Positions 1-64,000 of a stretch of DNA of 64,000 nt are shown in pieces. The stretch is from Pomacea canaliculata (taxonomy: Eukaryota; Mollusca; Gastropoda; Architaenioglossa; Ampullariidae). Location: the NCBI RefSeq assembly GCF_003073045.1, contig NC_037593.1:16668725-16732724 (forward strand), given 5' to 3'. The notes under the pieces are model-generated. The model worked only from the letters and a program-made list of their open reading frames with translations. It was not told where the DNA came from and did not search any database. Both the position numbers and the translations under genes were made by a program. Positions within the stretch are counted from its first letter, which is position 1, and the number at the start of each line of letters is the position of its first letter.

Positions 1-1212
1 TTTTGGCCCACGGCTCCGCTGTCTCCGTGCCTTACTGGGACTGGACACAACCCATCCGACAGCTGCCCGCACTCATCAACGAGGCCTCCTACTTCAATTC
101 TCGCACCCAAAAACGTTGGAGCCCAACCCTTTCTTCCAGGTCAAGATCCCCGGCATCAATCAGGTGACCACCAGAGACCCTCAACCGAGCTCTTTAACAG
201 CGACTACCTCCTCAACAACGTCCTGCTGGCCTTGGAGCAAACCAGCTTCTGCGACTTCGAGATCCAGTTCGAGATCGTGCACAACGCCTTGCACTCTTTG
301 GTGGGTGGTCGAGGCTTGTACTCCCTCAGCTCACTGGACTACTCGGCCTTTGACCCCGTCTTCTTCTTGCACCACGCCAACGTGGACCGCATCTGGGCCA
401 TCTGGCAGGCCCTGCAGCAATACCGGGGGCTGCCGGACGACAAGTCAGACTGCGCCCTCAATGTCATGCGACAGCCGCTCCGTCCCTTCGATGACAAGGG
501 CCAGAACGACTACGACCTCACTAACCGCTACAGCAGACCCATCGACATCTTTGACTACAGCAACCATTTTGACTACCACTACGACACCCTCAACTTCAAC
601 TCGTGGACCATCCCTCAGTTGGAGGAGGTGCTGAAGAGACAGAGAGCGCAGGACAGGCTCTTTGCCGGATTCCTTCTGCACAACATCGGCACCTCCGCCG
701 ATGTCCAGCTCTTCATTTGCGTCGCCACTGGCAACGGGGAGCGGAACTGCAACCACCCTGCAGGATCGTTTTCTGTCCTCGGCGGTGAGACAGAGATGCC
801 TTTCATCTTTGATCGTCTTTACAAGTAAGTCTCCCTTTTTATAGATATATTTCAATATTTGAATATTTTCTCTTTTTTTTTTCTTACATAATACTAAATT
901 TTCAACGCAAGTAAGGTAGTCTCGTTTGTTGCTGTGGTTACATGAGTGGCTTTGTGTGCTGGATGATATAATCACACTGCATTATTGACGCAGGTTTGTC
1001 CAGTAGGAAATACAGTGACTCAGTAGATCAAGTGTTAATCACAGTACTCTGTTGACATAGGTACGACATCAGTGACCCAGTACGAAAGCTGGGCCTGAAA
1101 CTGGACAGCGCTGGCGACATTGATCTTGAGATCAAGATCAGGGCGTACAACGGCTCCTACCTGGAATCCAGCGCTCTTCGGAGACCTTCTCTGATCTTCG
1201 TACCTGGCGAAG
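1..1212 (+). other. Hemocyanin functional unit d, C-terminal two thirds
   Basis: Exons 1-824 and 1061-1212. The window opens just before the VPYWDWT motif that follows the CuA site; the CuA histidines are off the left edge. The CuB site is complete ([10 protein letters not shown], then [16 protein letters not shown]). The unit ends in the usual sandwich domain and a phase-1 linker intron after FVPGE. One A is apparently missing in the A-run near 113 and one C near 183 (the family's DPQPELF reads out of frame). The intron at 825-1060 interrupts the codon for K in RLYKYDI. Confidence 0.9.
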
Positions 1213-4200
1213 GTAGGAATCGGAGACCTTAGTGGCCTTAAACATACGTGGTTTTCCCTGTCCTCAGTGCCGTTATCTTCCCCGATTAAGTTGATACATA
1301 TTTCTGCCGGACAGTTCCTGGACGGTCGTTGGAAGTTTTCTAGTCCAGCTCAGGACTGAAATGATCAAGTCTAGGCTCCACAGCCACAGCGATGACAAGA
1401 CATCAGCTATCCTTAATATTCTCAATGATTAGCAAGAATATCTCTCCACACTGTCATCTTTTTTTACGTAGAATTCACTAACCGTGTATGTTACTTGTTA
1501 CAGACAACAGCCAAGACCAGACAGGCAAAACCGAAAGACGATTGATCAGAAAGAGCGTGACGTCACTGACCATCGGCGAGCGGCGGTCCCTTGTGCTGGC
1601 CCTCCAGAGCCTGGAGGAAGACAGCTCCGCCACTGGTTTCCAGGCGCTGGCCTCCTTCCACGCGGTGCCACCCCTCTGCCCGTACCCTGAGGCCAACCAG
1701 CGTTACGCCTGCTGCGTGCACGGCATGGCCACCTTCCCGCAGTGGCACCGACTCTACACCGTGCAGTTTGAAGACGCACTCCGACGACGAGGGGCCCTCG
1801 TTGGCATCCCCTACTGGGACACCGTCAACCCGCAAGAGTCAGTTTGGGCACCACTTTCACTAATGCTATTTAATATTCAAACAAATTCTTCAGTCTTTCA
1901 TGCTACATTTTTCTCTACATATATATTAAATAAAGGAGTAACGTTCATAGTTCTTGCATTTTGTAGCCAGTGATTTCAAAACACTGCAAAATAAATAAGA
2001 ATTACCATTGTTCTCAGTTCTCTACCCGCGTTTTTCAACGACGATCTACCATGACCCAGTGCTCGACGTGGACATCCCCAACCCATGGGCTGGAGCTGCC
2101 ATCACGTTCGAGAACACTAAGGTTGAGCGTGATTTCCAGTTGGACCGTCTGTCTGATCACGGCGAACACGGCTACGACAACTGGCTGTGGAAGCAATTCC
2201 TCTTAGCCCTCGAGCAGGAGAACTACTGCGACTTTGAGGTACAGTTTGAGATCGCCCACAACGCCATCCACGCCTGGGTGGGCGGCAGCAAAGAGCACAG
2301 CATGGCTCACCTGCACTACGCCTCCTACGACCCCATCTTCCTTCTGCACCACTCCAGCACTGACCGCATCTACGCCCTCTGGCAGGAGTTGCAGCGCCTG
2401 AGAGGTCATGACCCCAATGAAGCCAACTGCGCGCTGGAACTCATGCGGGAGCCGCTCAAGCCTTTCAGTTTCGGTGCACCGTACAACCTTGACCCCATCA
2501 CAAGAGAGTACTCCAAGCCAGAGGACGTCTTCGACTACAAGAGCCACTTCAACTACGAGTACGACACCCTGGAGCTTGCGGGCATCAACGCGGAACTGCT
2601 GCTTAGCATCATCAACAAACAAAAGGTGCAAACGTCTGCTGTTAGCCTTTTTTAGCATACAAGTATACAATATATCGTTCACATCCAAACCTTTTAAATT
2701 GCAGAGGCAGAACTTTTCCTTCGTTCCTTTAAGATGATCACGAAAGCAAGCTTTGAATAGCGGTTACGTGTCATCACGGCAAATATTTGCGTTACTTATA
2801 TATGTTGACTTCCTATGTTTCAGGAAAAGTCGCGAGCATTCGCTGGCTTCCTTCTCGGAGGAATTAAAACTTCTGCCCACGTGGACATCTTGGTGTGTAC
2901 ATCTGAGGACGTGTGCACGGAGGCCGGCGACTTTGACGTCCTGGGCGGCACGGCTGAGATGCCCTGGTCATTCGACCGTCTCTACCGCTATGAGATCACA
3001 GAGGTGGGTGCAGGTGTGGTGTTGAGTGCATGTGTTTTCAATCACTAGATTCATTTAGTAGTTGCTCTTGTTTGTTGTTTTGACATCATACCATAATTCA
3101 GTTGTCCACCACTGTAACAGAACTCTTGATGCTTGCATACATACTCTGTAACAACACTATCGGTACATGTTCACCCATTGTAACAGGTGCTGGAGAAGAA
3201 GGCTTGAGCGTTGACGACGCCTTCACAGTTAAAGTGCAGCTCCGAGCTCTCAACGGCTCTGAGTTGAGCTCCAGCCTCATCCCCACTCCCTCCGTACTCT
3301 ACGAGCCTAAGTCACGTGAGTACCAACACCCTGTATAAAGACACACGTGTCGCGCCATTGCACATGGCGAGCGTGATGGGATTGAGATGCTAGTTGTATG
3401 AGCAACTTAATTGTTACAGTTACTGGCTGTTACCTTAGGCGGAAGAAAGTTAAAATATGGGTGACAGCTGCACACTCACCGAAAAAGAACACAACGGGTA
3501 AAATAACGGACATAATCTTTTGATGACTGGTCCATATAGACAATTGCAAGATCTGTGGACCAAACAGACATGCACGTGCTTTCACATAATGAACTTACCG
3601 ACTATGTTTGTGTGTGTGGTTGCAGGAGTAACATCGATTTACGAGCTACCCCCGAACCGAGTGCGTCACGAAATCTCACACCTTGATGCTCGCGGCATCA
3701 TGAGCCTGAAGGCTGCACTCAGTGATCTTGAACATGACGAGGGCAAGAGCGGCTGGCAGGTAACTATGACAATTTATGGCTCTATAGCTTATAAACAATA
3801 AATAAAATGATCAAGTTTATGAGGTGACATGAACACAGGGTCTAACACTCAATACTGCTTGAAAATTATTCGTCCATGTTAGAAGATTTTGAAACTTTGA
3901 AAAATAGAACCCTGAGAATTCGATATCAGAAGACTTGAGCCATACTCTCGGTTGAAAAGGGTTCTACGCATTACACGGGTGTTAATCGTTAACTGTTTAT
4001 TGTAAACATTGCACAAAAAATCTGTTAGACACACACACACACACACAGAGAAAAACCGCTTGAAGAAGAAGTAATTAAGCGGATATTTGAATATTTCTTT
4101 GGATGGCATGTCATTGTCATTGCCATTTCCATTGCTGGACTGGACAGCTGCAATATGTTGTTCGAGAATGTCAGATAAATATCCAACCACTTAAAAACTC

Positions 4201-7200
4201 CTTGGAGTAATCTGTTTAATAGACACCTTCTTCTTTAGTTTTTTTAACACAATGGTACATAAATTTGTACACGTGTTGAAAGGAAACATGTTAGAATGGT
4301 TGTTATTCTGTACAGGCACTAGCAGCTTTCCACGGAGTGCCCGCCCTGTGTCCTTCACCTGATGCGCCCAAGTACGCCTGCTGTCTGCACGGTGTGCCCA
4401 CCTTCCCCCACTGGCACCGTCTGTACACCCTGCAGGTCAGTGACCTCGCTGTCAGCAGCTTTGTTTGCATCTGGTTGCCATAAACAAACACGTGATCGCT
4501 GAAATTTCACTGGTTGTTTAGTGACAATTTGGTAGTCTTAATTCGCATTACACAAACATTTTTCGTACTGCTAGTGCTACTTATAATTAGAACTGGAAAC
4601 TTTCAATTGTAAAAGAGCATGACATGTTTTCTGGAAAAAACACTTTAAAATTTACTGAAATAATTATTCCAGAGATTTAAATTACATAATATAAATTGTG
4701 TCCATACATTAGATTAATTTTTTTTAATATAATTTATATTTTTTCTAAAACATTTTCAGATACGAGTCTGCAATAAAAAATAAGAAAGATAATTATTTTA
4801 AGAACAGCTTAATTACAAGTTAGCACCTGTATCTCATTACGGGTAGGTTTGCGGATATTGCGCTGCTGAGCATGTCATCACTGTCGTGACTGTTTGCAGG
4901 TGGAGCAGGCGCTCTTGAAGCACGGTAGCACCGTGGCTCTGCCCTACTGGGACTGGACGCTGCCCATCAGCCAGCTGCCCTCACTCTTCACCGAGCAGAC
5001 CTTCTACGATGCCTGGAAGGACGAGGTATTGGAGAACCCCTTCGCACGTGGCTACATCAAGGAGTCTAAGGGTTACACCGTCCGCGACCCCCAACCCGAG
5101 CTCTTCAAGCTCTCAGCTGACGGCAAGCACTCCGTCCTCTTTGATGAGGTTTGTATGCATGTAATAACAATGGTTCAATACATGCATTTTGCTTGATGTA
5201 GTGGTGGAGAGGTATGCCTAAAGAGACATGATCGCGTTTGTAAGTTTAAGACCCGTAGCTGGGCAAAACCCGGCAACGACCATCAGTCTAACGGACTCCG
5301 TCGTGTGTTACTGACTAGGTGCTGCTGGTGCTGGAGCAAACCGACTACTGTGATTTCGAAGTGCAATTTGAGGTGACCCACAATGCCATCCACTACCTGG
5401 TGGGCGGCCATCAGTCCTACTCCCTGTCGTCGCTGCATTACTCCTCCTACGACCCCATCTTCTTCACCCACCACACCTTCGTGGACAAGATCTGGGCCGT
5501 GTGGCAAGAGCTGCAGAAGCGTCGAGGCCTTCCTTACGACCGGGCTGACTGCGCCGTCAACTACATGAGCGATGCCATGCAGCCCTTCAACTCCGAGGAC
5601 CTCAACGAGAACGCCTTCACGCGCGCTCACGCTCTGCCGAAGGATGTCTTCAACTACCAGGACCTCAACTTCCGCTACGACGACATGAAGCTGGGAGGTC
5701 TTAACCTGGACGAGCTTGAGGAGGAGATCCGCCAGCATCAGAGCAAGGCGCGAGTCTTCGCTGGCTTCCTGCTGCACGGCATAGGCACGTCGGCGGAAGT
5801 GAGGTTCTCTGTGTGTCAAGAGAATGGCAAGTGCACGCGCGCCGGCGCCATCTTCGTCCTCGGCGGTTCTCTGGAGATGCCTTGGGCCTTCGATCGTCTG
5901 TACAAGTAAGTCTCGGCTGTCAGACCACTCTTAGAGTATGTTATCGCCATTGAATATGTCCAGAGACGATTATTTCAATAGTCAGAATGTTTTTAGACGA
6001 ATGCTGCTGTAGCTCAAACATTGAAACCTTTGTAAGTGGACTGTATTTGTGATATCGTTGGCGCAGACACTTTCTAATCACGGGAGTTTGATTCTGTCCT
6101 TTAAAGGTATGACATCACCGACACTCTGAATGAGCTGCATATTCGTCCCGAGGATGTCTTTAATGCCGAGGCACCCTTCTCCCTCCGCTATGAGATCATC
6201 GCTGTTAACGGCACCGCACTGCCACGTTCTTCGCTGTCCAAACCCACCATCATCTTCAAACCGGCCGTCGGTACGTGAGCGTGATACTGTCATTCTGCAG
6301 CAGATTTGATTCAGTCTTACTACCGTGTCCATGGTATGATTTGCCTGAGAACAGGTGAAGCACTCGTTGGTGTGTAAACTATGTCAATCGTTTTGTTTTT
6401 TGTTTTTACAGGAGCTCAGGCTGAAGAAGCTTCCTATTCCGTGTCCGGCATTGGTGTCCGTAAGAACATCAACACTCTGACTGTGGCCGAGACAGAGAGC
6501 CTGAAGAAGGCCCTGAGAGCTGTTCAGCAGCAGAGCGGCCCTAGAGGTTACCAGGAGATCGCCGCTGCTCACGGCTACCCTGGCTTGTGCAAGAACAACG
6601 GTCACAAGGTGGCCTGCTGTCACCATGGAGCAGCCAGCTTCCCGCAGTGGCATCGTCTCTTTGTCGTCACCCTGGAGCGCGCGCTGACTCTGCAGGGCGC
6701 ACGCGTGGGCATCCCGTACTGGGACTGGACGGAGTCCTTCACTTCACTACCGAATCTCCTTACCGACAAGGACGACAACCCCTTCGAACATGGCGAGATC
6801 GCTTCTCTAAACGAAAAGACAACTCGTTCACCTCGGCCTCAGCTCTTCAGTGACCCCGAGCGAGGCGAGGAATCCTTCTTCTACCGCCAGATCCTCCTGG
6901 CCTTCGAGCAGCGCGACTACTGCGACTTCGAGGTGCAGTACGAGGTCACCCACAACGCCATCCACTCCTGGATCGGAGGCACAGTCCTTACGGCATGTCC
7001 ACCCTCGAGTACTCGGCCTACGACCCATCTTCTTTATCCATCACTCCAACGTCGACCGGCAGTTTGCCATCTGGCAGGCCCTGCAGCGCTACCGTGGCCT
7101 GGACTACAACAGCGCCAACTGCAACATCCAGGAGCTGCGTCAGCCACTGGAGCCCTTCAACTGGGACAGCAATCCCAACGACTTCATCCGCGAGAACGCG

Positions 7201-10200
7201 CACGCTGTCGATGCTTTCGACTACGATCAGTTCAACTACCAGTACGATGACCTCAACTTCCACGGACTGACTATCCCTCAACTGGAGGAGGTCATCGAGA
7301 AGAGAAGAAGCGAGGACCGTGTATTCGCCAACTTCATGCTTCAGGTAAGTGTCCATGATGATTTATTCTCTTTCTTTTATCAACAGGTAATTGTGGTGAT
7401 TTATTGCGTAATGCTCTCATAACAACATATACAACTTTATGCTTTGGTTAAGTGTTTATTATTTTCTCATTTATGTTATGAATCTTGCTCACTTTTTTAT
7501 TGCTGGACGTATACATTGGGTCTCAGTATTTGTTATTTTAAAAAAATATTTTTGCCTTATTAACTTCTTTCTTATCGTCAATCCTCAAACCTAACTGACC
7601 ACTGGTAAACGAAAGAAGAAGAAATTTTTAGACCTGATTGTCAAATAACCTATAAATAGATTGCTTTACACGGTAATTAAATGAAATATGTTACTTCTTC
7701 ACAAAGACAACCGTGAAGGGGAGAAATAATTATTTTTTAGATCGTGACCTAGAAAGTCTTCAAAATTGATTCTCGTCTCTCCATAGTGATCAATAGTCTG
7801 TCTGCATCTTACATATATTCCTTTACATGGAATATTTTCAAAGCTTTAAAAAAAAGTCACAGATAAATTACAAATGACATATCTCTGTCAGGGTTTCAAA
7901 GCCAGCGCTGATGTGACCTTTGACCTGTGTGACGCCGACAACCACTGCAGCTTCGCCGGCACCTTCGCCGTGTTGGGCGGGCCTCTTGAGATGGACTGGC
8001 ACTTCGATCGCCTCTTCCAGTATGACGTCACTTCCGTCTTCAACCAGATGCACCTGCGTCGGACTCTGTCTACCACTTCGATGTGCACATCACGGCTATC
8101 AACGGCACTCAACTGGCTCGTCGCTGCTGGAGTCTCCATCCGTCAGCTTCGTGCCGGGCAAAGGTCAGACTAATGTCTTGCTGCATGTTACACGTGTTGT
8201 GTCTATCGTGCTGCTGTACTGCTCGTACCTATCACCTGCAAGGTGTTGATTAACCTGCTCATCTTACAAATCAGCGTAGGTTAGAAGATTTTCAAGACTC
8301 GGGTCAAGACGGCGATGTCCTTTGTGTCTGTGCAGGTAAGACTGGCAGCCGGGCTGTGGCCAAAGAAGACCCGCAACCCACGAAGACCAAAGATGTCGTG
8401 CGATATGAGGTGTCCGCCCTTAGCTTGGAGCAGGTACGATACCTCGGGTTTGGCATCTATCTGGATTCTATATTTGAGTAGATAGTGCTCCATCTAACTG
8501 TAATTTTACTGTGTTGTATGGCTATCAACACGGGTCTGTACACTAAGTATGTTCCTTTCAACTGCCTTGGATGATTATATAAGAATATAATTTATTTTTT
8601 CTGGATGTTTGTTTACCCGATATTCCGCATATAAACATGTCGAAATCATAACACAATAAGAAATTAAACAGTTTTGTCAGAGTTTTAATTATTTTCTTTT
8701 CCACCCATTTATCACTGGAAAATGTATCGTACACATACTGACCAAAAGCTACAGACTGAAGACTAGTGCAGAAAAGCCGTCACTGTATGTTGACCTCACT
8801 GACCTGTCTGTTTGTGTCCGTCAGGTGAGCAACCTAAAGAACGCGCTGTACAAGCTGCAGAACGACGACGGTCCCAACGGCTACGAGGCCATCGCCAGCT
8901 TCCACGGCGCACCCAAGCTGTGTCCGGAGAACGCCACCGACCGCTACGCCTGCTGCACGCACGCATGCCCGTCTTCCGCACTGGCACCGCCTCCTGACGT
9001 GCAGTTCGAGATGGCGCTGAGGGACAAGGGCGCTCTGATCGGCATTCCTTACTGGGACTGGACTCGCCCGTCCAAGGCTCTGCCTTCGCTCCTCACCAGC
9101 ACCGACAACAACCCCTTCTCCACGTGAGTAGCCCGCACTGGATCCTTCGGGATCTTTCCTGCGACTGGGATCGTCAAATGCTTGCATACTGTGTCGAGAG
9201 TGTCAGAGGTAGCAACACTCACTGATGTCTTGTCACTGACGTGAATGAAGTCTTTCTTATGCAACATAGAAAATTGATATACGGATGCGTACTTACAGTT
9301 ACCAGATCAAGTTCGCACAGCACGAGGTGACAAGGGACGTGCAACCAGGCTTGTACAACCGCCGGCAGCAAAGTGGTCTCGACTCCTTGTTCTACCAGAC
9401 GCTGGAGACGCTGGAGGAGACCAACTACTGCGACTTCGAGGTGCAGTTCGAGATGCTTCACAACACCATCCACGCGCTGGTAGGCGGCCACGGCACATAC
9501 TCCATGTCGACATTGGAGTACTCGGCCTTTGACCCCTTCTTCATGATCCACCACTCCAGCATCGACCGCATCTGGCAGATCTGGCAGACCCTACAGAAGC
9601 TGCGCAACGCTCCTTCAACTATGCTCGCTTGCCTCAGAAACCTCTACCGCCTCTGGAGCCTTCAACTACGAAAGCAAAAACCCCAACCCCGTCACCCGCG
9701 CCAACTCCCGACTGTCCAGATCTTCGACGCTTCTAAGTCCACTATAACTTCGACAACCTCAATCTAAACGGCACAGCGTGTCCGAGATCAACACCATCAT
9801 CGAGAACCTTCGCGACCGCGACCGCGTGTACGCCGGCTTCGTCTTGTCCGGAATCGGGTCAGCGCCACGGCCAACGTAAAACTCGTGCGCAAGGTGGCGA
9901 CCCTGTGACGTGGGGTCTTTCTACATCCTGGGCGGCGACGGCGAGATGCCTTGGGCCTACGAACGTGCGTGTACAAGTATGACGTCACTGATGCCTTGGA
10001 GAAGCTGGGCCTTAACGCCTACTCCAACTTCGGTTTCCAGGTGACGCTGACCAAGTATAACGGCGAGCAGCTGGACGCCAACCTGGCCACCCCTGTTGTC
10101 ATTTCTCGCCCCGCCCATGCCGACTACGACGTCCTGATTGTGCCATTATTCCCAGAAAACCAACTGCCTCCTAAGGTAAGCATCCTGCGTGACCAACGGA

Positions 10201-10635
10201 TCTCTGCTCTTTAAAAGTACTAGTGTGAAAATATTATTGTGGAAGGTATTTTTGAGAACGACTTAGACAGCTAATGTAAAACGAAAGATTCTTTTCATGC
10301 GACAGGTGGACCTACCACCGTCTTTTTCTCCTGACCAGGTGTTGGACAGGTAACGTGCAGGTGGACATTGTGACTTTGTGTCTTTCATGCTACAGGTGAT
10401 CGTCAGCCGCGGCACTCGCGTCCGCTTCCACTACACGGTCTCCGACCTCAACGCAACGTTAAGGAGGTAGGCAGCTACACCAGCCTGTCCCTGTGCTCCA
10501 TCCCCCCTGGCGACGCCAACTCTTACCAGTCTGACGTCAACTACAGCTGGAGCTGGAGACTACTTTTTCGTCTCCTCCAACAAGACTCGGTGTCAGCAGG
10601 GCAAGCGCGTGCAGATCAGCATCGACGATGAGTAG
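1..10635 (+). CDS. Hemocyanin, 3' part of gene (FU-d partial to FU-h)
   Basis: Extracellular copper protein that carries O2 in mollusc hemolymph. Five consecutive globular units of about 400 residues are visible. Each has a CuA region (CC-x-HG ... FPxWHR), a CuB region (HNxIH-x-x-VGG ... HHxxxDRIWxxWQ) and a beta-sandwich end (FAGFLLxGIGTSA ... FDRLYKYDIT). Exons inferred from GT-AG signals and phase: 1-824, 1061-1212, 1504-1837, 2018-2625, 2824-3003, 3187-3315, 3625-3759, 4316-4435, 4900-5148, 5319-5905, 6107-6270, 6412-7344, 7892-8163, 8336-8433, 8825-9123, 9299-10175, 10396-10635. FU letters are assigned by counting back from the tailed last unit. The 5' part lies left of the window. Several single-base indels interrupt the frame in FU-d, -e, -g and especially -h, while FU-f is clean. 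Homopolymer context suggests assembly error, but decay of the gene is not excluded. Confidence 0.96.
1504..3315 (+). other. Hemocyanin functional unit e
   Basis: Exons 1504-1837, 2018-2625, 2824-3003 and 3187-3315. CuA motif [17 protein letters not shown] motif, then CuB motifs [10 protein letters not shown] and [16 protein letters not shown]. The 1837/2018 junction gives a good reading up to FFNDD. The frame then shifts before YHDPVLDVD (about 2045), so one small indel is likely there. A second is likely near 3202, where a G seems to be missing from the codons for KKGLS. Introns fall at the FU linkers and inside the unit. Confidence 0.9.
3625..6270 (+). other. Hemocyanin functional unit f, reading frame intact
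   Basis: Six exons: 3625-3759, 4316-4435, 4900-5148, 5319-5905 and 6107-6270, with the linker intron before 3625. All splice junctions keep phase and no frame break was found. CuA is [14 protein letters not shown], followed by YWDWT. CuB is [10 protein letters not shown] and [16 protein letters not shown]. An N-glycosylation sequon (NGT) lies in the sandwich domain at about 6209. FU-f is more finely split by introns than FU-g next to it, which carries the same region in one 933-bp exon. Confidence 0.93.
4027..4048. repeat. (CA)n microsatellite in hemocyanin intron
   Basis: About ten CA units inside the FU-f intron 3760-4315. Confidence 0.85.
6412..8163 (+). other. Hemocyanin functional unit g
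   Basis: Exons 6412-7344 and 7892-8163. CuA reads [14 protein letters not shown]; CuB reads [10 protein letters not shown] and, after a frame change, [16 protein letters not shown]. Two C bases appear to be missing, near 6980 (expected GGHSPYG) and near 7026 (expected DPIFF). Two more single-base losses are likely in the last exon near 8055 and 8123, where the family expects [15 protein letters not shown] then [13 protein letters not shown]. All four are in short runs. Residues on both sides of each break are well conserved. Confidence 0.88.
8336..10635 (+). other. Hemocyanin functional unit h with C-terminal tail, many indels
   Basis: Exons 8336-8433, 8825-9123, 9299-10175 and 10396-10635. 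This is the last unit. After the sandwich domain comes an extra tail of about 100 residues, typical of FU-h in gastropod hemocyanins (cupredoxin-like in keyhole limpet protein), ending IDDE and TAG at 10633. The CuA stretch (8950-8998) is disrupted: three single-base losses turn the expected THGMPxFPHWHR into unrelated residues. More breaks occur across 9610-9970 and 10455-10560. CuB ([27 protein letters not shown]) is clean. At least eight indels make this the worst-preserved unit of the gene. Confidence 0.88.
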
Positions 10636-10713
10636 ATGGCCTCGGGTCTTCTTTCGACAGGTCAGCAACAATACTGAAAATTTACTTTATTCTCTTTCTC
10701 ATTCTTCGTCTGG

Positions 10714-10764
10714 TTGTGTGTGTGTGAGAGAGAGAGAAAGTGCATGAGAGAGAGAGAGAGAGGT
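10714..10764. repeat. GT/GA microsatellite
   Basis: A run of TG dinucleotides followed by two blocks of GA repeats, just after the hemocyanin stop codon. Confidence 0.85.
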
Positions 10765-11070
10765 GTAAAGGAAAGCGTGTTTCTGAGATGTGTGTTAAAG
10801 GGATAAAAAGTGTGCGTGTGTGTCTGGTTGTGTGTCCTTGTGTACGTGTGACACAGAAAGGATGACCCCTTCACTAACCTTGTTTTTTCCTGTGGGCAGG
10901 TCAAAGGGTAATTCGCCGTGTCATTGTCAACGATTGGCCAAATTACTCCTCTTGACGTCACTGTCGTTTTACTGTAGTTTTCTGTTAGCAATGCTGACAG
11001 TGTCTAAGTGACTGTTATCGTCACCTGTAACGTGTTTAGTCTTGCTAGAAATGTGAATAATAATGAAGGC

Positions 11071-11076
11071 AATAAA
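11071..11076 (+). terminator. Candidate polyadenylation signal AATAAA (proximal)
   Basis: Perfect AATAAA about 436 bp after the hemocyanin stop. A T/G-rich stretch follows about 25-35 bp later. Confidence 0.5.
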
Positions 11077-11156
11077 ATGTTGGAAATTGTCAAATGTCTT
11101 GCTTTGTTGTGATTCTTGATGCATGCTCTTGAATGTTTATGCTGAAACCAGTGTTC

Positions 11157-11162
11157 AATAAA
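11157..11162 (+). terminator. Candidate polyadenylation signal AATAAA (distal)
   Basis: Second perfect AATAAA about 522 bp after the hemocyanin stop. Confidence 0.4.
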
Positions 11163-11180
11163 TTTCCTGACGATGAAAGA

Positions 11181-12229
11181 AAGAAAGGAAATAAATATAT
11201 TGTGTTTATTGTGGGCTGGACTGAGCAAGCACAACATTGATTGCATGTCCGATGACTTAGTTATCCACGAAAAACCGGTTTTACACGCACGCTTGCACAC
11301 AGAGCAAAGAGAGCAAGCAGTCAATATATATATACACACAGCCTTAAACATATGTTCCTGTGTGTACAACTTTCTTGTGCTAAATATTGAATTTTTCCCT
11401 TTACCTACAATCAGAGCAGTTGCTGTTATAGGTCGTGTTAATTAAAAAAAAACCTTTTTAGCCAAACAAAATTTAGATAGATAAAATCTCTCGTTTATGC
11501 ATTTCGTACAAACTTTGAGTGTTGATCCTCACCTGTAAGCAATCGTTCTTAACCTGTAAGCTTTCTAACACAGTTTAAATGGGCGGATGACTTAGTTCCC
11601 CTCTCCTCGAAAAAAAGGTCGAGCATCTTTCTACGCCACTGGTCTGGTCAGGTGAACATGCAAATGTAACATTACCTGATGGTGTAGGAGTTCCTTGGTG
11701 GCCTTTGATCGGAAACTGTATCTGTATCTAAAATTCAGGACAGGTACATGTGAAAATTACTTTACGGTATCAGGTCAGGTCAGGTGGGCATTGACTATGC
11801 TCAATACAAATGTTGACAGGTAAAAACAGGTAATTATCTGGAACTTGTACGCTTCCTTCAGTATTTCGTTTATCCATCTTCTCGTGATTTATTTCCTTAC
11901 ACTTCAGTACCCAATGTTCTTCCATCAAAGAAGTCAATAGTTTATGTTGTATCTTTCAATCTTTTTGAAAGTAGTGTGTCTGAGGTAGTAGGGGAGAGAG
12001 GGTACGCTCCTGGATTCGTGTTTTAACCCTGGCTGTCTCTGACCCTTCTCCTCCAACTGTTGTAACAGGTTGAGTCAAATCGACCATTGCTGAACTTTCT
12101 CTGCTCAGCACCTCTACTCTCCTTTCATAAAGATTCAATCTAGTCCTGTAACCACAACATGCGCAAAAAATAGCTAGCACTGAACCTAATCCATAAACCT
12201 AAGAGAAAAATTCATAGTGAAGTTAGTCA
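11181..12229. other. Intergenic DNA, no gene seen
   Basis: AT-rich sequence with short open frames only. No recognisable coding region or RNA gene. CAGGT-type words are frequent around 11640-11840 but do not form a clear array. Confidence 0.5.
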
Positions 12230-12500
12230 TCACTTGGCAACGCGTGCCTGAAATGGAAGTGATCAAGAATTGCGATAATGCGAAGAAGTAACAGTTCGTC
12301 ACATATGCCGGCTGCTCAAACCGGTTTTTTTTTTCCCTTTTTCTTCGGTTTAAGAGAGAAAAAGTAGCCTGCACTAGATGTTGCTCCTGCCACGAAGGCT
12401 TTCACCCAACTGCTGTTCTTGACGGTCGTGGTGGGAAAGTACATCATACACCGAGTTGTGATTTTCCGCTACAGGTGGTGGTGGTGGTGGGGGGGAATGA
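12230..12500. repeat. Fragment of the glycosyltransferase duplication unit (block B)
   Basis: Clearly similar to 32960-33180 and 59270-59570. Shared words run from GAAATGGAAGTGATCAAG-like sequence through GCCGGCTG(C/T)TCAAAC to CATCATACACCG-GTTGTGATTT. In the other two places it lies well upstream of a minus-strand glycosyltransferase gene. Here it lies between hemocyanin and copy A with no gene to its left, so it may be the relic of a lost copy or a dispersed repeat. It ends in a short GGT/G-rich tract. Confidence 0.6.
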
Positions 12501-13520
12501 GAGGGATGGTCGCAGGAGGGGGTTGAGGGAGGCAGCAGATGGTGATCATAGGTGTTGGGGCCCTCCTCACCTCGTAGCTCGATCGTGAGTCTTGGAGGAC
12601 TATATACCCAGTCCAGGTTGGATGATATGTGTGTGTGTGGATTGGTGGTGTCATGTGGTAAAAGCAACCCAAGGTCCAGCCACGTCGATAAGACAGAGAT
12701 CCCCTTACGTAATGAAACGGATCGGGTGTACCGGTTCAGAGAGGAGTTACATGAGGTAGATGGCTATCAGGTACTAGAGCAAGCCAAGCGTGAACGGCTG
12801 CCCATCCCAGGTGCTAATGACGTCTGTGGCCGATCGAGCGTCTAGAGGGATTTGTTTGCACCTAAATGGCAGAACTTAAGGCCCTCGCTTAAAAGCATCC
12901 CCACTTGGAGGCTGAAGCTAACTTTGGGAATAAAAAATTCTTTCAGCGTTCATTGCATTTATCATTATTTGTAAAGTGCCATGAGCTTGCCCATAGGGCT
13001 GGGATCTTATTATTGGTGAGAGTTCTGTCCCTTCGACTAACAGGCTGAGGGGATCTGTTATCCTTGATTTTGTTTATGCTTTGCGTTAATAATTGAAACA
13101 CATGCAGTGTTAAAAAATGCAATTATCTTAGCTAATCGGATTAATATAAAAAGGAAATAATCAATAATAAGACATATTTTAATCATTTACAACATATTTT
13201 TCCCAAACAATTCAAATCAGCAATACAGTCATTTGATGCAAACAAAAAGATTTTAAAGCCCTGTTATAGCAATGTATAAGTACATGTGTGTGCAATAAAA
13301 GGGGTTTTACAAATTATATTGAGACAGGCTTTAATTTTGAACTGTGGCTTCTAATATTACTTGCAGGTTTATAACAGCTTTGCTCCATCGTTAGCAGAAT
13401 TCTCACTTGAAAGATTTTTTTAAACACTGCCGTACTAAAGAAATATTTGTTTTCTTGTAAATCACAACATTTCAAATGAGAAAAAATCGAATTAAGTTTT
13501 AACATGAATAATATACCATA
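12501..13520. other. Intergenic DNA with duplicated 3'-flank block
   Basis: No gene seen. The part at about 13316-13480 resembles 34590-34830 and 43730-43860 (common words such as CTTTAATTTTGAA and AAACACTGCC), which lie downstream of copies C and D. It is therefore the same part of the repeated unit, here downstream of copy A. Confidence 0.55.
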
Positions 13521-14475
13521 GCAGCAACTGTATTTTAAAGTATTGAAATATCTTTAAAATACTATTTATAGCAGCAACTGTATATTAAAGTATTGAAATA
13601 TATTTAAAATACTATTTAGACCAGCAACTGTATATTAAAATATATTAAAAATACTATTTATAGCAGCAACTGTATATTGAAGTATTAAAATATTAAAAAT
13701 ATATTTATAGCGAGCAACTGTATATTTAAGTATTGAAATATATTTAAATACTATTATTAGAGCAGCAACTGTATATTCAAATATTAAAATATATTAAAAT
13801 ACTATTTATAGCAGCAACTGTTTATTGAAGTATTGAAATATATTTAAAATACTATTTAGAGCAGCAACTGTATATTAAAATATTAAAATATATTAAAAAT
13901 ACTATTTATAGCAGCAACTGTATATTGAAGTATTGAAATATATTTAAAATACTATTTAGAGCAGCAACTGTATATTAAAGTATTGAAATATATTTAAAAT
14001 ACTATTTAGAGCAGCAACTGTATATTAAAATATTAAAATATATTAAAAATACTATTTATAGCAGCAACTGTTTATTGAAGTATTGAAATATATTTAAAAT
14101 ACTATTTAGAGCAGCAACTGTATATTAAAGTATTAAAATATATTTAAAATACTATTTAGAGCAGCAACTGTATATTAAAGTATTGAAATATATTTAAAAT
14201 ACTATTTAGAGCAGCAACTGTATATTAAAATATTAAAATATATTAAAAATACTATTTATAGCAGCAACTGTATATTGAAGTATTGAATATATTTAAATAC
14301 TATTTAGAGCAGCACTGTATATTAAGAATATTAAAATTATTTAAAAATACTATTTATAGCAGCAACTGTATATTAAAGTATTAAAATATATTAAAAATAC
14401 TATTTATAAAAGCAACTGTATATTAAAAGTATTGAAATATATTAAAAATACTATTTATAGCAGCAACTGTATAGG
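13521..14475. repeat. 50-bp minisatellite, about 20 copies
   Basis: Tandem unit of about 50 bp built around GCAGCAACTGTATATT followed by TAAAATATATT-type sequence and ACTATTTA(G/T)A. Two alternating sub-variants, ending ...TTTAGA and ...TTTATA, suggest higher-order pairs. A single copy of the motif occurs at the matching places near 35010 and 44055 in other units, so the array is a local expansion. Confidence 0.93.
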
Positions 14476-14640
14476 GATAAGGTGTGTCAGTGACGTCAAT
14501 TAAAGGTCAATGCGTGTATATGACGTCAACAAATTTTGACGTCAGAAAGCAGGAAAGGGGGAGTCGAGGAGCAGACATGTCTGTGTGAAGCTTAAAATAA
14601 AAGACGACCGGTCGAAAGTCATTTGTGAGTAACAACAAGT
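14476..14640. promoter_or_regulatory. CRE-like block: three TGACGTCA palindromes
   Basis: Perfect TGACGTCA at 14491-14498, 14521-14528 and 14537-14544. A TAAAATAAAAG word and a GTGAGTAA donor-like word follow within 110 bp. The block is conserved at 44090-44240 (two perfect sites and one TTACGTCA at nearly the same spacing). TGACGTCA is the classic binding site of CREB/ATF bZIP factors. Regulatory function is inference; strand and target are unknown. Confidence 0.45.
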
Positions 14641-15713
14641 ATTGATTGTTAGTATGGATTGTTAGTTGAATTTTGATGATACTTAATGCTATTTCTTATG
14701 CATGTGAAATGTTTAAAAAAAGGAAATCACCAATAGATCATTTGTTTTTAGTGTTGAAAAAAATCGCGTCCATGTTACAAGCCTGAGATGGTGAGGTTGA
14801 GACAGATCTGTCATTTTGTTTTATTGAAATTGAAATTCAAACAAATTCCTAGCAGATGTAAAATACAATTGAGCAAATGAGACTTTTAAAAATAGTAATA
14901 AGTGCAATCTTACTAATATAATGTGCACACAGCAAACACACATCCAAACTATACTAATCTACACGAAGATACAAAAACCAATAAAATTATTAAAATAAAA
15001 AAAAAAGAATGCTGTGTGAAAGCTGTCCAGGACTTGACTAACATCCAACAAGATATACCAAAACTTACACAACTTGAACTAAATCTGCTAGATCACTTTA
15101 GAAGAAGCAGGTCAGGTTGTTAAAATATGCGTAATGGGAAAAGCTCAGGGAGTGATGGACTTACTATGGAATTTTTGTACATGTTTTTTTTGAAACAGGT
15201 CCTTTCATTGTTAGATCTCTTAATAAGGGTTTTATTAAAGTTGAATTATCTTCTACACAAACAAGTGTAATCATATGTATTCCCAAAGCAGATAAACCTA
15301 GAGATCAAATTAAAAACGGGATTATATGTGTCGAACTTTAAGCTATTATGATTAGAAAAAAATACATATATAAAAGGCATAAAAATCCAAAATGTCGAAA
15401 GTAATTGTACAATATACAGACGATACAGAATTGACTTTGGAGGGCGAAAGACAGTCTTTTGGATAATCAATGAATACGTTATAATAGTTTGAAAAAACAG
15501 TGTTAAAACATAGCATTCCATAAACGTGTCCCAGCGGATCACACATTAACCAGCTTGTCCACAGAATAAGCATCGACATTGGCAGAAACAGTTCAAGAAC
15601 ACAGTTACACAGCTTACGTCCCGCCATAATGTCGAAAGCTGGAAAGAAATTGGATGCCTTGGTAACGCATGCATTCTTCTTTGAGGATTGAAACCTCCGA
15701 TTTCGGTTTAATG
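14641..15713. other. 3' flank of glycosyltransferase copy A
   Basis: AT-rich. About 15500-15713 is similar to the sequence just downstream of copies B, C, D and the right edge of the window (shared words ACATAGCATTCCATAA and CATTCTTCTTT). It probably holds the 3' UTR of copy A. No other gene seen. Confidence 0.5.
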
Positions 15714-18700
15714 TCATGATAACAGGTTCATCCTACCGCTTTGCTTGAGGACATGGCGGCCGACCTCCGCAATGAAGTCAGTCCCTTCCTTTAATGTCTT
15801 AGGCGTCTCCCATGACTTAGCCGGCTTTGGATAGGTCACGTGCACGGCGTGTACATCTGTGACGTTGAACGGCAGCGTCGATTTTCTGTCGTCCATGCCA
15901 CGTCGGAAGTCCTTCTCCCATGTCGGGTGGCATATGTCGATGTAGCATATCACCTATGAACAGTTAAAAATACCCCACCCCAATGACTCGGTAATCCTAG
16001 AGTGTGAGCTATTACTTTACAGGCAAGTACCACGTTCAGTTTCAGGAATAAAGGTCTGCGACATCACTATGAGAGGATACACTTTGTGACACAAATTGTG
16101 TTTACACATACTTCTAAATAACATAATTATAGTCTCAGCTGATGTCTGTTTATTGCTGGCGTCTGTCAGTTTATGATACTGTTTGTGATCCTACTTATCA
16201 GCTGTCACCTTTAAGCAGCTGTGAACACAGTACAATCAGCTCTCACCTGTAAGCGGGTATAGACGTACATCTCGTCGGGGTAGTGTTCATACACCCGGTA
16301 TGGCAACTGGATGGCTGTGAAAGCTGTATGTGACTGCCGGTAGTGACGAAACGTGGTCAGCCAATGACGTAACCAGGGAGCCTGAGGTCGGGCCATTATG
16401 ACACCCAGGTTGAAGGAGTCAGGCCAGGAGTTATAGGCTGGCCAGTCGAACGTGGCCACGACCGGGTAGTGTAGCAGCCAGTCCGGCACCCGACTCGTCC
16501 ACACGGCGTCAGTGTCCATGTAGGCTCCACCGTAATTCAAAAGAAAGATGGCCCTGCCCGCACGAGAGGGACAAGGGCAAATATGATGAGGGCGGCTTGG
16601 TGATAGTGGTAGTGAGCGGTGAGAATGATTATGCATATTACGTGAGACAGAGGGGGCAGAGAGAACAAGTTAGCGACGGAAAAAGACGAAAAACTGGCAA
16701 ATGAATGAACACAAGCATACAGACAGACAAGTGGACAGACAGGTGTTAAGAGAAAGACTTCGGGGACAATTTCAATTATGTAAAATTAGTTGAATGAAAA
16801 TTCATCAGTAAAGACAACATCCGTAAAAACATTTTGTTTCAATGCTTACAAATTTTACACCCTACATATAGATTCTTCTTCAAAGAGATGTTTCTAGAAC
16901 CAGTGACGACATGTTTAAGAAAGCAGTTTCTAAAAGAAAGCTATGCTTACCTCGGGGAAAAATTGAGAATAAGACATGAGCTGCTAGTTGATGAATATTT
17001 AGGCAGACATACTCTTTTGTAGCTAAGTTTTTTCCTAAAATTGTTGAAAAGTTCTTTAAAAAGGAGATTTATACAGATAATTGGTCCAAATCTACTTTCC
17101 TTACTTTGTTTCAAAGGAAACATTTCGAATAACGTTCTTAACTATAGACTATAGAGATATTTTTCTTCGTGACATAATTAGTAAGGTGTCTATAGATTTA
17201 TAATTAACAACAGATTAAAGGAATAGATAGCATAAAATAACATATAGTGCTATGAAAATGTAAGTCTTGTTTTAAGAGAGGCTATTTAAACCTTTATTTT
17301 ATGTTTTTCTTTGCTATGGGGTGGGGTGGGGGGGGGGGGGGGGTTTTGTACAAAGCCAGGGTACAAACTACAAAACAAAATGTTCCATATATTGTCAACC
17401 TCTTTGCCACGTTAACATTTGAGTTTAGATGCTCATACATTAAATAATCCAGTCTATAATTAGATTCCTTGTGAAGTGCTGAATAAAAGTTACTGGTTTA
17501 TTGAAATTTTTGAGAATGTGTGTGTGTGTCTCCTAACCATGAAGAGTTAAGTTACAGCTTTCTTGCCCTCTTGCCTAGGAATATAGGGGTACTCAGCAAG
17601 GGCAACGTGCAACACACATCTGATAGTACTTTTTTCGGTGTCATACCTCTGAGAGGTCGCTTTGGCCTGAAGAATAGGAAAGGTTCATCTGGAACATGGG
17701 AGTCGGCCTCTTCGGTTCTGAACGAAGGTAGGTGACATTCTCCGAGCGTATAAGCTGTTCTCGCATATTCGCCTTCAGGTTCCACGTGTGCCCATGGACA
17801 TACACGTGTTCAAAGCCCCGACGTAGAGGGCGCTGATCATGCTCAGGACTTGGAGAAAGGCAGGTCACGGTCGCTGGCGTGAATTGGGTCAGCTTCAGCC
17901 CACACGTCTTAGTGCCCGCGATCGCGCGGGAATGGGTCGGATGGGGTCAGGAGGAAGGGCAAGTATCGGGGAAGCGCTGTTTTTTTGCCCGTTTTTTAAA
18001 TACAGCCAAGGACGCCGCTGCCTGCGTAACGCCGGTCTCGCTTGCACACGTCACGGGCGGACTTGATACGCTCACTGTCGACTATGATGCTTGAATTCGT
18101 CAACAGGTTGCCGTGTACTGCGTTCCGCTTGTGACGCAAGAGGCTTGGGCTGTCTTGACGTCAGGAGATAGTCATGTGACTTTCGCCTGGTGTTGTTGGA
18201 AGCCACGCTGCCACCGCGATACAAGCACTCCACGAATGACGTCTTCGCCAGACAAGTGTCCCAGACCAAACGGCATGTTGTTGTACCTTCCTGTAGGCCA
18301 GACGAGCGAAACTACAGGGCTAGTTTTCGCCAGAATTCATTTCCTCCTCTCGGCTCGGCGCAAAGCTTCCATTTTCTTTCGGACACTCCTTCTAGCCTGT
18401 CTTTTCTCCCACATGTACCGAGATACTAATTGAAGCTAGTCTGGAATATATGTGGGACGGTAGTATTTGAACTCGTTCAAAGCCTTGAAGGTGTTGTGTA
18501 GAGGTTTTCAGAGCTCTTGCGCAGGGTGTGCAGAAAGATTGTATCTTCTGAGGCTCGAAGAATCCGTGATGAGGGGAGAACAAGGTAGTGTCGACAAGGG
18601 AACTGCTGTTACACACACAGATAGTGACACGTCCGAGGCAGCCTTAGCGAAACCGAGGGCTTAGGTCCACACTGGCCAGTGTCTTCGCACGAAACTGAGG

Positions 18701-19033
18701 GTCCCGGTAAAAGTGGGCATGGCGGAATTCCTTGTCAGGGCTTTTGAGGAGGAGCAGGAGTGATAGGATGCGGGTCCCGATGGAGGGAAATGTGAGGGCA
18801 AGGGGACCTCAGATTTTTGTCTTCTTTAGTCCAGACACAGGCCCGTGGTCTACTTGTCATTCTTTATTTCTATGTATTTCCTTTAAAACTTCACTCGCAC
18901 CTGTCTGCTAGGCTAGGACTATATCTAGATTTTCGTGGAAGCCCACGAAACTGCGGCTATAGCCCAGCAAAATAACTCCGAACACCACTGCTCCCAAAAG
19001 TATTTTCCGGTAGTTCAGATGCATGCGAGCCAT
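15714..19033 (-). CDS. DXD glycosyltransferase copy A (GT32-like); exon 1 badly disrupted
   Basis: First of five minus-strand paralogues. Exon 1 is about 17647-19033, exon 2 16247-16553, exon 3 15714-15953. Start ATG at 19031-19033 gives MARMHLNYRK then a membrane segment, close to copy D. Exons 2 and 3 are clean: exon 2 has LLNYGGAYMDTDAVW with the DTD metal/nucleotide-sugar motif, and exon 3 ends DLLS-like then stop. Exon 1 between about 17.65 and 18.95 kb aligns with the other copies throughout but carries many small insertions, deletions and substitutions. It reads either as a pseudogene exon or as uncorrected long-read sequence. The clean flanking exons favour the second reading. Function as for copy D. 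Confidence 0.75.
17320..17345. repeat. Poly-G tract in intron 1 of copy A
   Basis: G-rich run ending in about 17 consecutive G on the plus strand (poly-C in the transcript). Confidence 0.9.
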
Positions 19034-20740
19034 TGCTGTTGACCGGAGATCGGAACGTTGTCTCTGCCCACAAAAAAAGTCCTCTAAACTTTCCAAAACA
19101 ACTTCTGTACTGATTTAGTACTGGAGACATGTTATTAGACTGCTGCCTAACTAACTAGAAGATGGTGTTTGTTACTTGCATAGTGTCAATTGATTTCAAA
19201 AATGGCGGCGAGCTTTCTTCACAGTTACAATTCTTACATTATCGTATTGCTCAATAATGTCATAGTTTGTATAACTCGAAGGATTTTACACTGTAACATT
19301 TTGTGATTTGCATGAACCTCTCCTTTAAATGCCGATGGGGTTTTACTTTGAGTCCGTCTAAGGGACTTTCACAACACATGCAACAAATACCTGCGGGTTA
19401 TACGACCGAAGTGCCTTCGTGTTTAAAGACGGCCCGTTTGGCAAAGCTCTTTTAACGAAATTTGTGCGACATGTATTTACAGTAGTGGAGAGGATGTTTA
19501 TCTTTTATGACACAAAGAACAGGTTACACATTAGGCCCTCCTCGGTACACCCCGAATATCTATACCCAAGGCCTTGCCCAGCCGCCCAGCACACATTCAG
19601 AGACGGTGACAAATATCTCAAGGATCGAGCGACAGTGCAAATTCATTCTCAGCGAACAACAACACGAAAGATAAAACAAATGACAGCGTATTCAAAACAA
19701 GTAAAAAGAGAAGAAAATAAATGCATACATATCGAACGGCCGAGCCACACACAGAAACAGCGCAAGAGTAGGCTTGATACCACACAAACACAACAAATAA
19801 TTCTTAGCAACCCCTGATGACACTATCAACTAACGCTTCTCAATCAGATACCTCTCCCCTTCTCTCTTACTTCATTCTTAACTTACCTTGTTAACTTGAT
19901 CTAGGTTTGAGGGAGTTTGAGACAGCTCACCAAGCGAGATTAGACGTCACAAAATTCAGACCATCTTTGAGTGCCTCACATTTAACTGTTTTGAAAATCT
20001 ATTAAATACATTTTGACTTAATTACCTCCACCAAAACCTCACAAACAATTAGTTAATAACCGTAATTTTATTTACGTACTACACCTATTCTGCTTGATTA
20101 TAAAAGGTAATATTGAGCTTAAGACAATAAGAAAGATACCGAACCAAAGATAACAAGTACTTCTATACTCTGGAAGGACACAGTATAGTCTGCATTTTAC
20201 ATAATAGTCTTGGGAGCAACTCAAGTTCTAATTCAGCGAAGAAATAATTTATTCTATTGCTGCTTGACAACCCTGGGCGATAAGTCATCTGTAGAAAAGA
20301 TTTTAATTCCATACTGAATTCATGCAAGTCAAAGCGTGGATGTAACGGCCAACAATACTACATCACTGCGGCTGCTGAATGGTTGGCTTAACAATATAAT
20401 TCTACTAATGACGATTGCGGATTACATGCATATAAGATTTGGAAGAGATTCCAGTTATGATTGAATATATTTATATATATATTTTTAAGAATGGCATAAA
20501 GTTTTTTTAGTCAGGACGAAAAAAACCGAAACACATTTTCTATTTATCTTTCCCTGTCATTCTGAATTTGCCGCAGAGAAGAAAGCTTAGCCCCCCCCCC
20601 CCCTAAATTTTTATGAGTATATTGATGGGCGGTCGACAAGACACGGTTCTGTCCTGTGCGAAGAATCCATGACTTATTTATCGCCCGAAGCAGGCGTAAG
20701 TGGCGGTCCTTGTCAGCTGCCGTGTTTATTCACGTGCTCT
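19034..20740. other. Intergenic DNA 5' of copy A, no gene seen
   Basis: AT-rich. A 132-codon open frame at 19419-19817 has low-complexity Lys/Thr/Gln-rich content and no recognisable family, and is not called. Short poly-C at about 20590. Confidence 0.5.
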
Positions 20741-21175
20741 GAACCACAACGTACTGACACAACCCCAACGTACTCACATAACCACACCGTAAAACTGAAC
20801 AATACCACAACGGTATTAGAACCAACCACAGCGTTACTTGACCAACACAACATAGCTGACCCAACCCAACGTACGTGAAGCAACCCAACACACCGTACTG
20901 ACACAAACACAACATGATACTGACAGTCAGTAAACTACAGAATACTAGACACAACCACAACATTTACTGACACACCACAACCATACAGCAAACACAACCA
21001 CAATGTACTGACACAACCACACCGTACTGACACAACCACAACGTACTGACACAACCACAACAAAGATACTGAAACCACAATGTCGTGAATGACACATCCA
21101 ACACCGTAACACCGTACTGACACAACCACAACCGCAACACAAGATTACTGACAAAACACACACCGGACACACCAC
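20741..21175. repeat. 19-bp minisatellite (ACTGACACAACCACAACGT-like)
   Basis: Imperfect tandem repeats of a CA-rich unit of about 19 bp with variable spacing. Long open frames on the minus strand here are by-products of the repeat. Confidence 0.85.
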
Positions 21176-21639
21176 ACCACGCAAGCCTGCTGCAGCTACG
21201 AGTTTTTTTCAGCACAGGACGAACGAAATGTTTGAAGTCTTTCGGGTTTGATTTTATTGCGATGCAACTCGTCAGTACCGGTATTACCCGATATCCACCA
21301 CCCGAAATATGTGGGGTAGGCTCGGCCTGTCCAGAGCCGGCGTTAGGGGGATGCGGCGCCACTGGAAACTACTGATCAATGTATTAGGGGTTCTAATAAT
21401 TATATTAAGAAATGTTTTCATAACAAACCAATAAATTTTTCCTACAATTCTGTTGTCTTCATCAGTTTCAGAACCATAAAGTAATGTGGGTTGCATTTGC
21501 AAACAAACATTTCAAAAACAGAGCTGAGCTGCAATTATTAAGGGCCAACAGTACCCAAAGAATTATTTACAATACCAAACCAAGCTTTAGAGGCAAGAGT
21601 ATGTGTAAAAACAACGAGTGGATATAGTTATCTGAAGTT

Positions 21640-22215
21640 ATCTGTACATATTAACGATCTTATGTTGTTTATCATCATAAATCCAGTTTACGTTTTTAGC
21701 AATAAAAGTCCAATTTCGAAAAAAAAAACCATTACATTTATCTATATTAACCACAAAGAGCTCCTCTTTAATCATTTTCTTTTTTTGTCCAGCTTTTATT
21801 CCTATTCGCTTTTTGGCAACAGGACACAAAAAACTGATTTTGCGGACCCTCTACTGTGTCAGACACTATATCATAAACAGTATAATAATTAACCGAATCA
21901 CCTCAGACGAAAGCTGAATTTCCTATCGACCTTTTTGTGGAATTTTAATAAACTCATAGATAGACAAAGAAAGTGAAATAGGAATACAAATGTTCCCTTG
22001 TTTAAGACCTCTAGGACAGAAGTACTCCATATATATACTCTAATCCCCCCCCCCTTCTCCATCTCTTACTCTAGCCTTGACAGCATCATACATAGTTTTA
22101 ATGGCTCTGTACATGTTTCCATGAATACCATTCTTTTGGAGTACATACCATAATTTCCAGCTAGTTACAGAGTCAAAGACTACATAGTTTTTTTTGTGCC
22201 TGACCAATTGCTTTT
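21640..22215 (-). mobile_element. LINE reverse-transcriptase fragment, decayed
   Basis: On the minus strand, 22215 downwards reads as a reverse-transcriptase core: FDSVTSWKLWYVLQKNGI, then MYRAIKTMYDAVKARVR, then after a break CPRGLKQGN (family CPRGLKQGE). Further on comes EELFVVNIDKCNGFFFRNWTF and VNMYR (the family's VNxDKTKVVVFR ... VNxYKYLG region). Several stops, frame changes and internal losses; no ORF ends or target duplication seen. Non-LTR clade not resolved. Old, inactive fragment. Confidence 0.65.
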
Positions 22216-22995
22216 GTATGAGTGCCATTGGGGTAAATATGTGATCTATTGGACTATGCTTTTTCCTTTAACCGGCTTGTTCTTCGCCTATTTTATTCTT
22301 TTCCTAACAGGCTCTCCTTGATGTTTATGTTTCTGTGGTTGCTTCCATTGGGATAAAAGTGTTGGACCTTCGTGTTTACATGTGCTTCTGCTGCCTTCTT
22401 CCACCTCTAGTGTGCAACAGGTCTGTATATAATGTAAATAATGTATGTGGTGTATATAATGTGTATCATTTTATTTGAAGTGCGGACTGTTTGGAGCAGT
22501 TGGCTGAATTCCACTCCGCCATGTTTCACTCTCTTCAGCAGCAACCTTGAGCTGCATTGAAAAAAATTGAAGTGCTGATCTCCCTCTTGCAGTTTCCTAT
22601 GATAACATTTGTTTATATTCTCAAGATTACTCAATATCTCCCCAGTATTCTTCTGATGTCACTAACCTTATTCGCTGGAGTCGTTACCGTTATATCTACA
22701 GTCATCGCTCTTTACTTCCGGAACGCAGCGAGTCCTCGTGTTGTTCTTCCTTCTACATCTTTGTGACTATTCTGTGATCTTGTTTTACATCTTTGTTACT
22801 ATCTTGTGATCTTATTCAGCACAACGAGTCCGACTTTGGCTGAGATAATGTGCTTAAAAATTCCCAGTTATTATTATTATAGTTTTATTCTGTTATAAAC
22901 TCTACATTTAGAACTAGTTACGTGAAAGAAAGATCTTTATTTTAATGCTTGGAAATAAGTAAAAACAACTTAGATATTCGTTATGACCTTTTTTG
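22216..22995. other. Intergenic DNA with a block shared with 61.34-61.50 kb
   Basis: About 22560-22720 resembles 61345-61500 (GAAG-GATC-CCT...GTCATCG pattern, GGAGTCGT-CCGT-ATCTACAGT-ATCGC). No gene seen. Confidence 0.5.
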
Positions 22996-23002
22996 GTAAA
23001 AT

Positions 23003-23140
23003 AGTAAGAAAAATAGAAAATAGTTTAAGAAAAATAGAAAATAGTTTAAGAAAAATAGAAAATAGTTTAAGAAAAATAGAAAATAGTTTAAGAAAAATAG
23101 AAAATAGTTTAAGAAAAATAGAAAATAGGTTAAGAAAAAA
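23003..23140. repeat. 21-bp tandem repeat, 6 copies
   Basis: Unit AAGAAAAATAGAAAATAGTTT repeated six times, nearly perfect, then degenerate. Confidence 0.95.
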
Positions 23141-24674
23141 AAAGGATTAAAAATAGTGTACTAACCTGCTGGTTCTTTTAAATTAAAATGACTATAAAAT
23201 GTTTAAATACAGATAAAGAAAGACTTAGGACTGTATTGCATGTCAACAGAAAGCTATAATATTTTAAAGTAAATAAGCTGTAACAACAACAGACTCACAA
23301 AACGAGAAGAAATGTTTAAGGCTAATTAATTCTGTTTCATTTAAGCCTATCAGCAAGTTGAGGTTTATAATGAAAATTATTCGTCAGTGACAAAATCAGA
23401 GTACAATGTTGCAAAAGTGTATGGCGAAAAGAAAAGAGCCCTAACATTCGTGATCATTTATTGCTTCGCTCGTTAAAACTGCTAAGAAAAGCATGATTAG
23501 TATTATTAAATTACAAAAAGCTCCATTGTCACTAATTACAAAGCAGGTGACACAGACATAATTTTATTTTCTTGCAAGCGAAACTAAAACGGAGTATCAA
23601 TTGAGTGACCTCTTTTCAAATGTTCGTTCTTCCGTAAAAGTACATTCGAGAAACCTCGAGTGTATTCAAATGGCAATGTCCAGAAATTCTTCATTTTCAC
23701 TAATTCTGAGTACAGCAAAAGCAAATTTGAAATCAGTCACTGTCTTAAGGGATGGTTTATGAAAAACCCTTTTGGAGAGTAGATAGAGGACACATTCGTA
23801 ATACATATTAATCTCAAAATGGCTAACATTTAAGATTTTCGCGACATTTCATGGCCGTGTTTAGCCTTGAACAATCTCTCATGCTCTTTGTCTATCTTCG
23901 TTTATTATCAAGTTTCATAAAATTTCTCAGCTTCTGTGCTTAAGTCCGAAAAAAAAATTGTACCAGTCGCAGTACTTACGGTTTGGTTGAGTTCAACCTG
24001 TGTCTCCAGGCGCGGATGGATCCGTGATCGAAGCGGAAGGACACAAAAGACAAATTTGACATTTACAAGGTGGCCTGAGTACGAAGATACACATATACAT
24101 ACACAGTGACAATGTATCCCGAGTGTCCCCGTACAAAGATCAGGTACATATTTGGTGGGGAACTAAAACTTCCATCACAAGGTGATAGGAGGAGCCGTAA
24201 CATCCAGTCAGGTGGTACAATCCACAGACCAAAGAGTCCTGCGCTGAAAACACCTGGCGGTAGTTACCTTTGGGTATGGGTGCACAATCCTCTCCCTCGC
24301 CTCGGTATCTAACAGAGGAGTTCACAAAGGTCGTACAATGATCACGTGATCCATTCGTTGAAACGGGAAAACTCAACAAGCGACACAAAGTCATGCTTGT
24401 TTGCAGAACTGTCGAGTTATGCACACACCACACAGTCATATCAAGAAAAACAAGTGTTTTCCAGGCTAAACCTGTAACTAATATGTCACATAAAATGCTA
24501 GCGCATTTAACCATCTTTCGTGAAAAATTACATCAAAATTAAAATGAATTATTTTTTTCTCCCTCGCATTCTTTAATGTCTATATTTAACACTATTTGTG
24601 TCAAATATTTTAAACAATGCGATCATCTAAAATTTATTTCAAAAGGCTTTCAACAGTAACATGTACATTGGTAT
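23141..24674. other. Intergenic DNA paralogous to 52.0-52.75 kb
   Basis: From about 23760 the sequence aligns with 52010 onward (GACATTTCA-GGCCGTGTTT-GCCT and GGTGGGGAACTAAAACTTCCA words). Both copies keep a donor-like GTAAGTACTG on the minus strand (about 23970 here, 52265 there) next to a short conserved stretch, hinting at an old spliced unit, but open frames are not conserved. No gene called. Confidence 0.45.
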
Positions 24675-24830
24675 TTCCCTGTAGGGGACATCTGCTGACA
24701 GGAACAGTTGCTTTGGCGTAATATAACCTCAGCTGCTGGCTCGGTGTTAAAACATCATTACCTACCCCACCCTACCCTCGTGTGGCGAGGATACCCTTGT
24801 CATTCGAAGCCAGCGGAAAGAAAATCTTTA
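24675..24830. mobile_element. SINE body, headless
   Basis: Matches the body of the SINE at 53.27-53.41 kb (CATCTG-TGACAGGA-CAGTTGCTTT, GCTGGCTCGGTGT, ACCCCACCCTACCCT, ACCCTTGTCATTCGAAGCCAGCGG) but lacks the tRNA-like head. Probably duplicated with its surroundings and then truncated. Confidence 0.6.
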
Positions 24831-24941
24831 ATAGTTCGACACACGTATCGCTTTCAGTTTCTCGTTCATGGTCACATGTAAGGGGTTAAAATTATTTGTG
24901 GCACTGATTAGTCCATGACAATGTAACGATGTAATCCCCTT

Positions 24942-25072
24942 TATATACTGTCCTCGCATATGAGCGAATGGTCTTCTCGGAGTATCACATCGTTAAATAC
25001 ATGACACACACATGTATTTAACGATGTGATACTCCGAGAAGACCATTCGCTCATATGCGAGGACAGTATATA
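24942..25072. repeat. Perfect inverted repeat, 62-bp arms, 7-bp loop
   Basis: Arms 24942-25003 and 25011-25072 are exact reverse complements around the loop ACACACA. The matching place in the paralogous segment (about 53560) has the outer flanks but not the hairpin, so it arose after that duplication. It could be a fold-back template-switch product or a read or assembly artefact. Confidence 0.97.
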
Positions 25073-27613
25073 AATACAGTGAAGTAATATGCTGCGAGAC
25101 TACCTTTCCCTCACATGCAAGGAGAAACATTATCTTTATGGACATGTCTCGTCACTTGGTGGACATAACCTGTTGTGCAATGGCTATCTCGGGGACAGGT
25201 TCAGATCATGACACCGCGACAGATTGCACCAGACCTGTCCTACAGGCTGTGGAGACCAGACAATGCACTCTCCTGTCCTGTCGTTGGCTCCACCCGCTAC
25301 TGTCACTTCGAGGAAGGAGATTACCTGGCAAATCAGAGCTGACAGGGCTGGAGTACTACCCCTACCCCTACCCTTAAGGTCTAAGCCATCAACTATTCCA
25401 AGAGCAGCCTGACACTCGACTATAGGGATTATTTTTTTTTTACAGCAGTACTCAACTTTCAGAATGCAGCATTGCAGCACGACAGGTCCGTCAAGCTGGC
25501 AGCAGCAAAAAATATGGGTGCATAGTCTTTTGTTCGTGAGATCGTCTAGATTGTTCTGTTTACAGCTGTGGTTGAAAGGGTGCAGCGAGGTGTAACAGCA
25601 TGTTTGGTGTGGACAAAGACCTCGAGTCTTCTAGAAAGTAGTGTTTGTTTCTGCGTGCTTGCGTGCGAGTGCAACTGCATCCGTATTTTAAACCAGGTCT
25701 GGCTCTGGTTTCCTTTTGTGTTTTTACAGGTTGAAGCAACTCGATCTTGACCAACTCTGTACCACCAATCTGTGATATAATCTTTGCACATTGTGTGCAT
25801 GTCTCTTGCCTGTATTTTGTTATCAGACTGTTTAATTTTCTTTGATCTATATGCATTAGTTGCAGGAGTGTACCTATTTCTTACATTTGTGTCTTCAACC
25901 TGTATAATTTTCTTCATCCCAAGTGTGTATATTACACAGTGTACATAATTCTTTACATTTATATGTTGCTAACATGTATTGTTTCTCGTGTGAATATCGT
26001 GTTTTTCATGGTGTGTACATTTATATTTCTTTTGTTTATTATTTATATCCTCTTGAATATAATTTTTCCTTTTACCTAGAATAGAGAAATGTTTACTACA
26101 TGTGACTGTACAGTTGTGATCGTGTTGCCTGCACACATTTAAACAGAACACATGAGTATAAAACATAACTGGTTTAAATGAGGCATGCTGTAAATGCCAG
26201 CCATTTTAATAAATTATCCAGAAGACATGCTTATGAGCTAAACCCTTGCTAAACAATAAGGTTAGTTGTAAAATAATAAAAGAACAGAAAAATTAGCCCC
26301 ATAATCTTCTTCATTGACTCCACTATCTCAGAACCGAGTTTGATGTCATAGGTCACCATGTAAAACAAAATTATACACACACTAATTACATGATTTATGA
26401 CAAATGGTTGTAAATTCTTTATTTACTATGACTTCATCCCCAAGAATCATATGTATTAAAAACTTACAAATGTGACAGCATCAAAGGTTTATTTGGCTTT
26501 TATATGTGGTGACTCTTCAGCAGTGAGAATAAGTCATGTTGTTAAATTTTTTATTAGCAGACTGCAGTCAAATGTATTCATAAACGATGAAGTAAATGTT
26601 TCTCAAGTTAGTTTTTAGAAAGAACTTGTAGCTAACAATTAATTTCACTCTGCAAACCTATCATCATTTGTTAATAAATATTTAATAATGACCTGCACAC
26701 ATTTTCCCGCATATCAAATGCGTAGCATGCATTTATTAACCTTATCTCAATTTTAATTCTTGTACAGTTGTTTAATTTTAGTTGCCTGTATTGTTATTTT
26801 AGTCATTTTAAACTGACTTAAACTAAAACAGTTTTCAAAAGTAAAACAGACCTACCAGCAGAGAAAAACAGAAAATACATTATGACTTTCCAACAACCTA
26901 ATATTTTCTGACGCATTGGCAGCTTGTGATAATATTGTGGTCCATGCAGTGTAATAATGCTTGATCTCAAAGGTTTCCCCAGGAACATATCACATGACTT
27001 CACATACTTAAGAAATCACATCTTGATCCACCATTCTTTTTTTATTATTGAAATTAAAATAAAAATGCCTGAGAATGATGCGAAAAAGATGAGTAAATAA
27101 AGCTTTCCAAAATATTAATGTAGCCATGGTGAGATAATGTGCACATAGAAAACATACACCCACTTTTTCATCTTGTCATTTTAAAACAAAGTCAAAATAT
27201 TAAAATTGAATTAGTAAAACATAGCATTCCATAAACATGTCCCAGCTGATCACCCATTACGAAACCTTTGCGCAGATGAAAAATTGACATTGATGCATGA
27301 ATTGACAGATGCAGTTAAAGGACAGTTACACAGAATACGTCCCGCTACGTCGTTGAACGTTGGAAAGAAAGTGGCTGTAATAGTAACATATTCCAATCTT
27401 TGGAAAAAGGTTGGTACCCTCCTTATAGTTCTTGGACGCGTCAAATGACATGAAGTCTTAGAGGTCACGTGCTAGGCATGCAGTTCTGTAACGTTGAACA
27501 GATTTGTCGGTTTATTGTCTTTCAAATCTCATTGAAAAATCCTTACACGACGCGCGCATACTTTCTCAATTTATTTTACCTTCAAGTACTACCAATGTCC
27601 TTTCAGAGGTCTG
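25073..27613. other. Intergenic DNA; 3' flank of copy B
   Basis: 25073-25400 resembles 53560-53830. 25550-25750 is one of five copies of an upstream block (block W, also at about 31200, 42710, 54180 and 58970). About 26900-27000 and 27200-27480 match parts of the 3' flanks of other glycosyltransferase copies. No gene seen. Confidence 0.5.
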
Positions 27614-30041
27614 TCATTGTAACAGGTGCATCCTGCCGCTTTGCTTGAGAACATTGAGACCGAACTCCGCAAAAAAGTCGGCCCCCTTCTTTAATGTCTT
27701 CGGCGTCTCCCATGACGCAGCGGGCTTTGGCTGGGTGACGTGCATGGCGTGTACATCTGTGACGTTAAACGGCAGCGTCGGTTGCTTGTCGTCTAAGTCT
27801 CGCATGAAGTCCTTCTCCCACGTCGGATGGCATATGTTGTGGTAGCAAATTACCTATGAACAGTTTGAATCCACTAGTCAAAGGTCTAAGGACTAAGTAC
27901 TATTTCTTTTCTTATGACTATAAAAGCTCGGTGCCAAATATTATTTCGCGGAATATGCAGTAACCATCTTCCGTTTCCGACATACAGGTGTACACATCAG
28001 CGTGAAAACATGCGTCTAATTCACACGTGTCCCAACTGTCGAAATGCATCTAGCATTGACAATGTAAAGATATTACAATACACATTACATGTAACTAACT
28101 TCCTTCAGTTTATGATAATGTTTGTGGGTCTAATTATCAGATCTCACCTGTAATCGGCTGTAGACGTAAAGTTCATCGGGGTAGTGTTCATACACCCGGT
28201 AAGGCATGAGCGTAGCCGTGAAGCCAGAATCTGACAACCGGTAGTGACGAAACGTGGTCAACCAATGACGTAACCAGGGGGCCTGTGGTCGGGCTAGCAA
28301 GACGCCCAGGTTAAAGGTGTTAGGCCAGGGGCCACTTATTGGCCAATCGAAGGACGCGACGACAGGGTAGTGAAGCAGCCAGTCCGGCACCCGACTCGTC
28401 CACAAGGCGTCGGTGTCCATGTAGGCTCCGCCGTAATTCAAGAGCAAGATGGATCTGCCCGCACGAAAAGGAAGACTAAAGAATTTGATGAAGGTCGTTT
28501 GATGAAGAGAGATGATGTGGTAGTCAGTAGTTATAATGGTCTGAAGGTTATGCGAGACAGAGGGAGGAGAGAAGAATATGATTTTGAAGAAAAACGATAA
28601 ACAGGCAACTGACTGGACACAGGCAGGAAGAAGGCAGACAGAGAAGGAGAGAGACAGATATTAAGGACCAAAAAAATTCTGAGAGTGAACGACATTTACA
28701 TTCTTGCTTCCTCACTATCATATCTGCACAGCCCCCTTCCCCTATTCTTGGCTCGTACGCCACTGACACAGCAACAGACTTTTCTTAATACCTGAGGAAG
28801 TCGCTGCTGGCCTGGAGATTAGGAAAGTCCATCTGAAACATGGGAGTCGGCTTCTCGATTCTGACGAAGGTGACATTCTCAGAGCGTAGCTGTTGCCACC
28901 ATTCGCCTTCAGGTTCCATGTTGCCATGGACATACACATGTTGAAAGCCCCCGACGTAGAGGGCGCTGATCATGCTCAGGAACTTTGAGAAGGGCAAGTC
29001 CAGGTCAGCGGCTGAGGGGTTCTTCTTCAGCCACACGTAGTGCGCGATACGCGGGATGGGTCGGCTGGGGTCAGGAAGGGCAAGTATCGGGGAGCGCCTG
29101 CCGTAATACAGCCAGCGAGCCAGCTCCGCGAACGGCGTCTGCCCTTGCCACAGTCACGGGGATGTACGTCACTGTCGACTATGATGCAATGAATGTCGTC
29201 AACAGGCGCCGTGTACTGCTCCGCTGTGACGCAAGAGGCTTTGGCTGACTTGACGTCACGGAGATAGTCATGTGACTTTGTGTTGTTGAAGCCACGCTGC
29301 GCGATCAGCACTCCACGACTAACGTCCTCGCCAGACAAGGCCAACCATAACGGCATGTGTTCTATTCCTGTAGGCAGACGAGGAATAAGGGCATTTTCGC
29401 CCAGAACAATTCCTCCTTCTGTCGGCAAGAGCTCCAACACAGCCTTCAGTGAGTCTTTTCTCCCACAAGTACCAGAGACCTGAAGCAGCTGGAAATTGGG
29501 GACGGAGTATTTGAACTCGTCAAACCAGGTGTTGTAGAGGTTGCCGTCGTTTTGGGGCAGATGGTCGTGCAGAAAGATTACCTTTGAGGCTCGAAGAATC
29601 CTGATGGAGGAGAGGAGAACAAGGTAGTGTCCAAAGAGGAACTGCTTGTCACCGCACCACAGATAGTACACTGTCCGAGGCAGGCCTCCCAGCGTGAGAC
29701 CGAGGCTTAGATCCACACCTGGCCAGGTGTCTTGGACGAAGAAGTCACGGTATAGAGGCATAGCGGCACCTTTTGATCCCTGAGGGAGGTCTGCGGGGGA
29801 TTCTGAGGGGAGGGGGCTTCTGAGGGGGAGGGACTTCAACTTTATTTTTATTCCTATGAAAAATCTCACTTTCGCTCTTTAATCGAGTGATTTCTTTTAA
29901 ACTTTCCTCACAGTTCTGCAGGGCAAGACTAGATCGAAAATTTTTCTGATTTATCAAAAACTGCCCAGCTGCCAGCAAAGCAAGCACGAATATCGTCGCT
30001 TTGAACAATATTCTCCGGGTGTTTGGAAGCATACAAGCCAT
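27614..30041 (-). CDS. DXD glycosyltransferase copy B (GT32-like), two frame breaks
   Basis: Exon 1 28792-30041, exon 2 28148-28454, exon 3 27614-27853; same splice phases as the other copies. Type II membrane protein: MACMLPNTRRILFK, hydrophobic anchor, charged stem with heptad-like EESLKEITRLKSES, Pro-rich linker, then two tandem glycosyltransferase-like halves. The second half carries YGGAYMDTDALW. Two single-base changes break exon 1: one in the Pro-rich linker near 29800 and one near 29153 (a C missing in CCACACGTCACG, as read in other copies). Exons 2 and 3 are intact. Exon 2 is of the B/E type (FNLGVLLARPQ, YVYSRLQ). Likely a Golgi enzyme; acceptor and donor sugar unknown. Confidence 0.83.
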
Positions 30042-31560
30042 TGTTGTTGACTGGATCGATCCTTTGTCAATGTTTCTGCCCAAACAAAGCATACATTTCG
30101 TCAGAAAATTTTTGCAAACATTTCTTAAATGTAAAATCTGTTAAAAATCTTTAGACATATCTTATTCTTGTACTAATATGTCATATTTTCTAATTGCCTG
30201 AAGCAATCTTTTTTTCTGCATTGATATTTGCTATCTTTGCCCATAAAATTTTACTTTGAAATTGTCGAAGGGCCGTTAATAACAGGGATAATACCGACGG
30301 GTCAAACCCCCGTTGCACCAAACTATCGTTTTCAAGGTTTTTTCAAAGACTTTAATAAACTTGCTATATTGACCAAAGTTCTAAAACGTTTGCTCCATAA
30401 CATTTGGTTTACCTCCATGCAAAACTTTGTGAAACTTAGTCGAACGTTCAACGACAATTACCCTCAACACCCCCTTTAAAGATGGGCGTGTACTCCTCTC
30501 GGGCTTCATTTCCAGGGCACTCTAACAGTCAACACATATAGTGGTCTCTCATCTACCCGAGATAAGTGACAAGACAAATTTATTCTCTGTGACGGATAAC
30601 CGCACTTACTTATGGTCAATACAAGATAAAATTTAGTTAAGATAGGTAAAAAGAAAGAAGGCAAGATACATATACAAAATTAAAATGTTTTTTTAATATT
30701 CCCTTAGATGATGCATTAAAATCACTGATTTTATTAAGTGTTTAGGCTCTTGATCGTATTTTGCGAGTGCGAAAGCAACACAGGACAGAGACGTGATACC
30801 ACAGGTAAACAGACACTAATGTATGGGACAATAAGTACATTCTAGAGAGACATGACAAGCATTGCATACAATCAGGCGTTTAACGGGAAATGTAGCAAGT
30901 AGCACACATTATCAAACATGGACGATTGTAACATTATAGATGATGGCCATGTAAACTACTTGCCACACGTAGTCGCAAAGTGTCCGGTTAAGAAAGTCCC
31001 TCAAAAAGCTGCTCCGCTGTAAGACGTGCACGTGAGACTCGCTTTCATCAGACTGATGCTGACGTGCACACGCCCCGCACCCCCCGCCTGTTACTAACCG
31101 TCAAACGTTCGCAGTCCGGCATTGCAGCGCTGCGCAGCCTCAACGTCCACTGACGCAGACTACGATGGGTCGCACGTTCTGCGCTCATGAGATCGTTCTC
31201 TTGGCAGCTGTGGTTACAAGGGTGCAGCTGTGTGTAGCATCATGTTTCGTGTCGATCAAGAGCTCGAATCTTTTTTTATAGTGCTCACTTGCGCGCGCAC
31301 GTGTGTAGCTGTCACCTTAAAACAGTTTGCCTTTGTATGTTATCACAGATTGCATCCAATCGACCTACACTTTTTATTGCCACTCTCCCTTTAGGCTTTC
31401 CCTTTCATGGTGTGATCTTTATCCTGGTAACTGCACCTTGTGAGTTTTAAAGACCAACCCGAATGGTTCACTTTGTTTTTGTTGTTGTTGTTTTTTTTTG
31501 TTTTTTTTTTGTTTTGTTTGTTTGTTTTGCAAATTTCGATAGATATAGGCGACATAAAAC
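30042..31560. promoter_or_regulatory. 5' flank of copy B, conserved with copies C and E
   Basis: 30230-31560 aligns with 39010-39600 plus 42682-43030 (copy C) and 58030-59200 (copy E). Well-kept parts are 30780-31050 and 31080-31400, including a CACGTG E-box-containing stretch at about 31025 and AACCGTCAAACGTTCGCAGT at about 31098. Conservation above neighbouring DNA suggests promoter and 5' UTR sequence on the minus strand. No TATA box is asserted. Confidence 0.45.
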
Positions 31561-32955
31561 TAACCTGTAAATTTTAGCATCTCCACCGTTCATTAATTAT
31601 CCGGTAACAAAGTACGCGATTTGTACCTGCGATCAGCCATTTTAAAATAAAAATTTCTGTAACCTCATGAAGTTATGTTAACATAATATACACAAGTAAT
31701 TAATAAAAATAAAACTACCTCTCGTTTCACATCGAACGTTGTACTAAGACTATCAGGAACAGCACCAGCATGGTAACTGACTCTGCCATGTTTGTGGCTG
31801 GTAGCAGACGATTAGCCCGACCACTAGCGCTACGTCACGTCCGGTATTTCGGCTGCTTCAAGTAAGCGATCGCATTTTTTATTAAATATATCGAAAATAT
31901 ATCTGTTTAGGATTTTGTGTTCAATGTGTTCATTTTTAACAGGAAGGAAGTGTTTTAAGTGCGATTAGTTCCAGCATTTGGGTTGGTCTTTAAAGGCCGA
32001 TGTCGAAGTGGACGTGTTTTCAAATGGTTTATCCCGTGGGAGGGAAGGTAAGAGTACACAGTGGTGTACCAGCGGTCAGTTTTCCCCGAGGCAGGGTGGC
32101 GATCACAGGCGATAAACCAAGCAATAAAACGTCTTTGTCAGCAGAGTACTTGCTGTTGGCGTTTAAAAAGCTGGAGTGAAATGGTTTGCAACTGTCACAG
32201 TCAGGGTTAGGACCGACAATTGAATGTATTCTCCATCAAATAAAAAGAAAAATAAGGGAGAAAGAGATGAACAGCGGAAATGACACAAATACAAAGACAA
32301 CTGAATATTAAAACTTCATTTTTAATGCTTTCGTGTATCTGTTTTTAAAAACAAAATGTTCATAGCAACCGGAAAATAAAATAATAATACTTCAGTGTGA
32401 ACACTAGCGTACATGCACGTCACACTCAAAACTTGGGTGGAATGCACACACAGACCGTACATGTCAGCACGGACTACAAGCCAAATATTGATATCCCCGC
32501 TTATGGGGAAAGAAAGATAAGAGATAAAGAGACAGACAAAAAAAGCAATAAAATTAAAGTTTGAAAATTCAGTTGTTTTTATGTTTGTGTCAGTTGTGCT
32601 CTTCATTCTTCCTTCCTTCATATATTCTAGTTTTGCTTGTTTGTGGAGAATACACTCAGTCCTAACCCTGACAGTATGTTCAGATAGAAGTCGTTTCGCA
32701 TCAACGCTCAGACCCTACAGCAAGTACAATGGTCGGGTGAGGGAGACGTTTTATTGCCATGCTAGTCGGCGGTGCGTGTGATGTCCACCCGGCCTTTTGT
32801 CCGGGTAGTAATTGAAGACGACTGGCCGCTAGCATTCCGCACGGCGTGTACTCCTACCTTCCCTCGCATGGGCAATACCACTCATTTTCCCCAGGTGGGA
32901 AGATATCGGCCTTTAATACCTAGCTCTAAAAATAAGACAAAAACCTAATAGGAAA
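31561..32955. other. Intergenic DNA, no gene seen
   Basis: AT-rich, with a T/G-rich tract just before it (31485-31530). No similarity recognised beyond short words. Confidence 0.45.
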
Positions 32956-33180
32956 AAATCGTTTAGTGGCAATTTCTGTGGCTGAAATCGAAGTGACCAA
33001 GGACTGCGATAATGATGTAGAGAGGCAACAGTGCTTCCACTCACCTACGCCGGCTGTTCAAACCTTTTCTGGCCTTAAGCAAAAAGAAAAGAATTACCTG
33101 CACAAGTTGTTCCCCTTACACAGGGATGTCACTAAACTGTTGTTGTCGATGGTGATACTTGCATTATTCCTAGCTTCTGT
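32956..33180. repeat. Duplication-unit block B, second copy
   Basis: Similar to 12230-12500 and 59270-59560 (GAAATCGAAGTGACCAAGGA-TGCGATAA, ACCTACGCC-CTGTTCAAAC, CACAAGTTGT). Confidence 0.6.
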
Positions 33181-36100
33181 GATTTTTAGTTTTTGTTATT
33201 TTTAGTAAGATTCTCAGATATCAGACAGTTTTTCGTATTATTCATAATTAATTCATAATTATGTGTGTAAATATAAATGTTAGCAATATAAAAAAGTGCA
33301 ACATTGCTTAATTTTTTGATAAACAGTTGATTTATATGAATTAGACTGTTGAAAAGTATTTTATGTATGTTTTAAAATTTTTTACTTAAAATTTTTATTC
33401 ATTTAACATTTGCGTTATTAACTTAAACATTTTAAAGCCAAACACAATACTATTTTTGTTTGAATGTCCGAGTTTACTTTTCTGTGGTATCATTGTGCAG
33501 ATCAAGAAGTTGAGTGGATTAATTGTCATCTTTACAGCCAGCTGTGTCCGGTTAACATTTCATAGACAGCTTTCACTGTTTCTTGGTTTCAGGCGAAGCT
33601 AGAAACTCAAATGTTATTGGAAGTAAATGTTAAGCATGTGAAAAATCTGTTCAACGTTTTGCTGTAGCTTTTATTTTTAGTTACTCTTAATAAAGTTTTC
33701 TCTTTTATTTTACTTTTTTGGGGGTAAACGTCTCATTGAAGGGAAAAAAAAGCCTTCGGAAGAATGACGTTAGCGACCTTGACGGTCCGCGCTAAGTAAA
33801 ACCTCCGTTTCAATCTTTGCCACATATGAAACCTTGTTGTTATGATGAATGATGTTATAAATGGCCAAATGACCCTTGGAGAGAAAAAAAAATGGTTCCT
33901 CACCCCAAAATTATCATTTTAAATAAAGGGAGATAGTCATACATTTCCCCAAGAGTGACAGGCCAGACGTGCAGTCCCTTTGCTCGCATATTTTTTTTTT
34001 ATATAGATATTTGAGTGATGTCCCTTCGCCTAGCTGGCTGGACGGACCAGCTCTCAGTCGTTTTGTTTTGTCCATGAATCTACATCGAGTCTGAATGTCT
34101 CCTCCTGATCTGTGATGTTTGTTGCGCCGTCTTCTCTGTTCTGGGATTTTTTTCACTGCTTGTGCTGCGTCGTTTCTTACCATCGACAAGGGATGATGTA
34201 CTGCTGTAACCAGTGTGGTGTCTTAGTTTGTAACTCTGTGCGTAAATGAATACATAAGGGAGGCAACACTGGATCCCTTAGGAATTGTTCCTGTTACTTC
34301 TCCTTAATTAAGGTTCTGCAGACTAATGAACCCTAAGGTAAAGTAAATGTCTTTTCAAATTGCGATAACAATCGCAACTATACAATATAAAAAGTAGAAT
34401 TAGCTGGGCTATTCAAATGAATATTAAAAAGACATTATCATTGCTAAGAAATATGTAAAGCAATTATAAACGTTTAAGATATAACCATATAAACATTTCG
34501 AATTTAGACAGGTACACAGAACAACAAAATGTTAATAACTTGTTTTGGCAATATATAAGCAATTATATACAAGAAATGGAGTTTTATAAAGACAGACTTT
34601 AATTTTGAATTGTGGCTACTTGTAACATTATTGCATTATGGACAGGTTTATAATAGGTTTGTATATTTTTATCGTGATGAAGTTTCCTTAGAAAGATCAT
34701 TGGGTTGTTTTTTTAAACTAAACACTGCCATAATGAAAAAAATGTTTGTTTTTTACAGAGTGGTAAATTATTGCAATGCATGACGCTTATTTCATTTGCA
34801 CTGAATATTAACAAACATTTTCGATCATGAATAAGTGACAGAAAGGTGCATTTAAATATCAGATCAACAGACTTTATCAAACTTACGTGCTGCTTGTGAT
34901 AATATTGCAGACTTTTAATTGTAATAATGCTTTATCTCAAAGATTACCTCAAGAAACAATCATGACAGAACAAATCGTATTGTTAAAGTATTAACATGTA
35001 TGAGTAATACTATTTATAGCAGCAACTATGAACGATTTCAAAAGAAGTCAAACCCATAAATTGTAGTGAAGTTAACAAGCTGTGTAATTTTTAAAAAATC
35101 TTCCTTTATCAATGAAACTGTAAATACTAACATAAGCAGCCTTTTTTAAAAAATAGGATTGTTTGCCATGACAACCATTCAAACACCATGTTCACCGCCA
35201 ACAACAGCCAGATCAAAGAGTAGTTTGTGTGAGGTTTGTCACTGTCACAAGTAAGCGTCAACAATTGTCTGTGTAAGTGACAGCATATCTTTAACAGTAT
35301 TTTCGAATGCATAAATCATACAAAATCGGTCTTATTTTGCATTTAGAGTTTTATTTTGAAATAAAGTCCAACATTGTAGCAAATGTGTGGCCAACTCCAC
35401 ACTCTTGAAAGTTAAGCAGAGCATTGCTGATTATTCAATTGGTGAACACCATGAACAGTAATTAGAACAATAAATTTGCAGAGCATCCTGCAAAGAAAAA
35501 CATTTCAACATTTCATCTACAACTGTCCATTTCAACTGGTGATACACTTTTTCTTTAAAGCAGATTCATGATTTTATTATTGACATGAGAATTTCAATTT
35601 GAATAAAAACCTTTTACTTAATCTCTTGTAGACAAATTAAGCCTCAAGTAAAGTAATTGTAACTAACCTAAAGCTAACCAATACGAATTAAAGTAGAACT
35701 TTTTGGAAATTTAACTGTTCTTCGCTTAGTGATTTATGTCAATGAAGTAAATAAAATCGTAGAGGAAACTATTGCACAATATGCGATTCAAATATACATA
35801 AATGAAAAGTTAAATCAAATACTTTGTAATAAAATACAGTTTAGTGTGTGAGATCAAACACTCATAGAAGTTCTGTTCATGTTAATAAGAGGACAGACAA
35901 TATATGAAAGAATGAAACAAAACCACATCAGTGAGAGAAAGAATATTGGAAGAAAATACAAATTGAATTGAAATTAAAGCTTATTTATTATAATTCTGAA
36001 GAAGAAAAAAAGATGTGACAGATCTGCCATTCTGTTTCATTTAAATTGAAATATATATAAACAGATATAAAGAAATAAGTGTATCAAGCTTTTTCGAAAT

Positions 36101-36411
36101 GTCAGTAAATTTATTCATACTGAGATGATGAGCACATTAAAAAAACCACACTCAAACAGTATACTAACCTACAGTAAGTCCTTCGTCTTGTAAGTTCTAA
36201 AAAATCAAACTATTAAATTTAAAATTATTGAAACATGGCATTCTACTGCAGGTTAAGCATTTACATTAATGTACCATTGAGAGAAGCAGTTCAAGGACAG
36301 TTACACAACCTAGGTCTCGCCACGAACGCTACAAAGAATGTCTGTCATTGTTACACGTGCTTTCTTCTTTTAGGATGATGTGGCAGATTTCGATTGAAAC
36401 AAGTCAGTGTG
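33181..36411. other. Intergenic DNA; 3' flank of copy C
   Basis: Contains duplication-unit pieces. 33590-33740 is like 59930-60100. 33830-33990 (AAAGGGAGATA ... GTCCCTTTGCT) is like 43570-43700, 60530-60600 and 62370-62440. 34590-35030 is like 43730-44060. 35190-35310 is like 63550-63660. No gene seen. Confidence 0.5.
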
Positions 36412-38861
36412 TTATGACAACAGGTCCATCCTACCACATTGCTTGAGGACATGGCGGCCGACCTCCGCAATGAAGTCAGTCCCTTCTTTTAATTCCGTTG
36501 GCGTCTCCCATGACACAGCCGGCTTTGGAGCGGTCACGTGCACGGCGTGTACATCTGTGACGTTGAACGGCAGCGTCGATTTTCTGTCGCGCATGACACG
36601 TCGGAAGTCTTTCTCCCACGTCGGGTGGCATATGCCAAAGAAGCATATCACCTATGAACGATTACAAAATTACCCACCTCATTTTTTAGAGGTCTCAGGA
36701 AAGTACAGATTTTTTATGACTGGGTAATGCTAGAGTGTGAGCTAGTACATCACAGAATATGCAATAACCACCTTCCGTTTCCGGCATAGAGGTCTACAAC
36801 ATCACCATGAAAGATGATACTCCTTGTGACGTAATGTACACAACATGTAATTCACCGCTGATTTTACTATGTGATAATAATGGTGGGTCTATTTATCAGC
36901 TCTCACCTGTAAGCGCGTATAGACGTACATCTCGTCAGGGTAGTGTTCATACACCCGGTATGGCAACTGGATGGCCGTGAAAGCTGTATGTGACAACCGG
37001 TAGTGACGAAACGCGCTCAGCCAATGACGTAACCAGGGAGCCTGAGGTCGGGCCATTATGACACCCAGGTTGAAGGAGTCAGGCCAGGAGTTATAGGCTG
37101 GCCAGTCGAACGTGGCCACGACCGGGTACTGTAGCAGCCAGTCCGGCACCCGACTCGTCCACACGGCGTCAGTGTCCATGTAGGCTCCACCGTAATTCAA
37201 GAGAAGGATGGCCCTGCCCGCACGAGAGAGAGGCGGGCAAATGCGATGAGGGCAGGTTGATGATAGTGATAGTGAGCGGTAAGAATGATATGCATATTAC
37301 ATGAGAGAGGAGGAAGAGAGACTAAGTGACAGGCAAATGATTAAACATAAAAGGAAAAGAAGGCAAATAGACAATGGGACAGACAGATGTTAGGCTTGCC
37401 TTGGTAAATAATGAGATATCAGCTGTTTGTTGTAGATCAATTAGAGCAGTCCTGTTCTATTGTAGCTGAGCTGCTTCTGAAATTGTTTAATGGTATATTT
37501 AAAAAGGACATTAATCCAGGTAAATTATTTGTAAGTACTTTGTTTACCTTGCTTTAAAAGGGGTATTTCAAATGACGCTAAAGGGGAAGCAAGCTGTAGA
37601 TTGACTCCATCCAGGCACACATTCACACAATACCTGAGGAGGTCGCTGTTGGCTGGAAGAATAGGAAAGTCCATCTGAACATGGAACTCGGCCTCTCAGT
37701 TCTGACGAAGGTGACATTCTCCGAGCGTAGCTGTCGCCACCATTCGCCTTCAGGTTCCACGTTGCCATGGACATACACGTGTTGAAAGCCCCCGACGTAG
37801 AGGGCGCTGATCATGCTCAGGAACTTTGAGAAGGGCAAGTCCAGGTCACCGGCTGAGGGGTCAGCCTTCAGCCACACGTAGTGCGCGATACGCGGGATGG
37901 GTCGGCTGGGGTCAGGAAGGGCAAGTATCGGGGAGCGCCTGCCGTAATACAGCCAGCGAGCCAGCTCCGCGAACGGCGTCTGCCCTTGCCACACGTCACG
38001 GGGATGTACGTCACTGTCGACTATGATGCAATGAATGTCGTCAACAGGCGCCGTGTACTGCTCCGCTGTGACGCAAGAGGCTTTATCTGTCTTGACGTCA
38101 CAGAGATAGTCATCGGACTTTGTGTTGTTGAAGCCACGCTGCGCGATCAGCACTCCACGACTAACGTCCTCGCCAGACAAGGCCAACCATAACGGCATGT
38201 GTTCTATTCCTGTAGGCAGACGAGGAATAAGGGCATTTTCGCCCAGAACAATTCCTCCTTCTGTCGGCAAGAGCTCCAACACAGCCTTCAGCGAGTCTTT
38301 TCTCCCACAAGTACCAGAGACTTGAAACAGCTGGAAATTGGGGACTGAGTATTTGAACTCGTCAAACCAGATGTTGTAGAGGTTGCCGTCGCTCTGCGGC
38401 AGATGGTCGTGCACAAAGATTATCTTTGAGGCTCGAAGAATCCTGATGGAGGAGAGGAGAACAAGGTAGTGTCGAAAGAGGAACTGCTTCTCACCGCACC
38501 ACAGATAGTACACTGTCCGAGGCAGGCCTCCTAGAGTGAGACCGAGGCTTAGATCCACACCTGGCCAGGTGTCTTGGACGAAGAGATCCCGGTAGAGAGG
38601 CATAGGCGGCTTCTTTTGATCCTTGGGGGAAGTCTGCAGGGGTTTCTGAGGGAAAGCGGCTTCAACTTTATTTTTATTACGATGAAATATCTCACTTTCG
38701 CTCTTTAATCTAGTGATTTCTTTTAAGCTTTCCTCACAGTTCTTTAGACTCGATCGAAAATTTTTCTGGTGAATCAAAAACTGCGCAGCTGCCAAAAAAA
38801 TTACCCCAAACAGCGTCGCTCTGATCAATATTCTTCGGATGTTTGGAAACATAGCAGCCAT
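36412..38861 (-). CDS. DXD glycosyltransferase copy C (GT32-like), apparent recombinant
   Basis: Exon 1 37634-38861, exon 2 36907-37213, exon 3 36412-36651. Start ATG 38859-38861 (MAAMFPNIRR) is chosen by agreement with the other copies; the frame is open 24 codons further up. Membrane anchor, coiled stem, linker PLQTSPKDQKKPP, first half with PRTVYYLW and EGGIVLGENA, second half with PRIAHYVW and YGGAYMDTDAVW. One G is missing near 37678, shifting the last 20 residues of exon 1 (SSMFRWTFLFF instead of SSMFQMNFPIL); otherwise intact. The N-terminal part resembles B and E; the exon 1 end (ERPSSMF) and exons 2 and 3 (PAYNSWPDSFNLGVIMARPQ) resemble A and D. Confidence 0.85.
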
Positions 38862-39603
38862 TTTTTGACTGGATCGAACCCTTGTCATTGTCCCTGCCCA
38901 AATAAAACACATTTGGTCAGAAAATTTTTGCAAATTTTCTTAAATGTAGAATCTTTTAAAAATCTTCAAACACATATCTGATTCTTGTTTTCTGAAATGT
39001 CATATTTGCTAAATGCATGACACAATTTTTTTTCTGCATTGATCTTTGCTATGTTTGCCCATAAAATTATACTTTGATCCTATTGAACGGCAGTTAATAA
39101 CAGGAAAATACTGAAGTGTCAAACCTCCGTTGCACCAAACTATCGTTTTCAAGGTTTTGGCAACGACAGAGACGGGACAGAGACCTGATACCACAGGCAA
39201 ACAGACACCAATGTATGAGACACTAAGTACATTCTCGAGAGACATGACAAGCATTGCATACAAACAGGCGTTTAACGGGAAATGTAGCAAGTAGCACACA
39301 TTATCAAACATGGACGATTGTAACATTATAGATGATGGCCATGTAAACTACTTGCCACAGATAGCCACGTATTTGACAATCTGTCCGGTTAAGAAAGTCC
39401 CTCGCGAAGCTGCTCCGCTGTAAGACGTGCACGTGAGACTCGCTGTCTTCAGACTGATGCTGATGTGCACGTGAGACTCGCTGTCGTGAGACTGATGCTG
39501 ACGTGCACACTCCCAGCGCCCCCTCCCCCTGTTACTAACCGTCAAACGTTCGCAGTCCGGCATTGCAGCGCTGCACAGCGTCAACGTCTACTGACGCAGA
39601 CTA
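38862..39603. promoter_or_regulatory. 5' flank of copy C, left of the LINE
   Basis: Aligns with the 5' flanks of copies B and E. A stretch of about 41 bp with CACGTG (GTGCACGTGAGACTCGCTGTC) is tandemly doubled at about 39426-39507, whereas B and E have one copy. The flank is cut at about 39603 by the LINE and resumes at about 42682. Confidence 0.45.
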
Positions 39604-42600
39604 AGATTACTGTACGTCTATTGTGAATGATGATGGGTCTAGTGTTGACCCCCTTACATCAGAAACGCTCGATATTACAAGTTCGTCTGAGAGTCAGATA
39701 GTTCAGACTCAATTGTTATGTGGCCTTCTCAACGCCCAGTCGGTCGTCAGGAAGGCTGTGGACATTCACGATATGATTATTGACAAGTCACTGGATTTGC
39801 TGTTGCTCACTGAGACGTGGCTTAGGGAGGCTGGAGATGAATTTGTTATTAGGCAAATCACTCCTGTGGGATATTCGTTCATTCACAATCCCAGGTCTGG
39901 AGATAGATGTGGTGGTGGGATTGCTGCTGTATACAAGAAATCCGTGCTTTTGAGGCCGTTGGTGTCAGAAACGTTCAAGACTTTTGAGTCACTCAGTTTT
40001 GCCCTCACTCGTGGTTCACTGACGTTTCATGTCTTGCTTCTATATCGCCCTCCTTACTCTAGAAACAACAAAGTGACTAATTCAGCGTTCTGTGAAGAGT
40101 TTATTCCCCTGGTCTCCAACCTAGCTGCTGCCAACAAATACTTGTTAATTCTTGGAGATGTGAATCTTCATTTTGATGTGCCATCTGACCCTGATACGAA
40201 GAGACTTTGTCAGCTGTTGGATTCCCTTGATCTTGTTCAACATGTCAACTCCCCTACCCACTGTAAGGGTCACACCTTGGACTGGGTTATTGCGAGACCC
40301 GGCCATCACACTGTTAGGTCTATTGTTGTGGAAGACCTGCAACTTTCGGATCATTTTCTTGTGTTTGTTTACTACCAGCATGTCAAGGCCTGGCTTACCG
40401 AGAAAGACTGTGTACACTAGAAATGTGCGGGCATGGACTCTGATTCTTTTCGTACTGAACTTCAGCGTTCTGCTCTCCTGGTCTCCCCTCCTGACAATGT
40501 GGATGAGCTTGTGGCTCTGTACAACAGCACCCTGACTGCTCTTCTTGACAAGTTTGCGCCTGTGAAAAAGAGGTGCATTACTGAGCGTCCTGATACTGCG
40601 TGGTTTACTCCAGAGGTACGCCGAGCCAAGAAGGTCAGGCGTCAGGCGGAGCGCAAATGGCGCAAGAGTAGATTGGAGGTGGATCGTCAGATTTATCGCC
40701 ATACAAGGAGCCAGTGTTCAGCCATCATTGTCAAAGCTAGGTCGCGGTATGTTATGAATATTCTAAGCTCTGCAGTTTCTGATTCTCGCAAGATGTTCGC
40801 AGTTGTGAATGGTCTCCTGGGTAAAGATGTGACTCAGCCTGTTCTTCCAGAGATGGATGATCAGATCGCTGCCAGTACACTAAGTGCTTACTTTGAAGAC
40901 AAGATAAAGACCATCATGGACAGCTTCAGTGACTCGGTTGCTACTGTGGAGCAAACCAGTGACTTGTTTTGTGGCACGCCCCTCTCTAACTTTCAACCAG
41001 TGACAGAGGATGAACTAATTGAAATTAGTTCGGCGTTGTCGCCCAACCACGTCTGTGGATGATCCTATCCCACTAGTGTTCTTCTCCAGCACCTTGACAT
41101 TCTACTTCCTGTACTAGTTCGCATAGTCAATGCTAGCCTTTTCTCTGCCTCTGTACCCAGACAATTTAAAACAGCCGTGATCAAGCCTATCTTAAAGAAG
41201 CACAACTTGGACCCTAGCTTGTGTAAAAACTATAGACCTGTGTCGAATTTGCCTTTTGTTTCGAAACTTGTGGAGCGTGTCGTTGCTCAGCAGTTGACAT
41301 TCCACCTGGACCGCTACAGCTTATTGGATAAATTCCAGTCGGCGTATAGACCCAAGCACAGCTGTGAGATAGCCCTTCTGCGTCTTATGAACGATCTTCT
41401 GTGCAGTGCGGATGCAGGGAAAGTGACTCTTGTGGTCCTCCTGGATCTGAGTGCGGCCTTCGATGTCATTGATCACACCACTCTACTAACTCGTCTCCAG
41501 ATGGAGGTGGGCATTGGTGGTCCCGCCTTGCAGTGGTTCCATTCCTACCTCAGTGATCGCACACAAAGGGTGATGGTCAATCAAGCTTCTTCAGTGACAG
41601 TTCCACTGCTGTGCGGTGTCCCGCAGGGCTCTGTTTTGGGCCCGGTTCTATTTTCGATTTACACATCTCAGCTTGGTCCTCTCATTGAGAAGCATAATGT
41701 GAACCGTAAGATGTTTGCAGATGACACTGAACTCTATTTTTCATTTAGTACTGACAGTGAGGCGGTGCGTGAGGCAGTTTGTGCTGTAGAAGATTGTTGC
41801 TTAGAGGTCAAGTCATGGATGCTGAGGAATAAACTCAAGCTTAATGATGAGAAGACAGAGGCGATGCTATGTGGTTCCAAGCTTAGCCTTAGTAAAGTCT
41901 CTCTAGACTCCATCCAAGTGGGTCAAGCTAGAATTCCTCTCTCCAGCTCCGTACGGAACCTTGGACTCTATGTTGACAATCTTCTAACTATGTCTGATCA
42001 TGTCAGTTCTGTAGTCAAGGCGTGTTATTTCCATATCCGCACTCTTGGACGACTCCGACCCAGTCTTAATAAGAAGACTGCAAATGCAGTTGCTGTGTCC
42101 CTCATCGGTTCTACATTAGACTATGCCAACAGCTGCCTCTGGGGGATTTCAAAGAGCGAGTTGTCGAGGCTACAGCGAGTGCAAAATACGGCTGCGAGGA
42201 TAGTGGCAGGAAAGAAAACAACTGACCATATTACTCCTGTACTTCGTGACCTACATTGGCTTCCTGTGGAGAAGCGAATTGAGCATAAATTGTTAACCTT
42301 AACCTATGGCTGTCTTCATGACCTTGCGCCTGCCTATCTGCAAGAACTCATTCGCTGTTACCAACCCCAGCGGAACCTTCGTTCAGCAGCACACTTCAGA
42401 CTTGAACGACCGAGTGTTCAGTCAGGGAATGCTAATAAGAAGACTGCGGGTTTCAGATCCTTCTCCAATGTAGCCCCGCTTTTGTGGAACTCGCTTCCCC
42501 TCTCGACCAAGGAGTCTGATAGTATTGGATCTTTCAAGAAAAATCTGAAGACTCACTTGTTTAAACTTTTTTGAAGTTTTCATTTGACCTGCAGTTTGGT

Positions 42601-42681
42601 GGCTGCTGGGATCACCGCGCATTGAGCGCATCTTTGTGATGCGGATACTGGCGCGCTATAAAACTACATCATCATCATCAT
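39604..42681 (+). mobile_element. LINE of the CR1/L2 group, nearly full ORF2
   Basis: Non-LTR retrotransposon; ORF2 encodes an apurinic-type endonuclease and a reverse transcriptase that together copy the RNA at a nicked target. Endonuclease at 39623-40420 (LLLTETWL, ILGDVNLHFD, LDWVIA, LSDHF). A linker follows at 40433-41062. The reverse transcriptase is at 41177-42574 (LDLSAAFDVIDH, GVPQGSVLGP, FADDTELYF), with the C-terminal DHITPVLRDLHWLPVEKRIE typical of CR1/L2. It is not continuous: frame changes near 40370-40432 and 41050-41075 separate the parts. No ORF1 is seen, so it is 5' truncated or of an ORF1-less kind. The 3' end is GCGCTATAAAACTA plus an ATC-repeat tail (42665-42682). It interrupts the copy C 5' flank. 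Relatively young. Confidence 0.92.
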
Positions 42682-43060
42682 CACGTTCTGTGCTCGTGAG
42701 ATCGTTCTCTTGGCAGCTGTGGTTACAAGGGTGCAGCTGTGTGTAGCATCATGTTTGGTGTAGAGTCTTTTTCTATAATTGTCACTTGCGTGTGTGTGTG
42801 CGTAGCTGTCCCCTTAAAACGTTTGCCTCTGGGTGTTAACCTTGTGCTGTTTTCACAGTTTGCATACAATCGACCTACACTTTTATTGCCACTCTCCCGT
42901 CAGACTTTCCCTTTATGATGGAAACTACACTTGTTGGGTATTAAAGACCAACCCGGATGTTTCGCGTTTTTTTTATAGATGATTTCGATAGATTCAGGCG
43001 ATTTAAAACTAACCTGTAAATTTCAGCATCTGAAACTCAACCGTTAATTAATTATCTGCT
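42682..43060. promoter_or_regulatory. 5' flank of copy C, right of the LINE
   Basis: Resumes the alignment with copies B (31160-31560) and E (58935-59180), starting at CACGTTCTG-GCTCGTGAGATCG. Confidence 0.5.
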
Positions 43061-45114
43061 AACAAAGTACGTGATTTGTACCTGCTAAATCTCCCTTTTG
43101 TGTCCTACGTCACGATAGTGGTCACACCAATCACCGCAGTCAACAACAAACAGACACAGAGAATGAGCGACATGTCAGATTCTACGTAAACATTTTTCGT
43201 GGTATGTTAGCAACTTTTTGGAACAGTCTATTAAATTTCATTGGCACATGAAAAATACGTTTACAAAAATGTCACGAAATGCACAAAAGAAAAAAACGAT
43301 TGGATGATGATAATGATGATGATGATGATGATGATGATAATTATAATAATAAAAGGAATTTATATAGTGATCTAGCAGAATGCTGAATCCACCTTGCAAG
43401 AGAAAGGCTAAACATTTTTATTAGAATTTGTAAGTGGTTTACCTACCCTTTTGTGTTCTCCTTTTACGTATGCTCCTCTCGTCTTTACACTGGGCAGTTG
43501 TTACAAGCTGGCTCTGGACACTAGTAGTGGTGTTGGTTAGCGTTGCCGATGTACACGTGACTGTGGTGTTGTTATGATGAATGATGTTATAAATGTCCAA
43601 ATGACCCACATTAAAGTATGGTTTAAGTAAAGGGAGATAGTCCTACATTTCCCAAGAGTGATAGTCCAGTAGTGCAGTCCCTTTGCTCGCATAAAATTTG
43701 TGATTTTCATCATAATGAATTTTCCCTAGAAAGATCATTGGTTTTTTTTTAAACTAAACACTGCCATAATGAAAAAAATATTTGTTTTTTACAGAGTTGT
43801 AAATTATTGCAATGTTTGACGCTTATTTCATGTGCACTGAATATTAACAAACATTTTCTATGTGTAAATAAGTGACAGAAAAGTGCATTTAATTATCAGG
43901 GGAATAGATTTTACCTAACGTACGTGCTGCTTGTGATAATATTGTAGACTTTTAATTGTAATAATGCTTTATAGTAAAGATAACCTCAAGAAACAATCAT
44001 GACAGGATTCCACGGAAGAAATCGTATTGTTAAGAACATAAACATGTATGAGTAATACTATTTATAGTAGCATTTGTAGCGGAACGAATGCGTGTCAATG
44101 ACGTCAAATTAATAGCCTGAATGCATATGTATGACGTCAACAGATTCTTTACGTCAGAGAGTGGGGAGTACAGGAGCGGGACATGTCGACATGGAGCTAA
44201 AAATAGAAGACGACCATTTGAAATTTTTTTTTTGAGTAAACACCAACACTAACATTGTGATTCTGCTGTCCGATGGAGGAACGCGTTTAAAGAAAGTTGA
44301 GAAGAATAGAAAGTTTTATTCATTCAATGAAAGTCAACTGTGAGGTGATTGCGGAGTTTTATACGAGACCGTGTGACTGTGCTATTGGTTGGATTGTGTT
44401 CACGTGACCAATGACTGGACTTCGTGTACTTGAAAGACAGTGTGTGGCCGGTGACTGACTGAACTACACAAACCTTTCTGTGCAACTGAAGACGACGAGA
44501 GAACAATGCAGATAATTACTGTGCGCCAAGAGTGATGTTTATAAAGAGTTTAATTTGTAGGGAATTATTTTTACTGAGGTGATCAGCATCCTTGGTGATC
44601 TTCCCTGGGATGAGTTGGTAAATGATTTTAACTAGATATTTGTTTATTGTTATAATAACAGTTTTATAGAAAAGCACTGACAAATCTTTAATTTTTGTGT
44701 TAAAAGGCTGTAACAGATCTGTTATTCGGTTTCGTTAAAATTAAAAAATAGAAGCAGATACAAAAAAATGAGTACATAGGGTTTTATAAAAACGTGAGTA
44801 AATGTAATTGTACTGACATAATGTGCACATAGCAAACATACATATACTAAAACTGAATCTTTCATTTTTAAGTTTAAAACAAACAAAACAAATCAAATTA
44901 TTAAAAAAAACCCAATTATTTAAAAGTAGCATCTCTTCGCAGATTAAACATTTACATTGATGTACACATCTAGAGAAGCAGTTCAAGGACAGTTACTTAG
45001 CCGACGTCCCACCACTTCGTCAAACGCTAGAAAGAAAGTAACTGTCAGGGTCACACATGCATTCTTCCTTTCAGGATGATGTGGTGGATTTCGGCATAAA
45101 AAAGGTTCAGTGTC
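43061..45114. other. Intergenic DNA; 3' flank of copy D
   Basis: Holds a GAT/ATG microsatellite (43304-43340), a duplication-unit block at 43570-43700, another at 43730-44060 and the CRE-like block listed separately. No gene seen. Confidence 0.5.
44090..44245. promoter_or_regulatory. CRE-like block, second copy
   Basis: TGACGTCA at 44099-44106 and 44132-44139, degenerate TTACGTCA at 44149-44156; spacing within 1-3 bp of the block at 14491-14544. Also shared are ACATGTC and (A)AATA(A/G)AAGACGACC downstream. Lies about 0.9 kb past the copy D stop. Confidence 0.45.
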
Positions 45115-48003
45115 TTATGATAACAGATCCATCCTACCAGATTGCTTGAGGACATGGCGGCCGACCTCCGCAGTGAAGTCAGTCCCTTCCTTTAATTTCT
45201 TAGGCGTCTCCCATGACTTAGCGGGCTTTGGATAGGTCACGTGCACGGCGTGTACATCTGTGACGTTGAACGGCAGCGTCGGTTTTCTGTCGTTCATGCC
45301 ACGTCGGAAGTCTTTCTCCCACGTCGGGTGGCATATGTCGATGTAGCATATCACCTATGAATTATTACAAAAATACCCCACCCCATTTGTTAGAGGTCTT
45401 GGGAAAGTGCAATTTTCTTTTTATGACTGGGTAATGCTAGGGTGTGAGCTATTACATTACAGAATATGCAATAACCACCTTCCATTTCCGGAATAGAGGT
45501 CTACAACAGTATCATGAAAGAGGATACACCTTGTGAATTAACTTTTATCAGCACATACATCTAATTCACAAATAGTCTCAGCTGATGTCTGTTATTATTT
45601 TTTGTTTGTTTGGTTTTTTTTTGTTTTTTTTTTTGCTGTCTTCTTTAACTTTGTCATAATAATGTGGGTCTATTTATCAGCTCTCACCTGTAAGCGGGTA
45701 TAGACGTACATCTCGTCGGGTAGTGTTCATACACCCGGTATGGCAACTGGATGGCCGTGAAAGCTGTATGTGACTGCCGGTAGTGACGAAACGCGCTCAG
45801 CCAATGACGTAACCAGGGAGCCTGAGGTCGGGCCATGATGACACCCAGGTTGAAGGAGTCAGGCCAGGAGTTATAGGCTGGCCAGTCGAACGTGGCCACG
45901 ACCGGGTACTGTAGCAGCCAGTCCGGCACCCGACTCGTCCACACGGCGTCAGTGTCCATGTAGGCACCGCCGTAATTCAAAAGAAAGATGGCTCTGCCCG
46001 CACGAGAGGGAGACGATGTGATGAGAGCGGCTTCATGATAGTGGTAGTCAGCGGAGATAATGATAGGCATATTGTACGAGACATAAGGAGGAGAAAGACT
46101 AAGTGACGGAGAAAGAGGAAGAACAGACAAATGACTGAACACAGGCAGCAAGAAGGTAGATAGGCAAGAGGACTAACAAATGTTGAGGAGCAATTAAGTG
46201 ATTATGAAATCATTGCGGAATCATTTGTTATTATTTTCATTTAACAACGTTGCTGGCAAGCTCACTGGATTAATGCCATGAACTATTTCCTAAAAAAAAG
46301 TACAACTGTGCAATTAGATTGCATATTTCGATACATTATTACCCATAACTGGAAACCTTCACTTGAATTCAGCACACTAAAGTTACCTATCTGCTCATCT
46401 GTTACAAAAATTGTGTTGCACGGTGGAATTACCAACAGATTCAAAAAGGTCATTGTTAAGAAACGTAAATCTCCTTTTGTTTTAAGAGAGGCTAGGTTTC
46501 CTTTGTTATACCAATTAACACTTAAAAAACAATTTGTAATTACCATATGTAATGTCAGTTTTTAATATCAACCTCTTAACCTCATATTTATTTGAGTTTA
46601 GACGCTAGTACAGTAAATCATCTAGTCAATACTCAAATACTTAGTAAAGTCCTCAATAGAGTGTACACATCCTAACCCTGATGAGCCAAGCTACAGTCAC
46701 AAGGCCATTACATCTGTAAGAAAAATATAAGCGAGCACACACACACACACACTGAAAGACATTTTATGGACTGTCAATACCTGAGGAGGTCGCTGTTGGC
46801 TGGAAGAATAGGGAAGTTCATCTGGAACATGGAACTCGGCCTTTCAATTCTGACGAAGGTGACATTCTCAGAGCGTAGCAATCGCCACCATTCGCCTTCA
46901 GGTTCCACGTTGCCATGGACATACACGTGTTGAAAGCCCCCGACGTAGAGGGCGCTGATCATGCTCAGGAACTTGGAGAAGGGCAGGTCACGGTCAGCGG
47001 CTGCGGGGTCAGCCTTCAGCCACACGTAGTGCGCGATACGCGGGATGGGTCGGCTGGGGTCAGGAAGGGCAAGTATCGGGGAGCGCCTGCCGTAATACAG
47101 CCAGCGAGCCAGCTCCGCGAACGGCGTCTGCCCTTGCCACACGTCACGGGGATGTACGTCACTGTCGACTATGATGCAATGAATGTCGTCAACAGGCACC
47201 GTGTACTGCTCCGCTGTGACGCAAGAGGATTTGGCTGACTTGACGTCACTGAGGTAGTCATGTGACTTTGTGTTGTTGAAGCCACGCTGCACGATCAGCA
47301 CTCCACGACTGACGTCCTCGCCAGACAAGGCCAACCATAACGGCATGTGTTCTATTCCTGTAGGCAGACGAGGAATAAGGGCATTTTCGCCCAGAACAAT
47401 TCCTCCTTCTGTCGGCAAGAGCTCCAACACAGCCTTCAGTGAGTCTTTTCTCCCACAAGTACCAGAGACCTGAAGAAGCTGGAAATTGGGGACGGAGTAT
47501 TTGAACTCGTCAAACCAGGTGTTGTAGAGGTTGCCGTCGCTCTGCGGCAGATGGTCGTGTAGAAAGATTATCTTTGAGGCTCGAAGAATCCTGATGGAGG
47601 AGAGGAGAACAAGGTAGTGTCGAAAGAGGAACTGCTTCTCACCGCACCACAGATAGTACACTGTCCGAGGCAGGCCTCCCATCGTCAGACCGACGCTTAT
47701 ATCCACACCTGGCCAGGTGTCTTGGACGAAGAGGTCCCGGTATAGAGGCATAGGCGGCCTTTTTTGATCCTGCGGGGGCTTGTTAGGGAGAAGGACCTCG
47801 ATTTTGTTTTGAGTCAGACAAGCCTTCTCATTTTCGCTCTTTAATCTAGCGATTTCATTTAAACTATCCTGACAGTTCTGCAGAGAAAGACTCGATCGGG
47901 AATTTTTCTGGATAAACAGAAATTGCCCAACTGCCAGCAAAACAACTCCGAACACCGTTGCTCTCAACAGTATTTTCTTGTAGTTCAGATTCCAGCCAGC
48001 CAT
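45115..48003 (-). CDS. DXD glycosyltransferase copy D (GT32-like), best-preserved exon 1
   Basis: Transfers a sugar from a nucleotide sugar; acceptor unknown. Exon 1 46781-48003, exon 2 45688-45993, exon 3 45115-45354, about 589 residues. Order: short cytosolic end, anchor about residues 11-31, charged stem 36-68, Pro-rich linker 70-86. Half 1 has PRTVYYLW at 112-119, EGGIVLGENA at 199-208 and SRGVLIVQR at 232-240. Half 2 has PRIAHYVW at 321-328, YVHGN at 361-365, then NYGGAYMDTDAVW with D421-T-D423 and FNLGVIMARPQ. The two halves look like repeats, with DTD in half 2 against GEN in half 1. A type II anchor suggests Golgi. Exon 1 is fully open; one G is missing in a GGGG run near 45720, shifting the end of exon 2. 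Its 5' flank differs from the other copies. Confidence 0.88.
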
Positions 48004-49479
48004 TGCTGTTGCCTGGTGATCGGACCCTTGTCAGCTCTGCAAAGAATTGATATTTTATTGCTAGCGTAGATCAAGCGGGAATGAGGAAGAAATTACATTC
48101 ATCGCTAAATAAATCGAAATTGTTGTGGATTATATCCTCTGCTTAGGCTCAACATTTGACCTCATTTCAGAAAGGCATGTGGACAATAAGAACACGAACT
48201 AATATTAATCCCTGGACTGATGGCAGTTAGCTGATAAAATGACGACATAGCTTCCGGTTTATTCACATTTCAGATTAACTACATGTACTAAAACGAGGCA
48301 TTAGACGACATAGCTTCCGGTTTATTCACATTCTTTGTTCCGGCTCGCCGAGACTAACAGCGGATCACTTCGCAAGAGGCCAAGAGTGAGTCTCGGCATA
48401 CAGACATCAGTCCATCAATACACGTCCATGATCAGACTATTTCCGTATCGTTATCACAATATTCATGTACCGACTGTAGTATTACAATAGATAACACAAT
48501 TAACTTAGAAGATGAGGTTTGGTATATATGGCAAGATCAACATGAAGCAGAATTTACTGAATATTTTAAAACAAAGGCAGAGACAGAACTCTCTACCTTT
48601 TTAGCCGCTCTTGATAACAGTGTTGAAGATGGGTCTCCCTGTTTTGTGAATTTTTTTTTCAGAAAGCGGCCTACCCATGAAGTCAAAGCACACTGCACGA
48701 AAATCTTGGGCCCATCTCCAGAAAGTGAAACACGGAATGTGCACGTGCACAGGAAGTAAAACTCAAGCAGTAAGAATATTTAGGATGAGCAATATCCGGT
48801 CTGACTTACAAAAATACCTCGACCTCAAAAAGTACGTGCCAACATAAGTGTTGGCAGTTATTTTAAAAATGATATAGCCTTAAACTAGGTTTAGTTATCA
48901 AGGGGCTCAGCTTCATATGTATTGTCATCTCTGGGATCTTCATGTCTAGAATTCACTTTCGCATTTTCCTTTCGAGTTTTGCGAGCATCAGCTAATGTAG
49001 CAGCATCAGCATCCCATCTTTCTGAGCTCATAAATGAAGAGTGATGGGATGAACATCAACGTATATTTTTTGTCATTAATGAGATCGGTTCAAAAGCTAT
49101 TTCATTAATAACACAAATCGCACACAGAACTGAATCCTCAGGAAAGAAGTCTGGAGGCAGTGTGACCTATTCATGGAGTTTTGTGATATTTAGCTTGAGT
49201 AAAACAATCTAAGTCACACCCACCCAACCTTTGTTATTTAGACAGTTTGTGTTTAGGAGTATGGCCACATATTTGTGTGTTTGATTGATACAGTCTATTT
49301 TCTCCTTTACTTGCTGATTGTCAGGGTATAGGTTTGACTTATCGCAAGGGAAAGTTACCAGTACACAGCACTACCCGACAAATCTTCTCTGATTCAATAT
49401 CCTTGAAAAAGACTCATCACATCAGTTGTTCGGAGCAGGCTCCTGTTTTAAGCTGCTATTTTATAATTAGCCACAGGTT
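48004..49479. other. Intergenic DNA 5' of copy D, unlike the other copies
   Basis: Does not align with the B/C/E 5' flanks. Contains a 26-bp direct repeat (CGACATAGCTTCCGGTTTAT..., about 48242 and 48307). A possible LINE linker remnant lies at 48505-48660 (FTEYFKTKAETELSTFLAAL, plus strand, then stops), not firm enough to call. Confidence 0.45.
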
Positions 49480-49925
49480 TGTACAAGTTTACATGCTTGA
49501 TAATAGTTGGGATAAATTTAAAAATAAACACGATCCCGTTATAATATTCAGGTCAACCACTTTAGGTTTCTGGGCTCCATCATCTCCAAAGATCTGAGTT
49601 GGGAAGTCAATATAGTTTCTACTGTCAAGAAGGTCCAGCAACGTTTTTACTTTCTTCTGCAGCTGACAAAACTTGGCATAAGAAGGAATTAAATTTCTGG
49701 ACGGTGATACAGAGTGGACTGACATTCTCTGTCACCGTGTGGTATGGCAGTTCCACCCAAAAACAGAAAGTCCTACTCGACCTGGTGTTGTATTGGCGAT
49801 AACCTAACCCTCTGTGGGTACAGTCTACATCCACCCCAGTCTCTGCACGAAGCACGATTGTGACAGATCCTTCCCACCCGGCCAATGACCTCTTTTCTCT
49901 CATGACCTCTGGGGTCAGGTAAAGA
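49480..49925 (+). mobile_element. LINE ORF2 C-terminal fragment, decayed
   Basis: Reads, with frame changes and stops, as the region after the reverse-transcriptase core: FRFLGSIISKDLSWEVNI, VKKVQQRFYFLLQLTKLGI, TVWYGSSTQKQK, and DPSHPANDLFSLMTSGVR. This series is typical of the C-terminal part of Jockey/CR1-like ORF2 proteins. No 5' part or 3' tail identified. Inactive. Confidence 0.7.
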
Positions 49926-52009
49926 CTTGTCCCGGCCAAAACTTCTCGGGTAAGACATAGTTTCTTTGCGTTTAGCCTTCGGAGTAATTAGTAGAAATAA
50001 AAATTAGATTAATTAAGAACACGGCAATAAACACAAAGAATAGTTAGAATATGTACAAACATGGTGGTTGATATCTGAATTAACAGGTTTTTTTAAAAAA
50101 ATAATTGTATTATATTGTGGCTAAAGCACTATCAACATGTGGTACATGTTTGTTTTTTCGGCATGCTTAAGATGAGTAGTACGCCTCTGTAGGTAATCAA
50201 AGGGTTTTGAACAGGTTTTATAGGAAGACTGAATGCCTTTCTTTGGAGATCTGAGGTAAGGTTGTTTGAAAGAACACTGCGATAATATTTCAGGTTTGTC
50301 TTGAGTATGAATATAAATATAAAAGCAAGGAAATAAGCGGAAAACATCACTGTCGTGTTATAAAACCACTCAACCCCTCCCGACCACTTCCTCTCACTGT
50401 AGAAGAAAATGTTGACAATAATGGCAGCCGATAAATCTTCTCTCTGCCAGCACACAGTAAAGGTGGAAGAGCCAGACACTAAAACACCGTGCCGGACTCT
50501 TTCACCTATGTAGGCTTAGTCATAATTTTGTCGTGTTTCTGCAACTCAATATCTACAATTATTACTTCACTAACGGCAGACAACTGTAAAGTGACTTTGT
50601 CATACTTACAACTTTTCCTTGATTCCAATCGCTCGTTATCCACGTTAATGAAGCTGGAATGGTGTAGTATAGTCTGTAGAGGACGCTCACAGTCACAGAA
50701 AGAAAGGAAGAAACTAAACCGCTCACATACCTTCGACCTTCTTTTCTGATTTGCGCACGGCACTAAGTGAACTGTGAAATGCTGTTTGGACGTTGCCATA
50801 GGAAACGAAAGACTCTTATTAGTGAGACTAGCAGAATTCAAATCTTCTTTTTTTTTCTAAACGCTTACACAGAATCGGCGGTGATTTCGACCGCAGAAGT
50901 CCGTTCACTAAGTTAAATCATCATTCTTTAATTTTTTTCTGTTGCAACGGCCACAGAATGGAAAGTAGTTCTCCTCCCTCCGCAAGTGACATGTTGAGAA
51001 GAAACCAGTGTCTGATAGTCACATTTACTAGTTCATTAAAATATGATCCTGGGCGATGAAACCATAATAAATGAGGAATTTGCAACCATTTTTTCTGAAA
51101 TAATCTAACTTCACTCTAAGGGTAATTTTTTTGTTGTTGGTGTCTTATGGCATCAAACCTGTTTCAGGAGACAGGTGAGTCATTGCAGAAGACCCTGGAA
51201 TAGTTTTTTTTTTCTTTATTATTCTACAACTAACCTTAGTGTATAACAAGGCAACTAGAATGTGAAAGAAACTCCTTTTTCTTACCTGTGTTGTTTTGAA
51301 AGTTTCTGCTCGCACACTCCAAGTTTCACATTTATTTACGTGTCAAATTAAAAATTACAAATATAATATGCTGGCATGTAATATAAAATTTTATCAGGTA
51401 AATATTGGTTAAATGGTGGTTAAATAATGGTAGAATCTTATGTCTCTCTACATAGCTTTAGCAGGAATATATGAATACCACAAATGCTGCTAATACATTT
51501 GCATATGGTAAATATTGGTCTTAACTGTAATAGTCAAATAAAAGTAATGATGCTTTAATTGTAAAAGTATCTTTGGTTTTGCTTTTGATATTGGTTTTCT
51601 AAAGTTCTTACAACGGGTGCAATTTACAAAATGCAACATGTAAACCAGTAATGTTTTTATACCAGTGTGTTCCTTAAAAATGTCTGCAGACAACCTAATC
51701 ACAACTGTTAGGTTTGACATAATTAAAATTTCTTTTTCTGATGGTTTGAGAGAAGAGACTTGAAAACCATGAAAATGAAAACTATGAATGTACACACCTT
51801 GCAATGCATTCATTTGAGGAACATCAAGTTATTCAGGTAGGTGACACACAAATGAGTTATATACAAACTCTGTAGTATCTACATTTTAGACAAAGCACAT
51901 TATACAGGTTAGAGAGAAATGCACACTACTGCAATACAAGCACATGCGAACATCTATATATATATATACAAATGTTATCTTGCAAGCGATACATGGTTTA
52001 TAAAAGAAA
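49926..52009. other. Intergenic DNA, no gene seen
   Basis: AT-rich; short open frames of about 100 codons on both strands have no recognisable content. (TA)n at about 51955-51968. Confidence 0.5.
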
Positions 52010-52753
52010 TCCCTTAGAGAGTGGATAGAAGACACAATAAAAATTCATAATATTTTTCTTCATCTGAAACTGTTTCAAAGATTTTTGTGACATTTCAGGG
52101 CCGTGTTTGGCCTGAAACAATCGCTAACTCTCTTTATCTGTTTTTTTTTTTTCACTATTCATACTAAAATTCCTTGAAAGTTCTCAGCATCTGTGCAAAC
52201 GAAACGAGAGAAAAAAACAAAAAACGAAACAAAACAAAACAAAACAAACTTGTACCAGTCTCAGTACTTACGGTTTTTGGTAAAGTTTATCCTGTGTGTC
52301 GAGGCGCGGATGGATCACTGTTCGAAGCGGAAGGAAAGAAAAGACATTCACAAGGTACCCCGAGTATGAAGATCAGGTACACATATTTGGTGGGGAACTA
52401 AAACTTCCAGCACGAGGTGATAGTGAGGAGGAGTCGCAACATCAAGTCAGGTGGTACAATAACAGACCACAGCGTCCTGCGCTGAGAACACTTGGCGAGG
52501 CAGTACCCAGTAGTAACCCTTGGGTAGGGGTGCAATAGTCCCCTTCAATAAATCCTCAGATGACACAAAGGTCGTACAAGGATCCCGAGACGCACTAGTT
52601 GAACTCAAAAAAACAAAAAAAAACAAAACAAAAAAAACAACCTCAGTGTCACCAGAATCATAAAGGAGTTTCCATGTTTTGCCCGTAAAACTGTCGAGTA
52701 CCCACAGCTTGTATAAAGCCAATGCATGTTCTCCAGGATAAACCTGTAATTAG

Positions 52754-52881
52754 TTTAGTTTAGTCCTTATTACTCCTCGAGGAGCATAGGGCCGCAACAA
52801 CACCTCACCAGGGGACCCGGGTTTGGGCGGCGATCCTTAGTTGGGCCAGTGTAGCTCCGACGCCCTTTGATTCATTCTCTC
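52754..52881 (-). mobile_element. SINE-sized retroinsertion with 12-bp target duplication
   Basis: 128-bp insertion flanked by ACCTGTAATTAG at 52742-52753 and 52882-52893. On the minus strand it ends ...GGAGTAATAAGGACTAAACTAAACTA, an ACTAA-type repeated tail, so it is a short non-LTR product (SINE or LINE 3' end). The paralogous place near 24470 has AAACCTGTAACTAATATG with no insertion, an empty site. Confidence 0.8.
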
Positions 52882-53169
52882 ACCTGTAATTAGTGCTTCA
52901 CGTAAGATACCTGTCTTTTTCTTCTGCTTCCACATTCAACCATCTTTCTTTATAAAACTACATCAAATTAAAATAGATTATTTTGTTCGCCACTCCCATT
53001 TTCAAATGTCTACCTTGAACGCTAATTGTGTTAAACATTTTAAACATTATCTTTTTCAAAAGGCTGACACCGAAATGTTTTATGTTATACGGGCGCTGAC
53101 ATATTTAGATATTACAAGCACCATAATTTTACATAATACGAGAACTAAGTTTTCTTTCTTCTGGGCGAG

Positions 53170-53410
53170 GTCGGTCCGGTGTGGCAACGGTTAGCGCCTT
53201 TCACCAGTACGGTGAAGATTGACAGTCGTAAGTTCAGATCTCGTCTCGAGCACGCGGTCCTCTCTCTGTAGGTGGCATCTGTTTACAGGAGCAGTTGCTT
53301 TGACATAACACACCCTCAGTTGCTGGCTCGGTGTAAAACACCATTCCTCACCCCACCCTACCCTAGTGATACCCTTGTCATTCGAAGCCAGCGGCGGGAA
53401 AGTTTTTTTC
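53170..53410 (+). mobile_element. tRNA-derived SINE
   Basis: The head has a plausible polymerase III A box (GTGGCAACGGTTAGCGCC at about 53180) and B box (AGTTCAGATCT at about 53231, one or two mismatches to GGTTCRANNCC). The body is shared with 24675-24830. Not a functional tRNA: no acceptor stem pairs. Confidence 0.65.
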
Positions 53411-54370
53411 TTTATAAGAGTTTGTCCGGATGAACACTACGCTTAGTCATTTTGGCACATTCTTTGACATTCAATCAACTAACACACGCATAGCTTTCAG
53501 TTTCTCACTCATGGTCAGTGGTTAAAATTATCTGTGGCACGGACTGGATATATGCTAGGACAGTACACAGCGAAGTAATATGCTGTGAGACCACCTTTCC
53601 CTCAAATGCGAGGAGAAACTTTATCTTTATGGACATGTCTCGTCACGTGGTGGACATAACCCGCTACCCTATATGTGTAGCAAATGGCTATCTCGGGCAA
53701 AGGTCATATAGACCGTGGAGACCAGCAAACACCCTTTTCTACCCTATCGTAGAGTGCACCCGCTAGTCGACCCCGAGGAAGGAGCTCACCCGGCAAATCC
53801 TTTCCTGTTATTCTATGGGTCGGCATGAGTCTCACCGGATATTAAAAATTCTCCTGACGCCTACTGACGTCTTAAATAAAAACGATATTCAGGGCAATAC
53901 TTTCTCTCAAAGAATGGCACGAGGTAACTTTTCCGATTAATAGAATTTAGTTTAATAAAGCTGCCCCATACTTCGACCATTCAAGTGGCCTCCCTCATAC
54001 CCTTTCAAGTTGCATGGTGTCACTACGCTCGGCCCCTGGTATGGACCCATTCATCGTTCCTCTCCCACTCAGCACCATCTGGTAATTTGCATATCAGAGG
54101 TGACAGGGCTTTGCTACTGCCCACACTGTAACACCAAAACATCGACTTTCCCAAAAGAGGCTGACACTAGACCAAAGGGATCTTTTTGAAAGTAGTGTTC
54201 GCTTGTGTGTGTGTGAGTGGGTGCGAAGGTTGCTGTCTCCGTGTTTTAAACTATTTCTTACTTGAGCTGCTTCTACAGGCGTTAGCTGAAGCAAATCACC
54301 TTTACCTACACTTTTTTTACCTCTACACCGGGGGTGGGCGAAGGTTTCTTTTTGGACAAAGTGTTAGACC

Positions 54371-54720
54371 TAATTATCTTGTTAGCAAAATATTACATTT
54401 ATGTATGCAAATCAAAAAACAATATACCCTCTATACACGCCTTTTTTTGAAGATTGTAAAATACAGATATAATATAGAAAGATACCATAGTATTGTAGGT
54501 AATAAATTAGACCTATTTGAAGTTATGTGGAAACCATATCAAAAATTATTAATATAAGCACAATTAGTGGAAGCTGGGAAGTTCTCACTAGTTCTATCTT
54601 TCACTCCTTCTCCACATCTTTCCTCTCTACTCTTCCCCCCCCCCCTTCTATACTCAATGAATGTGTCTTGAGAATGAAAATGGACTTGTAATAATCAATG
54701 CAATAAATGTCATATATTTA
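54371..54720 (+). mobile_element. L1-like LINE 3' end fragment
   Basis: An open frame up to 54557 reads ILHLCMQIKKQYTLYTRLF, then KYRYNIERYHSIVGNKLDLF and MWKPYQKLL before the stop. This resembles the extreme C-terminus of L1-type ORF2 proteins (IY..K.....P....F...L....EIE......NK...F...W). A short 3' UTR-like stretch with AATAAA near 54700 follows. The call rests on pattern alone. Confidence 0.45.
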
Positions 54721-55301
54721 TGATGTGCTTATTGATAAAAAAAATCATACTATGATGATTGTAATCAGCAGATTAAAACAGTTCAACTTGTTGAACAATT
54801 ATGATATACTGTGGGATGAACAACGATAGTTTCCATAACAGCTAGTAGGAAGCAGTATTGGTAATAAGACTGATACTTTCTCAAACGAGCTTTCATGAAC
54901 ACACTTCTCAAGAAAAATTATAAAAAAGCTCCCTTTTTGCCCTTTATAATTTATTTCTATGCACATTTATAGGATTAAAAAGGATAGCTCCATTAAAAGA
55001 TGTATAAGCAACTTAAAAAAAGGAAATTATCACTGCAGTGGCATACTTCAAGCAATTATAAACTTAAAAAATATAAGTACCTCAGAACGAGGAATGTAGA
55101 CAGTATACCCATACTACAGTCTTCTGATGTGAATAGCAAGATTTTAAAACCCTGTTCATGAGTAAATAAAGCTTATAAAAAATATCAGTAAATGTATCCA
55201 TACTGAGAAAATGTGCGAATGACATAGTAAACATATACTCAGAGTAAACAGTATAAAAACTTAATGGACAGTCTTTAATCTTTTCTAAGTCTTTCTAAGC
55301 C
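54721..55301. other. 3' flank of copy E
   Basis: About 55150-55275 aligns closely with 63665-63795 (ATGAGTAAAT-AAGCTT, ACTTAATGGACAGTC). No gene seen. Confidence 0.5.
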
Positions 55302-57874
55302 CTACCCTTCTTCACCAAAAGATGCCCTTTCTGAGGTCTGTAACAGGTGCATCCTACCGCTTTGCTTGAGAACATGGCGGCCGACCTCCGCAAAAAAGTC
55401 GGTCCCCTTCTTTAATGTCTTCGGTGTCTCCCATGACGCAACGGGATTTGGATGGGTGACGTGTATGGCGTGTACACCTGTGACGTTAAACGTCGTCGGT
55501 TTCCAGTCGTATGACTCTTGCCAGGAGTCCTTCTCCCACGTCGGATGGCATTTTTCAAAGTAGCATATCACCTATGAACAGTTTGAATCCACTAGTCAAA
55601 GGTCTAACAAAAGATTGAGCAGTTTTCTCTTCTTATGACTATGTCTAAACTCGGTGCCAAATATTAGTTCCCATAATATGCAATGACGACTTTCCAATTC
55701 CAACATACAGGATTACAAACATCAGCGTAAAAGTTGATACACCTTTTGACATGTCTAGCATTGACAACGTAAAGATATTACAATACACATTACATGGAAC
55801 TAACTTCCTTCAGTTTAGGGTAATGTTTATGGGTCTAATTATCAGATCTCACCTGTAATCGACTGTAGACGTAAAGTTCATCGGGGTAGTGTTCGTACAC
55901 CCGGTATGGCAACATGATGGCCGTGAAGCCGGAATCTGACGACTGGTAGTGACGAAACGTGGTCAACCAATGACGTAACCATGGAGCCTGTGGTCGGGCT
56001 AGCAAGACGCCCAGGTTAAAGGCGTTGGGCCAGGGGTCCCAATTTTGCCAGTCGAACGTTGCCACGACCGGGTAGTGTAGCAACCAGTCCGGCACCCGAC
56101 TCGTCCACACGGCGTCGGTGTCCATGTAGGCTCCACCGTAATTCAAGAGAAGGATTGCTCTGACAGCAAAAAAAGGAAGACTAAAGAATGTGATAAGGCC
56201 CATTTGATGAAGAGATAATGTGGTAGTCAGATGTGATAATGGTCGGCAGGCTACGTGAGACAGAGGAAGGAGATAAAAGTATTTTATTGGCAAAAAAAAA
56301 AAAGAAAAGATAAACAGGCAAAACTGAATAAACGCAGCAAGAAGGCGGACAGACAAGGAGAGACACAGATGTCAAGGATCAGAGTGAGCCAGGCAGTTAC
56401 ACATATCAGAACAGAGACAAACCTCCTCCGCAACACACACAGACAACAGTTGCGTAGGACGATATCTTTGTGGGGACAACCTCCATGCAGACAGAGAACG
56501 ACTTTCACATTCTTGCCTCCTCAGTATAATTTTTGAGGCGGGCGCTGCACCCTTTGCCATCTGCTTTTTACGCCACTGACACAACAACAGACTTTTCTTA
56601 ATACCTGAGGAAGTCGCTGTTGGCCATAGAATAGGAAAGTCCATCTGGAACATGGGAGTCGGCTTCTCGATTCTGACGAAGGTGACATTCTCCGAGCGTA
56701 GCTGTTGCCACCATTTGCCTTCAGGTTCCACGTTGCCATGGACATACACGTGTTGAAAGCCCCCGACGTAGAGGGCGCTGATCATGCTCAGGAACTTGGA
56801 GAAGGGCAGGTCACGGTCAGCAGCTGAGGGGTCAGCCTTCAGCCACACGTAGTGCGCGATACGCGGGATGGGTCGGCTGGGGTCAGGAAGGGCAAGTATC
56901 GGGGAGCGCCTGCCGTAATACAGCCAGCGAGCCAGCTCCGCGAACGGCGTCTGCCCTTGCCATACGTCACGAGGATGTACGTCACTGTCGACTATGATGC
57001 AATGAATGTCGTCAACAGGCACCGTGTACTGCTCCGCTGTGACGCAAGAGGATTTGACTGTCTTGACGTCACGGAGATAGTCATGTGACTTTGTGTTGTT
57101 GAAGCCACGCTGCGCGATCAGCACTCCACGACTGACGTCCTCGCCAGACAAGGCCAACCATAACGGCATGTGTTCTATTCCTGTAGGCAGACGAGGAATA
57201 AGGGCATTTTCGCCCAGAACAATTGCTCCTTCTGTCGGCAAGAGCTCCAACACAGCCTTCAGTGAGTCTTTTCTCCCACAAGTACCAGCGACTTGAAGCA
57301 GCTGGAAATTGGGGACGGAGTATTTGAACTCGTCAAACCAGGTGTTGTAGAGGTTGCCGTCGTTCTGCGGCAGATGGTCGTGCATAAAGATTATCTTTGA
57401 GGCTCGAAGAATCCTGATGGAGGAGAGGAGAACAAGGTAGTGTCGAAAGAGGAACTGCTTGTCACCGCACCACAGATAGTACACTGTCCGAGGCAGGCCT
57501 CCTAGCGACAGATCGAGGCTTAGATCCACACCTGGCCAGGTGTCTTGGACGAACAGGTCCCGGTAGAGAGGCATAGGTGGCACCTTTTGATCCTGCGGGG
57601 ATGTCTGTGGTGGCTTCTGAGGGGTATGGAGATTTTCAGGTGTAGGGGGCTTCTGAGGAAAAGTGACTTTGACTTTATTTTTAGTCCGATTAAATATCTC
57701 ACTTTCGCTTTTTAATCTAGTGATTTCTCTTAAGCTTTCCTCACAGTTCTGCAGAGAAAGGCTCGATCGGGAAATTTTCTGGATATACAGAAATTGCGCA
57801 ACTGCCAGCAAAATAACCCCGAACAGCGTCGCTTTGAACAATAGTCTTCGGATGTTTGGAGGCAAGCCAACCAT
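55302..57874 (-). CDS. DXD glycosyltransferase copy E (GT32-like), longer linker and tail
   Basis: Exon 1 56605-57874, exon 2 55853-56159, exon 3 55302-55571. Start at 57872-57874 (MVGLPPNIRRLLFK). It has the same anchor, stem and two-half plan as the other copies. The Pro-rich linker is longer, with repeated PQKPP motifs. Half 1 has EGAIVLGENA and half 2 has YGGAYMDTDAVW. One small indel near 56625 (expected PANSDFLR) shifts the last residues of exon 1, which would otherwise run open through the splice donor. Exon 3 differs: WQESYDWKPTTFNV lacks a codon, and the C-terminus runs on past HLLQ to FGEEG. Exon 2 is of the B type. Confidence 0.84.
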
Positions 57875-59200
57875 TGTTGTTCCCTTTGGATCGAACCCTT
57901 GTCAATGTCTCTGCCCACAAAAAAACCACACATATCGTCAAATGTCAAATTTGTTAAATATTTTGCGGCATATGTGATTCTTGACTGAAAAGTCATATCT
58001 GCTAAATGTCTAACTTAATTTTTTTTCATTGATTTCTGCTTATGTTCGCAAATTACCGACGTGTCAAACCTCCAGTGCACCAAAGTGTCATCGTTTTCAA
58101 AATTTGGACAATGCATTTAACGGACTAAGCATATTGACTAAAGTTCTAAAAGTTTTGCTCAGAAATATCTGGTTTATCTCCACGCACAACTTTGTGAAAC
58201 TTAGTCGAATGTTCAACGCCCATTACCCCCAACCCCTTCTTGGTGGGACGTGTACAGGTCTCGGTCTGGACACAATTCATTTCCAGGCCACGCTAACAGT
58301 CAACACATATAGTGATCTCTCATCCACACTTGATGAGTGACAAGACAAATTTATCCTCAGTGACGGATAACAGCATTCACCTATTGGCAATACAAGATAA
58401 AATTTTGTTAAAATAGGCAAAAAGAGAGAAGGCAACATACAGACACAATTAAATTTTTTTGATAATCCCGTAGATGACGTATTAAAATCACTGATTTTAT
58501 TAAGTATTTAGGCTTTTGACCATATTTTGCGCGTGCGAAAGCAACGCAGGACAGAGACGTGATACCACAGGTAAACAGACACCAATGTATGGGACACTAA
58601 GTACATTCTAGAGAGACATGTCAAGCATTGCATACGAACAGACGTTTAATGTAGCAAGTAGCACCCATTATCAAACATGGACGATTGTAACATTATAGAT
58701 GATGGCCATGTAAAATACTTGCCACAGGTAGCCAGGTATTTGACAATGCCTCGGGTTAAGAAAGTCCCTGACGAAGCTGCTCCGCTGTAAGATGTGCACG
58801 TGAGACTCGCTCTCATCAGACTGATGCTGACGTGCGCACGCCCCGCGCCCCCCGCCTGTTACTAACCGTCAAACGTTCGCAGTCCGACATTGCAGCGCTG
58901 CACAGCGTCAACGTCCACTGACGCAGACGACGATGGGTCGCACGTTCTGCGCTCGTGAGATCGATCTCTTGGCAGCTGTGGTTACAAGAGTTCAGCCAGG
59001 GTTCATGTTTCGTGTGGATTAAGACCTCGAGTCTTTTTTATCGGAGCGCTTACTTGTGTGGTTGCGTGGCTGGCCCCTTATATCAGGTCTTACTGGGGTT
59101 GCATCTGGGTATTAACATTGTTATGTTTTCACAGAGTGCATCCAATCGACCTTTTCTACACTTTTTGTCGCCACTCCACGTGATGCTTTCCTTTGACGAT
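57875..59200. promoter_or_regulatory. 5' flank of copy E, conserved with copies B and C
   Basis: 58030-59200 aligns with 30230-31560, including the E-box stretch (GTGCACGTGAGACTCGCTCTC at about 58794), AACCGTCAAACGTTCGCAGT at about 58865 and block W at about 58970-59160. Candidate promoter and 5' UTR on the minus strand. Confidence 0.45.
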
Positions 59201-59269
59201 TTTCTCTTGTAAGCTGGTAACTACACCTCCAGGGCATTAATAACTAGCTTTACAAACAAGCTACAAAAG

Positions 59270-59560
59270 TAACATGTGTGTGCCTCAAATCGAAGTGACC
59301 AAGGATTGCGATAAGAAGAGAAGCAAAAGTGAAGCCATTCACCTACGCCATCTGTTCAAACTGTTGATTTTGGCTTGTTTGTTTGTTTGTTTGTTTGTTT
59401 GTTTGTTTGTTTGTTTGTTTGTTTGTTTGTTTGTTTGGGTTTTTCTTTTTTTTAGCGAGAAGAATGGCCGGCACAAGTTGTCACCATCATCACAAGGGCC
59501 GTCACCGAACTGTCGTTGATGGGGGTAGTGGTGTTGTAGGGACAGGACATCATACACCGC
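59270..59560. repeat. Duplication-unit block B, third copy
   Basis: Similar to 12230-12500 and 32960-33180. Interrupted by a (TTTG)n tract at 59377-59438 (about 15 units). Confidence 0.65.
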
Positions 59561-59578
59561 GTTGTGATTTCTCACGTA

Positions 59579-60196
59579 TTATTCACGTAATATGAATTTG
59601 TCGCTATGAAAAAAGGTCCTTTAGAAAGAATTTTGAATCCATTCGCTTCACATGGCAGTCACAAGTTGGCTAAAAACCACACAGTCGTCTCCAGGCAGGG
59701 AAGATCGACTATAGATATAACATACAGCAGGTATGATTCACCCAGAATCTACACAGTGACTGTCACTGCGCATGTCTGTCCTCTCTACCTTCACCAATGT
59801 GTCTCCCCTAACACTTCAAACTCACATGTTTTATACTATAACAGCCGAACATTCTACAGACCAAGTCTTTCCCACATTCTACTTACACTAGCACTTACAC
59901 TTACGCCTTGCGTAGAAAGGTTTGACTGCTTCTTGATTTCAAGCATAGATAGAAACTCAAATTTCAGTGAAAGCAATAGCAAGAAAAATGATGGTTAAGA
60001 TTGTGAAAACTCCTTTCGACTTTTCTGAGGTCTGTTTTTTTACTTAGTTACTTAGTTATAAAGTTTTCTGTTTTATCAAATCTGTGGGGTGGCAAACGAC
60101 CGTTCTATAGCTACCAAGGCAGCTGCAGGTGGGATCCAAAGTTCTTTCTAAAGGACCTTTTTTTCATAGCTACAAATTTATATTACGTGAATAATA
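59579..60196. repeat. Inverted repeats of about 60 bp bounding 500 bp
   Basis: 59579-59640 and 60131-60196 are near-perfect reverse complements (ATTCACGTAATAT-AATTTGT-GCTATGAAAAAA, GGTCCTTTAGAAAGAA). The layout resembles a non-autonomous DNA transposon. Part of the interior (59930-60100), however, is also found at 33590-33740 without the arms, so a local inverted duplication is an alternative. A 130-codon open frame inside has no known relatives. Confidence 0.7.
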
Positions 60197-60370
60197 ATAA
60201 TATACATTTTAAGAGACAAGCAAGGAACGTCCATTATGGGATGGGCAGGACACATAGGAGCACGTGACGGGACAGACGCGGATGCTTCTCGTCATCTGCC
60301 GGCGGCGTGTGCGGTGACTCACAGGACAGTCAGGCAGGATGGCCGTCTATAGGTTGCAAAGGTGTCAACA

Positions 60371-60957
60371 AAACACAGGTAAAACTACGAATTGACCAAA
60401 TATAGAACGCTAATTTTCCAGTTTATCATTTTGTATGGCCCGCGAATGATGCTACTCATGTTCAACTGTCCCTTGGAGGAAAAAGGAACCCCACCCCTGA
60501 TACATTATTGATATACATACTAGCGTCGTAAAGGGAGATAATCCTACATTTTTCACAATGTAGTGAGCAGCCACTAGTGATGTCCCTTTGCTAGACAGCT
60601 GGTGTGATCGCGTTATTTCTATTTATAGGGAGGGGTTGGAGGTGTGGTTGTGGATGAAAAGGTGATCTGTTTTGAGACCATTATTTTTTTTTAATTCTAC
60701 AATTCATGTACATACAACGCGTACAAATACATACACATATAATTCAATATCAATTTCAACTGAATATATGTAATAGAAATGGAAAGAGATAGCAGAAATA
60801 GCAAAGCAATCCATCTGCTAAAATATAAGCGAAAGTTTCATTAATCTGCCGTCTTCCCCTACTATGCGCAATAAAGAGGCAGGTGCCAAAGAAAGACCGG
60901 TTAAAGAGACCATTCTTATTATTATTCTATGGTTTTTCTTTTTCCTGTCATGAAGAA
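60371..60957. repeat. Direct repeat R1 (about 590 bp)
   Basis: About 90% similar to 62201-62808. Includes TTTTGTATGGCCCGCGAATG and the AAAGGGAGATA ... GTCCCTTTGCT block also seen near 33930 and 43630. Confidence 0.85.
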
Positions 60958-62200
60958 GAAGAAGGAGTTTTGTAACGCGCAAAATCCGAATCGTTGAGAA
61001 ACGCTCAATGCGCCGAAAAATTGTACATAAAAGTACACAAAGAAAATCCACATTAGCAGCCATAGAAAACCAAAAGGAAAGTTCACACAGTGAAGTTGCA
61101 CACAGTATCAAACGATCCGACGGCTAAAGAGGACCATAGTTGTGAGCGAACGATCTGCTGCTGCAAAGCGCATGACCACTACTCACAAACACAGGTCCAC
61201 AAATCAGGAGAAGGATTGTGATCAACATCTACAAGCCACATGATGTAAGTGTCTTTGTGTTGCATTCTGCGAACTGACTGATCTACAGGCTGGATGTCGA
61301 TATCTCGCGTGCTTCACTCACTGTCACAGCGAACTTGAGTTGTAGTAAAGAAAGTGAAGCGACGATCCCCTTTGTCATTGTATAATATGATAATATTCCT
61401 TCATAGTCTGAAGATGTTCTCAGTATATTCTCAAAATTTTTCCGATGTCATCGATCCTTGTTATCTGGAGTCGTCGCCGTGAGATCTACAGTGATCGCCC
61501 ATATTAACCACAAATAACCACAAAACTACAAATAGTTTGCACTTCTTTCTCGTGGAACGGCTGAGACTCTCAGCTACCAGTGTTAGTAGCAACTGCGCAA
61601 AGGACGATTAGTGTCCGCCATAGAAGCAAACTCCGAGAAAAGCTCTTGTATCGGAAATATCGTGTGGCAACAGCCTGTCCTCAGTGTTCACAGAACAGGA
61701 AAACAGGGTCTTGTTATCTGCACAATGGTGGGGAGGTGATGTCGATGGTAAGGCTGACTGGCTGGTGTACAATCAACAGTTTAGCAAGTCGTCTGCCCTG
61801 GGCCCGTACTGGATCTCAACGGCCCTGAGTTCAGATCTACAGCTCGGAAAGCCATAGTGTCGTCATACAGTAGCAACGCAGAATAGAGCAATGATGAAAT
61901 CACAAAGCAGAGGAAAACTGCATGAAAATTTTGAAAGCAAAGGACTGACTTGTGTGATCTTCAAGATCTTCAGAAAAAAACCGTTATGCAGAGAAGACCA
62001 GAAATCGACGGAAAATCCGAAATCGCAGAAGAAACCAAAGACAAATAGTCTTGCACAGCAACGACTAAACGAAAAAAAAAAAAAAGCACCGGGCTAACCA
62101 ATGGGCACCAAAAACACAGCAAACTATTAAAAATGCAAAAATTGCGGAGAACCGCCTCCCTCAAAACCTGCCAGGCTAAGGGATGCTACTCTCTCAACAC
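60958..62200. other. Sequence between direct repeats R1 and R2, no gene seen
   Basis: About 61345-61500 resembles 22560-22720. Short open frames only; no gag, pol or other element proteins recognised. Confidence 0.5.
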
Positions 62201-62808
62201 TGGTAACACACTGGTAAAACTACGGCTTGACCAAATAAACAATGCAAATTTTCCAGTTGATCATTTTGTATGGCCCGCGAATGATGCTACTCATGTTCAA
62301 CTGTCCCTTGGAGGAAAAAGGAACCCCACCCCTGATACATAATTGATATACATATCAGCATCGTAAAGGGAGATAATCCTACATTTTTCACAATAGTGAG
62401 CATCCACTAGTGATGTCCCTTTGCTAGACAGCAGGTGTGATCGCGTTATTTCTATTTATAGGGAGGGGTGTGGATAGGTAGGTCGGTTATTGCATGCCTT
62501 TTTGCATGATCGCGTGATCTGTTTTGAGGCCATTTTTTAAAATTCTACAATTAACTTACATACAACACGTACAAATATATACACATATAATTCAATATCA
62601 ATTTCAACTGTGTATATATATATAATAGAAATGGAAAGAGATAACAGAAATAGCAAAGCAATCCATCTGCTAAAATATAAGCGAAAGTTTCATTAATCTG
62701 CCATCTTCCCCTACTATGCGCAATAAAGAGTCAGGTGCCAAAGAAAGACCGGTTAAAGAGACCATTCTTCTTATTATTACTCTATAGTTTTTCTTTTTTC
62801 TGTCATGC
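62201..62808. repeat. Direct repeat R2 (about 600 bp)
   Basis: Second copy of the 60371-60957 repeat in the same orientation, with small indels. Confidence 0.85.
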
Positions 62809-62971
62809 CAACACTTTCAAAAATGGCGCAGTTTATGCAATTCGTATTGTGTACAAAAATGACTCAACTTTATCTTAATTTTTAACTTGGCCTGCTGCTT
62901 ACAAGCTAACATTTGTAGAATAGGGAGAACTGTGAACTAAATTGCAAAAATGATTAGAAAAAAGTAGCTCA

Positions 62972-62972
62972 A

Positions 62973-63004
<32 letters not shown>

Positions 63005-63050
63005 AAAAAACCAAAACAAAAACCAAACAAACAAACAAACAAACAAAAAC
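62972..63050. repeat. Poly-A / (CAAA)n tract
   Basis: About 30 A residues followed by CAAA and CCAAA repeats. Could be an old retroelement tail; nothing recognisable precedes it. Confidence 0.85.
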
Positions 63051-64000
63051 ACTCCTAATCCAAACTCTATTGCCTTGATTGACAAACATTTAAAAGTCTG
63101 ATAGGAATCTTGCTATATAACAGTGTCGCGTGTTGCTTGCTGCGGGGGTGGTCGAGGTATGGGGCAAGAGGGGGACGAACGGGGGAGTTGGTGCGATCGT
63201 CGTTTGCTCTGGTCAGGAGGTAGTAGATCCTCATCGGGGCACGCCATAAGTCAGGGGCGCCTACCTTATGGGGTCTTTTATTGCGGGTCCTGACTGAACA
63301 GGGGTGCGGGGATCCTATTAGAGTGGGAAGGGTGGATGTCAAACGTCGTACTAGTCCTATGCTGTTTATTTTCATTAAGACTTTGTAAGTTCCCATACGG
63401 GAACTAAAAAAGGGGAAACCAGACATAACTTAATATGAATCTTCAGTAGCTTGATGACGAAGTGTCTGCGCACTAACAATTTGTAGAACAAAGATCTTTG
63501 AAAGTAACAAAAAATGCCTCCAAAGAATCACACTTCTTGACAGCTAAAAGTTCAAGAGTGGTTTGTGTGAGACATGTCATTGTCACACAAGTAAACTTTA
63601 GCAATTGTCTATGCAAGGGACAGCATACATTCAACAGTTACTTTCAAATGCCTGGACAGATGTAAAAATGATGAGTAAATGAAGCTTTTAAAAAATATCA
63701 GTTAATGTATCCATACTGAAAAAAATGTGCCTATGACATAGTAAACATACACTCAGAGTAAACAGGATACAAACTTAATGGACAGTCCTTAATCTTGTCA
63801 TTTTTATTAAAAAACAAAATTTTAAAATTAAATTAGTAAAACATAGCATTCCATAAGCGTGTCCAAACCTCCCATTACCAAGTCTTGCTCAGATTATTGA
63901 CATTGATGTACACATTGACAGAAGGAGTTCAAAAACAGAATACGTCCCGCTACGTCGAAAGAAAGTGATTGTCATGGTAAACATACATTCTTCTTTCAGG
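63051..64000. other. 3' flank of a further glycosyltransferase copy (F), off the edge
   Basis: 63550-63660 resembles 35190-35310, 63665-63795 resembles 55150-55275, and 63838-64000 resembles the last 200 bp before the stops of copies A, C and D (ACATAGCATTCCATAA, TACGTCCCGC, CATTCTTCTTT). By the spacing in A and D, the exon 3 stop of copy F should lie about 30-50 bp past the window end. Confidence 0.65.

Follow-up and report, generated by a model that had tools for sequence, protein, structure and literature searches.

The genes described here lie in a stretch of 64,000 nucleotides of Pomacea canaliculata DNA, called the window in what follows, which corresponds to C4:16668725-16732724 in an assembly of 440,159,624 bases in 24 contigs. 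The gene termed copy D is read on the minus strand and ends with a stop codon at 45117-45115. Its features, in window positions, are the following.

48003-45115, minus strand: copy D gene; three exons, membrane-anchored protein with two related halves
46781..48003, minus strand: exon 1; open frame, 3' end AG/GT (site read in the sequence)
47044..47670, minus strand: half 1; 209 codons, GT32-like domain without the donor-site residues
47383..47391, minus strand: GEN codons of half 1, opposite the DXD
45688..45993, minus strand: exon 2; helix and YGGAYMDTDA of half 2
45948..45956, minus strand: DTD codons of half 2
45115..45354, minus strand: exon 3; C-terminal part of half 2, with a counterpart in all five copies of the window

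Exon 1 encodes, in this order, a short tail, a hydrophobic anchor, a stem, the complete half 1 and the first part of half 2. Splicing from 46781 to 45993 at the AG/GT site puts YGGAYMDTDA at residue 415. With the exon 1 frame and this splice, the residue numbers given in the preliminary description were recovered, namely PRTVYYLW at 112, EGGIVLGENA at 199, SRGVLIVQR at 232 and PRIAHYVW at 321 besides residue 415, and the spacings of 88 and 95 residues between the first motif and the GG follow from them. Both the profile alignment and the motif table also set GEN of half 1 opposite DTD of half 2, just as had been proposed.

The gene cluster and its relatives

Seven cluster copies are present on C4. 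Copies A to E are inside the window; F and G are outside, F at C4:16733858, just past its end, and G at C4:17224714, half a megabase off. Copies A, B, C and E share the layout of copy D, copy A with a ruined exon 1.

15717..19033, minus strand: copy A; exon 1 badly decayed, with stops and changes of frame; exons 2 and 3 readable
27620..30023, minus strand: copy B; motifs GEN / DTD, exon 1 with two 1-base lesions, whole half 2 readable
36415..38861, minus strand: copy C; motifs GEN / DTD, exon 1 with a single 1-base lesion close to its end
55341..57874, minus strand: copy E; motifs GEN / DTD, exon 1 with a single 1-base lesion close to its end, the GG of half 1 being GA

Second, decayed exon-3-like stretches are seen downstream of copies B and F (window 27463-27537; L010:385-522; L011:672-803). 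Between copies C and D, a LINE-type element is represented by frames for endonuclease and reverse transcriptase on the plus strand at 39623-42574. The glycosyltransferase cluster is adjoined by five plus-strand frames with tyrosinase domains (1488-9764), one of them also with a haemocyanin beta-sandwich; judged by these domains, the stretch is a haemocyanin-type gene.

The family was surveyed in Pomacea canaliculata as the sole animal genome. Queries made from either half yielded at least 13 two-half loci in seven lineages, a lower bound. Besides the cluster, there is one such locus each at C1:43.3 Mb, C10:9.47, C1:18.97, C2:34.3, C3:24.5 and C8:1.2. The C8 lineage is an intronless, unbroken two-half frame of 574 codons from stop to stop (L057:3622-5343), with donor-site residues missing from both halves. 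At least six single-domain relatives were also found (C3:11.4, C4:31.46, C4:31.50, C1:32.4, C12:11.7 and C9:27.0, the first five of which were read in sequence), along with at least two more distant PF04488 genes on C13. Two scans, one of viruses queried with exon 2 and one of genomes queried with a single-domain exon, revealed no close prokaryotic or viral relatives.

A hydrophobic anchor near the N terminus (19-residue mean hydropathy of at least 1.6) was observed in 11 of the 12 rows examined. In C1:43.3 and C1:18.97 it lies in a different frame from half 1, and the exon read for C2 has none. The family is thereby predicted to consist of type II membrane proteins of the Golgi type.

Homology and fold of the two halves

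The GT32 family PF04488 (Gly_transf_sug) matches the spliced half 2 of copy B with 34.1 bits against a curated cut-off of 23 (E 4.7e-8). The exon 2 frame of copy D alone reaches E 3.6e-4 and 21.6 bits, which is under the 23-bit cut-off. At E up to 1, eight of the nine half 2 members match this family and none of the nine half 1 members does. The GT32-like character suggested earlier for both halves was thus recovered by direct profile search for the rear half, but not for the front one. Half 1 of copy D has no Pfam family for its domain at E up to 10; the half 1 members taken together hit no glycosyltransferase family in Pfam, only two unrelated families with one member each (E 0.088 and 0.14).

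Against the PDB, the half 2 profile gives weak matches to GT-A structures, with a best E of 2.5e-5 and 55 sequences at E up to 1; no match was obtained for exon 1 of copy D, and no chain is matched by the half 1 profile. AlphaFold2, run on a four-row alignment of window sequences only, returned a mean pLDDT of 33.8, with all 298 residues under 50. Half 1 would nevertheless be expected to adopt a GT-A fold, since it is homologous to half 2, whose profile weakly matches such structures.

The homology itself, also part of the preliminary description, holds through the paralogues and not through copy D by itself. In copy D, the Smith-Waterman score between the halves is 38, and 60 of 1000 shuffles score as high, so that this gene alone does no better than chance. 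The single-gene match exceeds all 1000 shuffles in three of the seven lineages (C1:43.3, C10 and C1:18.97); it is reached by 10, 53 and 444 of 1000 shuffles in C2, C3 and C8, respectively, the half 2 rows of C2 and C3 being partial, with the first strand missing. When profiles are compared, half 1 scores 79 against half 2 (at most 20.7 in 100 column shuffles, 14.6 when reversed) and 96 against the single-domain relatives (at most 17.8 in 100 column shuffles, 15.9 when reversed). Another profile run, whose half 2 rows included two single-domain ones, returned 98.4% and a score of 102. In the genome search, a half 1 query of the C2 lineage retrieved the half 2 of C1:18.97 at E 1.8e-6. Chance resemblance of the halves was ruled out by the profile scores with their shuffled and reversed controls.

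A tree of 17 rows was built, in which 7 of the 14 inner branches are weak. The half 1s group together (100/99), as do the half 2s (99/99). The cluster pairs with C1:43.3 in both halves (97/99 and 96/93), and C2 pairs with C3 in both (83/83 and 99/99). Since each set of halves groups and the same pairs recur, a single doubling or fusion took place before the seven lineages split; a doubling and a fusion of two relatives look alike in such a tree.

Donor site, cysteines and constraint

The D..R pair is counted among the donor-site residues. The tryptophan of strand 1 and the DXD bind the donor in related enzymes, as described in the relevant part of PMC6393602. At the place of the DXD, the two halves read as follows.

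Cluster: half 1 GEN, half 2 DTD
C1:43.3: half 1 GQD, half 2 DRD
C10: half 1 GEN, half 2 DWD
C1:18.97: half 1 SFS, half 2 DWD
C2: half 1 PDD, half 2 DGH
C3: half 1 PED, half 2 DNN
C8: half 1 MGD, half 2 TCN

The first Asp of the DXD is missing from half 1 in all seven lineages. So are the Asp at -11 and the Arg at -8 from the GG when read without gaps; once gaps are allowed, a Lys-Asp pair is found two residues further out in half 1 of copy D. The strand 1 Trp is retained in every half 1, and position +7 is occupied by Asp (four lineages), Asn (two) or Ser (one); the ability to bind a nucleotide or metal could therefore have been kept to some extent. The half 1 of C10 reads RYGGVYIGEN at the corresponding place. 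The loss of the DXD alone is no proof of inactivity either, as LtpM is described as active with DxN instead of DXD (PMC6393602) and BoGT6a as active with NXN (PMC3961637), in the portions of these sources that deal with them.

Half 2 retains W, D..R and DXD altogether in four of the seven lineages, namely the window cluster, C1:43.3, C10 and C1:18.97. In C2, C3 and C8, the Trp, the Asp at -11 and the full DXD are lost together; C2 and C3 still have the Arg and the first Asp of the DXD, and a Cys replaces the strand 1 Trp itself. Among three single-domain rows, Ile stands for Trp in one (C12). C2, C3 and C8 thus look dead in both halves. 'Dead' is, however, not certain, because the Arg is retained in the half 2s of C2 and C3, and the DNN of C3 has the DxN form of the active LtpM. 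It had been proposed that an active domain is fused to a pseudo-catalytic one. This fits the four lineages in which the rear half has the full set and the front half lacks it, but it is not general, as the rear half looks dead too in the other three.

Half 1 is further marked by its cysteines. A Cys directly after the Trp and another 13-19 residues before the GG are present in all seven half 1s as against none of the ten other domains. The half 1 of copy D has four cysteines only, and its second pair is also seen in the C1:43.3, C2, C3 and C8 rows, the C10 and C1:18.97 rows ending before that region. Two disulphides are predicted from this pattern, one of which would span the former donor pocket. 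In length, too, half 1 stands apart: five complete rows have 194-211 residues, fewer than the 235-264 in the five complete rows of half 2, and the shortening is mostly beyond the DXD position.

The preliminary description had taken the retention of GEN in copies B, C, D and E as a sign that the change is not random decay. GEN is indeed kept in B-E, and in fact in all six readable copies, B-G, copy A being too decayed. It says little about selection, though, because the DNA concerned is nearly identical between the copies. The half 1 DNA of the cluster copies is 96.6-98.1% identical, with dS 0.04-0.08 and dN/dS 0.25-0.55 in every pair. The step from shared GEN to selection was consequently rejected. 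Mean identity of B-G is 0.91-0.99 in 60-column windows from 47748 to 46908 (a tract of about 47748-46849). It is 0.72-0.89 upstream of the tract and 0.87, 0.69 and 0.39 downstream, the latter two values being largely intron. Exon 2 of the cluster has dS from 0 to 0.43 and exon 3 from 0.10 to 0.66; A, C, D and G hardly differ in exon 2 (dS 0-0.07), which limits the contrast between half 1 and exon 2 to pairs across subgroups. It appears from these values that the central part of exon 1 of B-G was probably homogenised by gene conversion.

What does argue against random decay is the set of deep paralogues, whose front half, old and under constraint, has lost its donor site. The motif itself varies among them, so that GEN is no conserved feature; the constant is the lost first Asp and D..R pair. 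Between copy D and C1:43.3, half 1 has dN 0.46-0.49 and dS 1.9-2.9 (dS near saturation), exon 2 has dN 0.21 and exon 3 has dN 0.35-0.38. In 14 of 21 lineage pairs, similarity is lower for half 1 than for half 2. Together with the dN/dS values, this means that half 1 is under constraint, though a somewhat weaker one than half 2.

The role of the front half

The reading that we favour, with moderate confidence, is that the rear half is the enzyme and the front half a non-catalytic accessory in a Golgi-type family born of an old doubling or fusion. An internal doubling, or a fusion, of GT32-like domains would have founded the family. Wherever W, D..R and DXD are kept (cluster, C1:43.3, C10 and C1:18.97), the rear half would be a metal- and nucleotide-sugar-dependent glycosyltransferase. 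GT32 enzymes are of the retaining type. The front half, shorter and devoid of the first Asp of the DXD and of the D..R pair, would be its non-catalytic relative. The cysteine pair specific to half 1, at positions 9 and 72 of that half, one member after the strand 1 Trp and the other before the helix leading to the GG, would probably form a disulphide across the old donor pocket. The result may be a rigid accessory module that assists the folding, dimerisation or acceptor positioning of the rear half. As the donor residues were lost long ago and the front half was kept all the same, its part is probably to help the rear half and not to catalyse a reaction of its own.

The silent look of both halves in three lineages points to partner or chaperone roles there. 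The C2, C3 and C8 proteins may be partners or chaperones of active paralogues, with half 1 as the pairing surface; among the other explanations this one survives best, yet we consider it doubtful. It is in line with the joint loss of Trp, Asp and DXD in their half 2s, with the open frame of C8 and with exon 3 of C2 and C3, where dN is 0.39-0.41 against a dS of 1.3-3.6. COSMC, moreover, is a known inactive glycosyltransferase relative, as PMC7185993 describes it. The retained Arg of C2 and C3 and the LtpM-like DNN of C3 speak against it. A broader scenario can be offered just as tentatively: in a gastropod family founded by doubling, the front copy could have become a disulphide-locked, donor-blind module, and three branches, silenced in both halves, could now steer or chaperone the active paralogues.

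It is less likely still that half 1 is a working, metal-independent glycosyltransferase with an altered donor motif, giving a protein with two activities. The DxN and NXN enzymes mentioned above provide precedents for this, and the constant Trp and the Asp or Asn at +7 in six of seven lineages would suit it. The motif, however, differs among the paralogues, the D..R pair is gone throughout, and the domain is shortened, with a cysteine pair flanking the pocket.

We give as little credence to the suggestion that the cluster consists of pseudogenes whose motif change reflects decay. In the present assembly, none of the seven cluster copies is free of frame lesions, and the decay of copy A is plain. 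Aligned over exon 1 (47760-46783), copies B-G show four gaps, two in B, one in C and one in E, all of a single base. Copies D and G have one lesion each near the end of exon 2; in copy D, one base is missing near 45720 when copies A, B, C, E and F are taken as the reference, and the exon end is shifted as a result. Exon 3 has one lesion in copy F and seemingly one extra base in copy G. Outside copy A, then, the lesions read are single-base and mostly deletions. Such lesions are the kind left behind by long-read assemblies. The Pomacea canaliculata genome was assembled from PacBio reads, as stated in the assembly account of PMC6129957. In the same assembly, six contiguous, intronless-looking HSP70 copies could be discerned from the coordinates among 58 matches; three are open, two have one frame change and one has several. 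Intronless HSP70 copies with frame changes are seen, for instance, at G000:C1:13863214-13870090. Frame changes in such copies suggest residual single-base errors in the assembly, and it is likely that assembly error explains much of the damage in the cluster copies. Against the pseudogene explanation there is also the fact that the donor-site loss is common to all seven lineages, including the unbroken C8 frame, and the half 1 dN/dS among copies, which indicates constraint, though not a strong one.

That half 1 is not a glycosyltransferase domain at all and its motifs resemble one by chance can hardly be maintained: the self-matches of copy D, C2, C3 and C8 are not significant (the C2 and C3 rows being partial) and half 1 finds neither a glycosyltransferase family in Pfam nor a PDB chain, but its profile scores exceed the highest of 100 shuffles some four- to fivefold, single-domain genes included, and the C10 motif sits at the equivalent place.

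The favoured reading, an active rear half with a silent accessory in front, has partial parallels in known systems. Within PF04488, the likeness lies in the half 2 score and in the W, D..R and DXD of the four lineages; the difference lies in half 1, none of whose nine members matches the family, and in the two-domain chain of the snail. LH3/PLOD3 is described as having a GT-like catalytic domain and a non-catalytic accessory (AC) domain in one chain (PMC6082870), and so resembles the snail family in having two GT-like domains, one catalytic and one accessory. In LH3, however, the front domain is the active one and a hydroxylase domain follows, whereas in the snail family the rear half is the candidate enzyme; LH3 is also absent from the 55 PDB sequences matched by the half 2 profile at E up to 1. 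For EXTL3, the front GT47 domain is reported to appear inactivated while the rear domain binds UDP, in a protein that is membrane-anchored with a stem (PMC9178029). It shares the inactivated front domain, the anchor and the stem with the snail family, but its halves differ in fold (GT-B and GT-A), while both snail halves come from one kind of domain. LH3 and EXTL3, as portrayed in those accounts, show that an inactive glycosyltransferase domain can be kept beside an active one.

COLGALT1/2 and LARGE1/2 have tandem GT-A domains as well, according to the overview in PMC7185993. They are of other GT families, and the entries there give the COLGALT front domains predicted donors and do not call them dead. 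COSMC (C1GALT1C1) is presented in the same overview as a relative without DXD and activity that took on a new role; unlike the snail halves, it is a separate protein, of GT31. No description of a tandem GT32-like family in molluscs was found among the literature titles listed. Both halves being derived from one kind of domain, with the front one predicted to be silent, the snail family would be a variant on the known tandem arrangement that is apparently undescribed.

What the silent domain is for in tandem glycosyltransferases is often unresolved, and the sections concerned leave it open for LH3 (PMC6082870) and EXTL3 (PMC9178029). The snail family offers a natural series for testing what a dead glycosyltransferase domain contributes, with four active-looking rear halves, three that are not, and a loss in the front half that predates the seven lineages. 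The predicted disulphide, confined to half 1, would be a simple and testable mark of the switch. Molluscan N-glycans are described as very diverse in the relevant part of PMC8699351, and, as a guess, the family could belong to the molluscan N-glycan machinery.
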